This document shows positions 1-62,712 of a stretch of 62,712 nucleotides of DNA, in pieces. The notes beneath the pieces were generated by a model, which made no database searches, was not told where the DNA came from, and saw only the letters and a program-made list of their open reading frames with translations. Position 1 is the first letter of the stretch; each line of letters opens with the position of its first letter. Origin of the DNA: Prochlorococcus sp. AG-315-D17. Its GTDB lineage: Bacteria; Cyanobacteriota; Cyanobacteriia; PCC-6307; Cyanobiaceae. The position numbers and the translations under genes are program-made. Location: assembly GCA_003283685.1 (NCBI GenBank), contig QBWD01000004.1, forward strand, positions 1 to 62,712. Reading direction: 5' to 3'.

Positions 1-305
1 ATAACTGCTGCAGATATCCTTGCATCAGCATTAAAAGATTTCAAAGATAATATTTTTCTTAATCGAAGATTATCTTCCTCAAGTAACTGCAATCGAATAT
101 TCTTCTCAAGCTGATCAGCCTTCTGAATCCATTCTTTTTGAGCTATTCCAGGTAATAAGGGTTTGACTAAAAATGAATACGTATCTAAATAAACTGCTCC
201 TTTAGTTAATCTTATAAAACAAGCTAAACTACCCAATAAAAAAGTTAACCAAATACTACGTTTAAGCAGTAAGTGAAACCCAATTTTTTTTCGGGCATTA
301 ATCAT
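1..305 (-). CDS. mreC: Rod shape-determining protein MreC, N-terminal part
   Basis: Reading the reverse strand from an ATG at 305 gives an open frame to the window edge, so only about the first 101 residues are present. It begins MINARKKIGFHLLLKRSIW, followed by a hydrophobic segment (about residues 12-35) that would anchor it in the inner membrane. A charged, Leu-rich stretch (about residues 65-90) fits the dimerising coiled coil of MreC. The gene starts 6 bases after the mreB stop on the same strand, the usual mreB-mreC order, so the two are almost certainly cotranscribed. MreC links cytoplasmic MreB to the periplasmic cell-wall elongation enzymes. The identification rests on position and topology; the beta-domains that define the family lie outside the window. 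Confidence 0.8.
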   Translation of the reverse strand, partial: MINARKKIGFHLLLKRSIWLTFLLGSLACFIRLTKGAVYLDTYSFLVKPLLPGIAQKEWIQKADQLEKNIRLQLLEEDNLRLRKILSLKSFNADARISAAV

Positions 306-311
306 ATTTTA

Positions 312-1373
312 TCAATCTCTTAAAGCATTTCTTGCAAAATCAGGAGTATCTAAAACTCTTCGCATTGATTTGAAGTCATCTAATACTTGGCCACATCCAT
401 TGACAACACATAACAATGGATCCTCAGCAACATGAGTAAAAATCCCTGTTTCATGACTTAAAAGATCACTGATACCTCTGACTAAGGCTCCACCCCCTGC
501 AAGCATAATTCCCCTATCGACAATGTCTGCAGCTAACTCGGGCGGGGTTCTCTCTAAACTTCTTTTTACAGCATCAACAATCTTATTTAAAGGTTCAGCC
601 ATTGCTTCACGCAAATCACCGGCTTTTAAGTTTATGGAACGAGGCAAACCTGAAAGTAAATGCAACCCTCTTACATCTATAGATTTCAAATCAAATTCAT
701 TAGAAGGAAAAGCTGATCCGATTTTTATTTTTATTTCCTCAGCCGTTCTTTCTCCAACCACTAAGTTATGAACCTTTTTTAAATATGTCGCAATTGAATC
801 ATTAATTTCATCACCAGCAACTCTTACCGACTCACTTAAAACTGTTCCTCCAAGACTAAGAACAGCTACTTCGGTTGTTCCTCCTCCGATATCAACAATC
901 ATGGTTCCAATAGGTTCTGTAACAGGCAAAGAAGCTCCTATTGCAGCAGCCACAGGCTCGTCAATCAAATAAACTTCTCTTGCTCCTGCGAGTCCTGCTT
1001 CACGAACAGCACGTCTTTCAACTCCAGTAACACCACTGGGAATTCCTATAACTAATCTCGGAGCGATGATCCCTCTCCCTTCATTACACTTTTGAATAAA
1101 TGTCTTAAGCATTTGTTCTGCAGCATCAAAATCTGCTATTACACCATCTCTCAAAGGTCTAACTGCACGAATATTTCCTGGCGTTCGACCTAACATTAAC
1201 TTTGCTTCGTCCCCTACAGCCAAAGGTACCCCCTCCTCTAAATCCATAGCTACCACTGAAGGTTCTTGAAGTACTATGCCCTTTCCAGACACATAAATTA
1301 AGGTATTGGCGGTACCAAGATCAATCCCAATATCGCGGGAGAATTTGAAACGGCTAAAAAACACGGATTTCAA
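312..1373 (-). CDS. mreB: Rod shape-determining actin homologue MreB
   Basis: A 353-residue bacterial actin of the MreB family. The phosphate-1 loop DLGTANTLIY is near residues 18-27, the phosphate-2 loop DIGGGTTEVAV near 160, and the adenosine loop GGGALVRG near 292. Length is normal for the family (about 345-350). It forms membrane-bound filaments that position the cell-wall elongation machinery together with MreC, which follows 6 bases downstream. It diverges from ssb across 75 bases. No clear Shine-Dalgarno precedes the chosen ATG; a GTG three codons further in is a possible alternative start. Confidence 0.97.
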   Translation of the reverse strand: MKSVFFSRFKFSRDIGIDLGTANTLIYVSGKGIVLQEPSVVAMDLEEGVPLAVGDEAKLMLGRTPGNIRAVRPLRDGVIADFDAAEQMLKTFIQKCNEGRGIIAPRLVIGIPSGVTGVERRAVREAGLAGAREVYLIDEPVAAAIGASLPVTEPIGTMIVDIGGGTTEVAVLSLGGTVLSESVRVAGDEINDSIATYLKKVHNLVVGERTAEEIKIKIGSAFPSNEFDLKSIDVRGLHLLSGLPRSINLKAGDLREAMAEPLNKIVDAVKRSLERTPPELAADIVDRGIMLAGGGALVRGISDLLSHETGIFTHVAEDPLLCVVNGCGQVLDDFKSMRRVLDTPDFARNALRD

Positions 1374-1448
1374 TCATTTGAGCAATCATAAAGACAGTTG
1401 AACTAAGATATGCTCATTATTTAGCAACGAATAAATCAGGAGGCAAAG

Positions 1449-1838
1449 ATGGCAATAAATTCAGTCACTCTTGTGGGACGGGCAGGAAGAGATCCAGAAG
1501 TTCGATACTTTGAATCTGGGACAGTAGTCGCGAACCTTACAATGGCAGTAAACAGAAGGAATCGAAATGATGAGCCTGATTGGTTTAATTTAGAAATTTG
1601 GGGTAAACAAGCTCAAGTTGCCGCAGACTATGTAAAAAAAGGATCTTTAATAGGAATCACTGGGAGTTTTAAATTAGATACCTGGAAAGATAGAAATACT
1701 GGCGAAGATAGAAATAAACCAGTAGTAAGAGTTGATCGACTTGAATTATTAGGCTCTAGAAAAGACGCAGAAAATAATAATTTCCCAAATAACAATTCTT
1801 TTGCTCAAAATTCATCAGATGAAGAAATTCCATTCTAA
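1449..1838 (+). CDS. ssb: Single-stranded DNA-binding protein
   Basis: A 129-residue SSB with the N-terminal OB fold typical of the family (start MAINSVTLVGRAGRDPEVRY, then WFNLEIWGKQAQVAADYVKKG). It has a short Asn/Ser-rich linker and ends in the acidic tail DEEIPF, the peptide by which SSB recruits replication and repair proteins. The start is fixed by a perfect AGGAGG at 1438-1443, five bases before the ATG. It is shorter than E. coli SSB because the disordered linker is reduced, as in many small-genome cyanobacteria. It converges with the DedA-family gene, separated by 12 bases. Confidence 0.96.
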   Translation: MAINSVTLVGRAGRDPEVRYFESGTVVANLTMAVNRRNRNDEPDWFNLEIWGKQAQVAADYVKKGSLIGITGSFKLDTWKDRNTGEDRNKPVVRVDRLELLGSRKDAENNNFPNNNSFAQNSSDEEIPF

Positions 1839-1850
1839 AAATAATCCGAT

Positions 1851-2507
1851 TTATTTCACAATCAGTTTCCTTAGAGTTTTATAAATTATAGAAATCAAAC
1901 CAATACTAATTAGAAATAGGATAATTATTTTAAAAAAGCTTGAGAATGGGCTAAGCCAATCTTCTATATTTCTATATCCATCACCCAAATAATATCCTGA
2001 TATTGTTAACAATAAAGTCCATATCAAACTCCCTGCAGTGGTCCAAATAAGAAATGGTGTTAGGGGCATCAATTCTATCCCTGCTGGGACTGAAATTAGA
2101 GTTCTTATACCTGGAATTAATCTTCCCCAAAAAACTAATGAAATGCCGTAGTTATTGAACCATCTCCTACTTCGTGAGAGTTCTTCAGGCCTGATTCCAA
2201 TCCAACGGCCATTTTTCTTTAGCCATTTCTCAAGTCTTTCTTCATTAACAATTCTTCCTATTGCATACCAAGGCAATGCTCCTAGAACTGTTCCAATTAA
2301 ACCTGCTAAAACAACTGGTAAAAAATTCAACTGACCTTGATGTACATAAAACCCTCCCAGAGGCATAATCAATTCAGAAGGTATTGGTGGAATAAGATTC
2401 TCTAAAAACATTGCCAATAGAATTGCGCCATAACCTATCCATTGATTAGATTCCACTGCATTGCCAATTAAACCAGGTAAAGATGAGATAAATTCTGACA
2501 ATTCCAT
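1851..2507 (-). CDS. DedA/VTT-family integral membrane protein
   Basis: A 218-residue multi-pass membrane protein of the DedA (SNARE-associated/VTT) family. The motif LENLIPPIPSELIMPLGG sits in the first third, and the family-defining GRLIPGIRTLISVPAG in the middle. Hydrophobic segments are near residues 25-45, 60-85, 125-150, 155-175 and 190-212. DedA proteins act in the inner membrane and include undecaprenyl-phosphate and phospholipid flippases; which lipid this one handles cannot be told from sequence. It lies between ssb and ahcY with no obvious functional link. Confidence 0.9.
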   Translation of the reverse strand: MELSEFISSLPGLIGNAVESNQWIGYGAILLAMFLENLIPPIPSELIMPLGGFYVHQGQLNFLPVVLAGLIGTVLGALPWYAIGRIVNEERLEKWLKKNGRWIGIRPEELSRSRRWFNNYGISLVFWGRLIPGIRTLISVPAGIELMPLTPFLIWTTAGSLIWTLLLTISGYYLGDGYRNIEDWLSPFSSFFKIIILFLISIGLISIIYKTLRKLIVK

Positions 2508-2537
2508 TGAATTCTTAGATTCTATTAACTTGAGGAA

Positions 2538-3971
2538 TTAATAACGATATTGGTCTGTTTTATAAGGACCTTCCATAGGAACATCTATGTATTTTGCTTG
2601 CTCTTCAGTCAATTTGGTTAACTTTGCTCCTATTTTTTCTAGATGAAGACTTGCAACCATTTCATCTAAATGTTTTGGTAAAACATAAACTTTATTTATA
2701 TATTTACCTCCTTGTTTAAATAATTCTATCTGAGCTAAAACTTGATTAGTGAATGAATTACTCATAACAAAACTTGGATGACCTGTTGCACAGCCAAGGT
2801 TAACTAATCTTCCCTCAGCTAAGAGAATTATCTTATTACCACTTGGAAGAGTTATGTGATCGACTTGAGGTTTTATATTTTCCCACTCATAAGACTTTAA
2901 GGAAGAAACCTCTATTTCATTATCAAAATGTCCAATATTACAAACTATCGATTCATTCTTCATCCTTATTAAATGTTCATGACGTATTACTTGGAAATTA
3001 CCAGTTGCAGTAACAAAAATATCAACATCAGCAACAACATCAGAAAGCCTCACAACTCTGTAACCCTCCATTGCTGCCTGCAGTGCGCATATAGGATCTA
3101 TCTCTGAGATCATCACTGTTGCACCAAGGCCCCTCAAAGATTGCGCAGAGCCCTTCCCAACGTCCCCATAGCCAATAACAAGAGCAACCTTCCCAGCCAC
3201 CATTACATCTGTAGCTCTTTTTATCCCATCAACCAGTGATTCTCGGCAACCATAAAGATTATCAAATTTACTTTTAGTTACAGAATCATTCACGTTTATT
3301 GCTGGAAAAACAAGTTCTCCACTTTTTTCCATTTGGTATAAACGAGCTACCCCAGTTGTGGTTTCTTCCGTCACTCCTTTAATTGAAGATTTCACCTTTG
3401 AATAAAAAGATGGAAACTCAGACAATTTCTTCTTGATTGCAGCGAATAATGCAATCTCTTCTTCATTTGAAGGATTATCAAGTACAGAAATATTCTCTTC
3501 AGCCTTACTCCCCAAAATGATTAGTCCAGTAGCATCTCCTCCGTCATCAAGGATCATGTTCGCAGCTTCTCCATCGCACCATTCAAAAATTTTGTGAGTA
3601 TATTTCCAATATTCATCTAATGATTCACCCTTTTTTGCAAATACAGGTATGCCTGACTTGGCAATAGCAGCAGCAGCATGATCTTGCGTAGAGAAAATGT
3701 TGCAAGAAGCCCATCTAACTTTTGCACCAAGCGCAACGAGAGTCTCAATAAGAACACCCGTTTGAATTGTCATATGGAGACTGCCCGCAATACAAGCTCC
3801 TTTGAGGGGTTTATCAGACCCATACTTTTCTCTTAATGCCATTAATCCTGGCATCTCTGTTTCTGCTATTGATAGCTCTTTGCGACCAAATTCAGCTTCA
3901 GCTATATCCTGAACTACGTAATCAGAATTATTGTCAATGGTATTGAGATTTGATTTGGTTGCTGCAAACAT
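2538..3971 (-). CDS. ahcY: S-adenosylhomocysteine hydrolase
   Basis: A 477-residue cytosolic enzyme that reversibly splits S-adenosylhomocysteine into adenosine and homocysteine, clearing the product of SAM-dependent methylation. The NAD-binding motif [10 protein letters not shown] is at residues 267-276, the signature [11 protein letters not shown] follows further on, and the C-terminus ends DQYRY, the conserved tail that completes the neighbouring subunit's active site. The length matches the bacterial type with its extra insertion of about 40 residues. On the reverse strand GGGAG at 3984-3980 lies 8 bases before the ATG, fixing the start. The gene diverges from tsaE across only 24 bases. 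No SAH riboswitch was seen; the upstream region is tsaE coding sequence. Confidence 0.97.
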
Positions 3972-3979
3972 ATGTAAAA

Positions 3980-3992
3980 CTCCCTTTAGGAG
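3980..3992. promoter_or_regulatory. Overlapping back-to-back ribosome binding sites of ahcY and tsaE
   Basis: The 13 bases CTCCCTTTAGGAG read as a Shine-Dalgarno on both strands: AGGAG (3988-3992) three bases before the tsaE GTG on the plus strand, and GGGAG (3984-3980) eight bases before the ahcY ATG on the minus strand. The divergent genes are only 24 bases apart, so at least one promoter must lie inside the opposite coding sequence. The AGGAG-to-GTG spacing is short for tsaE, so its start is less certain than that of ahcY. Confidence 0.55.
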
Positions 3993-3995
3993 ATC

Positions 3996-4520
3996 GTGAA
4001 TAAAGAGTCTGAAGAAAAATTCAAGGTTGTTAAATCAATTAGTCAGCAAAATAATAATTTTCGCTGGACTCTAGATAATCCTGAATCAACAATTTCATTT
4101 AGTGCAACGTTAACAAAAAATTTTCCTGATCTCAGAATTCTTTTACTAAATGGTCAACTTGGAACTGGAAAAACCACATTTGTTAAAGGGATTGCAAAAA
4201 GCCTTGGAATTGAAGAAGCAATAACATCTCCCACCTTTGCATTATCACAACATTATCCTGCTGGATCACCTCCACTTGTACATATTGACCTTTATAGAAT
4301 TGAAGAAACATTGGTGGCGAATGAGTTTTTTCTTCAAGAAGAGGAAGAATCCAAATCTATGGGAGCATTAATGGTAGTGGAATGGCCAGAAAGATTATCC
4401 CTCTCACTAGCTGATGCTTGGAGAGGAAAATTGGAATACATACCTAATGAAAAAGGTAGAATTTTTCAACTTATACCACCATTTTGTGAGGACAATAATT
4501 CCTCAATATCTTCTAGATAA
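3996..4520 (+). CDS. tsaE: tRNA threonylcarbamoyladenosine biosynthesis ATPase TsaE
   Basis: A 174-residue P-loop ATPase of the TsaE (YjeE) family, which drives turnover of the TsaB/TsaD complex that makes t6A37 on ANN-decoding tRNAs. The Walker A motif is [20 protein letters not shown], followed by the family block [12 protein letters not shown] and the Walker-B-like VHIDLYRIE. The last 55 bases overlap, in convergent orientation, the 3' end of the PfkB kinase gene. The start is a GTG with closely spaced AGGAG; no in-frame ATG lies upstream of the ATPase core, so this is the only reasonable start. Confidence 0.92.
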
Positions 4521-5482
4521 GGTTGTGATTCAATTGCTCCAATCCCTTGGCAAACATAGGCTCCACAACCAATAGCGAAGCGAATAATGTCCTCAGCTAA
4601 ATCATAACTTATATGATCTAGATTTAAAGATAAAAGTTTATAAATTAATCCTGCTGTGAAAGAATCTCCAGCTCCTGTAGTATCAATTATTTTGGGCGGT
4701 ATAATTGCATTCGTCTTACCGATATTATTGTTCAAAAACCAATCTATAGAATTAGCACCATCAGTAACTATTACTGATGGTTTTTGAGGCAAGTTGAATG
4801 AAATCTCTTTTGGATTAAAAGAATTAAAAAAATATTGGGCTTCCTCCTTTGCAAGTTTGATTAATGAAACATGATTTAAAATAGGTTTTATTATATTTAT
4901 TTCTTTAAGCAAAGGAGCTTCTTCTTTCGAAAATTTACTGCGCCAAAAAGTTGGCCGCCAATTTAAATCAAGTGCGATTTTTATTCCATCACATAAAGCT
5001 TTTTCAATACACCATGAAAAAGCTTCCGATGAAATTTCAGAAGCCATTGGAATTGTTCCAATAATCAACCATTTAGCTTGGTCAGAAATCAAAGGCCAAC
5101 ATTTGACAATTTCTTCCCTTGAAATTGCCTGATCAGCAAATCCCAAACCTTTATCCCCATCAAAACCTCCAAAAGTTCTTTCACCATCAAGATCTCTGCG
5201 AACTAATACAACCCGCGTTGGACGAAACTTGTCTTGCTGTAAACCAACGGTATTTATTCCTCTTTCAATCATCAAATTCTTAAATTCATTTCCAATCAGA
5301 TCATTACCAAGCGAACTTAAAAAAGAAACATCTACTCCTAAACGACTTAATGCACAAGCTACATTTGCAGGTGCTCCTCCAAAACAATCTGTTACGGGTT
5401 TATCAAAAGCAGGGTCACCTCCAGGAGGGCCAAGTCGATCGATCAAAGCTTCCCCTAGGGAAATGACCTTTGAAGGTTTCAT
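4466..5482 (-). CDS. PfkB-family carbohydrate kinase (fructokinase-like)
   Basis: A 338-residue ribokinase/PfkB-family sugar kinase. The N-terminal glycine-rich signature includes DCFGGAPANVACALSRLG (about residues 32-49). The C-terminal signature is DTTGAGDSFTAGLI (267-280), with Asp273 as the expected catalytic base and an anion-hole GAGD. The opening FGGAPANVA block fits bacterial fructokinases, but substrate cannot be assigned with certainty (fructose, 2-keto-3-deoxygluconate and similar are possible). It overlaps the tail of tsaE convergently and lies downstream of the broken mutY on the same strand. Confidence 0.88.
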   Translation of the reverse strand: MKPSKVISLGEALIDRLGPPGGDPAFDKPVTDCFGGAPANVACALSRLGVDVSFLSSLGNDLIGNEFKNLMIERGINTVGLQQDKFRPTRVVLVRRDLDGERTFGGFDGDKGLGFADQAISREEIVKCWPLISDQAKWLIIGTIPMASEISSEAFSWCIEKALCDGIKIALDLNWRPTFWRSKFSKEEAPLLKEINIIKPILNHVSLIKLAKEEAQYFFNSFNPKEISFNLPQKPSVIVTDGANSIDWFLNNNIGKTNAIIPPKIIDTTGAGDSFTAGLIYKLLSLNLDHISYDLAEDIIRFAIGCGAYVCQGIGAIESQPYLEDIEELLSSQNGGIS

Positions 5483-5541
5483 TTTTAATTGACTTATTAA
5501 TGGGATTATGATTATTCAATCTACCAATTATTTAAAAAACT

Positions 5542-6686
5542 TTATTTTTCAATGCGAAGATGTTTATGTAATGCAGAAATAATTTTGGTATTAGCTGCAG
5601 GAAAAGGAAAATCCAGAAGTCTGCTTGGATTCACCCAAAGTAGCTTTTGACTAGCTAATGGTTTTGGTTCTCCTGATTTCCAGTTACATAGGTGAACTAT
5701 AAAATGTAGTTTCTTATGACTATAGGAGTGTACAAAAGATAAAAATCTTTCTTCAACATTAACCTCAATACCAAGCTCCTCCTTTATTTCTCTCGCAATA
5801 GTCTTTTCAATAGATTCATCTGACTCTTTTTTTCCTCCCGGAAATTCCCACATACCTCCCATTCTAGAATTTTCAAGACGCTGATCAATAAGCAATTGTC
5901 CATTATTATTAAAAACAAGACCAATTCCTATTTCTTGAATAGCAATTGTTTTTTTCATATCTTTTCTAGGAAAATTAATTGGATCGTACTTGAGATAGGC
6001 AAGGCAATAGTTTTGCAAAGGGCAAAAAGAACAATTCGGATTTTTGATAGTACAAACTATTGAGCCCAAGTCCATTAAAGTTTGATTAAAATTCCTCGAA
6101 CTATGCTTAGGAACTAATTGAGAACTAATTATCCATAATCTTTTGTTATCTTGAATAGATGTCTTATTACTAGCAAGCAATCTAGCTAAAATTCTTTTTA
6201 CATTTCCATCCAAAATTGCCTCTGGAGGATCAAAAGCAGAAGAAATAAGCTAGCTGCTGTACTTCTTCCAACACCTGTAAGAGCGATACATTCTTCTAAC
6301 TCAACTGGCCACGTGGAAGGATTTAAAATCTTATCTTTTCCTATTAGTTCAATTAGTAATTTAGAAGCCTTATAAATACGTTTAGCTCTTGAGTAATAGC
6401 CAAGACCTTGCCATTTTAAAAGAACATTTTGCTCTTCTGCTTCTGAAAGATCTTGCGAAGTAGGAAAGGTCTTCATCCATTTTCCCCAATACGGAATAAC
6501 TACCTTTAACTGAGTCTGCTGAAGCATAACGTCAGCAATCCATATTCCATAGGGCAATATACTTTCAACAAATTCTGGAAGAGAACCATCTTTTTTGCAT
6601 TTCCATGGTATCCAATGTCGACCGTTTTCACTAAACCAAGACAGAAGATTAGTTTGAATATCTATTCTATAATCAATTAAATTCAT
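5542..6686 (-). pseudogene. mutY: A/G-specific adenine glycosylase mutY, frameshifted
   Basis: Two overlapping reverse-strand frames (6686-6198, 162 residues; 6213-5542, 223 residues) together make one MutY. The first has the helix-hairpin-helix region ending TGVGRSTAAS, then runs into 16 unrelated residues and a stop. The other frame resumes at ISSAFDPPEAILDGNVKR. The break lies at about 6246-6251; one inserted base there would restore a single gene. The downstream part keeps the catalytic-Asp region (MDLGSIVCT), all four Fe-S cysteines (C-x6-C-x2-C-x5-C) and a C-terminal MutT-like NUDIX box (GKKESDE...REIKEELGI). However, the catalytic Glu of the E. coli EVMLQQTQ helix (Glu37) is Asp here (ADVMLQQTQ). 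A sequencing error could explain the frameshift but not the Glu-to-Asp change. If intact, MutY removes A opposite 8-oxoG. Confidence 0.85.
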
Positions 6687-6759
6687 TACAATATTCTATT
6701 GATATATCCTATTAAAAGATAAATATAGCCTGCAAATAATATATCAAGATTAGCAACAT

Positions 6760-8895
6760 TTATGCTTGCCTAGAAATCATTTCTTTAAATAAGTTCTCGA
6801 GATTTCTGGTAAATAAAGAAGATTTAAAAAGAGAAGAATTACTTTTAGCCTTGAGTAGTTTATATTTTAAATTACTAATTCTTTTAGGATCTGTTGCAAG
6901 TTCAAGCGCAATCTCTTCATATTGCCTTTTATTAAAAGCAACTAATTCGTCAAGACCTAGACTATACAAAAGACTCGCCGATACTCTCGAAGCGAAACTA
7001 TCCCCAATCTTTGTTAATACTGGTAACCCAGCCCATAAAGCATCAGAAGTTGTCGTATGTCCATTAATATTAAAGGTATCTAATGCTAAATCACCACAGC
7101 AGTGTCTTGATAAATGCTTTGAAAGAGATTTCTTTTCTGCAAAAATCAATCTAGATGAATCAACTCCTCTTTTATTAGCTTCTTTAAGTATATTATGTTC
7201 AGACCATCTGTTTGATTTATACAACCAAAGAACGCTGTGTTCTACATTCAAAAGTAATCTCATCCAAATATCAAATTCAGGAGGTTTAATCTTATAGTTT
7301 GCATTAAAACAAGTAAAAACAAATCCCTTCTCAGGAAGAGCACAATCAGCCCTACTAACTATATCTCTGAATATTTCCTTTCTATCATCATTACATTGAT
7401 AACAATCAGGCATATATATAACTTTCTCACTGAAAAATTTCTTGTTATTTTCAGGGATAACAATTCTATCTGCTATTATATAATCAATAGTTTTTATTCC
7501 TGTTGAGCCAGGATAGCCAAGATATGCAACTTGAACAGGAGCAACTCTATTAGAGAATATGAAAAGCCTAGAGTTTTTAGTGATTCCTTTCAAATCTACT
7601 GCAATATCCAATTTATCATTCCTTGCTAGTTCAACAGATTCAGCTTCACTTAGCATTGAAATATCTTGGTAAATATCAACATTTTCAATTAGTCTTTGAG
7701 TCATTGAATCTTTTTCATTATGACCATAGTCATAGGCATATATCTCGAAATTAGTATGGTCATGTAGTTCAAATATTCGAACTAATAAATACATAGTTGC
7801 ATGATTATAAAAATCAGAAGAGAAATATCCCACACGAATTCTTTCTTTCGGAGAACAACTAATTACTTTGTCATTCCTGAATATTCTATTTTTATAATAT
7901 TTTTCTGCTCTTGCTAAATGTTTTTGAGGATTATCCTCATAAGCCATGAAGCTTAGGGGCTCAATTGTCTCATCTTCAATACCTAGCTTATGAAGCCAAT
8001 GATAGTATTTATCTATATCTGTCCAGTCACAGATAAGTGCTGAAGCTTTAATTAATCCAGCTTTCGCCAGTGAGTATTTTTTGTTTAATCCTAAAGTTTT
8101 TTCATAAGAAGAAATAGCATCAGGCAAATCTCCCAACTCTGTCAATATTTCACCTAGATTATAATGTGCTATAACCAAATTTGGGTTGAGTTTAATCGCC
8201 TTAATCATATATCTTTTTGCGTTTTCTAATTGGCCTAAATCCTTCATTATTGAACCAAGATTATTATATGCTATTGAATAATCAGGTTTAATATTTATTG
8301 CTTTAGTTGTGAAATAAGCTGCTTCCTTGAGTTCATTTAAGTCTATTAATATACTACCAAGATTAAGGTAAGCATCAGCAAAATCTGGCTTAATTTCTAT
8401 TGCTTTTCTAACGATAGATTCTGCTTCCTTTAGCTTCCCTCTATCTTTTAATATACTTCCCAAACTAGAATAAGCTTCAACATAGTTTTGGTTAACCTCA
8501 ATAGCTTTCCGTGTAAAATGCTCTGCTTTCTCTAAATAACCAATATCCTTAAATAAACTACCCAAATTAGAATAAGCTTCAGGATTATTAGGATATATAT
8601 TTATTGATCTTTCATATAGATCTATAGCATTAGATATATCACCTTTTTGCTTATATATAACTCCATAATTAGAGAGTACTATTGGATCAATAAAGCCTTT
8701 GTCAAGAAAATATTGATAATATTTTTCTGCACTTAGGATATCTCCTTGCAAATGAAGTTTACAGCCCTGAGCAATAAGCTCTCCTCTAGAGAGCATTTTA
8801 AGTTTTTCATATTTTTCACTAGGTACAGGTTTTATACTTTTGGCAAACTTATGATCTTTTTGATTGAATTTATTTTCTTTTCCAAAGCCTTTCAT
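6760..8895 (-). CDS. TPR protein with GT41 (O-GlcNAc transferase/SPINDLY-type) glycosyltransferase domain
   Basis: 711 residues. About eight tetratricopeptide repeats fill residues 60-300 (for example NPEAYSNLGSLFKDIGYLEKA). A GT41 catalytic region runs from about residue 350 to the end. Visible family landmarks are VGYFSSDFYNHATMY (with the His equivalent to human OGT His498), AYLGYPGSTG, NANYKIKPPEF (Lys equivalent to OGT Lys842), and GHTTTSDALWAGLPVLT near 610 (the UDP-sugar-binding GHTT motif). All key residues are present, so an active protein O-glycosyltransferase is likely; donor and targets are unknown. There is no signal peptide, so it should act in the cytoplasm. It lies beside a GT4 glycosyltransferase in a small AT-rich islet between mutY and the hydrolase. 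Confidence 0.87.
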   Translation of the reverse strand: MKGFGKENKFNQKDHKFAKSIKPVPSEKYEKLKMLSRGELIAQGCKLHLQGDILSAEKYYQYFLDKGFIDPIVLSNYGVIYKQKGDISNAIDLYERSINIYPNNPEAYSNLGSLFKDIGYLEKAEHFTRKAIEVNQNYVEAYSSLGSILKDRGKLKEAESIVRKAIEIKPDFADAYLNLGSILIDLNELKEAAYFTTKAINIKPDYSIAYNNLGSIMKDLGQLENAKRYMIKAIKLNPNLVIAHYNLGEILTELGDLPDAISSYEKTLGLNKKYSLAKAGLIKASALICDWTDIDKYYHWLHKLGIEDETIEPLSFMAYEDNPQKHLARAEKYYKNRIFRNDKVISCSPKERIRVGYFSSDFYNHATMYLLVRIFELHDHTNFEIYAYDYGHNEKDSMTQRLIENVDIYQDISMLSEAESVELARNDKLDIAVDLKGITKNSRLFIFSNRVAPVQVAYLGYPGSTGIKTIDYIIADRIVIPENNKKFFSEKVIYMPDCYQCNDDRKEIFRDIVSRADCALPEKGFVFTCFNANYKIKPPEFDIWMRLLLNVEHSVLWLYKSNRWSEHNILKEANKRGVDSSRLIFAEKKSLSKHLSRHCCGDLALDTFNINGHTTTSDALWAGLPVLTKIGDSFASRVSASLLYSLGLDELVAFNKRQYEEIALELATDPKRISNLKYKLLKAKSNSSLFKSSLFTRNLENLFKEMISRQA

Positions 8896-9238
8896 TATTG
8901 TTTGCTTAGGATGCTTATAACTCTATAATAATACTATGTCTATATAAATAATAAAAGACATTTTTTAATATAGATTCTTAATCTTATTAACTTTACAGGG
9001 TAAAATAAATTGGATTTTATAAAATACTCAGAGTTTATCTCAACCTTTTGTTTAATTTCTGAATAATAAGAAGTCTAAAATATTATATTTTTAAATAATC
9101 AAAGAAATTAGTCGGAGGACTATAGAAGAATTTTCCAACCACGAATATTATGAAAGTATTGTGGAAAAATAAATATTTTCATCCCTATAATAGATCAATA
9201 AACCTAAAAAGTTTTATATATTTTCTTTACTTCATAAT
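8896..9238. other. 343-bp AT-rich intergenic region between two glycosyltransferase genes
   Basis: No convincing gene is seen. The only structure is an imperfect inverted repeat, TTTTCCA at 9131-9137 with TGGAAAA at 9162-9168 and interior pairs CCAC/GTGG and AATA/TATT. It could be a weak hairpin at the 3' end of the GT4 gene transcript, but it has no U-tract in that direction. The remainder is A/T runs that presumably carry the promoter of the TPR/GT41 gene. Confidence 0.35.
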
Positions 9239-10885
9239 TTATATATTAACTTGAATTTCAATAATATTCAATTTATTTAACCACAACAATGATCTTATTA
9301 AGTAAATATTATTTACATCTTTTAAATCTTTCTGAAGTGTCCTAATAGTTATTTCATTATCTTTTATTCTTTCTATAATTTTGGTTATGTAATTATCATC
9401 TGGAACTGTATAATTAGAGAAATTAATAATATTTAAATTTTTAATCTCTTTTACTTTTTTATAAGTTAGATCAATATTAGTTTCGACAAGTTTTATATGT
9501 GATTCTTCAGATAATGCACTTGTAGGATATGAAGAAAATGCCAAGAATGGATCTAATCTAGCAGACCATTTATAGTTTTGATAATTAGAATTAATTCTGG
9601 CTGCCCTAAGATCATCCCATAATTGATGATATTGAAGAATAACACTATTCCAGTCAAACTTTTTTAATACATTCTTCTTTGCATTTTTTCCCATATCAAT
9701 TCTTAACTTTTTATTAACAATAAGTTCATAAAAAGCATTAGACAGTGCCCCAAAGTTAACCGATACAAAATTTGAAATATTCCCTATATACATATCATAA
9801 TTATCTATGTCTAAAGCATATCTAATAGCCAAATCGAGCCCAAAACCAGACTGGGGCATCAAAGTTGGTATACGAAAACCATCAATGCCATCTCTTACAG
9901 TATCCTTATAACCATTCCAATCAGAAACAATTACAGGCAATCCTGCAGCCATTGCTTCAATTGGAGTGATGCCAAATGTTTCCTGAATATTGTCTGAAAG
10001 AGAACAAAAGATATCAGCTGCTGCAAATGATTGGAATTTAAGTGCAGTATTACTCCCATCGACTCTAAGTATTCTTATATTGGGACATAAATATTTAGAA
10101 GCCTGAATGAAAGCATCTTTAATTGTTTGATTTCCATACCACCCACACTCAATTAATACTATTTTTCGATTAGATCTTTTTGCAGCTTCTTCCAATGATT
10201 TATACATCTGATAAGGATTTGCTTTAGCATGAAAAGATAACCTCCCTACATACAAAACAACCACTTCATCATTTTCTATAAGAAATTCTTCTTTAGCAAT
10301 ACTCTTTTGCTCTTTTGTAAATTGAAATTCACTAGCATCAATTCCAAGAGGAATAACAGGTAATTGAGGTCTCACAAAGTTTGATGCATTTAGTTTCTTT
10401 CTAAGGTTTTCTTCTTCAATTTCTATAATCTTAAGGACATTGGATCTAACTGCCTGGCTAGTACAAATCACCGCATCCCAATAATTAACTGGAGAAGTCA
10501 CTAAAGATTGAATAGATTCCATTACTTTTGCACTAGAAGTAGTATGTGTAATGCCACAAATACTCCATGAATTGTCTTTAAAGAAAGATCGATTTTTTGA
10601 CTGTATAGATATATCAGGCCCAGGATAAAAAAGAATACCTGCTTCTCTTAAAGCTCCAGTATTATTAAAATCAATAAATTTAATATCCTCATTTCTACCT
10701 TGAGATCTTGCAAACCTAGCAAAGTTATCAGCCTCTAATTTATTATTAGAATAAACCCAAAATTCAGAGTATTTGGAATATTTAAAATATGCTTTCAAGA
10801 AAGAATTACCAGCAACTTGCCTCCCCATTATCTTATTTTTTTCTATATTAAATCCTTCAGATGCATAATAAATTGCTGAAGTCAT
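9239..10885 (-). CDS. GT4-family glycosyltransferase
   Basis: A 548-residue GT-B glycosyltransferase. The N-terminal half is the acceptor domain. The C-terminal Rossmann domain starts near residue 200 (VVLYVGRLSFHAKANPYQMY) and carries the retaining E-x7-E motif in ETFGITPIEAMAAGLPVIVS near residue 300. The roughly 120-residue tail after the GT core has no recognisable domain. The substrate cannot be assigned. The gene follows the same orientation as the TPR/GT41 gene, separated by 343 bases, so joint transcription is possible but not assured. It probably acts on a cell-surface glycan or on the GT41-modified target (inference from adjacency). Confidence 0.82.
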   Translation of the reverse strand: MTSAIYYASEGFNIEKNKIMGRQVAGNSFLKAYFKYSKYSEFWVYSNNKLEADNFARFARSQGRNEDIKFIDFNNTGALREAGILFYPGPDISIQSKNRSFFKDNSWSICGITHTTSSAKVMESIQSLVTSPVNYWDAVICTSQAVRSNVLKIIEIEEENLRKKLNASNFVRPQLPVIPLGIDASEFQFTKEQKSIAKEEFLIENDEVVVLYVGRLSFHAKANPYQMYKSLEEAAKRSNRKIVLIECGWYGNQTIKDAFIQASKYLCPNIRILRVDGSNTALKFQSFAAADIFCSLSDNIQETFGITPIEAMAAGLPVIVSDWNGYKDTVRDGIDGFRIPTLMPQSGFGLDLAIRYALDIDNYDMYIGNISNFVSVNFGALSNAFYELIVNKKLRIDMGKNAKKNVLKKFDWNSVILQYHQLWDDLRAARINSNYQNYKWSARLDPFLAFSSYPTSALSEESHIKLVETNIDLTYKKVKEIKNLNIINFSNYTVPDDNYITKIIERIKDNEITIRTLQKDLKDVNNIYLIRSLLWLNKLNIIEIQVNI

Positions 10886-11126
10886 AATGATATTAATAAT
10901 TAATTTAGTTCTATACTAATCGAATTCATAAGGAAATTTAATTTTAATAAGTTTTCCTAATTTAACTAAATTACTATTCCTATAGTATTTATTTATCCTT
11001 ATTTTGCTTAGATTATAATCAAATATTTATACTCCAATTGATACTCTATATCAATAAAAATAAACATAATTATTTTACTAAAGGATACTTTCAGCTGGAA
11101 ATGAGATTATAATTATTAAAAAAATC

Positions 11127-12026
11127 GTGACGCAATTCTGGAGTTGGCAAAATCAAAAGATTGCATGGCACCTAGAAGGACAAAATCGTGATTCTCCAAT
11201 TTCTGTCGTTTTAATACATGGATTTGGGGCATCTAAAGATCATTGGAGATTCAACCAAAAGATTATCAGCTCATTAGCTACTTGCTATGCATTAGATTTA
11301 GTTGGTTTTGGAGAAAGTAGTCAACCAAAAGCACAACTTTCATATGAAAAGATACAACCTAAAAGCTTTAATTATTGCTTTGATAAATGGAGTCAACAAA
11401 TTATCGATTTTTGTGATGAAATAGTTCAAAAACCCGTCTTATTAATTGGGAATTCAATAGGAGCAGTAATTGCAATCAAGGCATCAGCTGGATTAGTCAA
11501 AGGATGCTCTGGTGTTGTATTGATTGATTGCGCACAACGAACGATGGATGATAAACGTTTAGCGGAGCAATCATTATTAATGCGCTTAATGAGACCAGTA
11601 ATTAAAACTTTAGTTAGACAAAGGTTTCTCAGTAACGCTTTATTTAAAAATGCAGCAAATCCAGGTTTTATTGAGAAAATTTTAAAAATAGCCTACCCAA
11701 GTGGGAATAATATCAATAAAGAGTTAATAGACATACTTTTCAAGCCAACTCAAAGAGAAGGGGCCCCAGAAGCATTTAGAGGATTTATCAATTTATTTGA
11801 TGATTATTTAGCACCTGATTTGTTAAAGAACTTAGAAATACCGGTTTATTTAATTTGGGGTGAAAAAGATCCTTGGGAACCAATTAAAGAAGCTAAAAAA
11901 TGGGCTAATTCTTTTAAATGTATAAGGTCTTTAACTATTATTACTAATGCTGGCCATTGTCCTCATGATGAAAAGCCAGACGAAGTTAACCCTGTTCTTT
12001 TGGAAATTATTCAAGAAGCCATATAG
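11127..12026 (+). CDS. Alpha/beta-fold hydrolase
   Basis: A 299-residue alpha/beta hydrolase. The oxyanion-hole motif HGFGASKDHW is near residue 32, the nucleophile elbow GNSIGA near residue 110, the acid in WGEKDPWEP near 248, and the catalytic His in NAGHCPHDEKP near 280, so a full Ser-Asp-His triad is present. Family members include esterases, haloperoxidase-like and chlorophyll-related hydrolases; no specific substrate can be read. The start is a GTG; its last 16 bases overlap the end of the sigma-factor gene convergently. Confidence 0.85.
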   Translation: MTQFWSWQNQKIAWHLEGQNRDSPISVVLIHGFGASKDHWRFNQKIISSLATCYALDLVGFGESSQPKAQLSYEKIQPKSFNYCFDKWSQQIIDFCDEIVQKPVLLIGNSIGAVIAIKASAGLVKGCSGVVLIDCAQRTMDDKRLAEQSLLMRLMRPVIKTLVRQRFLSNALFKNAANPGFIEKILKIAYPSGNNINKELIDILFKPTQREGAPEAFRGFINLFDDYLAPDLLKNLEIPVYLIWGEKDPWEPIKEAKKWANSFKCIRSLTIITNAGHCPHDEKPDEVNPVLLEIIQEAI

Positions 12027-13018
12027 GCTTCAACATTTTCTCCAACTTTTCTTAAACCTCTTAAGCCATCTCTCTCTAGATTTCTTACTCTATCTCTACT
12101 AATTCCTAATACTCTACCAATACCTGTAAGACTCATTGGATCATCACCATCCATTCCATAACGCATTCTTAAAACTCTATTTTGCAACTCTGGTAATTGC
12201 TCAAGCAATGTTTCTAAATCACCTTTCATGCAATCATTTTCTATTTGCTCAGCAGGTGTATCAATATCATTAGAAAGTAAATCTAGAAGAACAGTATCTT
12301 CACTATCTCCAATTTTTGTTTCCAGGCTGACTGGCTGTCCAGCACGACTCATCAAATCTTTGACATCATTTTCAGGAAGCTCAACATATTCAGCTAACTC
12401 TTTCAAAGTAGGGGTCCGAGAAAGTTCTTGACTCAACTCTCTTTGGCCTTTCTTGAGTTTATTGAGCATTTCAGTTATATGAATAGGTAGTCTGATCAAT
12501 CTGCTTTTCTCAGCTATTGCACGCGTTATACCCTGACGAATCCACCAATATGCATAGGTTGAAAACTTATATCCACGTGTTGGATCAAATTTTTCAACTC
12601 CTCTAACCAATCCAATAGTTCCTTCTTGAATTAAATCTAATAATTCCATGTTTCTCTTGGTATATTTTTTTGCAACGCTTACTACTAATCGAAGATTTGC
12701 TGAAACCATTCTCTCTTTAGCTCTTCGACCACTTTTAAGCTTTTTCTTAAGTTGAGCTATGGATAATCCTGATTTTTCAGCATATAAATTTATTTCTGGC
12801 TTTTCACCTATCTGATCTTCCAATTCGATTTTAATTCTCTCTAGATTTACTAAATCTTGAACTTGTCTACCCAATGTAATTTCCTGTTCATTTGATAAAA
12901 GCGGTACTCTTCCAATATCCCTCAAATAAGATCGAACCAAATCAATATCCGAAACAGTTCTAGCAGAAGGAACAGCTGAAAGCTTCTTGCCAGTTACTGC
13001 ACCTACCGCGGTCGACAT
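12011..13018 (-). CDS. Group 2 RNA polymerase sigma-70 factor
   Basis: A 335-residue sigma factor beginning region 1.2 with DLVRSYLRDIGRVPLLSNEQE. Region 2 contains LRLVVSVAKKYTKRNMELLD, and region 2.3/2.4 is YKFSTYAYWWIRQGITRAIA. Region 3 is LPIHITEMLNKLKKGQREL, and region 4 ends with the helix-turn-helix GIGRVLGISRDRVRNLERDG. It lacks the long N-terminal region 1.1 of the housekeeping factor. The SYLRDIGRVPLL opening is typical of cyanobacterial group 2 factors, which share the -10 specificity of SigA and adjust expression to light and nutrients. Which paralogue (SigB/C/D/E type) is not decided. Confidence 0.9.
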   Translation of the reverse strand: MSTAVGAVTGKKLSAVPSARTVSDIDLVRSYLRDIGRVPLLSNEQEITLGRQVQDLVNLERIKIELEDQIGEKPEINLYAEKSGLSIAQLKKKLKSGRRAKERMVSANLRLVVSVAKKYTKRNMELLDLIQEGTIGLVRGVEKFDPTRGYKFSTYAYWWIRQGITRAIAEKSRLIRLPIHITEMLNKLKKGQRELSQELSRTPTLKELAEYVELPENDVKDLMSRAGQPVSLETKIGDSEDTVLLDLLSNDIDTPAEQIENDCMKGDLETLLEQLPELQNRVLRMRYGMDGDDPMSLTGIGRVLGISRDRVRNLERDGLRGLRKVGENVEAYMAS

Positions 13019-13118
13019 TCATTTATTGCGTTTTGTAAACCTTACTACTAAGAATTGTAAAGATCAAATGAAACCCGTCCCTACCCAGCCTCTTTGAGTA
13101 AAAATACTCATTCGGCTT

Positions 13119-14528
13119 CTACGCCATTCTCTGCAAAAGCCAGGATGCAGTCTTCAAGTAAATCAATACACCAGCGACATCCGTCGCAGTAGTAATAAAT
13201 GGAGCGGACATCAAGGCAGGGTCTAGACCCATACGATCAAAAAGTAATGGTAATGCTGCGCCCGCGGTTGCAGCCAAAGTAGTAATCGCCATCAAGCTTA
13301 TCCCAACAGCAGTAGCAACCAATGGCCCCTGCCCTTGCCACCAAGCAAAAGGCACTACAAATAGAGCCATAAGAATCCCTAACAATGCTCCGGCAAATGC
13401 TTCACGCAAAATCGCCCTAAGAAGCCCAAGTCTTTGAATTCTCTGAGTACTCAATCCACGAATTACGACAGTGGAACTTTGAGCTCCAACATTTCCTCCC
13501 GCTCCAATTAATAAGGGGATAAAAGCAGCCAACAAAACCACTTTTTGCAAAACCTCATCATTCATTGCGATAACTTGGGTCGTTAATCCATTAGCCAAAA
13601 CCAATACAGCCAGCCAGACGACACGACGTCTGGCTACAACAAACAAATTACTTTGAAAATAATCATCTTCATCACCTGCTTGGACTGCACCAGCGGCATA
13701 AATATCTCTTGTTGCCTCTTGTTCAATAACATCAATAACATCATCGACAGTGACAATGCCAACCAACCTTTTTTCACGATCAACGACTGGTAAAGCTAAA
13801 AAATCATATCTTTGAATTGCTCTAGCAACTTCTTCCTGATCAGTATCTGTTCGCACATTTACAACTTCTCTAGTCATCACCTCTCCAATTAAAGATTCAG
13901 GGTCAGCAACAACCAAATCTCTAAGAGATAAAATCCCTGTCAAATGTCTCTCTTTGTCTGTGACGTAGAGGCTGTAAATAGTCTCAGTAAAAGGAGCTCT
14001 TTGTCTAACCAATTTCAATGCTTGAGATACACTAAGGAATTCTTTAAGATCTATAAATTCTGTAGTCATCAACCTTCCTGCTGTCTCGGACTCATAACCC
14101 AAAAGCTGAGCTGTAACCCGTCTTTCATCAGGACTTAATTCTGAGAGTAATCGTCTGACAACTTTTGCAGGCAATTCATCAAAAAGACGAACCCTATCGT
14201 CTGGTGACATCTGCTCAACTAAATCTAAAACTTCGTTTGATCTAAGACGATCTAAAAGGTTTTGCTGAACTGAGGCATCCAAATATTCATAAACTTCGAT
14301 AGCTTCATTTTTATTTAAAAGTCTAAAAGCTAAGGCTTGAAGGATCATTGGCAAGGTACCAATGGCCTGTGCTATATCAACAGGCTGAACCGGAGCCAAG
14401 AGTGTTTTAACGCCATCGTAATTCCCAGCAGACAACATTGATTCCAAGCGCTGAGCAACTGCATCAGCAACTAAGCTCCCACTAGTTAAAGGATTAGTTT
14501 GCCCAGAAGCCCCTAGTTGTTGATTCAT
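13119..14528 (-). CDS. mgtE: Magnesium transporter MgtE
   Basis: 469 residues with the complete MgtE architecture. An N-terminal superhelical Mg-sensing domain (about 25-140) is followed by paired CBS domains (about 145-275, including VDREKRLVGIVTVDDVIDVI) and a five-helix membrane domain (about 305-469). The membrane domain includes the pore-lining GAGGNVGAQSSTVVIRGL and the C-terminal LMSAPFITTATDVAGVLIY. It passes Mg2+ through the inner membrane and is closed by Mg2+ binding to the cytosolic domains. It diverges from gpx across 62 bases, with no room for an M-box riboswitch. Confidence 0.95.
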   Translation of the reverse strand: MNQQLGASGQTNPLTSGSLVADAVAQRLESMLSAGNYDGVKTLLAPVQPVDIAQAIGTLPMILQALAFRLLNKNEAIEVYEYLDASVQQNLLDRLRSNEVLDLVEQMSPDDRVRLFDELPAKVVRRLLSELSPDERRVTAQLLGYESETAGRLMTTEFIDLKEFLSVSQALKLVRQRAPFTETIYSLYVTDKERHLTGILSLRDLVVADPESLIGEVMTREVVNVRTDTDQEEVARAIQRYDFLALPVVDREKRLVGIVTVDDVIDVIEQEATRDIYAAGAVQAGDEDDYFQSNLFVVARRRVVWLAVLVLANGLTTQVIAMNDEVLQKVVLLAAFIPLLIGAGGNVGAQSSTVVIRGLSTQRIQRLGLLRAILREAFAGALLGILMALFVVPFAWWQGQGPLVATAVGISLMAITTLAATAGAALPLLFDRMGLDPALMSAPFITTATDVAGVLIYLKTASWLLQRMA

Positions 14529-14590
14529 ATCCAGAGGTACAATCCTTTATTATTTTATGACTAAGATCTAATTCTTTTACTTCAATATCT

Positions 14591-15067
14591 ATGTCCGTGA
14601 ATATCAGCAAAGTGCAAGTCCGTAATTCCAAAAACGAGAAAATCACCTTTGATCACTTCAAAGGCAATGTTTTGTTGATTGTGAACGTTGCTAGTAAATG
14701 TGGATTCACAAAGCAATACAAAGGACTTCAACATCTCCAAGACCTTTACGGGGCAAGGGGATTCAAGGTTCTAGGTTTTCCCTGTAATGACTTTGGCAAT
14801 CAAGAACCTGGGACAATCGAAGAAATTCAGGAATTCTGCTCAGTCTCATATCAAGCTAATTTTCAACTTTTTCAAAAAGTTCATGCAATGGGAAAAACCA
14901 CTGAGCCTTACACAACCTTGAATAAGGCCAATCCCTCTGGTGATGTTGCGTGGAACTTTGAAAAGTTTCTAATAAGTAAAAATGGTGAAGTAGTAGCTAG
15001 ATTCAAGAGTAATATTGAACCAGAAAGCACTAAAATCAAAGAAGAAATTGAAAATCAATTAGAGTAG
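14591..15067 (+). CDS. gpx: Glutathione peroxidase family protein
   Basis: A 158-residue thiol peroxidase of the GPx family. The active site is ASKCGFTKQYKGLQ, with Cys where animal enzymes use selenocysteine. The second motif, LGFPCNDFGNQEPG, supplies the catalytic Gln and a possible resolving Cys, and WNFEKFLI supplies the catalytic Trp/Asn. Cys-type bacterial GPx proteins reduce lipid and organic peroxides, often with thioredoxin rather than glutathione. The length is normal. It overlaps the first crcB gene convergently by 9 bases. Confidence 0.92.
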   Translation: MSVNISKVQVRNSKNEKITFDHFKGNVLLIVNVASKCGFTKQYKGLQHLQDLYGARGFKVLGFPCNDFGNQEPGTIEEIQEFCSVSYQANFQLFQKVHAMGKTTEPYTTLNKANPSGDVAWNFEKFLISKNGEVVARFKSNIEPESTKIKEEIENQLE

Positions 15068-15409
15068 GTTGTTAATTTTCTTTGCTAATGAATGCCCTAA
15101 GCAAGCAGCGAAAAAACCCATAATTACCATTAATAAAAAGAAAAATAATGCCTGTATATAAGAACCATTAGATATCAATTGAAATACCCCCAGAATCCAC
15201 CCGCTAAAAGTAGTTAAAGATCCACAAAAACCAATACAAAAAATTAATTTATATTTTGAATCAACAGCTAAAGAATTAAATAATCCAATCAAAAAACAGC
15301 CAATAGTATTTACAATAAAAATATCATCAATTTTCCACCGGAAAATAACAGCTGGGATAGCACCAATTGAGATAAGAAAGAAATTTTTAACTTTACTTTG
15401 TGTATTCAT
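15059..15409 (-). CDS. crcB: CrcB/Fluc fluoride channel subunit (second of a pair)
   Basis: A 116-residue, four-helix membrane protein of the CrcB/Fluc family. The landmarks are VNTIGCFLIGLFNS (conserved Asn in helix 2) and GFCGSLTTFSGW (helix 3 break with the TTFS motif that binds the central Na+ and lines the F- pore). Fluc channels export cytoplasmic fluoride as dual-topology dimers. This copy sits 3 bases downstream of another crcB gene, so the two probably form a heterodimer of opposite topologies. TTFSGW replaces the usual TTFSTF. Confidence 0.87.
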   Translation of the reverse strand: MNTQSKVKNFFLISIGAIPAVIFRWKIDDIFIVNTIGCFLIGLFNSLAVDSKYKLIFCIGFCGSLTTFSGWILGVFQLISNGSYIQALFFFLLMVIMGFFAACLGHSLAKKINNLL

Positions 15410-15412
15410 TTA

Positions 15413-15817
15413 TTAATTACCCAGAACAAAACCTATAGATAAGAAAATCAAACCAAAGCTGATTGAAAGTAAAAAACTTGTGAATAGTTTAGAAAATTCA
15501 GAATTTAAATATAATTCAAATAGATCATATATAAATGTTGAAAAAGTACTCAAACCACCTAAAAAGCCAATAACAATCAACAACCCTAATTCATATGAAT
15601 ATTTTAAAGAACTATTATTAGCTAAGATGGCAGAAATTAATCCTAATAAAAATGATGATAAGTTATTAATAAAAAATATTTCCAAACCCTTGTTTGTAAA
15701 TATTTTACCTAAACTTTGAAAAAGAAAAAACCTAGTATTAGAACCTAATACTCCTCCACAAGATAATAATAATACATACTTAATATATTCATGAAACTCC
15801 AATTTTAACCCATCCAC
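15413..15817 (-). CDS. crcB: CrcB/Fluc fluoride channel subunit (first of a pair)
   Basis: A 134-residue, four-helix CrcB protein. The landmarks are GGVLGSNTRFFLF near the start, FFINNLSSFLLGLISA (helix 2 Asn) and GFLGGLSTFSTFIYDL (helix 3 break). The two adjacent copies are divergent in sequence, as in the paired, fixed-topology Fluc systems. Its first 29 bases overlap the end of the upstream SH3-like gene, so it belongs to the gyrB-SH3-crcB-crcB transcription unit. No fluoride riboswitch is visible. Confidence 0.86.
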   Translation of the reverse strand: MDGLKLEFHEYIKYVLLLSCGGVLGSNTRFFLFQSLGKIFTNKGLEIFFINNLSSFLLGLISAILANNSSLKYSYELGLLIVIGFLGGLSTFSTFIYDLFELYLNSEFSKLFTSFLLSISFGLIFLSIGFVLGN

Positions 15818-16126
15818 GTTTGTGGAAAATATGAGAAGGATGTTGAATCAACACATTAACTAATAGCCATTTACCACTATCAGGACTATTCCATTCTTTT
15901 AGAACTTTCACTGGGGTTCCAACTTGAACCCTTGCCAAAACTAAGGGATTAGCTGTAATTGTAGAAAGCAAATTAAATTCATTTAAAGCAATAATTGGAG
16001 AAGAAATACTATCTTCTCTTTGTTCAATTACAGTTTTTCTTATTCCTCCTGCAGGAAGAGTTATTGGGATCAATAGAGAAACTGATAATAGCCATGCCCA
16101 AAGGATTAAGTTATTGAATTGATTCA

Positions 16127-16127
<1 letters not shown>
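15789..16127 (-). CDS. Small exported SH3-like protein
   Basis: 112 residues. An N-terminal hydrophobic segment (about 7-27) looks like a signal peptide or anchor, followed by a domain of about 60 residues with the bacterial SH3 pattern (NPLVLARVQVGTPVKVLKEW, then GKWLLVNV and RGWVKIGVS). Such domains usually bind cell-wall or protein ligands outside the cytoplasm. The ATG overlaps the gyrB stop codon (TAATG), and the 3' end overlaps crcB, so expression is tied to both. Function is otherwise unknown. Confidence 0.65.
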
Positions 16128-18136
<2,009 letters not shown>

Positions 18137-18269
18137 TTACACCAAAACCTTTTCCTGAAACTTCAATTTACCATTGGCATGAAGGAAAGTCTCGGGAAAA
18201 ATTTCAAAACCAAATCTAAAAAATTGATTTTCATGCAATTACAGCCAATAAACCTACTAAAAAAGGATC

Positions 18270-19172
18270 ATGCAAGCTAAGAAAGGACTTGTCATAGCTC
18301 TAATGGGTCCCACCGCAAGTGGCAAAACAGATCTAGCGATTGGTATTGCAAAAGCTCTCAACTTAAATATTCATAATGTTGATTCACGTCAAATTTACAT
18401 AGATATGAGCGTTGGCACTGCTAAGCCAACTGAAGAAGAGCAAAGCAAAGTTCATCATTTTTTGATTAATTTGTGTTTACCTTCTAATCCAATAACTCTT
18501 CATGAATTTCAGTCAATAGCCTCTACTTCAATGGAGAATGACTTTAAAAAGCAAAAAATAGTTTTTTTAGTTGGAGGGAGTGGTTTATATCTAAAAGCAT
18601 TAATTGGTGGGCTAAGGCCTCCAGCTGTTCCCGCTCAAAAATTTTTAAGAAATCAACTTCTCAATCTAGAAACAATAGAAAGACATCAATTATTAAGTTC
18701 ATGTGATCCATTAGCAGCAAAAACAATACATCCCAAAGATTCTCGAAGAGTTATTAGAGCTTTAGAGGTTATTTATGCAACTGGAAAATCTTTTTCATCA
18801 CAAAAGAGTTTTGAATCTCCTCCCTGGCCAATATTAGAACTTGGTTTAAATCCTGAAAATCTCAATATAAGGATCAAAGAGAGAACTAAAAAAATGTATG
18901 AGAACGGCTTAATTGAAGAGACTGAAAATTTAATAAAAAAATACGGAAACGATTTACAACTATTGAGAACTATTGGATATGAAGAAGTAAGATCTATTAT
19001 TAATGGAAAAATAAGCTATGAGGAGGGATTAGAAATAACTACTCAACGCACAAGCCAATTTGCTAAAAGACAAAAAACCTGGTTTAAAAATAAACATAAT
19101 CCAAAATGGCTAAATGATCAAAACCCATTGTCTGATGCTTTATCTTCTATATATAAGGTTCTAGGTTGTTAA
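18270..19172 (+). CDS. miaA: tRNA dimethylallyltransferase MiaA
   Basis: A 300-residue enzyme that transfers a dimethylallyl group to A37 of tRNAs reading UNN codons. The P-loop is [13 protein letters not shown] (residues 12-24), followed by [16 protein letters not shown] with the catalytic Asp and substrate-contacting residues, and [14 protein letters not shown]. The tRNA-binding region ends [17 protein letters not shown]. The length is normal. infC follows 56 bases downstream on the same strand. Confidence 0.95.
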
Positions 19173-19228
19173 CTACATATACACTTAGACTTTACATACA
19201 AGGTATTTCCTTCTCACTTACTTACTGA

Positions 19229-19837
19229 ATGCCACCACGTCCTCGTTTTGATCGTCGCGCTCCAGAAAGAGAGCTGCCAAATATTAATGAAAGAATTAGT
19301 CATCCGAATTTGCGAGTTGTTGATTCAGATGGTAGCCAGCTCGGCGTTATTAGCCGAATAGAAGCTCTAGAAGTTGCCAAAAATAGAGAGCTAGACCTTG
19401 TATTAGTTGCTGAAAAGGCTAATCCGCCTGTTTGCAGAATAATGAATTATGGGAAATTTAAATTTGAGCAAGAAAAAAAAGCAAAGGAAGCAAAGAAAAA
19501 ATCACACCAAACAGAAGTAAAAGAAGTGAAAATGCGATACAAAATTGACATCCATGATTATCAAGTTCGTATTAGCCAGGCGACTAGATTCCTAAAGTCT
19601 GGAGATAAAGTCAAATGTACCGTTATTTTTAGAGGTCGCGAAATTCAACATACCGCACTTGCCGAAACTCTCTTAAGAAGAATGGCCAAAGACCTTGAAG
19701 AAAAAGCTGAAGTACAGCAGGCTCCTAAAAGAGAAGGTCGTAATATGATTATGTTTTTGACACCACGCAAAACTCCATTAATTAAAAAAGAAACTGAGGA
19801 AACAAAGCCTAAAAAAGTCTTAAGAACAATTCAATAA
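19229..19837 (+). CDS. infC: Translation initiation factor IF-3
   Basis: A 202-residue IF-3. The N-domain contains [20 protein letters not shown] and [17 protein letters not shown]; the C-domain contains [19 protein letters not shown] and VTVIF-like strands ([16 protein letters not shown]). Residues after about 175 form a Lys-rich tail seen in cyanobacteria. The annotated start is an ordinary ATG, not the AUU used for autoregulation in E. coli. A strong intrinsic terminator follows immediately. Confidence 0.96.
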
Positions 19838-19840
19838 TTT

Positions 19841-19890
19841 AAAAACATTGCCATATGACAACCAATTAATTGTCACTTGCCAATGTTTTT
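19841..19890 (+). terminator. Intrinsic terminator of infC
   Basis: A perfect 10-bp outer stem (AAAAACATTG pairing with CAATGTTTTT) encloses a second perfect 6-bp stem (TGACAA with TTGTCA) around an 8-base loop, ending in a T-run. It begins 3 bases after the infC stop codon and lies before the GntR gene. The symmetrical A- and T-runs mean it could also work on the other strand, but no gene is transcribed from that side. Confidence 0.85.
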
Positions 19891-19925
19891 ATTAAGGTGG
19901 CCACAATTGAACCTGGCATAAAGGA

Positions 19926-20927
19926 GTGAGATTTCACATACAGCAAGAGAGCGAAATCCCTGCATCAAGCCAACTCTACAACCAAATCTGCTTTGCTATA
20001 GCAGCACGACATTACCCCCCTGGCCATAGGCTGCCAAGCACTAGACAGCTTGCAATGCAAACAGGACTTCATAGAAATACCATCAGCAAAGTTTATAGGC
20101 AATTAGAAACTGATGGAGTTGTTGAAGCAATTGCAGGGTCAGGCATTTATGTTAGAGATCAACAAAAGCAAAAAGAGTTACGCAGCAGCTCACAATCAGT
20201 TCGAAAAAAAGGTATAAAAGATATAGATTTAGAAGTACGTAAAAGTGTAGATGAGTTGCTAAATGCGGGATGTACTTTGCAGCAAACTAGAGAATTGTTT
20301 ACACAAGAAATTGACTGGAGGTTGAGATGTGGAGCGCGTCTGCTAGTTAGTACTCCTAGAGAGGATATAGGAGCATCTTTATTAATTGCTGAAGAATTGG
20401 CTCCTCATTTAGATGTACCAGTGGAAGTTGTTCCCATGGAGGAGCTAGAGAGTGTTCTGGAAAATTCGAGCAAAGGCACAGTAGTTACTAGTAGATATTT
20501 TCTACAGCCTTTAGAAGAAATGGCTAAGCGTCATAAAGTAAGGGCCATAGCAGTAGATCTAAGCGATTTCCAAAAAGAATTAACTATATTAAAAAAATTG
20601 CGCACAGGCAGTTGCGTTGGAATTGTAAGTATTAGTCCAGGAATACTGAGAGCTGCAGAGATAATTCTGCACAGCATGCGTGGGAATGAGATCCTTCTAA
20701 TGACTGCCAATCCAGATGTTGGAAGCCGTCTTATTGCTCTTTTAAGAGCTTCTAGTCATGTCATTTGCGACAGCCCCAGTCTTCCTCTTGTTGAACATAC
20801 TCTCAGGCAAAATCGCTCCCAGTTGATTCGCATGCCTCAAGTCCACTGTGCTCAAAAGTATCTTAGCGACTCTACAATCGAGGAACTTCGTAAAGATATT
20901 GGTCTTCTCGAATCAACTAATTCCTGA
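19926..20927 (+). CDS. GntR-family transcriptional regulator
   Basis: 333 residues. The N-terminal winged helix of the GntR type covers residues 5-75 (SQLYNQICFAIAARHYPPGH, then LPSTRQLAMQTGLHRNTISK with the recognition helix, then GSGIYVRD). The remaining roughly 240 residues form an effector domain with alternating strands and helices resembling a periplasmic-binding-like fold; the ligand is unknown. A GTG start lies close after AAGGAG. cysE starts 8 bases downstream, so the two are probably an operon, which suggests control linked to sulphur or amino-acid status (inference only). Confidence 0.85.
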   Translation: MRFHIQQESEIPASSQLYNQICFAIAARHYPPGHRLPSTRQLAMQTGLHRNTISKVYRQLETDGVVEAIAGSGIYVRDQQKQKELRSSSQSVRKKGIKDIDLEVRKSVDELLNAGCTLQQTRELFTQEIDWRLRCGARLLVSTPREDIGASLLIAEELAPHLDVPVEVVPMEELESVLENSSKGTVVTSRYFLQPLEEMAKRHKVRAIAVDLSDFQKELTILKKLRTGSCVGIVSISPGILRAAEIILHSMRGNEILLMTANPDVGSRLIALLRASSHVICDSPSLPLVEHTLRQNRSQLIRMPQVHCAQKYLSDSTIEELRKDIGLLESTNS

Positions 20928-20935
20928 CTGAAGAA

Positions 20936-21688
20936 ATGTTTAGATCAATCAGATCCGATTTCTCAATTATCAAAGAACGAGATCCAGCAGCAAGAGGTTT
21001 TTTAGAGATAATCTTTTGCTATCCAGGATTTCAAGCTTTAACTATTCATAGAATTAGCCATAAGCTTTGGAAATATCAACTTCCGCTTTTACCAAGACTC
21101 ATGAGTCATGTCTCAAGAGCCCTAACTGGTGTAGAAATTCATCCAGGAGCAAAGATTGGAAGAGGTGTCTTTATTGATCATGGGATGGGTGTAGTTATTG
21201 GAGAAACAAGTGAGATAGGTAATCGTTGCCTTCTTTACCAAGGTGTAACTTTAGGAGGCACTGGGAAAGCAAGCGGAAAAAGACACCCAACTCTTGAAGA
21301 AAATGTCGTTATTGGCGCAGGTGCAAAAGTGCTGGGAGCTATTTATATCGGTACAAATACAAGAATTGGCGCAGGTTCAGTCGTAGTGAAAGATGTTGCA
21401 TCCAATAGTACCGTTGTTGGAATACCTGGAAGAGTTGTTCATCAAAGTGGCGTCAAAATCAACCCGCTTGCACATTCAGCATTACCAGATACTGAAGCTA
21501 ATGTTCTGCGTAACCTTATGGATAGGATTGATCAATTAGAAAATCAAATCATAGGTTTACAAGATTTAGTAAAAAGTATTCAAGTGGACGAGAGTAAAAA
21601 GGAGTTACTTATAGGTGAGTCGCAGAACTTAAAAGACAAAGAGATTATAGAATTTCTTGGCAATTCTGATAATGAAAAAAACCACTAA
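20936..21688 (+). CDS. cysE: Serine O-acetyltransferase
   Basis: A 250-residue enzyme making O-acetylserine, the carbon skeleton for cysteine. The left-handed beta-helix of hexapeptide repeats is obvious: IHPGAKIGRGVFIDHGMGVV (with catalytic His), IGETSEIGNRCLLYQGVTLG, then KRHPTLEENVVIGAGAKVLG and TRIGAGSVVVKDV. The C-terminal 60 residues are variable and coil-like. It is the shorter, plant/cyanobacterial-length form, lacking the long N-terminal helical domain of E. coli CysE. Confidence 0.95.
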   Translation: MFRSIRSDFSIIKERDPAARGFLEIIFCYPGFQALTIHRISHKLWKYQLPLLPRLMSHVSRALTGVEIHPGAKIGRGVFIDHGMGVVIGETSEIGNRCLLYQGVTLGGTGKASGKRHPTLEENVVIGAGAKVLGAIYIGTNTRIGAGSVVVKDVASNSTVVGIPGRVVHQSGVKINPLAHSALPDTEANVLRNLMDRIDQLENQIIGLQDLVKSIQVDESKKELLIGESQNLKDKEIIEFLGNSDNEKNH

Positions 21689-21711
21689 GACAATTCGAAT
21701 CTAACATAAGA

Positions 21712-22509
21712 TCAAAGTAAAAATGGTAATTTCCGAAGCTCAAGATTTAAAATAAAAAGAGAAACAAAAAGTCCTATTAAATTAATAGATAATATAAATA
21801 TTGACTCTGTATAGTTAATATATCCATATATCACACTAGTCCTAAATGGATCTAAGATTTTATAAATAAAATTGATATTTGCAATCCATGACAAGTCTCC
21901 AAGAGTTTCTTTTCTATATAATATTGGAGATGTTAAGAAAACCAATTGTAATATAATTGGCACCAATTGTGCAATATCTGTGAAGCGAATACTTATCAAG
22001 CAAATTAACAGCGGGAACCAATATATAAAAATAATTAAATTGAACAAAGGCAGCCAAGAAAATAATACAAAATTAGAAAATAGCGAACTTTTCAAGAAAA
22101 GTAATACTATAAAAACAAGTATAAATGACTGAAAAAAAGTCTGAATCTGAAATGACCATTCCTCTAAAGTATAAAAAAGAGGACTAAGATTCATATTTTT
22201 TATATTTGAAGAATTATGAGCAAAAAGATTAGGAGCATTTGCTATAGATGAACTTATGGTATTCCAAATAATTAAACCCATTCCTAAATAAATAAAATAA
22301 TCTCTAAAATCATCTACTTTAAAAACAGTCCCATATACGACACCTAAGGTTGCAATAGATAATAAATTGGAAAACCCTAGCCAAAAACTACCAAGAGTTG
22401 TTCTTACAAATCTAGCTCTTGTTCTTGATGTGGCTGTATACCACCATACTCGCCTAGTTCTAAAAGCAAATTTTAAATTATCTAATATCATTTCTATGAT
22501 AATAATCAT
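21712..22509 (-). CDS. ABC-2 type polysaccharide exporter permease (Wzm-like)
   Basis: A 265-residue integral membrane protein of the ABC-2 polysaccharide export family. The N-terminal cytosolic block TRARFVRTTLGSFWLGFSNL fits Wzm/KpsM/TagG proteins, followed by about six membrane segments (near 45-65, 70-85, 115-135, 145-170, 175-200, 232-255). It would form the channel for an undecaprenyl-linked glycan. The first 32 bases overlap the end of the ATPase gene upstream; an internal ATG at 22491 is an alternative start with less overlap. The gene order is ATPase then permease, the reverse of many wzm-wzt operons. Confidence 0.85.
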   Translation of the reverse strand: MIIIIEMILDNLKFAFRTRRVWWYTATSRTRARFVRTTLGSFWLGFSNLLSIATLGVVYGTVFKVDDFRDYFIYLGMGLIIWNTISSSIANAPNLFAHNSSNIKNMNLSPLFYTLEEWSFQIQTFFQSFILVFIVLLFLKSSLFSNFVLFSWLPLFNLIIFIYWFPLLICLISIRFTDIAQLVPIILQLVFLTSPILYRKETLGDLSWIANINFIYKILDPFRTSVIYGYINYTESIFILSINLIGLFVSLFILNLELRKLPFLL

Positions 22510-23854
22510 GAGTATGATAATAATTCAAAGCAGCTTCTAATAATCCATCATAAACAATTGATCCATGGTTAAAAACTATGCCTCTAACACAAAATTGCTT
22601 TAACAATAATTCTGAGTGACTTGCCAAAAATAATGTTGCAGCAGAGTCCATAAATTTTTTTAATCTCTTTTCTGCTCTTGCAAAGAAATCAGCATCACCT
22701 GTCCCAAATCCTTCATCTATTGCAAGACAATCATGAGGACTTGATGTGAGAATTGAAAAAATCAATCTTGCAGACATTCCTTCACTATAAGTTTTAATAG
22801 GTAATGAGATATATGATCCTAAACCAGAGAATTCAATGATTTCTCCTAGGAAGCCCTCAAAACCTTTTAGATTATAATTCTGAAGTAAATAATGTGCTTT
22901 ACATGCATCAATACCTGTCAATTCTGAGCTAGTTAAAAAAGCCTTTTGTAGCATTGGATATACATCTACGGAAATAGAGATTCTTCCATTTGTAGGTTTG
23001 TAAATTCCTGATATTAATCTTAAAAAACTACTTTTGCCAGAACCATTATGTCCAATCAAGGCAACTCGTTCTCCTCTCATAACAGTCAAATTAATGTTGT
23101 TTAATGCTATAATATTTGTTCCTGTTTTTGATTGATTTAACTCCCCCCCTGTTAAGCTAGATACTCTATTAACTAACCTCTTTGTTATTAACCTACTTTC
23201 TGGACAATAGACAGGTATAGCAAGATTTACATTTTTAATCTCAATTGCTAATCTGGTAAGAATCTCTATAGTCCCTCCAGAAAGTGATAAGATTAAAAAG
23301 TCAATTTCATTCTTAGAAACCTTTTGCAAAATAATATTTTCAAGAAAATTAGATACTTTAATTAAGGCATTACCGGATATCCATGGGTTAAGGGATTCAG
23401 GTTGATATAAATTCATCAAGTTTATTTGTTTACTTATCTGTTTAGTAAAAAGTTCAGCGGCATAAACCTTATTATCTAATACCTCTCTATCTTTTTCTAA
23501 TTGTTTAGATTTAGTAGGGAGAGTCTTATTAGCTCCCCAAAGCAACTGATAAACAATATCAGAGATTAAATAGTTTTTGACTTCAATATTATTTAACCAG
23601 TAATTTAGAGTATCAAAATCAACCTTCCTGCCATAAAGATTAATATATAGTTGATTAATTTGAAATTCAATTGACTTTCCTATGCCAAGCTGAATTTTAT
23701 ACTCATCTTGTAGAGATAATTGATTAGATATATCGCGAATTGTTGCTAAATTATAAGAAGTTGAATGCCAATAATTTATACCCGATGGATCTCCAGGTCT
23801 ACCGAAATAAGCAATATAAAGTTTCTGTATTTCCTTTGTATCAATACAAATCAT
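22478..23854 (-). CDS. Wzt-type polysaccharide ABC exporter ATPase with N-terminal DUF4214-like domain
   Basis: 458 residues in two parts. Residues 1 to about 205 carry two DUF4214-type units (LYIAYFGRPGDPSGINYW near 12 and LYINLYGRKVDFDTLNYW near 70) and match, segment by segment, the N-terminus of the 970-residue secreted protein at 43788-46700. Residues of about 235-455 are an ABC ATPase of the KpsT/Wzt type: Walker A GHNGSGKS near 265, signature YSEGMSARL near 357, Walker B CLAIDEGFG near 376, H-loop LASHSE. Classical Wzt proteins of the O9a type carry a C-terminal carbohydrate-binding domain; here it is missing and the extra domain is at the other end. The start lies 20 bases after secA on the same strand. 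Confidence 0.86.
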   Translation of the reverse strand: MICIDTKEIQKLYIAYFGRPGDPSGINYWHSTSYNLATIRDISNQLSLQDEYKIQLGIGKSIEFQINQLYINLYGRKVDFDTLNYWLNNIEVKNYLISDIVYQLLWGANKTLPTKSKQLEKDREVLDNKVYAAELFTKQISKQINLMNLYQPESLNPWISGNALIKVSNFLENIILQKVSKNEIDFLILSLSGGTIEILTRLAIEIKNVNLAIPVYCPESRLITKRLVNRVSSLTGGELNQSKTGTNIIALNNINLTVMRGERVALIGHNGSGKSSFLRLISGIYKPTNGRISISVDVYPMLQKAFLTSSELTGIDACKAHYLLQNYNLKGFEGFLGEIIEFSGLGSYISLPIKTYSEGMSARLIFSILTSSPHDCLAIDEGFGTGDADFFARAEKRLKKFMDSAATLFLASHSELLLKQFCVRGIVFNHGSIVYDGLLEAALNYYHTHDYYHRNDIR

Positions 23855-23874
23855 TTAGATATAAATTATAAATA

Positions 23875-26712
23875 CTAAGTTTCAGCTTTTTTTGAAGAAG
23901 GTTGGAACATAAACATAGAATAAATAACATTCCTTCTCATGTTAATCATCATTTCTAGGAACATATCATAACCTTCATTTTTATATTCAATTAATGGATC
24001 CTTTTGTCCATAGCCCCTTAATCCTACTGATTCACGCAAAGCATCCATTGATTGAAGATGTTCTCTCCAAAGAGTATCAAGTTGTTGGAGAATAAAAAAT
24101 CTTTCAGCTTCTCTCATGATTCCAGGATGCGATTCTTCAAGTTTAGCTTCTTTCAGATCGTAAGCATTTCTCAATTGTTCTTTTAAGAAATTCTTTAACT
24201 GATTTATATCTAAACCTGATAAATCATCTATATTAAGATCATCCAAAATATAAATAAATTCCTTTACTTTTGACACTAATTGTTTTAGATCCCATTCTTC
24301 AGGTGGTAAGTCTTCATTAACATAAGCTTCAACTATTTCCTCCATTGTTCTTTCACCATAACCTATAACTTGGAGTTTTAATTCTCTACCTTCTAAAACT
24401 CTTCTTCGTTCTTTATAAACAGCTCTTCTTTGATTATTCATTACTTCATCATATTCAAATATTTGTTTCCTAATATCATAGTAATAGGTTTCTACTTTCT
24501 TCTGAGCTCCCTCTAATGAGCGCGTTAACATTCCAGATTCTATTGGCATATCTTCTTCAACCCGAAAAGCATTCATAAGTCCCGCCACCCTATCACCGCC
24601 AAATATACGCAATAAATTATCTTCTAAAGATAAAAAGAATCTAGTACTGCCTAAATCTCCTTGACGACCAGACCTACCTCTTAATTGATTATCAACTCTC
24701 CGAGATTCATGTCTCTCTGTACCAATCACATGCAACCCACCAACCTCTCTAACTGTTTTTTCTTCATGACTAATTACAGATTCATATTCTTTTTTTATTA
24801 AGCTAATAACAGTTCTTAAAGATGCAATAGTTTCGTCATCAGTAGGAGTTTTCTCAGCAGCTACAGAAATATAATCATCCAACTTCATGGAAGTTATAGA
24901 TCTGTCTCCCAATGATTTAACAAGAGTAGATGCCAAGTTATTAATAGCTTTATCGGTTTCATCAGTTAATACAGCAGGAAATAAATTCCTCAAAGAAGAT
25001 ATTTGGTTATTTCGTAAATTCTCAGACTTATTTTCTGATGATTTAAAACCCATTGATCCAGATTCTGTATTTCTTTGCAAAGGAATAGGAGGTTTATGAC
25101 CTTCTTCAGGCTTAACCAAACGAGGACTAAGAATCTGTTTAATTTTTAAACGCGACATATAATCACTATTACCTCCAAGAATGATGTCAGTTCCTCGCCC
25201 TGCCATATTTGTGGCAATTGTCACAGCACCTGATCGACCTGCTTGGGCAACAATTTCTGCTTCTCTTTCCACATTTTCTGGTTTTGCATTTAACAAGTTA
25301 TGAGGAATGTCCTCCTCAGACAGAAGTGTGCTTAATAATTCACTTTTTTCAACACTAGTGGTACCAATAAGTACAGGCCTGCCCTTCTTATGAATAACTG
25401 CTGTCTCCTTTGCTACTGCACGCCATTTTGCTGATTCTGTCTTAAAAACCTGATCAGCCCAGTCAGCCCTGGAGATTTTTCGATTAGTAGGAATAACAGT
25501 GGTTTCTAATTTATAAGTTTTCTCAAATTCAACTTCTTCAGTTTTGGCCGTTCCTGTCATTCCGGATAGTCTTGGATATAAAAGAAAGAAGTTTTGATAA
25601 GTAATTGAAGCTAAAGTTTGAGTTTCTGGTTGAATTGGAAGATTTTCTTTTGCTTCAATTGCTTGATGCTGTCCATCGCTCCAGCGTCTTCCCGGCATAA
25701 CTCTTCCTGTAAATTCATCAACAATTACAGCTTCCTTATCTCGGACTATGTAGTTAACGTCTTTAGTGAAAAGCTCTTTTGCTTTTAATGCATTAGTAAC
25801 ATAATGAGCCCAGGGATCTTTCGGATCATATAAGTCTTGAACCTGTAAAAACTTTTCAGTTTTAGAGAATCCTTCATCAGTCAAAATACAACTTCGTTGT
25901 TTCTCATCGACTTCGTAATCACCCTCTGGATCAATTCCTTCCTTACTCATTTCTTTAGCTCTGAATAAGTTTTTTACAACCTCAGCAGCTTTTTGATATT
26001 TTTCCTGAGATCTTTCTACTTGTCCAGAAATTATCAAAGGTGTTCTCGCCTCATCTATAAGGATTGAATCAACCTCATCAATAACACAAAATTGAAAATC
26101 CCTTTGAACTATTTCGGCTTTATCTGCAGCCATATTATCTCGCAAATAATCGAACCCAAGTTCTGAATTAGTTGCATAGGTAATATCACACTTGTAATTC
26201 TCCTTTCTTTGCAATGGATTCATATCCTGCTGAACTAATCCAACGCTGAGTCCAAGAAATCTATGAATTTGCCCCATCCATTCGGCATCTCGTCTTGCCA
26301 GATAGTCATTGACTGTAACTACATGGACTCCTCGACCAGTCAATGCATTTAAATAGCTAGGTAAAGTTGCGACCAATGTCTTACCTTCACCTGTTTTCAT
26401 TTCAGCAATTTGACCTTCATGCAGCACCATTCCACCAATCAGCTGTACGTCAAAATGCCTCATTCCTAATACTCTTTTAGAAGCCTCTCGAACTACCGCA
26501 AAAGCTTCAGGGAGCAAATCATCAAGAGCAGAAAGTTGCTCATCAACTGAGGATATCTTGCCCAAGCGTTCTCTGAACTCATTAGTACGCGATCTCAAGT
26601 CATCATCACTTAAAGGAATTAAATCCTCTTCAAAAATATTGACATCAGAAACAAGCGGGTAATATCTTTTAAGCTTGCGGGTATTTGGATCACCTAGTAA
26701 CTTTGAAAACAT
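23875..26712 (-). CDS. secA: Preprotein translocase motor SecA
   Basis: A 945-residue SecA. The DEAD-motor starts with [20 protein letters not shown] and the Walker [21 protein letters not shown]; the DEAD-equivalent box is [20 protein letters not shown]. The second helicase domain contains [14 protein letters not shown] and [21 protein letters not shown], and the helical scaffold/wing follow. The C-terminus ends without the zinc-binding CxCxSG tail, as in many cyanobacterial SecA proteins, and there is an insertion of about 90 residues near 530-620. It drives Sec-dependent export. The glycan-exporter ATPase gene follows after 20 bases with no terminator seen. Confidence 0.97.
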
Positions 26713-26951
26713 TTATTTTTTGTATCAGTCAATTAATTTTATTATAATATATCTAAAGATAGGTATCCTCTAAAAATTAATTTTTTGAAGGGTAATCAAT
26801 ATAGAAATTAAATAAAATATGTAAATCATTATAGAATATTTGTAATACAATTTTTTCATTTTACTTTCTTAAAGTTTCAACTTGCACATATTCATTTGAT
26901 TGTAATAGTCACTAATACAGTAAAATCATAAGGTTACGCTATAGACCAATA

Positions 26952-28031
26952 GTGAGTCCAATCAAAACTGCTCTCATAACAGGCATAACAGGTCAAGATG
27001 GAAGCTACCTTGCCGAATTACTAATTGATAAAGGATATAAAGTACATGGCTTAATTAGGCGCTCAAGTTCACCCAACATTTCAAGAATTGAGGAGTTATT
27101 AAAATCAAACCAAAATATTGAACTTCATTATGGTGATTTAACTGACAGCCTAAGCATCTTGAGAATAATAGAAGAGGTTAAACCAGATGAAATTTATAAC
27201 CTTGCCGCTCAAAGTCACGTAGGAGTAAGTTTTGACCAGGCCGAATACACCGCTGAAACCGATGCTTTAGGACCTTTAAGAATACTTGAAGCTGTACGAA
27301 TTCTAGGATTGACTAAAAGGACTCGCATTTACCAAGCAAGTACATCAGAATTATACGGTCTTATACAAGAGAAAGCTCAATCTGAGTCAACACCATTTTA
27401 CCCAAGAAGCCCATATGGAGTAGCAAAATTATATGCTTATTGGATAACAATTAACTATCGCGAGTCATACAATTTATTTGCATGTAATGGTATTTTGTTT
27501 AATCATGAATCACCTAGAAGAGGAGAAACATTTGTAACACGAAAAATCACCAAAGGTCTTTCGAGAATACAAAATAAGCTTGAGAATTGTTTATTCATGG
27601 GTAATATAGATTCCTTAAGAGATTGGGGACACGCAAAAGATTATGTTGAGATGCAATGGAGAATGCTTCAGCAAGAAAAGCCTGAGGACTACGTCATTGC
27701 AACTGGCATACAAACATCAGTAAGAAACTTTATAGAGATTTCAGCTCAGAAGTTAGGTTGGAGAGGAATCGAATGGGAAGGAAATAGGACTAATGAAATT
27801 GGCCGAAGGAAAGATAATGGAAATATAGTTATTAGAATAGATCCAAGATTCTACAGACCCGCAGAGGTGGATAATCTTCTTGGCGACCCTAGCAAAGCTC
27901 ATTCAAAACTTGGATGGAAACCATCCTCCACATTAGATGGACTAATATCAGAAATGATTTCAAGCGATATGGAATTAGCGTTAAAAGAGGCAAGAGATCT
28001 GAGAGTCAATGAATCAGTTAAGTATCAATAA
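26952..28031 (+). CDS. gmd: GDP-mannose 4,6-dehydratase
   Basis: 359 residues; a short-chain dehydrogenase-type enzyme converting GDP-mannose to GDP-4-keto-6-deoxymannose. The NADP site is [14 protein letters not shown], the catalytic Thr/Glu block is STSELYG, and the Tyr-Lys pair is in [12 protein letters not shown]. The GMD-specific loop is [16 protein letters not shown], and the end has [14 protein letters not shown]. The start is a GTG. It diverges from secA across 239 bases. Its product can feed D-rhamnose, fucose or perosamine pathways; no partner reductase is visible in the window. Confidence 0.92.
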
Positions 28032-28070
28032 ATAGGAATAAATGTTATTATCAATCAGTAGGTTAAATCA

Positions 28071-29249
28071 ATGTATCTAACATATAAAGATGTTATTGGG
28101 AGCAGTGAAGTCGAACATAGTAAGATCACACTAAATAACAAAGAAACCCTTACTTATTATATTGACCAAACAAATGGCATTAATATTATTGATAGATATC
28201 CAGTAATAGCACACGGGACAATACAATCAAATAGTATACAAATTTCCTGTATCGGACATGATAATTTAGAAGCAAATTTTATAAGAAATAGTTTGGATGA
28301 ATTAGATAAAATAATCGATTTAGACTTTATAGAAATGTCTCACTATAATGGATCACTACTTGATATATATCATGTTAATCATTCATCAAGTTTTACTGAA
28401 CCAAATATTATTGGTCAGGCACTGTCACAAAGATCAGAAGCTGGATCCTGGTGGGAGATTATATGGAAAGATAGTTTCCTATCCGGAGAGATTAATATAA
28501 ATTCAGATCAAAATACTATCATTCATGAAATAGGTCATACCCTAGGTTTAAGCCATCCATTTAATGATCCTTACAATAAGCTGTTTGATACTGAAGATAC
28601 AGTTATGTCATATAATAGAGGTGCTGGTGGATGGAACAATTGGTTCACAAAAATTGATTTAAATGCTCTTATTAGTATTTGGGGAAGAGAAGATGATCTT
28701 GGTTTTATAAATTATAGTATGACTAGTGATAATTATAAATTTCAAAAGAATTCTAGTAAGACATATTCTATCAATACAGAACTAGGTCTAGAAGATATTA
28801 GCGAAGTTAACACCTTACAATTTCCAGACAAAACTATTGACGTAAAAAAAGACATCATAGATGTGTTTAATCTGATAGTGGAGAAGGATCATATAACTGG
28901 AAAAATCTATAGGCTTTACAATGCTGCGTTTGGTCGTTTTCCGGATAAGGAAGGTTTAATTTATTGGATTGAGTCTAATAAATCTGGAATAGATACTTAT
29001 AGAAATATTGCTAGTTCATTTATTATCTCCAAAGAATTTGAAGATTTATATGATACTAATCCTAGTAATGAGAAATATATTACAGCTCTTTATACAAATA
29101 TTTTAGATAGAGCAGGAGACTCAGAAGGTTTTAATTATTGGCTAAATCAAATAAACAAAGGACATGAAGATAAAAGCGAACTACTAATGGGATTTTCTGA
29201 ATCTTTGGAGAATAAAGAACTCTTTTCTAATGAAACAAGCTTTGTTTAA
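28071..29249 (+). CDS. Metzincin-like secreted zinc metalloprotease with C-terminal DUF4214 module
   Basis: 392 residues. The zinc site HEIGHTLGLSH (about 151-161) is the complete HExxHxxGxxH of metzincins, and VMSYN (about 178) supplies the Met-turn, as in serralysins. Residues of about 275-390 hold two DUF4214-type units (LYNAAFGRFPDKEGLIYW and LYTNILDRAGDSEGFNYW). No RTX nonapeptides are visible and there is no N-terminal signal peptide, so export by the adjacent type I system is likely. It starts 39 bases after gmd. Possible roles are processing or shedding of the surface layer (inference). Confidence 0.8.
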   Translation: MYLTYKDVIGSSEVEHSKITLNNKETLTYYIDQTNGINIIDRYPVIAHGTIQSNSIQISCIGHDNLEANFIRNSLDELDKIIDLDFIEMSHYNGSLLDIYHVNHSSSFTEPNIIGQALSQRSEAGSWWEIIWKDSFLSGEININSDQNTIIHEIGHTLGLSHPFNDPYNKLFDTEDTVMSYNRGAGGWNNWFTKIDLNALISIWGREDDLGFINYSMTSDNYKFQKNSSKTYSINTELGLEDISEVNTLQFPDKTIDVKKDIIDVFNLIVEKDHITGKIYRLYNAAFGRFPDKEGLIYWIESNKSGIDTYRNIASSFIISKEFEDLYDTNPSNEKYITALYTNILDRAGDSEGFNYWLNQINKGHEDKSELLMGFSESLENKELFSNETSFV

Positions 29250-29314
29250 ATACACAATTGCACGTTCAAGACGAAACATAGCGAAATAATTCAAGGGATT
29301 GTATCTTGGTAATG

Positions 29315-29320
29315 TATAAT
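29315..29320 (+). promoter_or_regulatory. Candidate extended -10 promoter of the small 61-residue protein gene
   Basis: A consensus TATAAT preceded by TG lies 24 bases before the ATG at 29345. No clear -35 box is visible, as is usual in Prochlorococcus promoters. It would start a transcript with a very short leader covering the small protein and perhaps the following secretion genes. Confidence 0.4.
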
Positions 29321-29344
29321 TAACTTTGATTTTATATTTTAAAC

Positions 29345-29530
29345 ATGGCAACTGTTACTATCGATGATAAAGAATATAATTTAGACGATTTATCTGATAC
29401 CGCAAAGAAATTATTGGCCAGTTTACAATTTGCTCAATCTGAAATTCAACGAACACAAGCCAACTTAGCTTTAATGAATACAGCCGCAAGTACTTATTCA
29501 AATCAACTACAGCAAGAACTAAAAAAATAA
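29345..29530 (+). CDS. Small conserved-type protein, DUF6447-like
   Basis: A 61-residue protein starting MATVTIDDKEYNLDDLSD, followed by a predicted amphipathic helical stretch rich in Gln, Ala and Leu. The pattern of a short beta hairpin, a D/E-L-S-D turn and a long helix resembles a family of tiny proteins common in marine cyanobacteria and their phages; I believe this is DUF6447 but could not check. It sits between the metalloprotease and the type I secretion genes on the same strand, with its own probable promoter. Function is unknown. Confidence 0.6.
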   Translation: MATVTIDDKEYNLDDLSDTAKKLLASLQFAQSEIQRTQANLALMNTAASTYSNQLQQELKK

Positions 29531-29615
29531 ATCTAGTACTTAACATATACATACAACAGAAACTACAATATCTGATGCAGATATTCTACTAATTCAACTA
29601 TTTCTGAGAGTTATA

Positions 29616-30362
29616 ATGAAATCACTTAAATGTTTAAACAAAGAATCAATTGAACTTCTAAATAATAACAAATTACTTAAGCCTCTTATCCATGCAGAGT
29701 ATATAAAAAATATACTTAAAGAAGTAATTATAGAAAAAGAACTCTCAAATGAAATAACTGATAAATTCCTTGCTAAATATGATCTTAATGATCCCCAAAA
29801 ATATAAAGAATGGTTAGAAAAAAATAACCTAACTAATTTAGAGGTTAGAAATCTTGCATTAGCAGATATTAGACTAAAACGCTATTGCATGGAAAACTTT
29901 GAACATCAAATAGAATCTAGATTTTTAGAAAGGAAAGATCATTTAGATATGTTCGTATATAGCATGATTAGAGTAAAAGAATATTTTAAAGCTAATGAAT
30001 TATATTTGAGAATTATCGAAAAGGAAGAAGATATTGGAGATTTGGCAAGTAAATTTTCAGAAGGACCTGAGAAGAAGAGTCGAGGAGTAGTTGGTCCATT
30101 ATCATTAGAAGCAGCACACCCCATCCTTGCGAAGCAATTAAAAGATTGCAAACCAGGCGAGATTAAGTCTCCTATTCAAATAGAAAAATTTCATATAGTT
30201 TGTAGATTAGAATCACATGACCCAGCTAAACTAGATCAAGCAATGCGTGAAAAGATGTCAATAGAATTATTTGATAAATGGATAGAAAAGCCTATTGAAG
30301 AAATTAATAATGAACTTCTAAGTAATTTAAAAACCAACAGAAATACTGAGGCTGGTTCATGA
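29616..30362 (+). CDS. Parvulin-type peptidyl-prolyl isomerase of the type I secretion cluster
   Basis: 248 residues. A helical N-terminal region (about 10-105) is followed by a rotamase domain (about 120-225). The rotamase blocks IGDLASKFSEGPEKKSRGVV and LKDCKPGEIKSPIQIEKFHI match the PpiC/SurA core. There is no signal peptide, so it probably stays in the cytoplasm, unlike SurA. Its TGA overlaps the ATG of the ABC exporter gene (ATGA), implying translational coupling. A role in keeping a Pro-containing substrate export-competent is an inference from this coupling. Confidence 0.8.
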   Translation: MKSLKCLNKESIELLNNNKLLKPLIHAEYIKNILKEVIIEKELSNEITDKFLAKYDLNDPQKYKEWLEKNNLTNLEVRNLALADIRLKRYCMENFEHQIESRFLERKDHLDMFVYSMIRVKEYFKANELYLRIIEKEEDIGDLASKFSEGPEKKSRGVVGPLSLEAAHPILAKQLKDCKPGEIKSPIQIEKFHIVCRLESHDPAKLDQAMREKMSIELFDKWIEKPIEEINNELLSNLKTNRNTEAGS

Positions 30363-33304
30363 AAATTAATATTAGATCAATAGAAGCTTTTAAGAATATT
30401 GATGATTCAAGTTTAACACTTATAGAACAAAATTCAGAGTACTTGAGTTATAAAATGGGTGAGCCAATATCCAGGGGAAATATCATTTCAAATAAAGTGA
30501 TAATCATAATCAGTGGTACAGCAAGGTTATTACACAAAGGCAAAAGTGCTCAAAATACGATCTCACTAACAACGCTAAAGTCAGATAGTTTTATAGGGCT
30601 TACATCTCTCCTAAGAGCTTCTGCATGTGAATCTATATGCGCAAGTAATAATCTATTAGCTTTAAGTTTATCTGATAATTTAATCATAAGTCTTTATCAA
30701 AATGATATACATTTTCGTGAGTGGTGTAATACAAATATTCAAGCAGTAGAGGCATACGAAATTGCAAAAATTTTACATAAGAATTCCTCTCGGGGTGATA
30801 AACAATTAAAAAATTCAGTTGATTTGTTATTAGAGAATTTAAAGGTCTCAGTATTAGAAAATGACAGTCAGATACATATAGATGATAGCAATATAAAAAT
30901 CGTAGGAAGTGAAAATATTGTAGATAAAACAATAGGGGATTTATTAGAAACTGATAAAGAGAAAATAAATGTCAGAGAGCCTTTTCCAGCTAGGATTTTA
31001 ACTTTACCTAAATTAGTTTATAATAATTTATCTAATTTTCAACCCTTATTAGAGAAAGATAAGGAGGAGGAAGCTAATATCCCAAATTTTGATAATGTTA
31101 AAAGTGCTAATATTATCGAAAAGAGTTTAGAAGAAGTAGGTCAATATTCACCAAGCAAAAAATTTAAAATTATAAAAGCGCAAGGAGTAATGAGAGAGAC
31201 AATTGCTTGTTTGCAAATGCTAGCAACTGAATTAGATTTACCCTATAGATCTGATTCGATAGAGAAAATTCTTCGAGACTATATTCAAAGAGGCAACAAG
31301 CCTACAATTGAACTACTTGGTGGAATAACATCAATGATGGGTTTGCATTCATCTGGTGCAAAAGTTGAACCTCAGATGGCTAATAGAATTCCCACTCCCT
31401 CATTAATAGCATGGCGAAATAGTTTTGCTTTAGTCAAAAATAGCAGCTCAGAAACTCTTGAAATAGTTTCCCCAAGTGAAGGAATTATTTATCTAAAACC
31501 AGAACAATTTGAAGAAAGTTTTGAAAAAGGAGTTATTGAATTATTACTTGTAGAAAAACATCAACAAACTCCTGAAAGGAAATTTGGCATAGAGTGGCTA
31601 TTACCTTCAATTAATCGTTATAAAGGTGTACTTTTACAAGTTCTTTTAGCTTCATTTGTTGTACAACTTTTTGGATTAGCAAATCCATTAATGATGCAAG
31701 TAATAATTGACAAAGTTATTAGTCAACGAAGTTTAGATACACTACAAATATTAGGCATAGCTCTTGTAGCAGCAACAATAATAGGTGGTATCTTAAGTAG
31801 TCTGAGAACATTTCTTTTCTCAGAAACAACAAATAGAATTGATACTAGGCTTGGTGCTGAAGTTATTGATCATTTATTGAAATTACCATTAAATTATTTT
31901 GATCGGCGCCCTGTCGGTGAATTAGGGAGTCGAGTTGCAGAGTTAGAAAAAATACGTAATTTCCTTACTGGGCAGGCGCTTACAACTATTTTAGATGCTG
32001 CATTTTCCTTAATATATATTGTAGTGATGGTGATTTATAGTTGGTTATTAACACTTATAGCTTTAGGAGTAGTCCCTATACAAATAATGATTACATTATT
32101 AGGGACACCGTTAATAAGGAAACAAATTAGAGAAATAGCTATAGAAAATGCCTCTACACAAAGTCATTTAATAGAAGTCTTAACAGGAATTCAAACTGTA
32201 AAAGCTCAAAATGTTGAGAGAATTAGTCGTTGGAAATGGCAAGAACTATATAGTAAATACATATCTAAATCATTTCAGAAAACTATTACTGGTACAGCAC
32301 TAGGGGAAACTAGTCAGGTATTACAACAACTATCACAACTATTAGTTTTATGGGTTGGAGCTACACTAGTTTTAAAAGGTCAACTTAGCCTAGGACAATT
32401 AATTGCATTTCGAATCATTTCAGGATATGTAACTCAACCATTACTAAGACTAAGTACTATATGGCAAAATATACAGGAATTAAGAGTATCTTTTGAAAGG
32501 TTAGCTGATATTATTGATACTCCTGAAGAAGCTTCTAAATCAGATAAAGAAAAAATCCCATTACCCAGTATTAATGGTGCTGTTGAGTTTGAGGATGTTT
32601 CTTTTAAATTTATACAAGGGCAACCAGATGTTCTCAAGAGAATAAATTTAAAAATTAAACCAGGTCAATTTGTTGGAATTGTTGGCCAAAGTGGAAGCGG
32701 TAAAAGTACTCTAATGAAGTTATTACCAAGACTATATAATCCCCATCAAGGAAGAATATTGATTGATGGATATGATGTAGACAAAGTAGAACTTTATTCT
32801 TTACGCCGGCAAGTTGGAATAGTTCCTCAAGAACCTCTTTTATTTGCAGGAAGTGTTAACGATAATATTGCACTTACTAATCCTGAAGTATCCAGTGATG
32901 AGATTGTGAAAGTCTCGAAAATTGCAAATGCTCATGATTTTATTATGCAATTGCAAGATGGATATAGTACCAATGTTGGTGAAAGAGGTTCAGGATTATC
33001 TGGAGGACAAAAACAAAGAATTGCAATTGCAAGAACTTTACTAAGTAATCCAAAGTTATTAATAATGGATGAGGCTACAAGCGCACTCGATTATGAAACT
33101 GAAAGAAAAGTATGTGAAGGTCTTAGATCCAACTGTAAAAACTCAACTGTATTTTTCATTACTCATAGATTGAGTACAGTAAGAAACTCTGACTTAATTA
33201 TAATGCTTCACCAAGGTTTATTAGTAGAAAGTGGAACACATGATGAGCTAATGAACCTTAAGGGAAGATATTTTGCTCTTTATCGCCAACAAGAATCATC
33301 TTAA
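30359..33304 (+). CDS. Type I secretion ABC transporter with cyclic-nucleotide-binding-like and degenerate C39-like domains
   Basis: 981 residues in four parts. The N-terminal roughly 135 residues resemble a cNMP-binding beta-roll (IISGTARLLHKGKS, then SFIGLTSLLRA). A C39-peptidase-like domain covers about 275-410, in which the usual catalytic His motif reads SFALVK, so it should not cleave and may act as a docking domain as in HlyB. Six membrane helices lie at about 420-700. The ATPase has Walker A GQSGSGKST near 775, LSGGQKQRIAIARTLL near 879, and Walker B LLIMDEATSALD. It is the inner-membrane motor exporting unfolded RTX-type proteins. HlyD follows directly; the outer-membrane TolC is not in the window. 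Confidence 0.88.
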   Translation: MKINIRSIEAFKNIDDSSLTLIEQNSEYLSYKMGEPISRGNIISNKVIIIISGTARLLHKGKSAQNTISLTTLKSDSFIGLTSLLRASACESICASNNLLALSLSDNLIISLYQNDIHFREWCNTNIQAVEAYEIAKILHKNSSRGDKQLKNSVDLLLENLKVSVLENDSQIHIDDSNIKIVGSENIVDKTIGDLLETDKEKINVREPFPARILTLPKLVYNNLSNFQPLLEKDKEEEANIPNFDNVKSANIIEKSLEEVGQYSPSKKFKIIKAQGVMRETIACLQMLATELDLPYRSDSIEKILRDYIQRGNKPTIELLGGITSMMGLHSSGAKVEPQMANRIPTPSLIAWRNSFALVKNSSSETLEIVSPSEGIIYLKPEQFEESFEKGVIELLLVEKHQQTPERKFGIEWLLPSINRYKGVLLQVLLASFVVQLFGLANPLMMQVIIDKVISQRSLDTLQILGIALVAATIIGGILSSLRTFLFSETTNRIDTRLGAEVIDHLLKLPLNYFDRRPVGELGSRVAELEKIRNFLTGQALTTILDAAFSLIYIVVMVIYSWLLTLIALGVVPIQIMITLLGTPLIRKQIREIAIENASTQSHLIEVLTGIQTVKAQNVERISRWKWQELYSKYISKSFQKTITGTALGETSQVLQQLSQLLVLWVGATLVLKGQLSLGQLIAFRIISGYVTQPLLRLSTIWQNIQELRVSFERLADIIDTPEEASKSDKEKIPLPSINGAVEFEDVSFKFIQGQPDVLKRINLKIKPGQFVGIVGQSGSGKSTLMKLLPRLYNPHQGRILIDGYDVDKVELYSLRRQVGIVPQEPLLFAGSVNDNIALTNPEVSSDEIVKVSKIANAHDFIMQLQDGYSTNVGERGSGLSGGQKQRIAIARTLLSNPKLLIMDEATSALDYETERKVCEGLRSNCKNSTVFFITHRLSTVRNSDLIIMLHQGLLVESGTHDELMNLKGRYFALYRQQESS

Positions 33305-33308
33305 AACA

Positions 33309-34409
33309 ATGAAAAATAACATCAATCACTTCTACAAAAGAGTAAAGGATAAAATTCCTGTAAACATAAACTCTAAAATTGTTAATCCATCAATTTGGAT
33401 GAAAAATTATTTACATTCCAAGGTTAGCAAAATAGATATTGAGAAAATTAATCCCTCTATTTTAATGGAGAAGTTACAAGATAAGATTGAAAGGATATTC
33501 AGTAAAGATTTAACTCAGGTTTACTTAAAGCAGTCAAGTTTTTGGGCAAGGTCAATAAGTTGGGTATTGATGGGTGGTACAGCCTTTGCAATAGGATGGG
33601 TAAGCATAGCTAAGACTGATGAAATAGTTGTAACTTTCGGGAAACTTGAACCGAAAGGAGGAGTCGTAAATGTGCAAATGCCTTTAGAAGGAATTGCCCG
33701 TAAAATCTTAGTTAAAGAAGGCGAGCAAGTAAAAAAAGGCCAAGACTTAATATTACTTGATACGGAAATTACAGAAGCAAGAAATGCGACATTAGAAAAA
33801 ACTCTCGAATTCAATAAAGAAATCATGAAAAGATTAAGTTTATTAGTAAAAGAAGGTGCTGTCACAGAGTTACAATATTTAGAACAAAAAATAAAAATAG
33901 AAGAAATTCAAAATGATATTAAAACAAATTTAGTAAGACTCAAATATCAGAAAATAATCTCTCCAGTTGATGGATTAGTTTTTGAACTACAACCGAAAGG
34001 ACCTGGTTATGTAGCAAAAAGTAGTGAACCTGTATTACAAATAGTCCCTCTAAATAATCTATTAGCAAAGGTTGAAATAGATAGCCGAACGATTGGTTTC
34101 GTTAAACCAGGAAAAAAAGTTGAAATCAGTATTGATTCGTTTCCAGCTGGCGATTTTGGGGTCATAGATGGAACAGTGTCAAGAATAGGTTCAGACGCAC
34201 TTCCACCATCCCCATCTGAGGGGAAAGGTTATCGCTTCCCTGCAGACATAACCTTAAGTAATCAATATCTCGAATTAAAATCTGGACAAAAACTTACACT
34301 TCAAGCTGGAATGAGTCTCACTGCCAACATTAAGTTAAGAAAACTAACATATCTGCAAATTTTACTAAATAAATTTGGAGATAAAGCAAATTCATTGAAA
34401 GCAATATAA
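33309..34409 (+). CDS. HlyD-family membrane fusion protein
   Basis: 366 residues from the ATG at 33309 (an upstream TTG at 33273 inside the transporter gene is less likely). About 75 cytosolic residues precede a single membrane helix (about 82-102, WVLMGGTAFAIGWVSIA). Then come a lipoyl half-motif (GKLEPKGGVVNVQMPLEG), a short coiled coil and the matching half (KIISPVDGLVFELQPKGP), and a beta-barrel domain. It bridges the inner-membrane ABC transporter to TolC. The coiled coil is only about 60 residues, clearly shorter than in E. coli HlyD, implying a different reach or TolC contact. Confidence 0.87.
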   Translation: MKNNINHFYKRVKDKIPVNINSKIVNPSIWMKNYLHSKVSKIDIEKINPSILMEKLQDKIERIFSKDLTQVYLKQSSFWARSISWVLMGGTAFAIGWVSIAKTDEIVVTFGKLEPKGGVVNVQMPLEGIARKILVKEGEQVKKGQDLILLDTEITEARNATLEKTLEFNKEIMKRLSLLVKEGAVTELQYLEQKIKIEEIQNDIKTNLVRLKYQKIISPVDGLVFELQPKGPGYVAKSSEPVLQIVPLNNLLAKVEIDSRTIGFVKPGKKVEISIDSFPAGDFGVIDGTVSRIGSDALPPSPSEGKGYRFPADITLSNQYLELKSGQKLTLQAGMSLTANIKLRKLTYLQILLNKFGDKANSLKAI

Positions 34410-34476
34410 ATGAGTAAAGGTAGATAACATAAATACAAACTTCAACAACTCAAAATATAACTCTGGCCGATCAATT

Positions 34477-34590
34477 ATGACACAAGCAATTAAATATCAT
34501 TTAGAAAAAAATATTTATAGAGACTCTAAATATTGTCAGAAACTTGAGCAAATATTGGATAGTTTAGTTCAATATAAATATTTTGATTAG
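34477..34590 (+). CDS. Possible 37-residue small ORF between hlyD and the TPR gene
   Basis: An ATG-initiated frame of 37 codons, MTQAIKYHLEKNIYRDSKYC and onward, ends 3 bases before the ATG of the TPR/GT41 gene. It is Lys/Tyr-rich with no recognisable domain and no clear ribosome site. The exact spacing to the next start suggests possible translational coupling, but a frame of this size is expected by chance in such AT-rich DNA. Confidence 0.25.
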   Translation: MTQAIKYHLEKNIYRDSKYCQKLEQILDSLVQYKYFD

Positions 34591-34593
34591 AAA

Positions 34594-37056
34594 ATGAATA
34601 AACCAAACCATTTGGAAAATAAAATACTAAATAAAGCATTAAACGCACATCAAACTGGAAATATTCATGAAGCTAAAAAATATTATAAATTATTTATCGA
34701 AAAAGGATTTACTAATTTAAGAGTTTTCAATAATTTTGCTCTTATTCAACAACAAGATGGGAATTATTCTGAAGCAGTAAGCTTATACAAAAAATCAATA
34801 CAATTATATCCTAATGATCCTAAGTCATATACAAATCTTAGCGGTATTATGAAGGCTTATAAAAAATTTGATGAGGCAGAATTATTAATAAGAAAAGCCT
34901 TATCGCTTAAAGTAGATTATGCTGAAGCAAACCTTATCCTAGGAGAAATACTGTTAGAAAAAGGAAACTTAAAAGAGGCAGAAAAATATATGTTAACCTC
35001 TCTTAAATCAAAACCTAATAGCTACAAATCTCATTATAATCTAGGTTTGATATCTAACAGTCTTGGGCAGCTAGAACAAGCAGAGAGGTATATTAATAAT
35101 GCAATTATACTAAAACCTGATTTCTTAGAGGGACATTTTAATCTCGGCGCAATTTTTAAAGTCCAAAAGAAATTCATAGATGCAGAAAAGTCAACTCTCA
35201 AAGCAATTGAAATTAATCCAAATATAGCTGAAGCTTTTGATAATCTAGCTTCGATTTACCAAGCAACAGGAAAATTAAAACAAGCCGAAATAGCAATAAA
35301 AAAATCTATAGCATTAAATCCTAATCTTGCAAACTCACACTATACTCAGGCTCTTATATTACATGGAAAAGGCAGCCTAGTAGAAGCAGAAAAATCACTA
35401 CTCAGAGCAATTAATATAAACTCAAACTTTGCAGAAGCCTATAATAATCTTGGTGCCATATGCATAGAAAGTCCAAAACTAAAAGAAGCAGAAATCTATA
35501 CTAAAAAAGCAATTAGTATAAAGTCTAATTATGCATTAGCACATTGTAATTTAGGAACTATTTCAAGATTACTTAACAAGCCAAGTGAAGCTATAAAAGC
35601 TGGAGAAAAAGCTATTGAGCTTGATCCATCTCTTGAAGTAGCGTATATTAATCTTGCCGAGTCACTGCAAAAATATAATGAATTTTCAAAAGCAATTGAA
35701 ATTTTAGAAGTAGGATTAAAACTACAACCTATTAATAATAAGATTAAGTTTTATTTACTCAAACTATACTCTAAAATATGCAATTGGGAATTATTAGGGA
35801 AGAATATAAATTGGCTAAATGAGACTGAAAAGGATAAAGAATCATTGGAATTAATGACAATAATGTACTTAGAAGATGATCCAATAAAAGAATTTGAACG
35901 TGCAAAACAATATTATCAACATAATTATTCTAGTCCTCAGAAGGATATAGCTCTGCAGAAAAAAAATAAGATCAGAATAGGTTACTTCTCTTATAACTTC
36001 TGCCTTCATAGTACGATGGTTATATTTGCACACATTATTGAATTACATGATAAAGATAAATTTGATATATTCATTTATGATTTTGGTCTGAAGAATGATG
36101 AGGACAGCTATAAGGAAAGAATCAAACAAAGTGTGACTAATTACAAATCAGTCAAAGATCTAAGCAATAAAGAATTAATTAACTTAGCTAGACATGATCA
36201 AATCGATATCGCTATCGATTTGATGGGCTATACAAGTAGCAATAGAGCAATGATTTTCTCAAACAGAATTGCTCCGATACAAGTTAGTTATCTTGACTAT
36301 CCAGGTTCAACAGGAAATGATTCCATGGACTATATCATTGCGGATAAGATCTTAATTCCAGAGCAAGATGAAAGATTTTATACTGAAAAAGTTCTTCGAT
36401 TACCTCATGCAGTTCAACCCACAGATGACACATTAGAACCTTCAGACAAACTTTTCAAAAGATCTGACTTCGGTCTAGATGATCATTCGTTTGTATTTTG
36501 TTGTTTTTCAAAAAACGAAAAGATTCAATCTAAAGAGTTTAAAATATGGATGAATCTCCTCTTGAAAAATGAGGAAAGTCTCCTTTGGTTAATGCAATCA
36601 AATGATGAAGCCAAAGAAAATATACAACTAGAAGCAACAAGGCAGGGGGTAAATCCATCAAGAATAATATTTGCTACAAAAGTTCCTCTTAGAGAACATA
36701 TAAGTCGTCAGAAATTTGCTGATCTGGCCTTAGATACATTTAATTTCAGCTCAGGTGTTTTAACAAATTTGGCCTTAAAAGTAGGACTACCAATACTGAC
36801 ATTCCCTGGTAAAACTTATTCATCTAGATTAACAACAAGTATCTTAGATACTTTGGGGTTAAAGGAATTAATAGCTCTTGATGAAAGAGATTATCAAGAA
36901 AAGGCACTAAGGTTTTCGCTAGACAGAACATACACATCAACTCTTAGGGAGAAAATATTATCTCTTAAACGATCATCCCCATACTTCGATTCTCAAAAAT
37001 ATTGTAATAACCTTGAAAAGGGATTTAGAGATTTATATGAAAGTCATTCTAATTAA
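34594..37056 (+). CDS. TPR protein with atypical GT41-like glycosyltransferase domain
   Basis: 820 residues. About eleven tetratricopeptide repeats fill residues 10-390 (for example NFAEAYNNLGAICIESPKLK). The GT41-like region runs from about 455 to the end. RIGYFSYNFCLHSTM keeps the catalytic-type His, SYLDYPGSTG is intact, and NEKIQSKEFKIW keeps the Lys. However, the segment equivalent to GHTTTSDALWAG reads SGVLTNLALKVG near 719, so the His-Thr-Thr and Asp that bind the nucleotide sugar are absent. It may have altered donor binding or be a non-catalytic scaffold. It sits directly downstream of the secretion genes, which suggests the type I substrates as partners (inference). Confidence 0.82.
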   Translation: MNKPNHLENKILNKALNAHQTGNIHEAKKYYKLFIEKGFTNLRVFNNFALIQQQDGNYSEAVSLYKKSIQLYPNDPKSYTNLSGIMKAYKKFDEAELLIRKALSLKVDYAEANLILGEILLEKGNLKEAEKYMLTSLKSKPNSYKSHYNLGLISNSLGQLEQAERYINNAIILKPDFLEGHFNLGAIFKVQKKFIDAEKSTLKAIEINPNIAEAFDNLASIYQATGKLKQAEIAIKKSIALNPNLANSHYTQALILHGKGSLVEAEKSLLRAININSNFAEAYNNLGAICIESPKLKEAEIYTKKAISIKSNYALAHCNLGTISRLLNKPSEAIKAGEKAIELDPSLEVAYINLAESLQKYNEFSKAIEILEVGLKLQPINNKIKFYLLKLYSKICNWELLGKNINWLNETEKDKESLELMTIMYLEDDPIKEFERAKQYYQHNYSSPQKDIALQKKNKIRIGYFSYNFCLHSTMVIFAHIIELHDKDKFDIFIYDFGLKNDEDSYKERIKQSVTNYKSVKDLSNKELINLARHDQIDIAIDLMGYTSSNRAMIFSNRIAPIQVSYLDYPGSTGNDSMDYIIADKILIPEQDERFYTEKVLRLPHAVQPTDDTLEPSDKLFKRSDFGLDDHSFVFCCFSKNEKIQSKEFKIWMNLLLKNEESLLWLMQSNDEAKENIQLEATRQGVNPSRIIFATKVPLREHISRQKFADLALDTFNFSSGVLTNLALKVGLPILTFPGKTYSSRLTTSILDTLGLKELIALDERDYQEKALRFSLDRTYTSTLREKILSLKRSSPYFDSQKYCNNLEKGFRDLYESHSN

Positions 37057-37078
37057 TAAAATCAGACAGAATAATTAG

Positions 37079-38143
37079 CTATATTTTCAACCTTTCTGAA
37101 ACATTTTTACACCAATCTAAGTTTTCTGAATACCATTTAACTGTATATATAAGAGCTTCCTCTAGTTTAAAGCGAGGCTTCCATCCTAGCTCCTTGTTGA
37201 TAAGTTCATTATTAATTGAATACCTAAGATCATGCCCTAGTCGATCTTCAACTGTTTCTATAAATCTATTATGTGGAGCATTTTTAGGATTTATTAAATC
37301 AATGATTTCACATATGGAATTTATAATGCTTAAGTTTGTCCTCTCTCCTGAACCACCTATACAATAGCTACAACCTATCTTTCCATGTATTGCAGTTTTA
37401 AGTAAAGCATCCACATGATCTTCAACAAATAGCCAATCTCTAATATTTAAACCATTACCATATAGAGGAATGGATTCCATTTGAAATGCTTTATATATAG
37501 TTAAAGGTATTAGCTTGTCTGGAAATTGCCATGGTCCAAAATTATTACTGCAATTTGTGATCGTAATTGGTAGTCCATAAGTGTAATACCAAGCTTTAAC
37601 AAAATGATCGCTTGCCGCTTTGCTAGCGGAATAAGGATTTCTTGGTGAATATTTACTTTCTTCTGAAAAAGAACCAGAGCTTCCAAGTGATCCAAATACT
37701 TCATCGGTACTTACATTATGAAATCTAAAGTGTTGTTTTCTAGTTTCTGAAAGTTTTGCCCAATGAGACCTTATAGCTTCCAACAAATTAAAAGTTCCTA
37801 TTACATTACACTCTAAAAATTTTTCTGGTCCTGAAATAGATCTATCAACATGTGTTTCTGCCGCTAAATGAAAGACAATATCAGGATCGATAAGATTTAT
37901 AGCCTGTCTAATCAAATCAGCATTTGAAAGATTAACTTTCAGAAATTGATACCTATTATTATCTACTGATGAGATATCAAGAGTTTGATTCACTCCTGTT
38001 AAATCACTGGAATATCCTAATTTATCTATATTAAAAACCTTTAAATTTGTCTCTGAGAGTAATCTTCGTATTAAAGCACCACCAATAAAGCCACCGCCTC
38101 CAGTAACTAAAATATTCTTTATTGATTTTGGGAAATCAATCAC
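37079..38143 (-). CDS. rmlB: dTDP-glucose 4,6-dehydratase
   Basis: 354 residues. The NAD site is TGGGGFIGGALIRRLL, the catalytic block includes STDEVFGSLG (Thr-Asp-Glu), and the Tyr-Lys pair is in NPYSASKAASDHF. These define RmlB among SDR dehydratases. It makes dTDP-4-keto-6-deoxyglucose, the branch-point for dTDP-rhamnose and amino-deoxysugars. It is the last gene of the rmlC-aminotransferase-rmlA-rmlB run on the minus strand and converges with the TPR/GT41 gene. Confidence 0.94.
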   Translation of the reverse strand: MIDFPKSIKNILVTGGGGFIGGALIRRLLSETNLKVFNIDKLGYSSDLTGVNQTLDISSVDNNRYQFLKVNLSNADLIRQAINLIDPDIVFHLAAETHVDRSISGPEKFLECNVIGTFNLLEAIRSHWAKLSETRKQHFRFHNVSTDEVFGSLGSSGSFSEESKYSPRNPYSASKAASDHFVKAWYYTYGLPITITNCSNNFGPWQFPDKLIPLTIYKAFQMESIPLYGNGLNIRDWLFVEDHVDALLKTAIHGKIGCSYCIGGSGERTNLSIINSICEIIDLINPKNAPHNRFIETVEDRLGHDLRYSINNELINKELGWKPRFKLEEALIYTVKWYSENLDWCKNVSERLKI

Positions 38144-38186
38144 AACAGGATCAGAAAAACTCTTAGATTAAAAAGAACAATAAAAA

Positions 38187-39071
38187 TTAATCTTCTAAAA
38201 GACTTGATAAATATTTACCATAACCGCTATGAAGAAATGGCTTGGCAAGCATTGCTAATTGTGAATCGTTAATCCATCCCTGCCGCCAGGCGACCTCCTC
38301 TGGACATCCTACTTTTAAACCTTGACGATGCTCAATAGTGCGAATATATGAAGTTGCAGCATGAAGTGAATCAAATGTTCCTGTATCAAGCCAGGACATC
38401 CCTCTTCCAAGTAATTCAACCTTTAATAGTCCATCATCAAGATAACTTTCATTAAGTGAAGTAATTTCTAATTCACCCCTAGTAGAAACTGTCAAATTCT
38501 TTGCTCTACAAATAGCTGAATTATCATAGAAATATAATCCAGTTATAGCATATTTACTTTTTGGTTTATCTGGTTTCTCTTCAATACTAATTACATTGCC
38601 ATAATTATCAATTTCAACAACTCCATATCTATTTGGATCACTAACTGGATAGGCAAAAACAGTACCGCCAATCTTTTGCAAACTAGCTGATTGTAAAATA
38701 CTGATTAAATCATTTCCATGAAATAAATTATCTCCCAAAATTAATGCAATATTACTATTACCAATGAATTGTTCTCCTATTAAAAATGCCTCTGCTATTC
38801 CTTTAGGTTCTTCTTGAATTGCATATTTAAAATCTATACCCAGATTTTTTCCGCTTCCCAAAAGATATTGAAAGGCCTTTTGATCTTTTGGAGTGGTAAT
38901 AATTAAAAACTCTTTAATTCCTGTTAGCATTAATGTACTGAGTGGATAATAAATCATTGGTTTATCATGCACAGGCATAAGTTGCTTACTAGTTGTTAAT
39001 GTAATAGGCATAAGCCTCATTCCTTTACCTCCAGCAAGAATTATTCCTTTTCGAGATTTAGTCGATTCCAT
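38187..39071 (-). CDS. rmlA: Glucose-1-phosphate thymidylyltransferase
   Basis: 294 residues. The nucleotidyltransferase signature is LAGGKGMRLMPITLTTSKQL, followed by PMIYYPLSTLML and the metal-binding LGDNLFHGN. RmlA activates glucose-1-phosphate to dTDP-glucose, the substrate of RmlB encoded 43 bases downstream. The length is normal. Confidence 0.95.
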   Translation of the reverse strand: MESTKSRKGIILAGGKGMRLMPITLTTSKQLMPVHDKPMIYYPLSTLMLTGIKEFLIITTPKDQKAFQYLLGSGKNLGIDFKYAIQEEPKGIAEAFLIGEQFIGNSNIALILGDNLFHGNDLISILQSASLQKIGGTVFAYPVSDPNRYGVVEIDNYGNVISIEEKPDKPKSKYAITGLYFYDNSAICRAKNLTVSTRGELEITSLNESYLDDGLLKVELLGRGMSWLDTGTFDSLHAATSYIRTIEHRQGLKVGCPEEVAWRQGWINDSQLAMLAKPFLHSGYGKYLSSLLED

Positions 39072-39196
39072 TGTATTGATTTAATTATTCATAATGACAC
39101 TTCAATCTTACCGAGATTAAAGCCCCTTAAAAAGACAGATATAGGATTCATCTCACCATAATTTAATATTATAGCTATATATTTTCAATTAAAGTC

Positions 39197-40315
39197 TTAT
39201 TTCTTTTCATGAAAATACTCTTTAACCCAATAAATAACATAATCAATATCCTCTTCATTCATTGCAGGATGACAAGGCAATGAAATCAAACGTTTCCATT
39301 CTTTGCTGATAACAGGATATTCTCTCTGGTTCATATTTTTTACTAGATTATATAAATATAGTGGTTTAAAATGAACACTTGTATGAATCTTCTTATCAGC
39401 AAGATAATCTATTAACAAATCACGGTCCTCTGAAGCAACTCTTGCACAATAATATTGACAAGTCTCGCTCCATGCAGGAATTTGAATATATTCTGAAAGT
39501 TCTTTATTATACTTTGATTGAATATGTCTTCTCAGAGCAAGGTAAGAAGGCAATTTTTTCATTTGTTCTAAGCAAATAGTCGCCATTATATCAATCATAT
39601 AGCACTTATAACCAAGAATATCGACCTCATAATCCCAGCTATATCCTGGCTTTTGATTAAACTTATTGTTAGAAACTCTTGAATAAGTACTAGTAATGCC
39701 TAACCAAGTCATAGATACTAACTTTTCATATAGTTCCTTATTGTTAGTAGTAATCATACCCCCATCACCACAAGGCATTGTTTTTACAGCCTGGAATGAC
39801 CAAACTGCAATATCACCTTTAGTGCCAGCACCTGGGGTATAACAACTATGAGCACAATCTTCTAAAATAAAACCATCATAGAATTTGCGAATTTCATCAA
39901 TTGGTGCTGCAACACCTGCATGATTAACTGCAATTATTGCTTGTGTATTAGCCTTCAGATTCTTATAAACATCTTCGGGACAAATATTTAAATCATTATA
40001 ACGAACATCAACAATATTAGAGCTACAGTTATTCCATAATGGCACAACAGCTGTAGTCATAAAAGAAACTGATGGATTAATAACATCACCATCTTTAATT
40101 CCCATAGCTTTAAAAACAAGATCCTGTCCATGGGTTGCACTTGTTACTGCAACTGCATATTTAGCTCCAACCATCTCAGCAAATTTCTTTTCAAACTCAG
40201 CTACCTTTGGACCTTTGCCCCACCAACCACTCTTGATTGTCTCAGATAAGGCTTGTATTTCTTCTTCTCCTCCAAGTGGTCGAAGAACAGGGAGCATATT
40301 TCTTCTGATTTTCAT
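39197..40315 (-). CDS. DegT/DnrJ/EryC1 family sugar aminotransferase
   Basis: A 372-residue PLP enzyme. The Lys that forms the internal aldimine lies in VWSFQAVKTMPCGDGGMITT, with EDCAHS supplying the cofactor Asp. The family converts ketodeoxysugar nucleotides to amino sugars. The gene lies between rmlC and rmlA, 2 bases after rmlC, so the likely substrate is a dTDP-4-keto (or 3-keto) 6-deoxy sugar; a GDP-perosamine-type role using the GMD product is an alternative. It makes an amino-deoxysugar in the surface glycan probable, in place of or beside rhamnose. Confidence 0.85.
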   Translation of the reverse strand: MKIRRNMLPVLRPLGGEEEIQALSETIKSGWWGKGPKVAEFEKKFAEMVGAKYAVAVTSATHGQDLVFKAMGIKDGDVINPSVSFMTTAVVPLWNNCSSNIVDVRYNDLNICPEDVYKNLKANTQAIIAVNHAGVAAPIDEIRKFYDGFILEDCAHSCYTPGAGTKGDIAVWSFQAVKTMPCGDGGMITTNNKELYEKLVSMTWLGITSTYSRVSNNKFNQKPGYSWDYEVDILGYKCYMIDIMATICLEQMKKLPSYLALRRHIQSKYNKELSEYIQIPAWSETCQYYCARVASEDRDLLIDYLADKKIHTSVHFKPLYLYNLVKNMNQREYPVISKEWKRLISLPCHPAMNEEDIDYVIYWVKEYFHEKK

Positions 40316-40317
40316 GA

Positions 40318-40866
40318 TTAAGCTTCTAAATCAGATAAAAATTTTTGGCATTTTAGAAATGTTTTTGCCTGTAAAAGATCTTTCTTAGACATAATCGGTT
40401 CATTTTTAAAAGGCCAGGCAATTCTTAATTGTGGATCATTCCACAATAAAACATTTTCAGAAATAGGATCATAGTAATTTGTGACCTTATATTGGACAGT
40501 TGCAGTATCAGATACGGTATAAAAACCATGAGCAAAGCCAGGAGGTACCCATAATTGCAACTCAGGCCTATTTAAATACACTCCAAACCATTCCGAATAA
40601 GTAGAAGAATTTTGTCTCAAGTCAACAGCAACATCGTAGACAGTACCTTCAGTGCATCGCACCAATTTCCCTTGAGATTTGCGTAATCGTTGATAATGAA
40701 GACCTCTCAAAACACCTTTTTTAGAATACGAGAAATTATCTTGTACAAAATCAGGCAAGCCAAATTCTCTAGCATTCCAAGTCTCCATAAAATAGCCTCT
40801 ATCATCCTCAAACTTCATCACCTCTATTAAAAACACATCTGCCAACGCAGTTTTAATTTTTTTCAT
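40318..40866 (-). CDS. rmlC: dTDP-4-dehydrorhamnose 3,5-epimerase family protein
   Basis: A 182-residue cupin epimerase. The catalytic His is in GVLRGLHYQRLRKSQGKLVR, the Asp in YDVAVDLRQNSSTYSEW, and the catalytic-type Tyr region in VPPGFAHGFYTVSD. RmlC epimerises dTDP-4-keto-6-deoxyglucose at C3 and C5. It is the first gene of a four-gene minus-strand run; rmlD, the reductase completing dTDP-L-rhamnose, is absent here. It diverges from the methyltransferase-like gene. Confidence 0.9.
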   Translation of the reverse strand: MKKIKTALADVFLIEVMKFEDDRGYFMETWNAREFGLPDFVQDNFSYSKKGVLRGLHYQRLRKSQGKLVRCTEGTVYDVAVDLRQNSSTYSEWFGVYLNRPELQLWVPPGFAHGFYTVSDTATVQYKVTNYYDPISENVLLWNDPQLRIAWPFKNEPIMSKKDLLQAKTFLKCQKFLSDLEA

Positions 40867-40995
40867 AAAGAACTTTATGTTAATAACAAAGAAAAAATTG
40901 TTTGAAAATTTAAATATACACCTAATTAATTAAAATTTAAAACTGTTTCTAAATAAAGATCATTACGGGATATAATTTTTAAACCGAATCTAGAA

Positions 40996-42090
40996 TTGAA
41001 TAAATCCTTGAATAAAAACTTAGAATGTCCTATTTGTGGACTGAAATTATTACAGTACAAATCCATAAAGGGTCCAAAAGTAACATACACAAGCAAAATT
41101 GTGATTGAGACTTTTAATTTTCTTAAATGTATTGAATGCGGTTTGTTAGTCAATAATGAATTCGAAACTATTGATTTTGATAAATTAAACTATAATAATA
41201 ATGATGAATGCATAGAATCTAGTGATAATTACTTAATAGAAGAGCATATAGTATATTGTAGAAAAAAATATTTAAAAGCAGAGAATAAAAATCTAACTTT
41301 AATTGAACTAGGTCCTGGTTCTAAGCTATCCCTGCTTATTTCACTCAAAAATAGATTTAACTGTAATGCATATGCAATAGATCCCTTATACAAAAGATCT
41401 CTCAAAGATATTGAGGCCCCAGGAATTAATCTTATAGATAATTTTAATAAATTGCCTGTGATAAATACTAACACAATTTTCATAGCAAGAAATAGTATAG
41501 AATATTTAGATAGCCATGAATTTTCCAGTCTAATAAACAAACTTTTCATAGAGAAGGGTTTGTTTTTTCTAGAAATACAACCTACTCATGAGAAAGATTG
41601 GGGCTCTATATTTACATTTACTGAGTACAAAGCATTTTATACAAATCTTGCAATAGATAAGCTTTTCAAAAATAATCAGAAGAGAATAAAATGGATTTCT
41701 TCAAATTATGTATATGGAGAGGGTAGATCTTTTATTTCAGGCCATGTTAGAGATCAAGTAATAGATCAAAATGTAATATTTCATTCTACATTGAAAAGTC
41801 TTTGCAAACAAGTAAAAATTAAAAAAGCAAATAATAATGTAAAGCTTTGGGGCGCCGGTGGGAGAGGATTAATGTTTTTATATAATGAAGGTAAAGATAT
41901 CGTAGATGAAGTCATAGACTCTTCAGAAAGTAGACAAGGCTTATATATTCCAGAGTTTGGTTATATTAAAAGTCCTTCTTCTTTAAATGAGAAAGATATC
42001 ATTATACTATTAAACTCAAACTTCACTAAACATATTCTTAATCAAATAAATAAAGATTGTTCAATCTATACAATAGATGTCCATATATGA
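40996..42090 (+). CDS. Sugar C-methyltransferase-like protein with N-terminal zinc site
   Basis: 364 residues. Cys11-x2-Cys14 and Cys45-x2-Cys48 form a zinc-binding pair as in NDP-sugar C-methyltransferases of the TylC3/NovU type. A Rossmann SAM-binding core follows (LIELGPGSKLSLL near 102) and a C-terminal WGAGGRGLMFL block near 285 matches the family's third domain. The fit supports methylation of a keto-sugar nucleotide. The start is a TTG; no ATG or GTG is available upstream before an in-frame stop. It diverges from rmlC across 129 bases, consistent with a role in the same sugar pathway. Confidence 0.75.
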   Translation: MNKSLNKNLECPICGLKLLQYKSIKGPKVTYTSKIVIETFNFLKCIECGLLVNNEFETIDFDKLNYNNNDECIESSDNYLIEEHIVYCRKKYLKAENKNLTLIELGPGSKLSLLISLKNRFNCNAYAIDPLYKRSLKDIEAPGINLIDNFNKLPVINTNTIFIARNSIEYLDSHEFSSLINKLFIEKGLFFLEIQPTHEKDWGSIFTFTEYKAFYTNLAIDKLFKNNQKRIKWISSNYVYGEGRSFISGHVRDQVIDQNVIFHSTLKSLCKQVKIKKANNNVKLWGAGGRGLMFLYNEGKDIVDEVIDSSESRQGLYIPEFGYIKSPSSLNEKDIIILLNSNFTKHILNQINKDCSIYTIDVHI

Positions 42091-42204
42091 AAATTAAAAA
42101 ATATTCTTACTTACAATCATTAATTGTTTTTTATTCAAAAACACATCTCACAACTCCTTTTAATTTAATAATTTTATTGTATAATAATATGGATTTATAA
42201 TAAT

Positions 42205-43590
42205 ATGGGCAATATAGCAATTATTGGAAGAGGTTCAATTGCAATTTTAGTTGCTCTAGAACTGAAAAAAAGATCATCCGATAGAAATATAACAATAATT
42301 GGTGAGAAAAGTAGATTCTCTGCATCATATGCAGCAGGAGCAATGATTAATATATTAAGCGAAATTGATTGTTTTAATTCACAACACCCACTATGCGATT
42401 GGAAACTGAGAAATAGAACAACTGCTTTAAAGGCTTGGAATGAGTTAGATAACTATTTAAAACAAGAAAATATCATAAAAAGGTCTTTACTTGAAGGGAC
42501 TGGTACAGAAATACGTCTAAAAAATGATTCTAAAAATACTGTAGAAAAAAATTCCTTTAATGCAATACTTCAATCAGCTAATTTATATGATATTAATATA
42601 AGCAAAGATATCAGCCAAGAAGAGTCCAAAATCTTCATACCTGAAGAAAAGTCCGTTGACACAGACTTTTTCTTTACATCGATTGAAACTTATCTTGAGA
42701 ATAATATTGAGTGTATTAATTCTAATATTCAATCAATAAAAAAGTTAGATAATAATAAATGGATACTAGAAGATAATAAAAATGTTAAAAGAATTTTTGA
42801 TCAGGTAATAATTGCTTGCGGAGCGTGGTCTGAGAAACTGATCAATCAATCAAAAGGACTTGAGAGACCATTATTAAAAAGTTTTTATGGAATAGGATCT
42901 GCACTATTAATCAAATCAGAACTACCTTATATAAAAAAACCAACAATAAATCATATTATTCGTACACCAAATAGAGGAGGAACTTGTGGCATTCATGGGG
43001 TTCAAAGAAATAATTGCATATATATTGGAGCGTCAAGTCACGTGACAAATATACCTCTCAAATACCCTAAAATTCCAAGTATTCATAATCTAATTGAAGG
43101 TGCAAACTCATTTTTAGGATTAGATACTTACGAATTATCATTTGAGATAGTAACTGGTTATAGACCTCTAACAGTAGACACAGTTCCTATAATCGGTTCA
43201 TTAGCAAGCGGTGTATTCTGTATTTACGGTACAAAAAGAGATGGTTTTACATGGGCTCCATACTTATCTAAATATCTTGTTAATCAATTAGAAGGTGATA
43301 ATTGCACTGACTGGAATGAGTTATTAGAAATATGCCACCCGAATAGAAATTTCGTTTCATCTGGGGAAGTGAATGATTGTATTAAGAGTTATCTTATTAA
43401 TAAGAAGTTCGAAAACTATCAACATGGAAGAACTATTAATAGTGACCAATTAAATCAATATGAAAGAATCGCAAAAAAAGCTCATGAAATAGTTAATAAA
43501 AACAAAACATATCAAATAGGATTAAATCCAGAAGTTATAAATATGATCTATTACTCGTCTACTTTTCAAAAAATGGATTCAAGCCAATAA
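42205..43590 (+). CDS. FAD-dependent oxidoreductase, DAO (glycine/D-amino-acid oxidase) family
   Basis: 461 residues. The dinucleotide-binding motif IAIIGRGSIAILVALEL starts at residue 4; the second FAD segment VIIACGAWSEKL is near 205, and the C-terminal block FEIVTGYRPLTVDTVPIIGS near 315 is typical of the DAO superfamily. The substrate is unknown. It converges with the giant surface-protein gene across a shared terminator and sits among sugar-nucleotide genes, so oxidation of an amino sugar or amino acid decoration is possible but unproven. Confidence 0.78.
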   Translation: MGNIAIIGRGSIAILVALELKKRSSDRNITIIGEKSRFSASYAAGAMINILSEIDCFNSQHPLCDWKLRNRTTALKAWNELDNYLKQENIIKRSLLEGTGTEIRLKNDSKNTVEKNSFNAILQSANLYDINISKDISQEESKIFIPEEKSVDTDFFFTSIETYLENNIECINSNIQSIKKLDNNKWILEDNKNVKRIFDQVIIACGAWSEKLINQSKGLERPLLKSFYGIGSALLIKSELPYIKKPTINHIIRTPNRGGTCGIHGVQRNNCIYIGASSHVTNIPLKYPKIPSIHNLIEGANSFLGLDTYELSFEIVTGYRPLTVDTVPIIGSLASGVFCIYGTKRDGFTWAPYLSKYLVNQLEGDNCTDWNELLEICHPNRNFVSSGEVNDCIKSYLINKKFENYQHGRTINSDQLNQYERIAKKAHEIVNKNKTYQIGLNPEVINMIYYSSTFQKMDSSQ

Positions 43591-43707
43591 ATAATTCTAA
43601 TAATTAAAAATAAAGGGACAAAAAACCGACAACAATAATAATTTGTTGAATATTATTAGAGGATTGCTACTAGTGAATTAAATTTCTAGTGAAATTTAAA
43701 TGAACAA

Positions 43708-43743
43708 AAAAAAGACTCTGGCAAATATACCAGAGTCTTTTTT
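43708..43743. terminator. Bidirectional intrinsic terminator
   Basis: A perfect 14-bp stem (AAAAAAGACTCTGG with CCAGAGTCTTTTTT) surrounds an 8-base loop, with an A-run on one side and a T-run on the other. It lies between the convergent FAD oxidoreductase gene (plus) and the giant surface-protein gene (minus) and can stop transcription from both. It is one of the strongest terminators in the window, fitting heavy transcription of one neighbour. Confidence 0.9.
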
Positions 43744-43787
43744 GATTAAAGTAGAATTTCTACTTAATTTGAACCTTCTTAACTCCT

Positions 43788-46700
43788 TTATGCAGTGAAG
43801 GCGAAGTTTGTAGCGGACAAGTCGTTGTAAGAAGCAATTGTCATTGTGGCAGATCCTTGCTCTAAGAAAGATAGGTTAGCATCCATTACTGCACCATCAC
43901 CTCCTCCTTGTAAACACATACCAAACACAGCAGCACCAGCATCAGCATCGTAGTAGGTCAATGTGATTGCATCAGTATTACCCAGCGCGTTATCCAATGT
44001 AATTGTGTTTGCATTGATAGCAGTACTTACATCAGAGAACGCATTAAGAGTGTTTGAATAAGCAACTTTAATAACGTTTCGACCATCATCAGTACCATCG
44101 GTATCAGAGAAGGCTGTACCTACTGTGTAATTCAATAGGACAACATCATCGCCACCAGCCACATTGCCATGACCATCTGAAAGAGTATCAATTCCAGAAG
44201 TAGCTGTCATTGCGCTGACATCAATAGTGATGATGTCATCAGTGTCTCCAGTGCTGAATCCAGTAATGGCAGTTGCAACAGCCACAGCATCAACACCAGT
44301 TGTTGTTGTTGAAACGACTGCTGTAATACCTTCACCACCAACTGTTTCAGATACTGCAGGAGTTGCGTCAACAGTTGTATCAGCTGTGATAACAACACCT
44401 GTTGCAACACCGTGTCCTGAAGCAGTTACTCCTGAGAAACTACCGTTAATCCAATTAGTCATTGCCTCCTCTACTAGCTGCAAGTCAGCTGCAGCGTTGG
44501 CTCCAGATACATCTTCAGTTGTAACAGTATAAGTCTTAGTTACACCTGCGATAGTGACTAAAACTGAGTTTGTAGTAGCTGGAGTACCAGCAAGAGTAAT
44601 AAGATTGACCTGAGCAATAGCAGTTACATCTGCTTCGTCAAAAACGATTGTATCAACCCCAGTGTTAAGTGTGATTGTGTCTGTACCTGGAGACGCATTA
44701 ACTGTGTTAGTACCTGTACCAACATCGATAGTGTCGTTTCCAGAACCACCTGTGATGGTGTCATTTCCAGCGCCACCGTTCAGTGTACTTGCATTAGTAG
44801 CAGCAGTGTTGTTAATGGTGTCACCATTAGCTGTACCAGTAATGGTGTAGCTAACTGATCCTGTTCCAGTACTTGCATCAGTTACGATGTCTACAACACC
44901 GGTATTAGTAGAAGCATCAATCGTTACTGCTCTTGAACCTGCAGTACCAGTAGCAGCACTATCTATATTTGGATCTAAATTAAGCGCTGTATCACCAGTA
45001 ATTGTGATCGTTGTTGCATCACCTGTTAAAGCATTGATCAAGTTAACGTCTGAAGCAGTAGTTAAACTTGTTCCGGCCTTACCAGAAGACTGAATAGTAA
45101 TTGACTCAACATTTTGAATGTCAAGAGAAGTTATATCAGTATCTGTATCAGCTGTCTCGTTATCAAGAACAACTGTAGCTGTATCAGATGAACCAGTTAC
45201 TGCCTTAAAAGTCAGTGTTGCTGCGTTCAAGTCATCGGCATAAGTGATTTTCTGACCTGAAGTTAAACCGGTTATGGATCCACCATCTCCACCTGTAGTT
45301 GGAGTTGTGCTGTCCTTAACAATGATGTTATCGAAACCAGTGAACAAGTTTGCGTTTGTAGCAGTTGTTGTACGACCAGAATGATCAATCATCAAAGTTT
45401 GATCGCCTGTTGCAGCAGTTGCTGTCAAGGTAACTCCACTGATATCAGCAGCAACTACACGTGTTGTTAAATCTTGCGCACCAAGGAAATTAACAACATC
45501 TAGAGTGACGTTCGCGTTAGTTGAATCTAAAGCAAAATCGTTAGCTGCAGTACCACTTGAAGTGATATTCAATGTTTCTAGAGTTCCTGTTCCAGTATCA
45601 CCAGTAAGAGTGATTCCTGATTGAGAAGCCGCTGCAGTTCCGTAGCTAGAGCCTGATACCTCAAGATTTAAAGTTTCAGCAGTTGCAGCAGTCGCTGTTC
45701 CAGTTAGTCGCTCAACATTGACTGTAAGAATACGAGTGTAATCAGCAGTTTTGATAGTAGGTTGCTTTGACTGAGCATCTAGTTCAATGATGTCTCCAGC
45801 AACTGTTCCTTTAACTTCAATGGTATTGAAGTTAGTAACGTTGGTAACATCAAAGTCAGGAGTCCCTGCAGCCATATCTACAACAAACTTCTCGATCCTA
45901 TTTGCTGTAAATGTGCCTAGAACTGCATTTGCAGTGATATTCATAACGTCTGAGTCAGTACTCGAGGCGTCTAAAAGAACGTCAGCTGCTTGAAGAGTTC
46001 CAATGTCAGCAGTAACTACTTCATTGCCACCGTCAGTAAAGCGGAAATTAGATGAAATAGTTCCGTTCGCTGCAGAAGTTATACCTGCAGAGTCAGTATT
46101 AGTTGTTAATACGAAAGTTGATCCAACACCAGTTGGGTCACCGTTCCCAGTAATCGTTGTAACACTGGCTGTAACACCTGCTGCAGTATGCGCTGTAGTC
46201 CCATCTATACCTGAAAGGTAAGTAACTGCTTCAGAAATATTTGAACCAGAGACCCAAGGATCAGTACTTTGAGCCTGATAGGCAAGTATTCCAGCTGTGG
46301 TCAACTTAACCTCAGCGGTATAAGCCTCAGCTGCTGTTGTTCTGTTTGTTAAAGCAGTTTTATCATCTGCACTTCCTGAATTATTTTGTGCCGCCCAAAT
46401 TAAATGAGTTGCAATTTCAGCAACCTTAAGATTTCCAAGGTTGATTTCCTGCGTCCAATAAGTCAGACCAGTTACATCAGCTTCTCTGTCAAAGAGATTT
46501 TTATAGATCTGATTAACTTGAGACTCAGTAGACTTATCGCCGTAAGCACTCTTAAATTCGTTTTGCGCATACATATCAGCGGCGAATGAAGCTTGCGAAA
46601 TTCCCTTTTCAGTCCAGTAATCTAGACCTGTAGGATCAGCAGCTCGCCCGAAGTATGCAACATATAGCTCTTGGAGCTGGGTACTAGTCGCGTTGGCCAT
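43788..46700 (-). CDS. Giant secreted surface protein: N-terminal DUF4214 domain, Thr/Ala-rich body, RTX repeats
   Basis: 970 residues, very rich in Thr, Ala, Asp, Gly and Ser, nearly free of Cys. Residues 1 to about 175 hold two DUF4214-type units (LYVAYFGRAADPTGLDYW and IYKNLFDREADVTGLTYW) and DPWVSG. About 180-630 is a repetitive beta-rich region. Near 635-680 are RTX-type calcium nonapeptides (GGAGNDTIT, GGSGNDTID), and the C-terminus ends with small and aromatic residues (ATNFAFTA), as type I secretion signals do. There is no N-terminal signal peptide. The adjacent type I exporter is its probable route. Base composition is visibly GC-richer than its neighbours, as expected for a highly expressed gene. 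It resembles cyanobacterial S-layer-like or SwmA-type cell-surface proteins in design; homology was not tested. Confidence 0.82.
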   Translation of the reverse strand: MANATSTQLQELYVAYFGRAADPTGLDYWTEKGISQASFAADMYAQNEFKSAYGDKSTESQVNQIYKNLFDREADVTGLTYWTQEINLGNLKVAEIATHLIWAAQNNSGSADDKTALTNRTTAAEAYTAEVKLTTAGILAYQAQSTDPWVSGSNISEAVTYLSGIDGTTAHTAAGVTASVTTITGNGDPTGVGSTFVLTTNTDSAGITSAANGTISSNFRFTDGGNEVVTADIGTLQAADVLLDASSTDSDVMNITANAVLGTFTANRIEKFVVDMAAGTPDFDVTNVTNFNTIEVKGTVAGDIIELDAQSKQPTIKTADYTRILTVNVERLTGTATAATAETLNLEVSGSSYGTAAASQSGITLTGDTGTGTLETLNITSSGTAANDFALDSTNANVTLDVVNFLGAQDLTTRVVAADISGVTLTATAATGDQTLMIDHSGRTTTATNANLFTGFDNIIVKDSTTPTTGGDGGSITGLTSGQKITYADDLNAATLTFKAVTGSSDTATVVLDNETADTDTDITSLDIQNVESITIQSSGKAGTSLTTASDVNLINALTGDATTITITGDTALNLDPNIDSAATGTAGSRAVTIDASTNTGVVDIVTDASTGTGSVSYTITGTANGDTINNTAATNASTLNGGAGNDTITGGSGNDTIDVGTGTNTVNASPGTDTITLNTGVDTIVFDEADVTAIAQVNLITLAGTPATTNSVLVTIAGVTKTYTVTTEDVSGANAAADLQLVEEAMTNWINGSFSGVTASGHGVATGVVITADTTVDATPAVSETVGGEGITAVVSTTTTGVDAVAVATAITGFSTGDTDDIITIDVSAMTATSGIDTLSDGHGNVAGGDDVVLLNYTVGTAFSDTDGTDDGRNVIKVAYSNTLNAFSDVSTAINANTITLDNALGNTDAITLTYYDADAGAAVFGMCLQGGGDGAVMDANLSFLEQGSATMTIASYNDLSATNFAFTA

Positions 46701-47255
46701 TTTAGGTGCGAAGAAGATTGTGTAGTAAGGATCTCCGCAGGAAAACTGCGGCTATCTGTTTATTGGACAGGAAGTATATACCCCTGCATAGAACAGAACG
46801 ATGAAACTATAAAGCTTTATCCGCATATCGCAAGCTTCATAAGCTTAGAAAACAAGGGAATCCAAACATTTTTATCAACTACAAAAGAGAATTTCTATTT
46901 AGTTTTTTTAGCCTATGTTCTTAGACAATCAAAACATAAAAACGCCCATAACGATTGATATAATTAGATTGTACGGTAATTACTCGTGTTGACAATAATT
47001 GAAATTTGACGCCTTAAGAAACGAATTTTAACCCAAAAAGAAATTCAAGCAAAAGAAGACTAGTCATCCAGAAATTAAAGTGCACACCAATATTTAACAG
47101 GAAAATCAGCGATGACTTAAACAAATTTCAACTCGATCATTGAAGTAAAGTTGGATAAAATCCATTCCATTCGATAAGATGGACAGCATCTAAAGCGGAA
47201 GGGTTGAATTATCTATAATTAAATAAGAGAATAATTTTTACTTATAGAAATCATA
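46701..47255. other. 555-bp regulatory intergenic region upstream of the giant surface protein
   Basis: The longest gene-free stretch in the window. On the giant gene's side it holds a 6-bp GC-rich hairpin (46735-46751), a 12-base perfect palindrome ATAAAGCTTTAT at 46809-46820, and two more AAGCTT sites at 46832-46837 and 46841-46846. A TATACT -10-like element (reverse strand, near 46772) could start a leader of about 70 bases containing the hairpin. The other half shows no clear gene or structure. Confidence 0.5.
46735..46751 (-). promoter_or_regulatory. GC-rich hairpin in the leader of the giant surface-protein gene
   Basis: CCGCAG and CTGCGG form a perfect 6-bp stem over a 5-base loop, 34 bases before the start codon, in otherwise AT-rich DNA. 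There is no following U-run, so it is not a terminator. It may stabilise the mRNA 5' end or act in translational control; no Shine-Dalgarno is seen before the ATG. Confidence 0.4.
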
Positions 47256-48215
47256 TTGTTTACTAATACTGCCCTAGTTTTAGGATGTACGGGGCAAGAT
47301 GGCTCTCTCATCTGTCAATCGCTTTTAAAAAAAGGATACAAAGTGATCGGATTATCCCGAACTGAAACCAGAAATATTAAAAACCATATCCAATTAGGTA
47401 TTGATCAAGAATTTGAAATCCAAAAGGGTGATATCAAAAATCAAAAAGCAGTTGAGAGATTAATTACAACTTTTCAGCCTGATTCAATATTCAATTTAGC
47501 AGCTCAATCATCAGTAGGAAGATCAATTCATGAACCAATAGACACAATTCATGGAATAGTAAATGGCACTTTAAATATTTTAGAAGCTAGTAGAAAATTA
47601 AATTATTCAGGCAAAATATTTTTTGCAGGTAGTAGTGAGATGTTTGGGTATACATCTGTTAAAGCAAACATTGCACATAGGCAAGACCCCATAAGTCCTT
47701 ATGCAATAGGAAAACAAACTAGTTTTAATCTTGTTAAATTATATAGGGATATTCATAAATTAAAATGTGTTACAGGTGTATTATTTAATCATGAGTCCCA
47801 TTTGAGAAATGAAAATTTCGTAACCCAAAAAATTATAAAATATGCATGTGAAATAAAAAGAAATAAAAGCATCAGACTACAACTAGGGAATATAGACGTG
47901 ATCAGAGATTGGGGATGGGCTCCTGAATATGTAGAAGCCATTCAAATAGTTCTAAAATCTGAAAAACTAAAAGACTACGTGATTTGTTCTGGTAAAGCTA
48001 ATAGTTTGAGACTATTTATTGAAAAAGTTTTCTCACATTATGAATTGGATTGGAGACAATATGTAGATATAGATAAGAATTTAATTCGTCCTAATGAAAT
48101 AGCAAAAAGTATCGGTGACCCCGAACCACTTTTTAAAGATTTAGGATGGAAAGCAAAAGAAAATTTTGACTCTATGATTGAAAAGTTGATTAATCTATCC
48201 TCAGAAAAAAAATAA
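47256..48215 (+). CDS. GDP-mannose dehydratase-like SDR sugar-nucleotide enzyme
   Basis: 319 residues from a TTG start. The motifs are GCTGQDGSLICQSLL (cofactor site), AGSSEMFG (catalytic Ser-Glu), SPYAIGKQ (Tyr-x3-Lys) and NHESHLRNENFVTQKI, equivalent to the GMD-specific loop; the tail has RPNEIAKSIGDPEPL. It is shorter and more divergent than the gmd at 26952-28031, so it may act on a different GDP sugar or catalyse the follow-up reduction. It converges with the triple glycosyltransferase gene. Confidence 0.82.
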   Translation: MFTNTALVLGCTGQDGSLICQSLLKKGYKVIGLSRTETRNIKNHIQLGIDQEFEIQKGDIKNQKAVERLITTFQPDSIFNLAAQSSVGRSIHEPIDTIHGIVNGTLNILEASRKLNYSGKIFFAGSSEMFGYTSVKANIAHRQDPISPYAIGKQTSFNLVKLYRDIHKLKCVTGVLFNHESHLRNENFVTQKIIKYACEIKRNKSIRLQLGNIDVIRDWGWAPEYVEAIQIVLKSEKLKDYVICSGKANSLRLFIEKVFSHYELDWRQYVDIDKNLIRPNEIAKSIGDPEPLFKDLGWKAKENFDSMIEKLINLSSEKK

Positions 48216-48229
48216 CATATTTATTCTTA

Positions 48230-51200
48230 TTAATTCAACTCAAGGCTAATAATCAAGGAAAATAACCGTTGACTCAAATTAGAAAATCTAAGTTCTTCTA
48301 TCAATCTTTTCCTTTCAGGCTGAATATTATTTAGATTGCCAGAATTTTCTAAGTATTTTTGATGCCAACATGATAAGCCATTAGCCAAATCAGAAGGAGA
48401 AGTCCCAGGGAAAAAATCAACTAATTCGGAAATATCATTAAAGATTGAAATAGGCGTAACCACAACTGGTTTTAAAGATGACAATCCATCCCTTACTGAA
48501 GCACTAGAAGACTCATTAGATGTTTGATAAGGAAAAACAATCAAATCAAATTCAGAAAGTATTTTCGAAATCTCCTCTTCAGGAATATATTTATTGCTTA
48601 AAGTCACTAATTCATGAATATCTAAATGATGAATTAGCTCTATCAACTCATCATGCAAAGACTTATAGTTCTCATTATAAGTTGCTGCAAATATATTTAA
48701 ATGTATTTCTATATTTTTATTTTGCAATATCTTTATTGCCTTAATTAACTCAACAAAACCTTTATCTGGCAAACAAAACCCATATGAAGCAATAGTGAAT
48801 CTCTTGGAAGTATTGTTTTTCCTAATTAATTTTTCATGTATACTAGTATCAGGACTAAAATCTAATATTCCATGGGGAAATATAGCCACATTATCAACCA
48901 AACCTACAGCTTTAAGCCTATTCAAGTCATCAATAGTGTGAACCAGTATTCGCTGACATTTACTCAAACATTCATAAAGAGTATTAAGACTAATTTGAGG
49001 CTGATCCTTGGGATCAGTCGTAGAATGCATAAATACTATTACATTAATATTTGACTCAATCAATTTATTTATTAAGTCCGATAATTTATCAAATTCAAAA
49101 AAACCATAATTAAACTGTATAACTAAGGACGTAATATTTGCAGTAGAGATTTTTAAATATAGCTGGTCAAGATCTTGACCAGCTATAAAAGGATAATCCC
49201 AGCAAGGAATAATATTTCCTTCAGAGTTAGTGACTTTAGGCTCATCAAAAGGAGAGAATACTACTATTTGATCAGACATGGAATTTATCAGGCGTCGTGA
49301 ATAAGATGCAATCCCACATTTCGAAGACCATGTTGAAACCCAACCAATTTGAGATATTCTTTTTTTATATTTACAAAAATCATTCTTGGCAAAAGAAAGA
49401 TTTTTTACAGCTACCTTATCCCAAGTTAATTCTTCCACTAAGCTTTTAGCTAAAATTGTTTTTTGTTCTATTTCTTGTTTTGAAGCGTTATATATTTGAC
49501 TTAATAATTGACTCAAATGATGAATCAAAGGCTCTGCCCAATATGACTTATATAAATTAAAATGAGACTTTGATGGTACAAACTTATAGTCTATCAACCA
49601 ACTATTCTGATTATTACAAAAATCTTTTTGTCCTCCCCAATTAGTCGTAATCACCGGCATTCCTAAGAACATAGCCTCAGCAATTGGCAATCCAAAACCT
49701 TCACCTCGACTAGGAGCTACTAAAACATCTGATTGTAGATATAAAGACTTTAAATCCCTCTCATTCATATCATCTTTAATCAATATAACATCAGGAAATA
49801 AAGGATAGCTTTTCTTTAAGTCATCTAATATAAGATCAACATTATTATGAGGATTATCAAAAGTCTTAATTATCAAGCTGACATTATCTTTGATAGTAAA
49901 TGTAAAAGCAAAAGCTTTTAATAGAATATCTATTCCCTTTCTAGGAAAACATGAGGATATATGTAAAAATTTAAAACCTTTTGCATTGATCTCAAAATCA
50001 GATGAGGGTTGAACTTTAGTAAGATGATCTATACCCAAGCCAGAAACTCTAATAGGTACTCTAACTCCATTATCTATTAATATCTTTTTGACTTGGTTAG
50101 ACATCACAGTAATACCTTGAAGGTAAGAATTAAAATTATTAACCCATTCAAAGGGAAATTCTGATTCTTCCCAACCGTATGAATGCAATATATTCAATTT
50201 CGAATTCATATCCTCAACTCGAGGTGGATATAAGTTACGACTAATTACATTGGGTTGGGAAGTTAACTTTTTAGAGAATTGAAAAATAGAAAATATCTTA
50301 GAATATTGACTAAGATATTTAATATTAGGCTCATAATCTCCGAGTCCTTCAGTGATATGAATAGAAACTTTATTTAGTTTTGAATTCAGAGCTTCAACGA
50401 AAGATCGATTTAGAATTGATAAACTATAGCTTGAATCAAAAGGACCTTCGACTCTCCAAGATGAAATACCCTCTTGACATGATATTTCCCTAGCTAAAGA
50501 ATCTAATTGAATAGTAATTTGGTCAATTGAAGAGGCAACTTGAGAAGATAAATTATCATGCTTATTATTTTTTAATAATTTCTTCCTTTTGATGTTGTTA
50601 ATTAAAAAATTTAATTGATGTTTATTTTCCTGTGAAATAGAGGTCCAATCCAATTCATAAGGTTGCTTTAGCTTATCTTTAATAAGAGTTTTACAAGCCA
50701 AAATAGTCTCTTCGGCTGTCTTAGCCCATGAAAATTTCTCAGTTTGCTTAATTGAATTACGCCTTAAAAGATCATTGAAATCCTTATTGATAAGAGACTT
50801 TATCATTAATTCTTTAATAGAACAGATATTAGTGGGATCAAACATTGCTGCTTTTAGGCCCAAAACCTCTGGGATGCTTGTACTATTGGACCCGATGACT
50901 GGAGCACCGCAAGACATAGCTTCTAAGACAGGAAGACCAAAGCCCTCATGTAAAGAAGGAAATACAAATAAAGAACATTTCCTATATAGAGCCACCAAAT
51001 TCATATCACTTACATATCCAGTTTGAATAATCATTTTTGAATCAATATTAAATAAATTGATCCACTCATTTAATAGTTCAACTTCTTGAGTCAATAATTT
51101 ACCAACAAGAACTAATTTATAGTTTCTAAGTTCGAGTGGAAGCTCACTATATGCTTCTAATAAGCTTTTAACATTTTTTCTTGGATCACTAGCACCAGAA

Positions 51201-51880
51201 TACAGAATGAATGGAGAATATTTATCAATATCAATTGTGATTGAAGAGCTTATTTCGGAAGAGCTATTAAAAATATCTTTATCGCATGCCGACGAAATGT
51301 TAAACACGATACTTGGATTGAATGATAAATATTTGATTGCTTCTTCTGAAGATGATGATGAAATAGCTAATAAGCCATCAAGCTTTTTTATCTTTTTGAT
51401 CTTAGATTTATAATACTTTTCAAAATCTGGATTATTAGTAAAATATAAATTAGGGTTTATTAGAGGAATTAAATCATAAAAAATTGATACTATTGGAATA
51501 TTTATAAACTCATAATCAAAATCAACACAGCAATTATCAGAAAAGCCTTCAAAGAAACTTGTAATTAAAATAATATCAACATGAAGACATCGCAAAGCAT
51601 ATGATCTTAAACATATAGCTAATTTTGTTTTATTCTTATCCATTGAAATATAATCAAATGGAGTAGGGGAATACCACTGAAAATATGTTACATTTTTGTT
51701 TTTCAAATAATCAGTAAATTCCATTCTTAAATCTAACAATGCAGCATTAGCAAAAAGAATAATTTCATACTCAGGAAATTTCCTTATGATATTTTTAATA
51801 ACCTCTAATGAATATCTACCTATACCTCTTGTACGACTACCTTCACTTTGAATACCTTGAATATCTATTGCTATTCTCAT
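48230..51880 (-). CDS. Triple-domain GT4 glycosyltransferase (polymerase-like)
   Basis: 1216 residues comprising three GT-B/GT4 units, at about 1-400, 460-830 and 845-1216. Each has a recognisable donor-domain start: ILYSGASDPRKNVKSLLEAY, FLHISSCFPRKGIDILLKAF and TIASYGFCLPDKGFVELIKA. E-x7-E is complete in the first (HEGFGLPVLEAM near 310) and second (GEGFGLPIAEAM near 727); in the third the equivalent is NESSSASVRDGL near 1120, with Asp in the second Glu position. Multi-GT4 chains build repeat units of polymers such as the E. coli O8/O9a mannan (WbdA). It overlaps the methyltransferase gene by 4 bases, so the two are coupled. Confidence 0.85.
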   Translation of the reverse strand: MRIAIDIQGIQSEGSRTRGIGRYSLEVIKNIIRKFPEYEIILFANAALLDLRMEFTDYLKNKNVTYFQWYSPTPFDYISMDKNKTKLAICLRSYALRCLHVDIILITSFFEGFSDNCCVDFDYEFINIPIVSIFYDLIPLINPNLYFTNNPDFEKYYKSKIKKIKKLDGLLAISSSSSEEAIKYLSFNPSIVFNISSACDKDIFNSSSEISSSITIDIDKYSPFILYSGASDPRKNVKSLLEAYSELPLELRNYKLVLVGKLLTQEVELLNEWINLFNIDSKMIIQTGYVSDMNLVALYRKCSLFVFPSLHEGFGLPVLEAMSCGAPVIGSNSTSIPEVLGLKAAMFDPTNICSIKELMIKSLINKDFNDLLRRNSIKQTEKFSWAKTAEETILACKTLIKDKLKQPYELDWTSISQENKHQLNFLINNIKRKKLLKNNKHDNLSSQVASSIDQITIQLDSLAREISCQEGISSWRVEGPFDSSYSLSILNRSFVEALNSKLNKVSIHITEGLGDYEPNIKYLSQYSKIFSIFQFSKKLTSQPNVISRNLYPPRVEDMNSKLNILHSYGWEESEFPFEWVNNFNSYLQGITVMSNQVKKILIDNGVRVPIRVSGLGIDHLTKVQPSSDFEINAKGFKFLHISSCFPRKGIDILLKAFAFTFTIKDNVSLIIKTFDNPHNNVDLILDDLKKSYPLFPDVILIKDDMNERDLKSLYLQSDVLVAPSRGEGFGLPIAEAMFLGMPVITTNWGGQKDFCNNQNSWLIDYKFVPSKSHFNLYKSYWAEPLIHHLSQLLSQIYNASKQEIEQKTILAKSLVEELTWDKVAVKNLSFAKNDFCKYKKRISQIGWVSTWSSKCGIASYSRRLINSMSDQIVVFSPFDEPKVTNSEGNIIPCWDYPFIAGQDLDQLYLKISTANITSLVIQFNYGFFEFDKLSDLINKLIESNINVIVFMHSTTDPKDQPQISLNTLYECLSKCQRILVHTIDDLNRLKAVGLVDNVAIFPHGILDFSPDTSIHEKLIRKNNTSKRFTIASYGFCLPDKGFVELIKAIKILQNKNIEIHLNIFAATYNENYKSLHDELIELIHHLDIHELVTLSNKYIPEEEISKILSEFDLIVFPYQTSNESSSASVRDGLSSLKPVVVTPISIFNDISELVDFFPGTSPSDLANGLSCWHQKYLENSGNLNNIQPERKRLIEELRFSNLSQRLFSLIISLELN

Positions 51881-53169
51881 TTCTTTTTGCTTTGCAAGTC
51901 TTGTTTATATTGCCTAGATTTAGGAGATTGCTTATGATGCAATAATAAATTCTGATTGAAATTATTAGATTTTTCATCTAAATCAACAATCTTTTTTACT
52001 TTATTCTGAATTTGAATAGCATTAATTGTTGTAGGATTACTCATTAAACATTTGAGCATGAAATTAATTATGAATAAAACTTTTTTTCTAGTCAGAATAT
52101 CTCTGATGAACTGATAGTTTACTAATATTTTAAAAATCTTATTACATAACATAAGAATTAATCTTCTTATTATTCTTAATAAAATAACAACCGGTCTCAC
52201 AAGTATTTTTAATGCATTAGAGAAGTATATAATATATTTTAAACGGGCTTTAAATAGGCTAATTTCCTCTTTTAATAAACTAACTTCTTGATTTAAAGCA
52301 TATATTTCTTGATTAAATTGTGAACATTGTTCTTTAGATTTTTCGTAATATTGTGAACATTCTTCTTTAGATTTTTCGTAATCATGCAACAAAGACTCTA
52401 ATTTGAGATCATGATCTATTGCAGCTTCTAATGTAGTTATTCCAATATTTAAGTTTGATTGCCATCTTGTTTTATCACTGAATATGATATCAAATTTTCT
52501 CTTTCTTTTTGTAGCAATAATGCATAAATCTTGAGCTACACCATTAAGTATTCTTGTGATTTTTAATGGACTAGCTTCTTGTAAAGGGCCTCCATTTATA
52601 TAAAAATGTTTAACATTACTAAAACCAGCCTTCTCTATATAAAAACAAACAGCATCTGGATTAATAGGATTTACATGAGTATGATCTATATAAAATGATT
52701 TTGTTGATACTATTAAACTATCAATACTTGGTGTCTCCATAATCAGCAACCCATCATCACTTAAAACTCTTTGGCACTGATTAAATAATTTGATTAAATT
52801 TTCATGTTCAAGATGTTCAATCACATGGAAAATAGTGATTATAGAAACAGAAGCACTTGCAAACTCAGATAATTTATCAATAGCATCGCCGGCTATTACA
52901 TTTAAACCATTATCCCTACACACTTTTATCATAGATAAATCAGACTCGATTCCAGTACAGTCATCAAATTTGTCTCTACATTTTTGAAGCCATTCCCCTC
53001 TTCCACATCCAATATCTACTAGATTAGCTGAAGGATCATGTTGTATAGCTAGTTCAATTAATGGTTCATAAATATTAAATGCATCAATAATTCTTTCACG
53101 ATCTCCTCTGAATTTATTTTCAAATTCAAGATAATCGTTAGATTCCATTCTCATTATATTTATACACAA
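51877..53169 (-). CDS. SAM methyltransferase with coiled coil and membrane-associating tail (chain-terminator-like)
   Basis: 430 residues. The SAM-binding motif VDIGCGRGEW is at 51-60, and the later blocks FHVIEHLEHENLIKLFNQ and DGLLIMETPS are typical class I. About 250-312 is a coiled coil with heptad and 11-residue periodicity, including a duplicated YEKSKEECSQY unit. Residues of about 312-400 are strongly hydrophobic and basic, suggesting amphipathic helices lying on the membrane. This order matches WbdD-type O-antigen chain terminators, in which the coiled coil measures chain length, but the kinase domain of O9a WbdD is absent, as in the O8 type. ATG codons at 53154 and 53148 are alternative starts. 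Confidence 0.8.
   Translation of the reverse strand: MCINIMRMESNDYLEFENKFRGDRERIIDAFNIYEPLIELAIQHDPSANLVDIGCGRGEWLQKCRDKFDDCTGIESDLSMIKVCRDNGLNVIAGDAIDKLSEFASASVSIITIFHVIEHLEHENLIKLFNQCQRVLSDDGLLIMETPSIDSLIVSTKSFYIDHTHVNPINPDAVCFYIEKAGFSNVKHFYINGGPLQEASPLKITRILNGVAQDLCIIATKRKRKFDIIFSDKTRWQSNLNIGITTLEAAIDHDLKLESLLHDYEKSKEECSQYYEKSKEQCSQFNQEIYALNQEVSLLKEEISLFKARLKYIIYFSNALKILVRPVVILLRIIRRLILMLCNKIFKILVNYQFIRDILTRKKVLFIINFMLKCLMSNPTTINAIQIQNKVKKIVDLDEKSNNFNQNLLLHHKQSPKSRQYKQDLQSKKK
52319..52384. repeat. 33-bp near-perfect tandem duplication in the coiled-coil coding region
   Basis: Two adjacent 33-base units (52319-52351 and 52352-52384) differ at only a few positions. Each encodes an 11-residue (hendecad) coiled-coil unit, YEKSKEECSQY and YEKSKEQCSQF. 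Being in-frame, gain or loss of a unit would lengthen or shorten the rod without breaking the gene. Confidence 0.85.
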
Positions 53170-53313
53170 TAAAAGTTTGTGTTAATCATCTCAAATTCAA
53201 GATAACTAGTTAATAAATAAAAGAACCTTGGAGTTGGAATTATAAAGTTCATAGCATAAAAGAATTAAATCGATGGGTTGCTAATGATTTATTCACTTGT
53301 ATGATTTTACGAT

Positions 53314-53775
53314 ATGGAAGATCTTATTCTAGTAAAGCATGCCTCAGGTGCACCTGGCTTAAGATTGTTTGGACTAGGTCCAATGTTTTCTCCTCAAAGA
53401 GGGGTTTTAAAACTTAAGTCGCTATTAGACCGGAATACTTTATGGGCCAAGAAAAGAAGCACGAAGGATATTAAAAAAATGTTATCTAAGAGTGTAGCTA
53501 TAGTAAGTGTATGGAAAAATAATCAAATAATTGGTTTTGGCAGAGCTACCAGCGATGAAATTTACCGAGCCGTTTTATGGGATATAGTAGTTGAAGGAAA
53601 GCACCAGAGATCTGGCATAGGAAAATTAATAGTTGATTCAATATTAAAAAATAATTTAATTTCACAAGCCGAAAGAATATATATTATGACAACCAATTTT
53701 GAGAAATTTTATTCGAAAATGGGCTTCCTATCAGAGAAGAATCAAACACTTATGTTTTTACAAAGTGACCGTTAA
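53314..53775 (+). CDS. GNAT-family N-acetyltransferase
   Basis: A 153-residue GNAT protein. The acetyl-CoA-binding motif A is seen in WDIVVEGKHQRSGIGKLIVD (Q/R-x2-G-I-G), followed by the C-terminal beta strand region RIYIMTTNFEKFYSKMGFL. Substrate is unknown; small-molecule or protein amines are possible. It stands alone, divergent from the methyltransferase gene. Confidence 0.82.
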   Translation: MEDLILVKHASGAPGLRLFGLGPMFSPQRGVLKLKSLLDRNTLWAKKRSTKDIKKMLSKSVAIVSVWKNNQIIGFGRATSDEIYRAVLWDIVVEGKHQRSGIGKLIVDSILKNNLISQAERIYIMTTNFEKFYSKMGFLSEKNQTLMFLQSDR

Positions 53776-53950
53776 TTAGTCATCTATATATAGTCAAACA
53801 TACAAATAGATATTCATATTGATAGATTTAAATAAAGTCAATACTAACTAGAAATAGCTAAATGCTTTGCCTGAGACAATTGAAATTAGTAGATCTAAAT
53901 GACTAAGCATTCCCCTAGGAAAATGACTATTTTTCTAATTTAGTTGAAAA

Positions 53951-54022
53951 AGCGGATGAAGAGATTCGAACTCTCGACATTCTCCTTGGCAAGGAGATGC
54001 TCTACCACTGAGCTACATCCGC
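53951..54022 (-). tRNA. tRNA-Gly (GCC anticodon)
   Basis: Reverse-strand 72-base cloverleaf: acceptor GCGGATG pairs with CATCCGC, the D-arm is GCTCAGTGGTAGAGC, the anticodon stem CTCCT/AGGAG surrounds loop TGCCAAG with GCC, and the T-arm AGAG-TTCGAAT-CTCT is complete. The discriminator base is T and the 3' CCA is not encoded. It reads GGC/GGU codons. It lies between the GNAT gene and ribH. Confidence 0.95.
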
Positions 54023-54104
54023 AAGGAATTAAAATGCCTTGTTTAATAAGCATGCCTTAATATAGGGGCGATGGTCAATTGATTCTTTCAATTGACAAGA
54101 TTAT

Positions 54105-54581
54105 TCAAGCCATGGCGTTCATCAAAGACCCCATTTCTATGGCTTGCAAAGCATAATTCCAACCTAGATTATTTTTTATTCCTGCCCTCTCTAAAGCCTG
54201 TTGCATCGTATCTGTTGTTAAAACTCCAAAGATAATAGGAACGCCAGTTTCTCGTGAAACAGCCGCAATGCCTTTACTTGCCTCTGAAACTACTACATCA
54301 AAATGAGGAGTGTCTCCTCGAATGACTGCCCCCAACGTAATTATGACGTCATATTTACCTTTCCGAGCAAGTGCCTGGGAAACCATAGGTAATTCAAATG
54401 AACCAGGTACCCATGCAATATCTAATTGAGCACTTGTCTCAGATACATTAATTCCATGCCTAGCTAAACAATCGAGACATCCACTTAATAGTTTATTTGT
54501 AATAAGATCATTAAACCTAGCTATAACTATAGCTATTCGTAAAGTTGATGATTTTGTAAAAGTACCTTCAATTGTTGCCAT
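54105..54581 (-). CDS. ribH: 6,7-dimethyl-8-ribityllumazine synthase
   Basis: 158 residues. The substrate-binding [24 protein letters not shown] (with the catalytic His) and the phosphate-binding [14 protein letters not shown] are all present. It condenses the ribityl pyrimidine with dihydroxybutanone phosphate in riboflavin synthesis and assembles into a shell. It follows psbZ on the same strand, a neighbourhood typical of marine picocyanobacteria. Confidence 0.96.
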
Positions 54582-54688
54582 TTTATCAGGCTTTATAATA
54601 CCTCTAACATTAACCTCTAAAGAGCAGGTTAAACCATCTATAAATAGATAATTCTAAGTTATTAAATTAAAAGAAGCGAAATCTAAGC

Positions 54689-54904
54689 CTAAATATTCAT
54701 TTGATGAGTGATGTATTCACCCACTAATGCCTGAAGTAGAACCAAATGGAACCAAACTCCTGCAAGGATTTCTATCTTTTTAATGTTTGGATTTCTATTG
54801 TCTTCTGGATTCGTTTGGGTCATATAAAAGACCGGTACACCAATTACCAAAAGTAGTGAAGAGAATAGAAGTGCGTTCGCGACGATGGAATTAATAGCCA
54901 GCAT
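54689..54904 (-). CDS. psbZ: Photosystem II protein PsbZ (Ycf9)
   Basis: 71 residues from the internal ATG at 54904, with two membrane helices: residues 3-26 (VANALLFSSLLLVIGVPVFY) and about 47-66 (GVWFHLVLLQALVG). The Leu/Val-rich first helix ending in VGVPV-like LVIGVPVFY is the family hallmark. PsbZ stabilises PSII and its contact with the antenna. An ATG at 54934 would add ten residues; the shorter form fits family length better, though neither has a well-spaced ribosome site. The loop between the helices is longer and more charged than in freshwater cyanobacteria. Confidence 0.75.
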   Translation of the reverse strand: MLAINSIVANALLFSSLLLVIGVPVFYMTQTNPEDNRNPNIKKIEILAGVWFHLVLLQALVGEYITHQMNI

Positions 54905-55031
54905 GTGATGTGAAGCTGCAGAACAACTGCTCAATATTCAATAATTCTCCCATGTAAGTGTGTTTTCACGTAGTAACTGTTTATTTTTGTAGCGAGGCTT
55001 CACATGCAAAAAAAAATAACTCTTCTAATAT

Positions 55032-55056
55032 GGAGGCCTTAATGCAGGTCAAATAA
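55032..55056 (+). promoter_or_regulatory. Ribosome site and four-codon mini-ORF directly before mutS
   Basis: GGAGG at 55032-55036 is ideally spaced for an ATG at 55042, which opens ATG CAG GTC AAA TAA; the stop is followed immediately by the mutS ATG at 55057. mutS itself has only a weak AGG. Translation of the mini-ORF followed by reinitiation is possible; alternatively it is coincidental. Confidence 0.35.
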
Positions 55057-57831
55057 ATGGCTGCCAGCCAAGAGCAATTGCAAGGCAGTCTATTTGGAGA
55101 AGATAATAAACAACACTTTTGTACCGTTAGCCCAACAAAATCATACGAGCCATCTAACGAAAATCTTACAAATCAGCAACTTAAACATGATGCGTCTTTA
55201 AGGCCTAGGTTAAAAAAAACGGCTAAACATACGATTGATTATGCAAAAAAAGAATTAGAAGAATTAATAGTGGAAAAAAATGATGAGCCTAAATGGTCTC
55301 ACCATAGTTTGCCAGATATGGAAGACCTCACTCCTGCATTACGACACTATGCGGAGCTAAAAACTGCTGATCCAGAAAAAGTTTTACTCTATCGACTTGG
55401 TGACTTTTTTGAATGCTTTTTTGAAGACGCCATCAGACTTTCACAGCTTTTAGAGATCACACTTACAAGTAAAGAGGGTGGTAAAAAAATCGGTCGAGTG
55501 CCCATGGCTGGCATACCTCATCATGCAGCAGATCGATATTGCACTGAACTAATAAAAAAAGGTCTATCTATTGCTATTTGTGATCAACTTGAAAATGCCC
55601 CCTCCAAGGGAAATAAATTAATAAAAAGAGGAATCACAAGATTAATCACTCCAGGAACTATTTTAGAAGAAGGGATGCTTGAGGCAAGAAAAAATAATTG
55701 GCTAGCTACTGTTTTAATAGACACATCCTCTCCTGAAGAATCAATTAACTGGTCACTTGCAAAAGTTGATGTTAGTACAGGAGAATTTATTGTTCAAGAA
55801 GGGCAAGCGATTAATAACCTTCGGCAAGAGTTAATAAAACTGGAAGCAGCAGAAATCATCTCTGAAAAAGATTCAATATCAAATACTGATTGGCATCCAA
55901 AATCAACAAACGTTACTGAGTTTAATCAAACTGCATTTACATCTATAGAAGCAGAAACGTCAATCAAAGGTCATTATAATTTAACCAATGTTAATGGATT
56001 AGGTATACATTCATATCAATTATCTCTTAGAGCAATTGGAGGTTTAATTGCTTATTTAAATAAGACACATCCTACTCTTAATAATCAAAGCGATAAGAAA
56101 ACTCATATAGCTCTTAATTATCCTCAAATTAAACCTAAGAAATCTGGACTAATTATAGATACAAAAACAAAAAGAAATTTAGAGATTACTTCTACACAAA
56201 GGGATGGACTATTCTATGGCTCTCTTTTATGGGCTATTGATAAGACTTTAACTGCAATGGGAGGTCGCTGTATAAGAAGATGGATTGAAGAACCTTTAAT
56301 CCATATAACTTCAATTAAATTTAGGCAAGAAATAATTGGTTTATTAGTTAAATCTTCTTCGTTGAGAAGAAATCTCAGAAGAATCCTTAGAACCATGGGG
56401 GATTTAGAAAGGCTGGCTGGTAGAGCAGGAGCACAACAGGCCAGTGCAAGAGATTTAGTGGCTATTGCAGAGGGGATAAATAGATTGCCATTACTATCCC
56501 AATATCTAAACGACTCGATATTTACAGATCCTAAATATTTCGAGCCAATTACAAATTCCGATAAAGATTTAATGGAGATAGTCTCAAAAGTTAATTCTGA
56601 GATCATCGATAATCCTCCATTAAGTATTACTGAGGGTGGAATAATTCATGATGGTGTAGATCCCTTGCTTGATGGTCTTCGTAACCAACTAGATGATCAA
56701 AATGAATGGCTAAAGAATCAAGAGATTCAAGAAAGAAAACTAAGTAAAATTAATAATGTAAGACTTCAATACCATCGTTCATTTGGTTATTTTCTATCTG
56801 TTAGCAAGGCAAAATCTTCAGTTGTCCCAGATCATTGGATTAGAAGGCAAACTCTAACTAATGAAGAACGTTTCATAACACCAGAGCTAAAAGAAAGAGA
56901 AGGTAAGATCTTCCAATTAAAAGCACGCTTATCTCAACGAGAATATGAACTCTTTTGCAACCTAAGATTACTAATTGGAAATGAAGCCCAAAAAATTAGA
57001 CAAGCAGCGAAAGCAATATCATATTTAGATGTATTAGCTGGTTTAGCAGAACTAGCGGCAACAAATTCTTATATTAAACCCCAAATAGTAAGTTGTGAAA
57101 ATAGCTCAATGAATAGAGAGCTATCCATTCAAGGTGGACGGCATCCTGTTGTAGAGCAAATACTTGTTGACAAAATATTCACACCGAATGATATTAATCT
57201 TGGAACAAAGACTGATTTAATCATTCTCTCCGGACCTAATGCAAGTGGTAAAAGTTGTTATTTAAGACAAATTGGACTGCTACAAATAATGACTCAGATT
57301 GGTAGTTGGATTCCTGCCAAATCAGCCACTATTGGGATTGCTGATCAAATATTCACACGCGTTGGTGCCGTAGATGATTTAGCAGCTGGTCAGTCCACTT
57401 TCATGGTAGAAATGATAGAAACTGCTTTTATCCTTAATCAAGCAACAAATAAATCCTTAGTTCTTTTAGATGAAATAGGGAGAGGCACATCTACTTTTGA
57501 TGGATTGTCGATTGCATGGTCAGTCAGCGAATTTTTAGCAAGTAAAATAAAAAGCCGTTCAATCTTTGCAACTCATTATCATGAATTAAATCAAATTTCA
57601 GAATGCTTTGATAATGTAGAAAACTTTCAAGTTCTAGTTGAAAAAAAGAATAATACACTTACTTTCCTTCACAAGGTTGCTAAAGGTGGTTCTGTGAAAA
57701 GCTATGGTATAGAAGCAGCACGCTTAGCTGGTGTGCCACAAGAAGTAATCAATAATGCAACTAAATTATTAAATAAACTAGAAAAAAATAGCTCTAAAAG
57801 TGGTTCAAATGAATCAAAATTAGCTAAATGA
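55057..57831 (+). CDS. mutS: DNA mismatch repair protein MutS
   Basis: 924 residues. The mismatch-recognition domain includes LYRLGDFFECFFEDA with the Phe-x-Glu that stacks on the mismatch. The ATPase has Walker A SGPNASGKSCYLRQIGL, AGQSTFMVEM, and Walker B LVLLDEIGRGTSTFDGLS with the ABC-type dimer contacts and HYHEL. An N-terminal extension of about 90 residues precedes the mismatch domain, longer than in E. coli. It is the MutS1 type, acting in post-replicative repair; MutL is not in the window. It starts directly after a four-codon mini-ORF. Confidence 0.96.
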   Translation: MAASQEQLQGSLFGEDNKQHFCTVSPTKSYEPSNENLTNQQLKHDASLRPRLKKTAKHTIDYAKKELEELIVEKNDEPKWSHHSLPDMEDLTPALRHYAELKTADPEKVLLYRLGDFFECFFEDAIRLSQLLEITLTSKEGGKKIGRVPMAGIPHHAADRYCTELIKKGLSIAICDQLENAPSKGNKLIKRGITRLITPGTILEEGMLEARKNNWLATVLIDTSSPEESINWSLAKVDVSTGEFIVQEGQAINNLRQELIKLEAAEIISEKDSISNTDWHPKSTNVTEFNQTAFTSIEAETSIKGHYNLTNVNGLGIHSYQLSLRAIGGLIAYLNKTHPTLNNQSDKKTHIALNYPQIKPKKSGLIIDTKTKRNLEITSTQRDGLFYGSLLWAIDKTLTAMGGRCIRRWIEEPLIHITSIKFRQEIIGLLVKSSSLRRNLRRILRTMGDLERLAGRAGAQQASARDLVAIAEGINRLPLLSQYLNDSIFTDPKYFEPITNSDKDLMEIVSKVNSEIIDNPPLSITEGGIIHDGVDPLLDGLRNQLDDQNEWLKNQEIQERKLSKINNVRLQYHRSFGYFLSVSKAKSSVVPDHWIRRQTLTNEERFITPELKEREGKIFQLKARLSQREYELFCNLRLLIGNEAQKIRQAAKAISYLDVLAGLAELAATNSYIKPQIVSCENSSMNRELSIQGGRHPVVEQILVDKIFTPNDINLGTKTDLIILSGPNASGKSCYLRQIGLLQIMTQIGSWIPAKSATIGIADQIFTRVGAVDDLAAGQSTFMVEMIETAFILNQATNKSLVLLDEIGRGTSTFDGLSIAWSVSEFLASKIKSRSIFATHYHELNQISECFDNVENFQVLVEKKNNTLTFLHKVAKGGSVKSYGIEAARLAGVPQEVINNATKLLNKLEKNSSKSGSNESKLAK

Positions 57832-57844
57832 GATTATTGATATT

Positions 57845-58492
57845 CTAATCCATTTGACTTTCAGCCGCTCTTAACAGAGCGTTGGTGGCTGCGGCAGCTA
57901 AAGATGCACCTCCTTTAGACCCTTTAATAACAATATGTGGCATAGCACTCTTTAGTAAGCGTGTTTTACTTTCGGAAACCCCAATAAACCCAACTGGCAT
58001 CCCAATAATTAAACTAGGCATTTCACATCCTTCTTCGATTAAATCTATTAATTCCATTAAGGCTGTGGGAGCACTTCCTATCACTACAATTGGTCTTTCT
58101 AAGCATTGATTTGTATCCAATAATTTCAACCAGGCATTTCTCATACCAAAAGAACTTCTTGTCACTGAAATGGAATCCGATTCAATATTTTCAGGTGCCC
58201 ATTCTAAAACGCATCGGACATCTGAATTCAATGTTCTTTTAGCCATTGGAGAAACAGCGGCCTTTGCCATAAAGGTATCAGTAAGAATTTTGCTGCCCAA
58301 TTTCAAAGCGTTAACCCCTCTTTCACAGGCCCCTGAACTAAAATTCAGTTGTGATTGCAAGCTGAAATCTCCACTTGCATGAATCATGCGTTCTAAAACT
58401 GATTGATCTATCAAATCAAGCCCTGTAAAACCAAGGTTAGATTTAATGTATTCAATGCTTTCAAGAAAAATCGGATGTTCTTTATTTTTCAC
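57845..58492 (-). CDS. cobH: Precorrin-8X methylmutase (CobH/CbiC)
   Basis: 215 residues. The catalytic His is in ERMIHASGDFSL near the start. GSAPTALMELIDLIEEG and MPVGFIGVSESKTRLL form the substrate pocket typical of the family. It moves the methyl group from C-11 to C-12 to give hydrogenobyrinic acid or the cobalt form in vitamin B12 (or pseudocobalamin) synthesis. It converges with mutS and diverges from holA. Confidence 0.93.
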   Translation of the reverse strand: MKNKEHPIFLESIEYIKSNLGFTGLDLIDQSVLERMIHASGDFSLQSQLNFSSGACERGVNALKLGSKILTDTFMAKAAVSPMAKRTLNSDVRCVLEWAPENIESDSISVTRSSFGMRNAWLKLLDTNQCLERPIVVIGSAPTALMELIDLIEEGCEMPSLIIGMPVGFIGVSESKTRLLKSAMPHIVIKGSKGGASLAAAATNALLRAAESQMD

Positions 58493-58541
58493 TGATTTAA
58501 TTACAAGGGACTAATTTGAGTTCAGATCCTTTCTCCAAGTA

Positions 58542-59558
58542 ATGCCAATTCATCTATTATGGGGAGATGACTATGCCTCCAGCATTAGAGAGATAGAGAA
58601 TATTATCCAAACATATATTGATCCTGCTTGGAGTAGTTTTAATATCAGTCGCTTAGATGGAAGTGATTCAAACCAAAGTTTTAGAGCATTAGATGAGGTT
58701 AAGAGTGCTCCATTAGGAAAAGGAAATAGAATTGTTCTAGTAAAAAGAAGTCAATTTTGCAATGGTTGCTCCATGGATTTAGCGAATAAACTAGAGCAAG
58801 CAATAAATTTAATTCCAGAGAAAACGCATCTAATTTTATATAATTCTAATAAACCTGATAAAAGACTTAAAACAACTAAAATAATACAAAAGAATATTCA
58901 ATCAATTCCGCTATCTAGTGAAAAAAGTTTTGTTCTTCCACTCCCATGGGATATTCCTGGACAAAGAAAATTAGTACAAACTATTGCTCGTGAGTTAAGT
59001 CTAAAAATTAACAACCAAGCAATTGATTTAATTGTTGATAATATTGGTAGTGATAGTTCTTTAATTTATACAGAATTAAAAAAACTTTCATTACTGTCCG
59101 AAGCAAGAGAAGAAAAAATACATAGCAATGGGACCAAAGAAATAACAATAGAAATAGTTAATGCCTTAATCCAAAACCATTCCACAAATGCTCTTGAAAT
59201 CGCCAATCATATACTTCAACAAAATACAGTCCTTGCATTAGAAAAAATTAATTACCTTCTTGAAAATGGTGAGCCAGCATTAAGATTGGTTTCTACTTTA
59301 ACTGGACAAGTCAGAGGCTGGCTTTGGGTCAAACTGTTAGAGTCACAAGGTAAACAAGAAGTCAAAGACATCGCTAAGCTTGCAGGGATTGCCAATCCCA
59401 AAAGAATTTTTGTTATTCGTAAACAAATCCAAGGTAAACAGTCAGCAATGTTTATTGAACTGATGGAAAAACTTCTAAAAATTGAAGCCTCAATTAAATT
59501 AGGACTTAAACCAATCGATGCTTTTAAAGATAATCTGCTAACACAAAGTAAAAATTAG
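58542..59558 (+). CDS. holA: DNA polymerase III delta subunit
   Basis: 338 residues. The N-terminal MPIHLLWGDDYASSIREIEN and the conserved RLDGSD, then KSAPLGKGNRIVLVK and AINLIPEKTHLILY, fit the AAA+-like fold of HolA. The helical collar domain starts near 205 (EIANHILQQNTVLALEKINY). It opens the sliding clamp as part of the clamp loader. It is weakly conserved in sequence, so assignment relies on pattern and length. Confidence 0.88.
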   Translation: MPIHLLWGDDYASSIREIENIIQTYIDPAWSSFNISRLDGSDSNQSFRALDEVKSAPLGKGNRIVLVKRSQFCNGCSMDLANKLEQAINLIPEKTHLILYNSNKPDKRLKTTKIIQKNIQSIPLSSEKSFVLPLPWDIPGQRKLVQTIARELSLKINNQAIDLIVDNIGSDSSLIYTELKKLSLLSEAREEKIHSNGTKEITIEIVNALIQNHSTNALEIANHILQQNTVLALEKINYLLENGEPALRLVSTLTGQVRGWLWVKLLESQGKQEVKDIAKLAGIANPKRIFVIRKQIQGKQSAMFIELMEKLLKIEASIKLGLKPIDAFKDNLLTQSKN

Positions 59559-59597
59559 ACTAACAACTGAAATAATCAAGGAATTAAAAAGAGTTAA

Positions 59598-61364
59598 ATG
59601 ACTTTGCTGGTTCAAAAATTTGGCGGCACCTCCTTAGGAAGTATCGAGCGTATTAAATCAGTAGCAAAAAGGATCCAAGCAAGCAAAGAAGAAGGAAATG
59701 ATCTAGTTATTGTTGTCTCAGCTATGGGACACTCCACAGACGAACTAACAAATTTAGCCTCAAATATCACTAGTCATCCACCCAAAAGAGAACTGGACAT
59801 GCTCCTTTCAACAGGAGAGCAGATTTCTATATCTTTGTTAGCTATGGCTCTAAATGAATTAGGTGTACAAGCTATCTCAATGACTGGAAATCAAGCTGGA
59901 ATAATTACTGAGTCTGCTCATGGACGAGCAAGAATATTAGAAATAAGAACAGATAGGATCAAAACCTTATTAGATCAAGGCCAAATAATAGTTATTGCAG
60001 GATTCCAAGGTACAAGCCTTGGGATTAAGGGCATTCCTGAAATAACAACTTTAGGAAGAGGAGGTTCTGACACGTCTGCAGTGGCTTTGGCAGCAGCTCT
60101 AGAGGCTAACGCATGTGAAATCTATACAGATGTTCCTGGTATTTTAACAACAGACCCTCGCATAGTTAAAAATGCACAACTGATGGAAAATATTAGTTGT
60201 GATGAAATGTTAGAACTGGCAAGTCTGGGGGCATCTGTTTTACACCCACGTGCGGTTGAAATTGCAAGAAACTATGGAGTGACCGTTTTCGTTAAATCAA
60301 GTTGGGATAATCTTTCTGGAACGATTCTTACAAGTAAAAAAAATAATATTCTTACCAAAAGTGGAATTGAGCACCGAAGTCCAGTAGATGGATTAGAACT
60401 TATAGAACATCAAGCAGTTATTGCACTATCGAACATTCCAGATCGTCCTGGAATAGCTGCTGATCTATTCGAAACTCTTTCAAAAGGAGGAGTCAATGTT
60501 GATTTAATTATTCAAGCAACGCACCAAGTCAACAAAAATGATATTACTTTTACCATTAAAGAAGATGAATTAGAAAATGCACTTTCTCAATGTCAAAATC
60601 TTATTCAATCTATTGGAGGTGAAATATCATCACAAAGAAATATGACGAAACTAAGTATTAATGGAGCTGGAATCATGGGTAGAGCTGGTATAGCTTCTTC
60701 TCTATTCGAGACTCTATCCAATTCTGGAGTCAACATACGACTGATAGCGACAAGTGAAGTTAAAGTTAGTTGTGTTATCGATGCCGATTTAGGAACAAAA
60801 GCCTTACGTTCTGTTGGGGATTTTTATAAATTAAATAATAAACAAATTAGTCTTAACCGAATTTCAGAAGATAACCATGAGCCAGAAGTAAGAGGAGTTG
60901 CTTTAGATAAAGATCAAATCCAAATTAGTGTTAAAAACGTACCTGATAGACCAGGAACAGCTTCTAGTATTTGTTCTATTTTAGCCGATAGTAATATCAC
61001 ATTAGACACAATAGTTCAATCTGAAAGAAAGCATAAAGACAATACTAAAGATATAAGTTTTACTATAAAGAAAAATGATAGACAAGAAGCAACATTTGCA
61101 TTAGAGAAACTTATCTCTAACTGGAAAGGGGCAAAACTAGAAGAGGGTAAGGCAATAGCTAAAATTAGTGCTGTAGGATCTGGCATGCCTTTCACAAGAG
61201 GTACCGCAGGGAAAATGTTTAGAGCATTAGCAAATGAAAAAATAAATATAGAAATGATTGCTACAAGTGAAATAAGAACAACATGTATTGTTCCTGAAAA
61301 AAATAGTGAGAATGCATTAAATGCAATTCACTCTTGCTTTAAGTTAGGAAAAAATAATAGTTAA
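59598..61364 (+). CDS. lysC: Aspartate kinase with four ACT domains
   Basis: 588 residues. The kinase domain is marked by VQKFGGTSLGSIERIKSVAK at the start and TTLGRGGSDTSAVALAAAL near 155. Four ACT-type units follow from about 265 (ALSNIPDRPGIAADLFETLS, INGAGIMGRAGIASSLFETL, SVKNVPDRPGTASSICSILA, SAVGSGMPFTRGTAGKMFRA). The doubled ACT pairs are characteristic of cyanobacterial enzymes and mediate feedback by Lys and/or Thr. It catalyses the first step to Lys, Thr and Met. Confidence 0.95.
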   Translation: MTLLVQKFGGTSLGSIERIKSVAKRIQASKEEGNDLVIVVSAMGHSTDELTNLASNITSHPPKRELDMLLSTGEQISISLLAMALNELGVQAISMTGNQAGIITESAHGRARILEIRTDRIKTLLDQGQIIVIAGFQGTSLGIKGIPEITTLGRGGSDTSAVALAAALEANACEIYTDVPGILTTDPRIVKNAQLMENISCDEMLELASLGASVLHPRAVEIARNYGVTVFVKSSWDNLSGTILTSKKNNILTKSGIEHRSPVDGLELIEHQAVIALSNIPDRPGIAADLFETLSKGGVNVDLIIQATHQVNKNDITFTIKEDELENALSQCQNLIQSIGGEISSQRNMTKLSINGAGIMGRAGIASSLFETLSNSGVNIRLIATSEVKVSCVIDADLGTKALRSVGDFYKLNNKQISLNRISEDNHEPEVRGVALDKDQIQISVKNVPDRPGTASSICSILADSNITLDTIVQSERKHKDNTKDISFTIKKNDRQEATFALEKLISNWKGAKLEEGKAIAKISAVGSGMPFTRGTAGKMFRALANEKINIEMIATSEIRTTCIVPEKNSENALNAIHSCFKLGKNNS

Positions 61365-61368
61365 TTTT

Positions 61369-62712
61369 TTATTTTCCTACTAATCTATGACGCAATTTCT
61401 TTATCCTATCTCTTAATATTGCAGCTTTTTCAAAATCTAAATCCTTAGCAGCACTTTTCATTTTTGATTCAAGTTTGTCAATGACTTCTGGTAACGAATC
61501 TAAAGACAATCCACCATCTTTATCTATAGAAAACTCATCTACTAGTTTATTTGCGATATCAACAAGATCATCATTATTTCCGTCCTTATTTAATCGTCTA
61601 GACAATTCTAAAAATGACAGAATTGAATTATTAGCTTTTTTTCCAGCAGGAGTGGGAACTATTCCATTGTCTTTATTATATTGATCTTGAATTTCACGCC
61701 GTCTTTCAGTTTTACTAATTGCTTTTACCATTGAATCCGTCATCTTATCGGCATACAGCAAAGCCTGACCTTCTACATGTCTCGCAGCTCTTCCGATAGT
61801 TTGTACTAAAGATCTTTCAGCTCTTAAGAATCCTTCTTTATCAGCATCAAGAATAACTACCAGGGAAACTTCTGGTAAGTCTAAGCCTTCTCTTAAAAGA
61901 TTAACGCCAACCAAAACGTCATATTCTCCAAGACGTAAATCTTGAATAATTTCAATCCGCTCGATAGAATGGATTTCTGAATGTAAATAGCGAACTCTTA
62001 TTTTATTTTCTGACAAATAATCAGTCAGATCTTCAGCCATTCTTTTGGTAAGCGTAGTAACTAATATTCTTTGATTCTTCTTTGCTCTTTTTCTAATCTC
62101 AAAAAGTAAATCTTCAACCTGACCTTCTGTTGGTCGAACTTCAACTATTGGATCTAGAACACCAGTGGGTCGAATGACTTGCTCAACTATGTGGTCTTGA
62201 CTTTTAGATAATTCCCAATCACCAGGTGTAGCACTTATAAATACCGTTTGTTGGGCTTTGCTCCAAAATTCTAGATCTTTTAAAGGACGATTATCTGCTG
62301 CACTCGGCAATCTAAACCCATGGTCTATTAAGACTTTTTTTCTAGCTTGATCTCCATTATACATAGCTCGCAATTGAGGACATGTAACATGACTCTCATC
62401 AATAAATAACAGCCAATTCTTAGGAAAATAATCAATTAAACATTCAGGTGGCGTTCCTTCTGCGCGGCCAGAGAGATGACGTGCATAATTTTCGACTCCA
62501 TTGCAATAGCCTACTTCTTTCAGCATTTCCAGATCATATTTAGTTCTCTGTTCTAGCCTCTGAGCTTCGAGTAATTTACCCTCTTCATTAAACAATTCCA
62601 ATCTTTCTTTTAATTCTTTGTGTATTTCCTTGACTGCAGTATCTAAGCGTTCTTTAGGAGTTACAAAATGCTTGGCTGGATAAATATTAATCGAATCTAA
62701 TTTATCTAATAT
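61369..62712 (-). CDS. uvrB: UvrABC excision nuclease subunit B, C-terminal part
   Basis: The reverse-strand frame is open to the window edge, giving the last roughly 447 residues of a protein normally of about 670-680. Visible are the helicase motifs [22 protein letters not shown], and [33 protein letters not shown] (motif VI); and the C-terminal UVR motif ([19 protein letters not shown]) that binds UvrC. The P-loop and beta-hairpin at the N-terminal side are outside the window. It verifies DNA damage in nucleotide excision repair. It converges with lysC, 4 bases apart. Confidence 0.96.

Follow-up and report, generated by a model that had tools for sequence, protein, structure and literature searches.

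A DUF4214-type module shared by a Wzt-like ATPase and a putative surface protein in Prochlorococcus

The window, a stretch of 62,712 nucleotides from Prochlorococcus sp. AG-315-D17, encodes a Wzt-like ATPase and a 970-residue putative surface protein whose N-termini look alike. Why would an ATPase that should work on the inner side of the membrane share a module with a protein outside the cell? The question reaches beyond this locus: DUF4214 is a domain of unknown function that is widespread, and an answer would offer a testable lead on its ligand as well as on the way in which surface proteins may be attached in a phototroph that is abundant in the ocean. The features that bear on it are given below.

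21712 to 22509, minus strand: Wzm-type permease (ABC2_membrane), whose gene starts within the last bases of the ATPase gene
22478 to 23854, minus strand: Wzt-like ATPase ORF, 458 aa, starting 20 bases past the secA stop, with an N-terminal DUF4214-type module and a nucleotide-binding domain (NBD)
22508 to 23245, minus strand: Wzt-type NBD, residues 204-449, with GHNGSGKS, YSEGM and CLAIDEG
23282 to 23854, minus strand: DUF4214-type module at the N-terminus of the ATPase (residues 1 to about 191), from homology, Pfam and a structure model
23875 to 26712, minus strand: secA, directly upstream of the ATPase gene, a retained landmark between exporter and island
26952 to 53169: island between secA and an ORF at 53314, its counterpart missing at this place, as are wzm-wzt, in three empty-site relatives
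28071 to 29249: metzincin-like protein, 392 aa, ending in a DUF4214 domain
29010 to 29225, plus strand: this C-terminal DUF4214 domain, residues 314-385, 104.4 bits
29616 to 34409, plus strand: PpiC-type foldase, type I secretion (T1SS) ABC protein (cNMP-binding, C39-like, ABC) and HlyD-type adaptor
37079 to 40866, minus strand: nucleotide-sugar genes (dehydratase, nucleotidyl transferase, DegT aminotransferase, RmlC-type epimerase)
43788 to 46700, minus strand: 970-aa protein that starts with the module and matches an RTX calcium-binding repeat at residues 639-667
46176 to 46700, minus strand: N-terminal module of this protein, residues 1 to about 175, homologous to the ATPase module

The shared module and the exporter that carries it

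The first-pass annotation had proposed, from four pairs of short motifs, that the ATPase and the 970-residue protein begin with the same domain. This homology is real: BLASTP aligned residues 1-174 of the ATPase with residues 1-165 of the surface protein over 174 columns, 55 of them identical (32%, E=3e-30), and in a joint alignment of 53 rows comprising the ATPase and the surface modules the match ran on to about residue 190 of the ATPase. All four motif pairs fall inside the BLASTP alignment, LLWGANK and LIWAAQN with a gap between their sixth and seventh letters. The Pfam profile of DUF4214 (PF13946, curated cut-off 23.2) matched both N-terminal modules above its cut-off, with 26.2 bits for the whole ATPase and 29.0 for its module alone. 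Thirty columns carried the same residue at at least 85% in both families, conserved residues differed between them in two, and the column entropies of ATPase and surface modules correlated at 0.57 over 189 columns. The ATPase module was modeled as 11 helices with a pLDDT of 90.8. The full-length model reached a mean pLDDT of 72 with a poor ABC part.

The remainder of the ATPase resembles exporters of polysaccharides. The ABC_tran profile of Pfam matched residues 251-381, and GHNGSGKS, YSEGM and CLAIDEG, which we take to be the Walker A, signature and Walker B motifs, are intact, with G268-K274, Y356, S357, G359, D380, E381 and H413 invariant across 58 aligned rows. Family, sequence and fold comparison placed the NBD closest to polysaccharide-exporting Wzt/TagH/KpsT proteins. 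The top NCBIfam model was the galactan exporter Wzt (residues 204-449, 3.5e-52; 177 bits, under the equivalog cut-off of 400), the top PDB sequence match was the Wzt of M. abscessus (7e-40), and the adjoining permease matched PF01061 and galactan Wzm. Judged by these similarities, ATPase and permease probably form a Wzm/Wzt-type glycan exporter, with polysaccharide export as the predicted function.

Passages of PMC9445017 describe the carbohydrate domain of Wzt proteins from A. aeolicus and E. coli O9a as a C-terminal jelly roll that reads the glycan. As the first-pass annotation had noted, no such domain is found on the ATPase: the protein ends nine residues past the NBD match, and Wzt_C did not appear among its Pfam matches even at E=1. 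It thus shares with Wzt proteins of that type the NBD, the Wzm permease and an extra domain positioned to act on the glycan, but this domain is C-terminal and a jelly roll there, while it is N-terminal, helical and DUF4214-type here. The galactan Wzt/Wzm proteins without a carbohydrate domain (NF050108; M. abscessus 9qhw and 9qfx) came first in the family and sequence comparisons and ranked near the top by fold, but their chains are about 260 aa long in contrast to 458 aa for the fused ATPase, which also scores below the equivalog cut-off. DUF4214 proteins, on the other hand, share the homologous module, but the other members examined look secreted or surface-type by eye, whereas this copy sits on a Wzt-like ATPase. 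If the protein is indeed a Wzt, its DUF4214 module must be cytosolic.

In the literature searched, partly in the form of listings, we found no description of a DUF4214-Wzt fusion, and none of the passages that mention DUF4214 mentions Wzt. In 79 genomes of the phylum, 14 of them with DUF4214 matches, 23 of 27 new loci were processed; six gave no motif, one a 23-aa fragment and 16 an ORF, and the ends of these ORFs, judged by eye, showed nothing that resembled a fusion of DUF4214 to a cytosolic glycosyltransferase.

Conservation and origin of the fusion

Among the 1892 proteins with E<=0.001 to the ATPase, the 120 listed, window included, were 454-468 aa long, and the other 119 were 65-78% identical to the query. 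Within Cyanobiaceae, 74 of 300 genomes matched the ATPase profile at a threshold of 1e-40; in 21 the match began at residues 1-7 and was counted as fused, and in 53, a few of them more distant ABC proteins, it began at residue 183 or later and was counted as lacking the module. Absences in this survey weigh less because only the five best first-look candidates were scored per genome. All candidates were scored in the genus of G001 (40 of 44 in one genome), and here the ATPase was found in 31 of 41 genomes, 29 times fused and twice cut at a contig start. Across 244 genomes of the phylum, 23 matched the ATPase, and the module was present in G001 and G066, both of which also belong to the Cyanobiaceae set.

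An artefact of assembly or start site, which the first-pass annotation had named as one way in which the fusion might dissolve, or of annotation is contradicted by these data. We found no point in favor of it and consider it exceedingly improbable, as the fusion occurs at full length in many genomes and metagenome proteins, the reading frame is open throughout in the 21 fused Cyanobiaceae loci, and the ATPase module is under purifying selection. In six chosen pairs dN/dS was 0.21-0.29 for the module and 0.04-0.09 for the NBD, the value of each module being 2.4 to 5.5 times that of its own NBD.

One branch with a support of 99/98 separated the ATPase modules (26 rows) from the surface modules (27 rows), so that a single fusion suffices on the tree. 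Unfused relatives indicate where it took place. In G072 the order secA-wzt-wzm-cysE-gntR is unchanged with an unfused wzt, and an unfused wzt likewise follows secA in G302 and in G147, where the secA copy looks damaged. As wzt stands unfused at the same site beside secA in these relatives, the module was gained in place. In G047, G302 and G072 the contig of the unfused wzt also encodes, at a distance of 22-43 kb, a protein that bears the module close to its N-terminus; module proteins can thus exist without the fusion, and the linkage of exporter and module protein seems to be older than the fusion itself. Taken together, the fusion is conserved and apparently of single origin, with the neighboring surface protein family as the likely donor of the module, a direction that we infer.

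Several records call for separate mention. In the NBD tree, L105 represents the fused copy of G288, L020 is cut by a contig start so that its label as fused is a guess, and L022, a Prochlorococcus sequence in which the module was not matched, sits on a long branch at an unsure position. The two ends of contig 31 of G305 repeat the end of secA together with wzt and wzm in inverted orientation (L006 and L007), probably an assembly palindrome. A record titled Candidatus Pelagibacter (L011) bears a typical Prochlorococcus secA-wzt-wzm-cysE contig and is a misnamed or mixed bin.

Joint presence and joint loss of exporter and surface proteins

In the genomes compared, the fusion and the surface module are nearly always present or missing together. 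With the ATPase itself left out of the count, a surface module (E<=1e-30) was found in 20 of the 21 fused genomes compared to one of 279 others, counts to which a Fisher test was applied with no correction for kinship. Weaker surface-module matches (E 1.8e-24 to 5e-6) came from eight more genomes without the fusion. The fused genome without a surface module (G288) has its ATPase on a short contig piece, and in the single other genome with one (G300) wzm lies at a contig end (L179). ATPase and surface module shared a contig in 17 of the 20 genomes, with 13-34 kb between the module matches, and were on different contigs in the other three. At the level of the genus (n=41), both were present in 27 genomes and neither in eight, while four had the ATPase only (G288, G669, G672 and G306) and two the surface module only (G300 and G678).

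The ten genus members without the ATPase offer a natural control where the site is empty. CysE could be located in five of them, the remaining five being uninformative. In G282, G668 and G673 the site is empty, with secA directly adjoining cysE, and in G223 it is eroded (L183 and L187), with pieces of the module and a wzm with stops beside secA and cysE and the NBD gone; the fifth is G300, with its wzm at a contig end. In the three empty-site genomes the counterpart of 26952-53169, across secA from the exporter, is gone as well, including the T1SS genes at that place; exporter and island flank the retained secA on opposite sides and both are missing there. The surface protein is absent from all four genomes. 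Genome-wide, DUF4214 matches numbered 0, 0, 0 and 1 (a 91-aa frame) in the three empty-site genomes and the eroded one, while G195, G271 and G010, the genomes closest to them, had 16, 7 and 9. G668 and G673 comprise only 1.0-1.1 Mb, and part of their DUF4214 absence may reflect incompleteness. Because the empty- and eroded-site genomes group with G195 in one clade, they represent at least one co-loss rather than four. Given this joint presence and joint loss, the exporter and the DUF4214 surface proteins behave as one system and look like parts of one envelope system.

The contents of the island allow for another interpretation of this pattern. The set of foldase, T1SS ABC protein and adaptor, whose gene order recurs in relatives, is the probable exporter of the surface proteins. 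The secretion ABC protein (30359-33304, 981 aa) shows a weak N-terminal cNMP-binding match and a C39-like domain and is preceded by the PpiC-type foldase. Elsewhere in the island, a 1216-aa protein at 48230-51880 contains three GT4-type glycosyltransferase stretches.

Since the T1SS genes are missing at that place too, lack of secretion could by itself account for the missing surface proteins. The DUF4214 proteins would then be tied to the island only via T1SS, and the copy on Wzt would be a neutral or regulatory by-product of local duplication. In its favor, the island houses T1SS, foldase and adaptor, all absent from that place when the island is; constraint on the ATPase module is looser than on the NBD; and no co-variation was seen between the two module families. 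Distances among ATPase modules followed those of the NBD (r=0.93), and not those among surface modules (r=0.22, permutation p 0.08; -0.005 without G066), and the modules of one genome were no more alike than those of different genomes (0.306 vs 0.306, 22 pairs); the test for co-evolution of the two families was negative. Neutrality, however, is difficult to reconcile with the dN/dS of the six pairs (0.21-0.29) and with 29 complete fusions out of 31, the other two being cut by contig ends, and wzm-wzt lies outside the island, across the retained secA, yet is missing with it. We therefore regard this by-product interpretation as unlikely.

Relatives of the module and its possible ligand

The layout of the locus invites comparison with Caulobacter RsaA, whose gene cluster contains T1SS, metalloprotease and glycan genes and which, like the surface protein of the window, joins an N-terminal helical domain to an RTX body. 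The first-pass annotation had gone further and likened the module to the N-terminus of RsaA, a domain whose binding to O-antigen is established according to passages of PMC6978808. No sequence similarity to RsaA was detected, and the comparison failed at this level. PF19198 (RsaA_NTD), which scored 222.5 bits on RsaA as positive control, matched neither module of the window in a scan to E=5 whose filters drop most matches above about 0.1. The module profile A2 had no hits among PDB sequences up to E=10, and hhalign aligned it with RsaA over 25 columns without significance (P 0.29). On HMMs built for this analysis, 605 of 2000 shuffles of RsaA scored at least as high as RsaA itself with the repeat HMM and 427 with the module HMM, and RsaA was absent among the listed fold matches (Foldseek, VIA) of the ATPase module model. 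Relatives of RsaA_NTD were found in 0 of 3 genomes, in 0 of 142 in the class of G304, and in none of the plasmids searched.

The solved fold nearest to the ATPase module model was, weakly, that of phycobilisome linkers (Foldseek, VIA), the first 21 hits being 11-19% identical in sequence where they align; the profile match of the module to PF00427 was weak as well. Helical folds match easily. DUF4214 repeats and PF00427 linkers share LGR and S-EY--FG positions, and the two may be distantly related. The linker domain is a protein-binding domain that binds phycobiliproteins. By analogy, the module could be a domain for protein-protein docking or self-association that binds no glycan, recruiting a glycosyltransferase, the permease or another Wzt when on Wzt and making lattice contacts when on surface proteins. 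Such docking is the main rival to glycan recognition, although we consider it rather doubtful: a shared fold does not give function, the linker matches are weak, and docking provides no ready reason for the joint absence of exporter and DUF4214 proteins.

The explanation that we favor, at somewhat less than even confidence, is a one-time fusion in place with a module that contacts glycan on both sides of the membrane. On this view a Wzt of a Wzm/Wzt-type glycan exporter, itself without a C-terminal carbohydrate domain, received its N-terminal helical module of the DUF4214 type a single time and at its present site, in the ancestor of one genus of Prochlorococcus. Outside the cell, N- and C-terminal DUF4214 modules would hold secreted proteins on the glycan delivered by Wzm/Wzt; inside, the copy on Wzt would contact the same lipid-linked glycan and help to present the chain for export, a role parallel to that of the C-terminal carbohydrate domain in other Wzt proteins. 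Contact with the glycan is the weak link of this explanation. Against it stand the lack of co-variation between the module families, the looser constraint on the ATPase module, the linker as nearest fold, the undetected similarity to RsaA, the relatives that pair module proteins with an unfused Wzt, the genus members with only the ATPase or only the surface module, and a co-loss confined to one clade. Its recognition by both modules is the most economical reading and a tentative one. The notion of one recognition module on both sides of the envelope, through which the exporter certifies the glycan on which the surface coat is built, should be taken as a conjecture that we would not yet bet on. 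If it holds true, control of Wzt substrates and anchoring of surface proteins would share one recognition domain. Of the earlier reading of this locus, the homologous module and the unmatched C-terminal domain thus carry over, and the fusion is conserved and exporter and surface protein are gained and lost together; glycan binding by the module stays a proposal, and the comparison with RsaA failed at sequence level.

Anchoring has been associated with DUF4214 before. PMC12780176 regards it as likely to mediate surface anchoring in segmented filamentous bacteria, and a Halomonas paper (PMC11970703) cites DUF4214 surface proteins of another organism that are believed to form an enzyme anchored to the S-layer. 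A plasmid search, with 40 places shown from 84 records, returned 38 annotated as DUF4214, one as a tandem-95 repeat and one without annotation. In the surface protein family, gathered via its N-domain and thus selected on it, this domain was 84% identical on average compared to 37% in the body (120 listed of 285 proteins). Ten Prochlorococcus genomes had 6-17 DUF4214 matches each. Many proteins of these genomes have a DUF4214 domain of high score at the C-terminus, and their last letters often resemble LLGFAESAENKALFTEMTGFG; the one in the window is metzincin-like and others are secreted-type by eye, and this C-terminal domain is perhaps a common sorting or anchoring tail.
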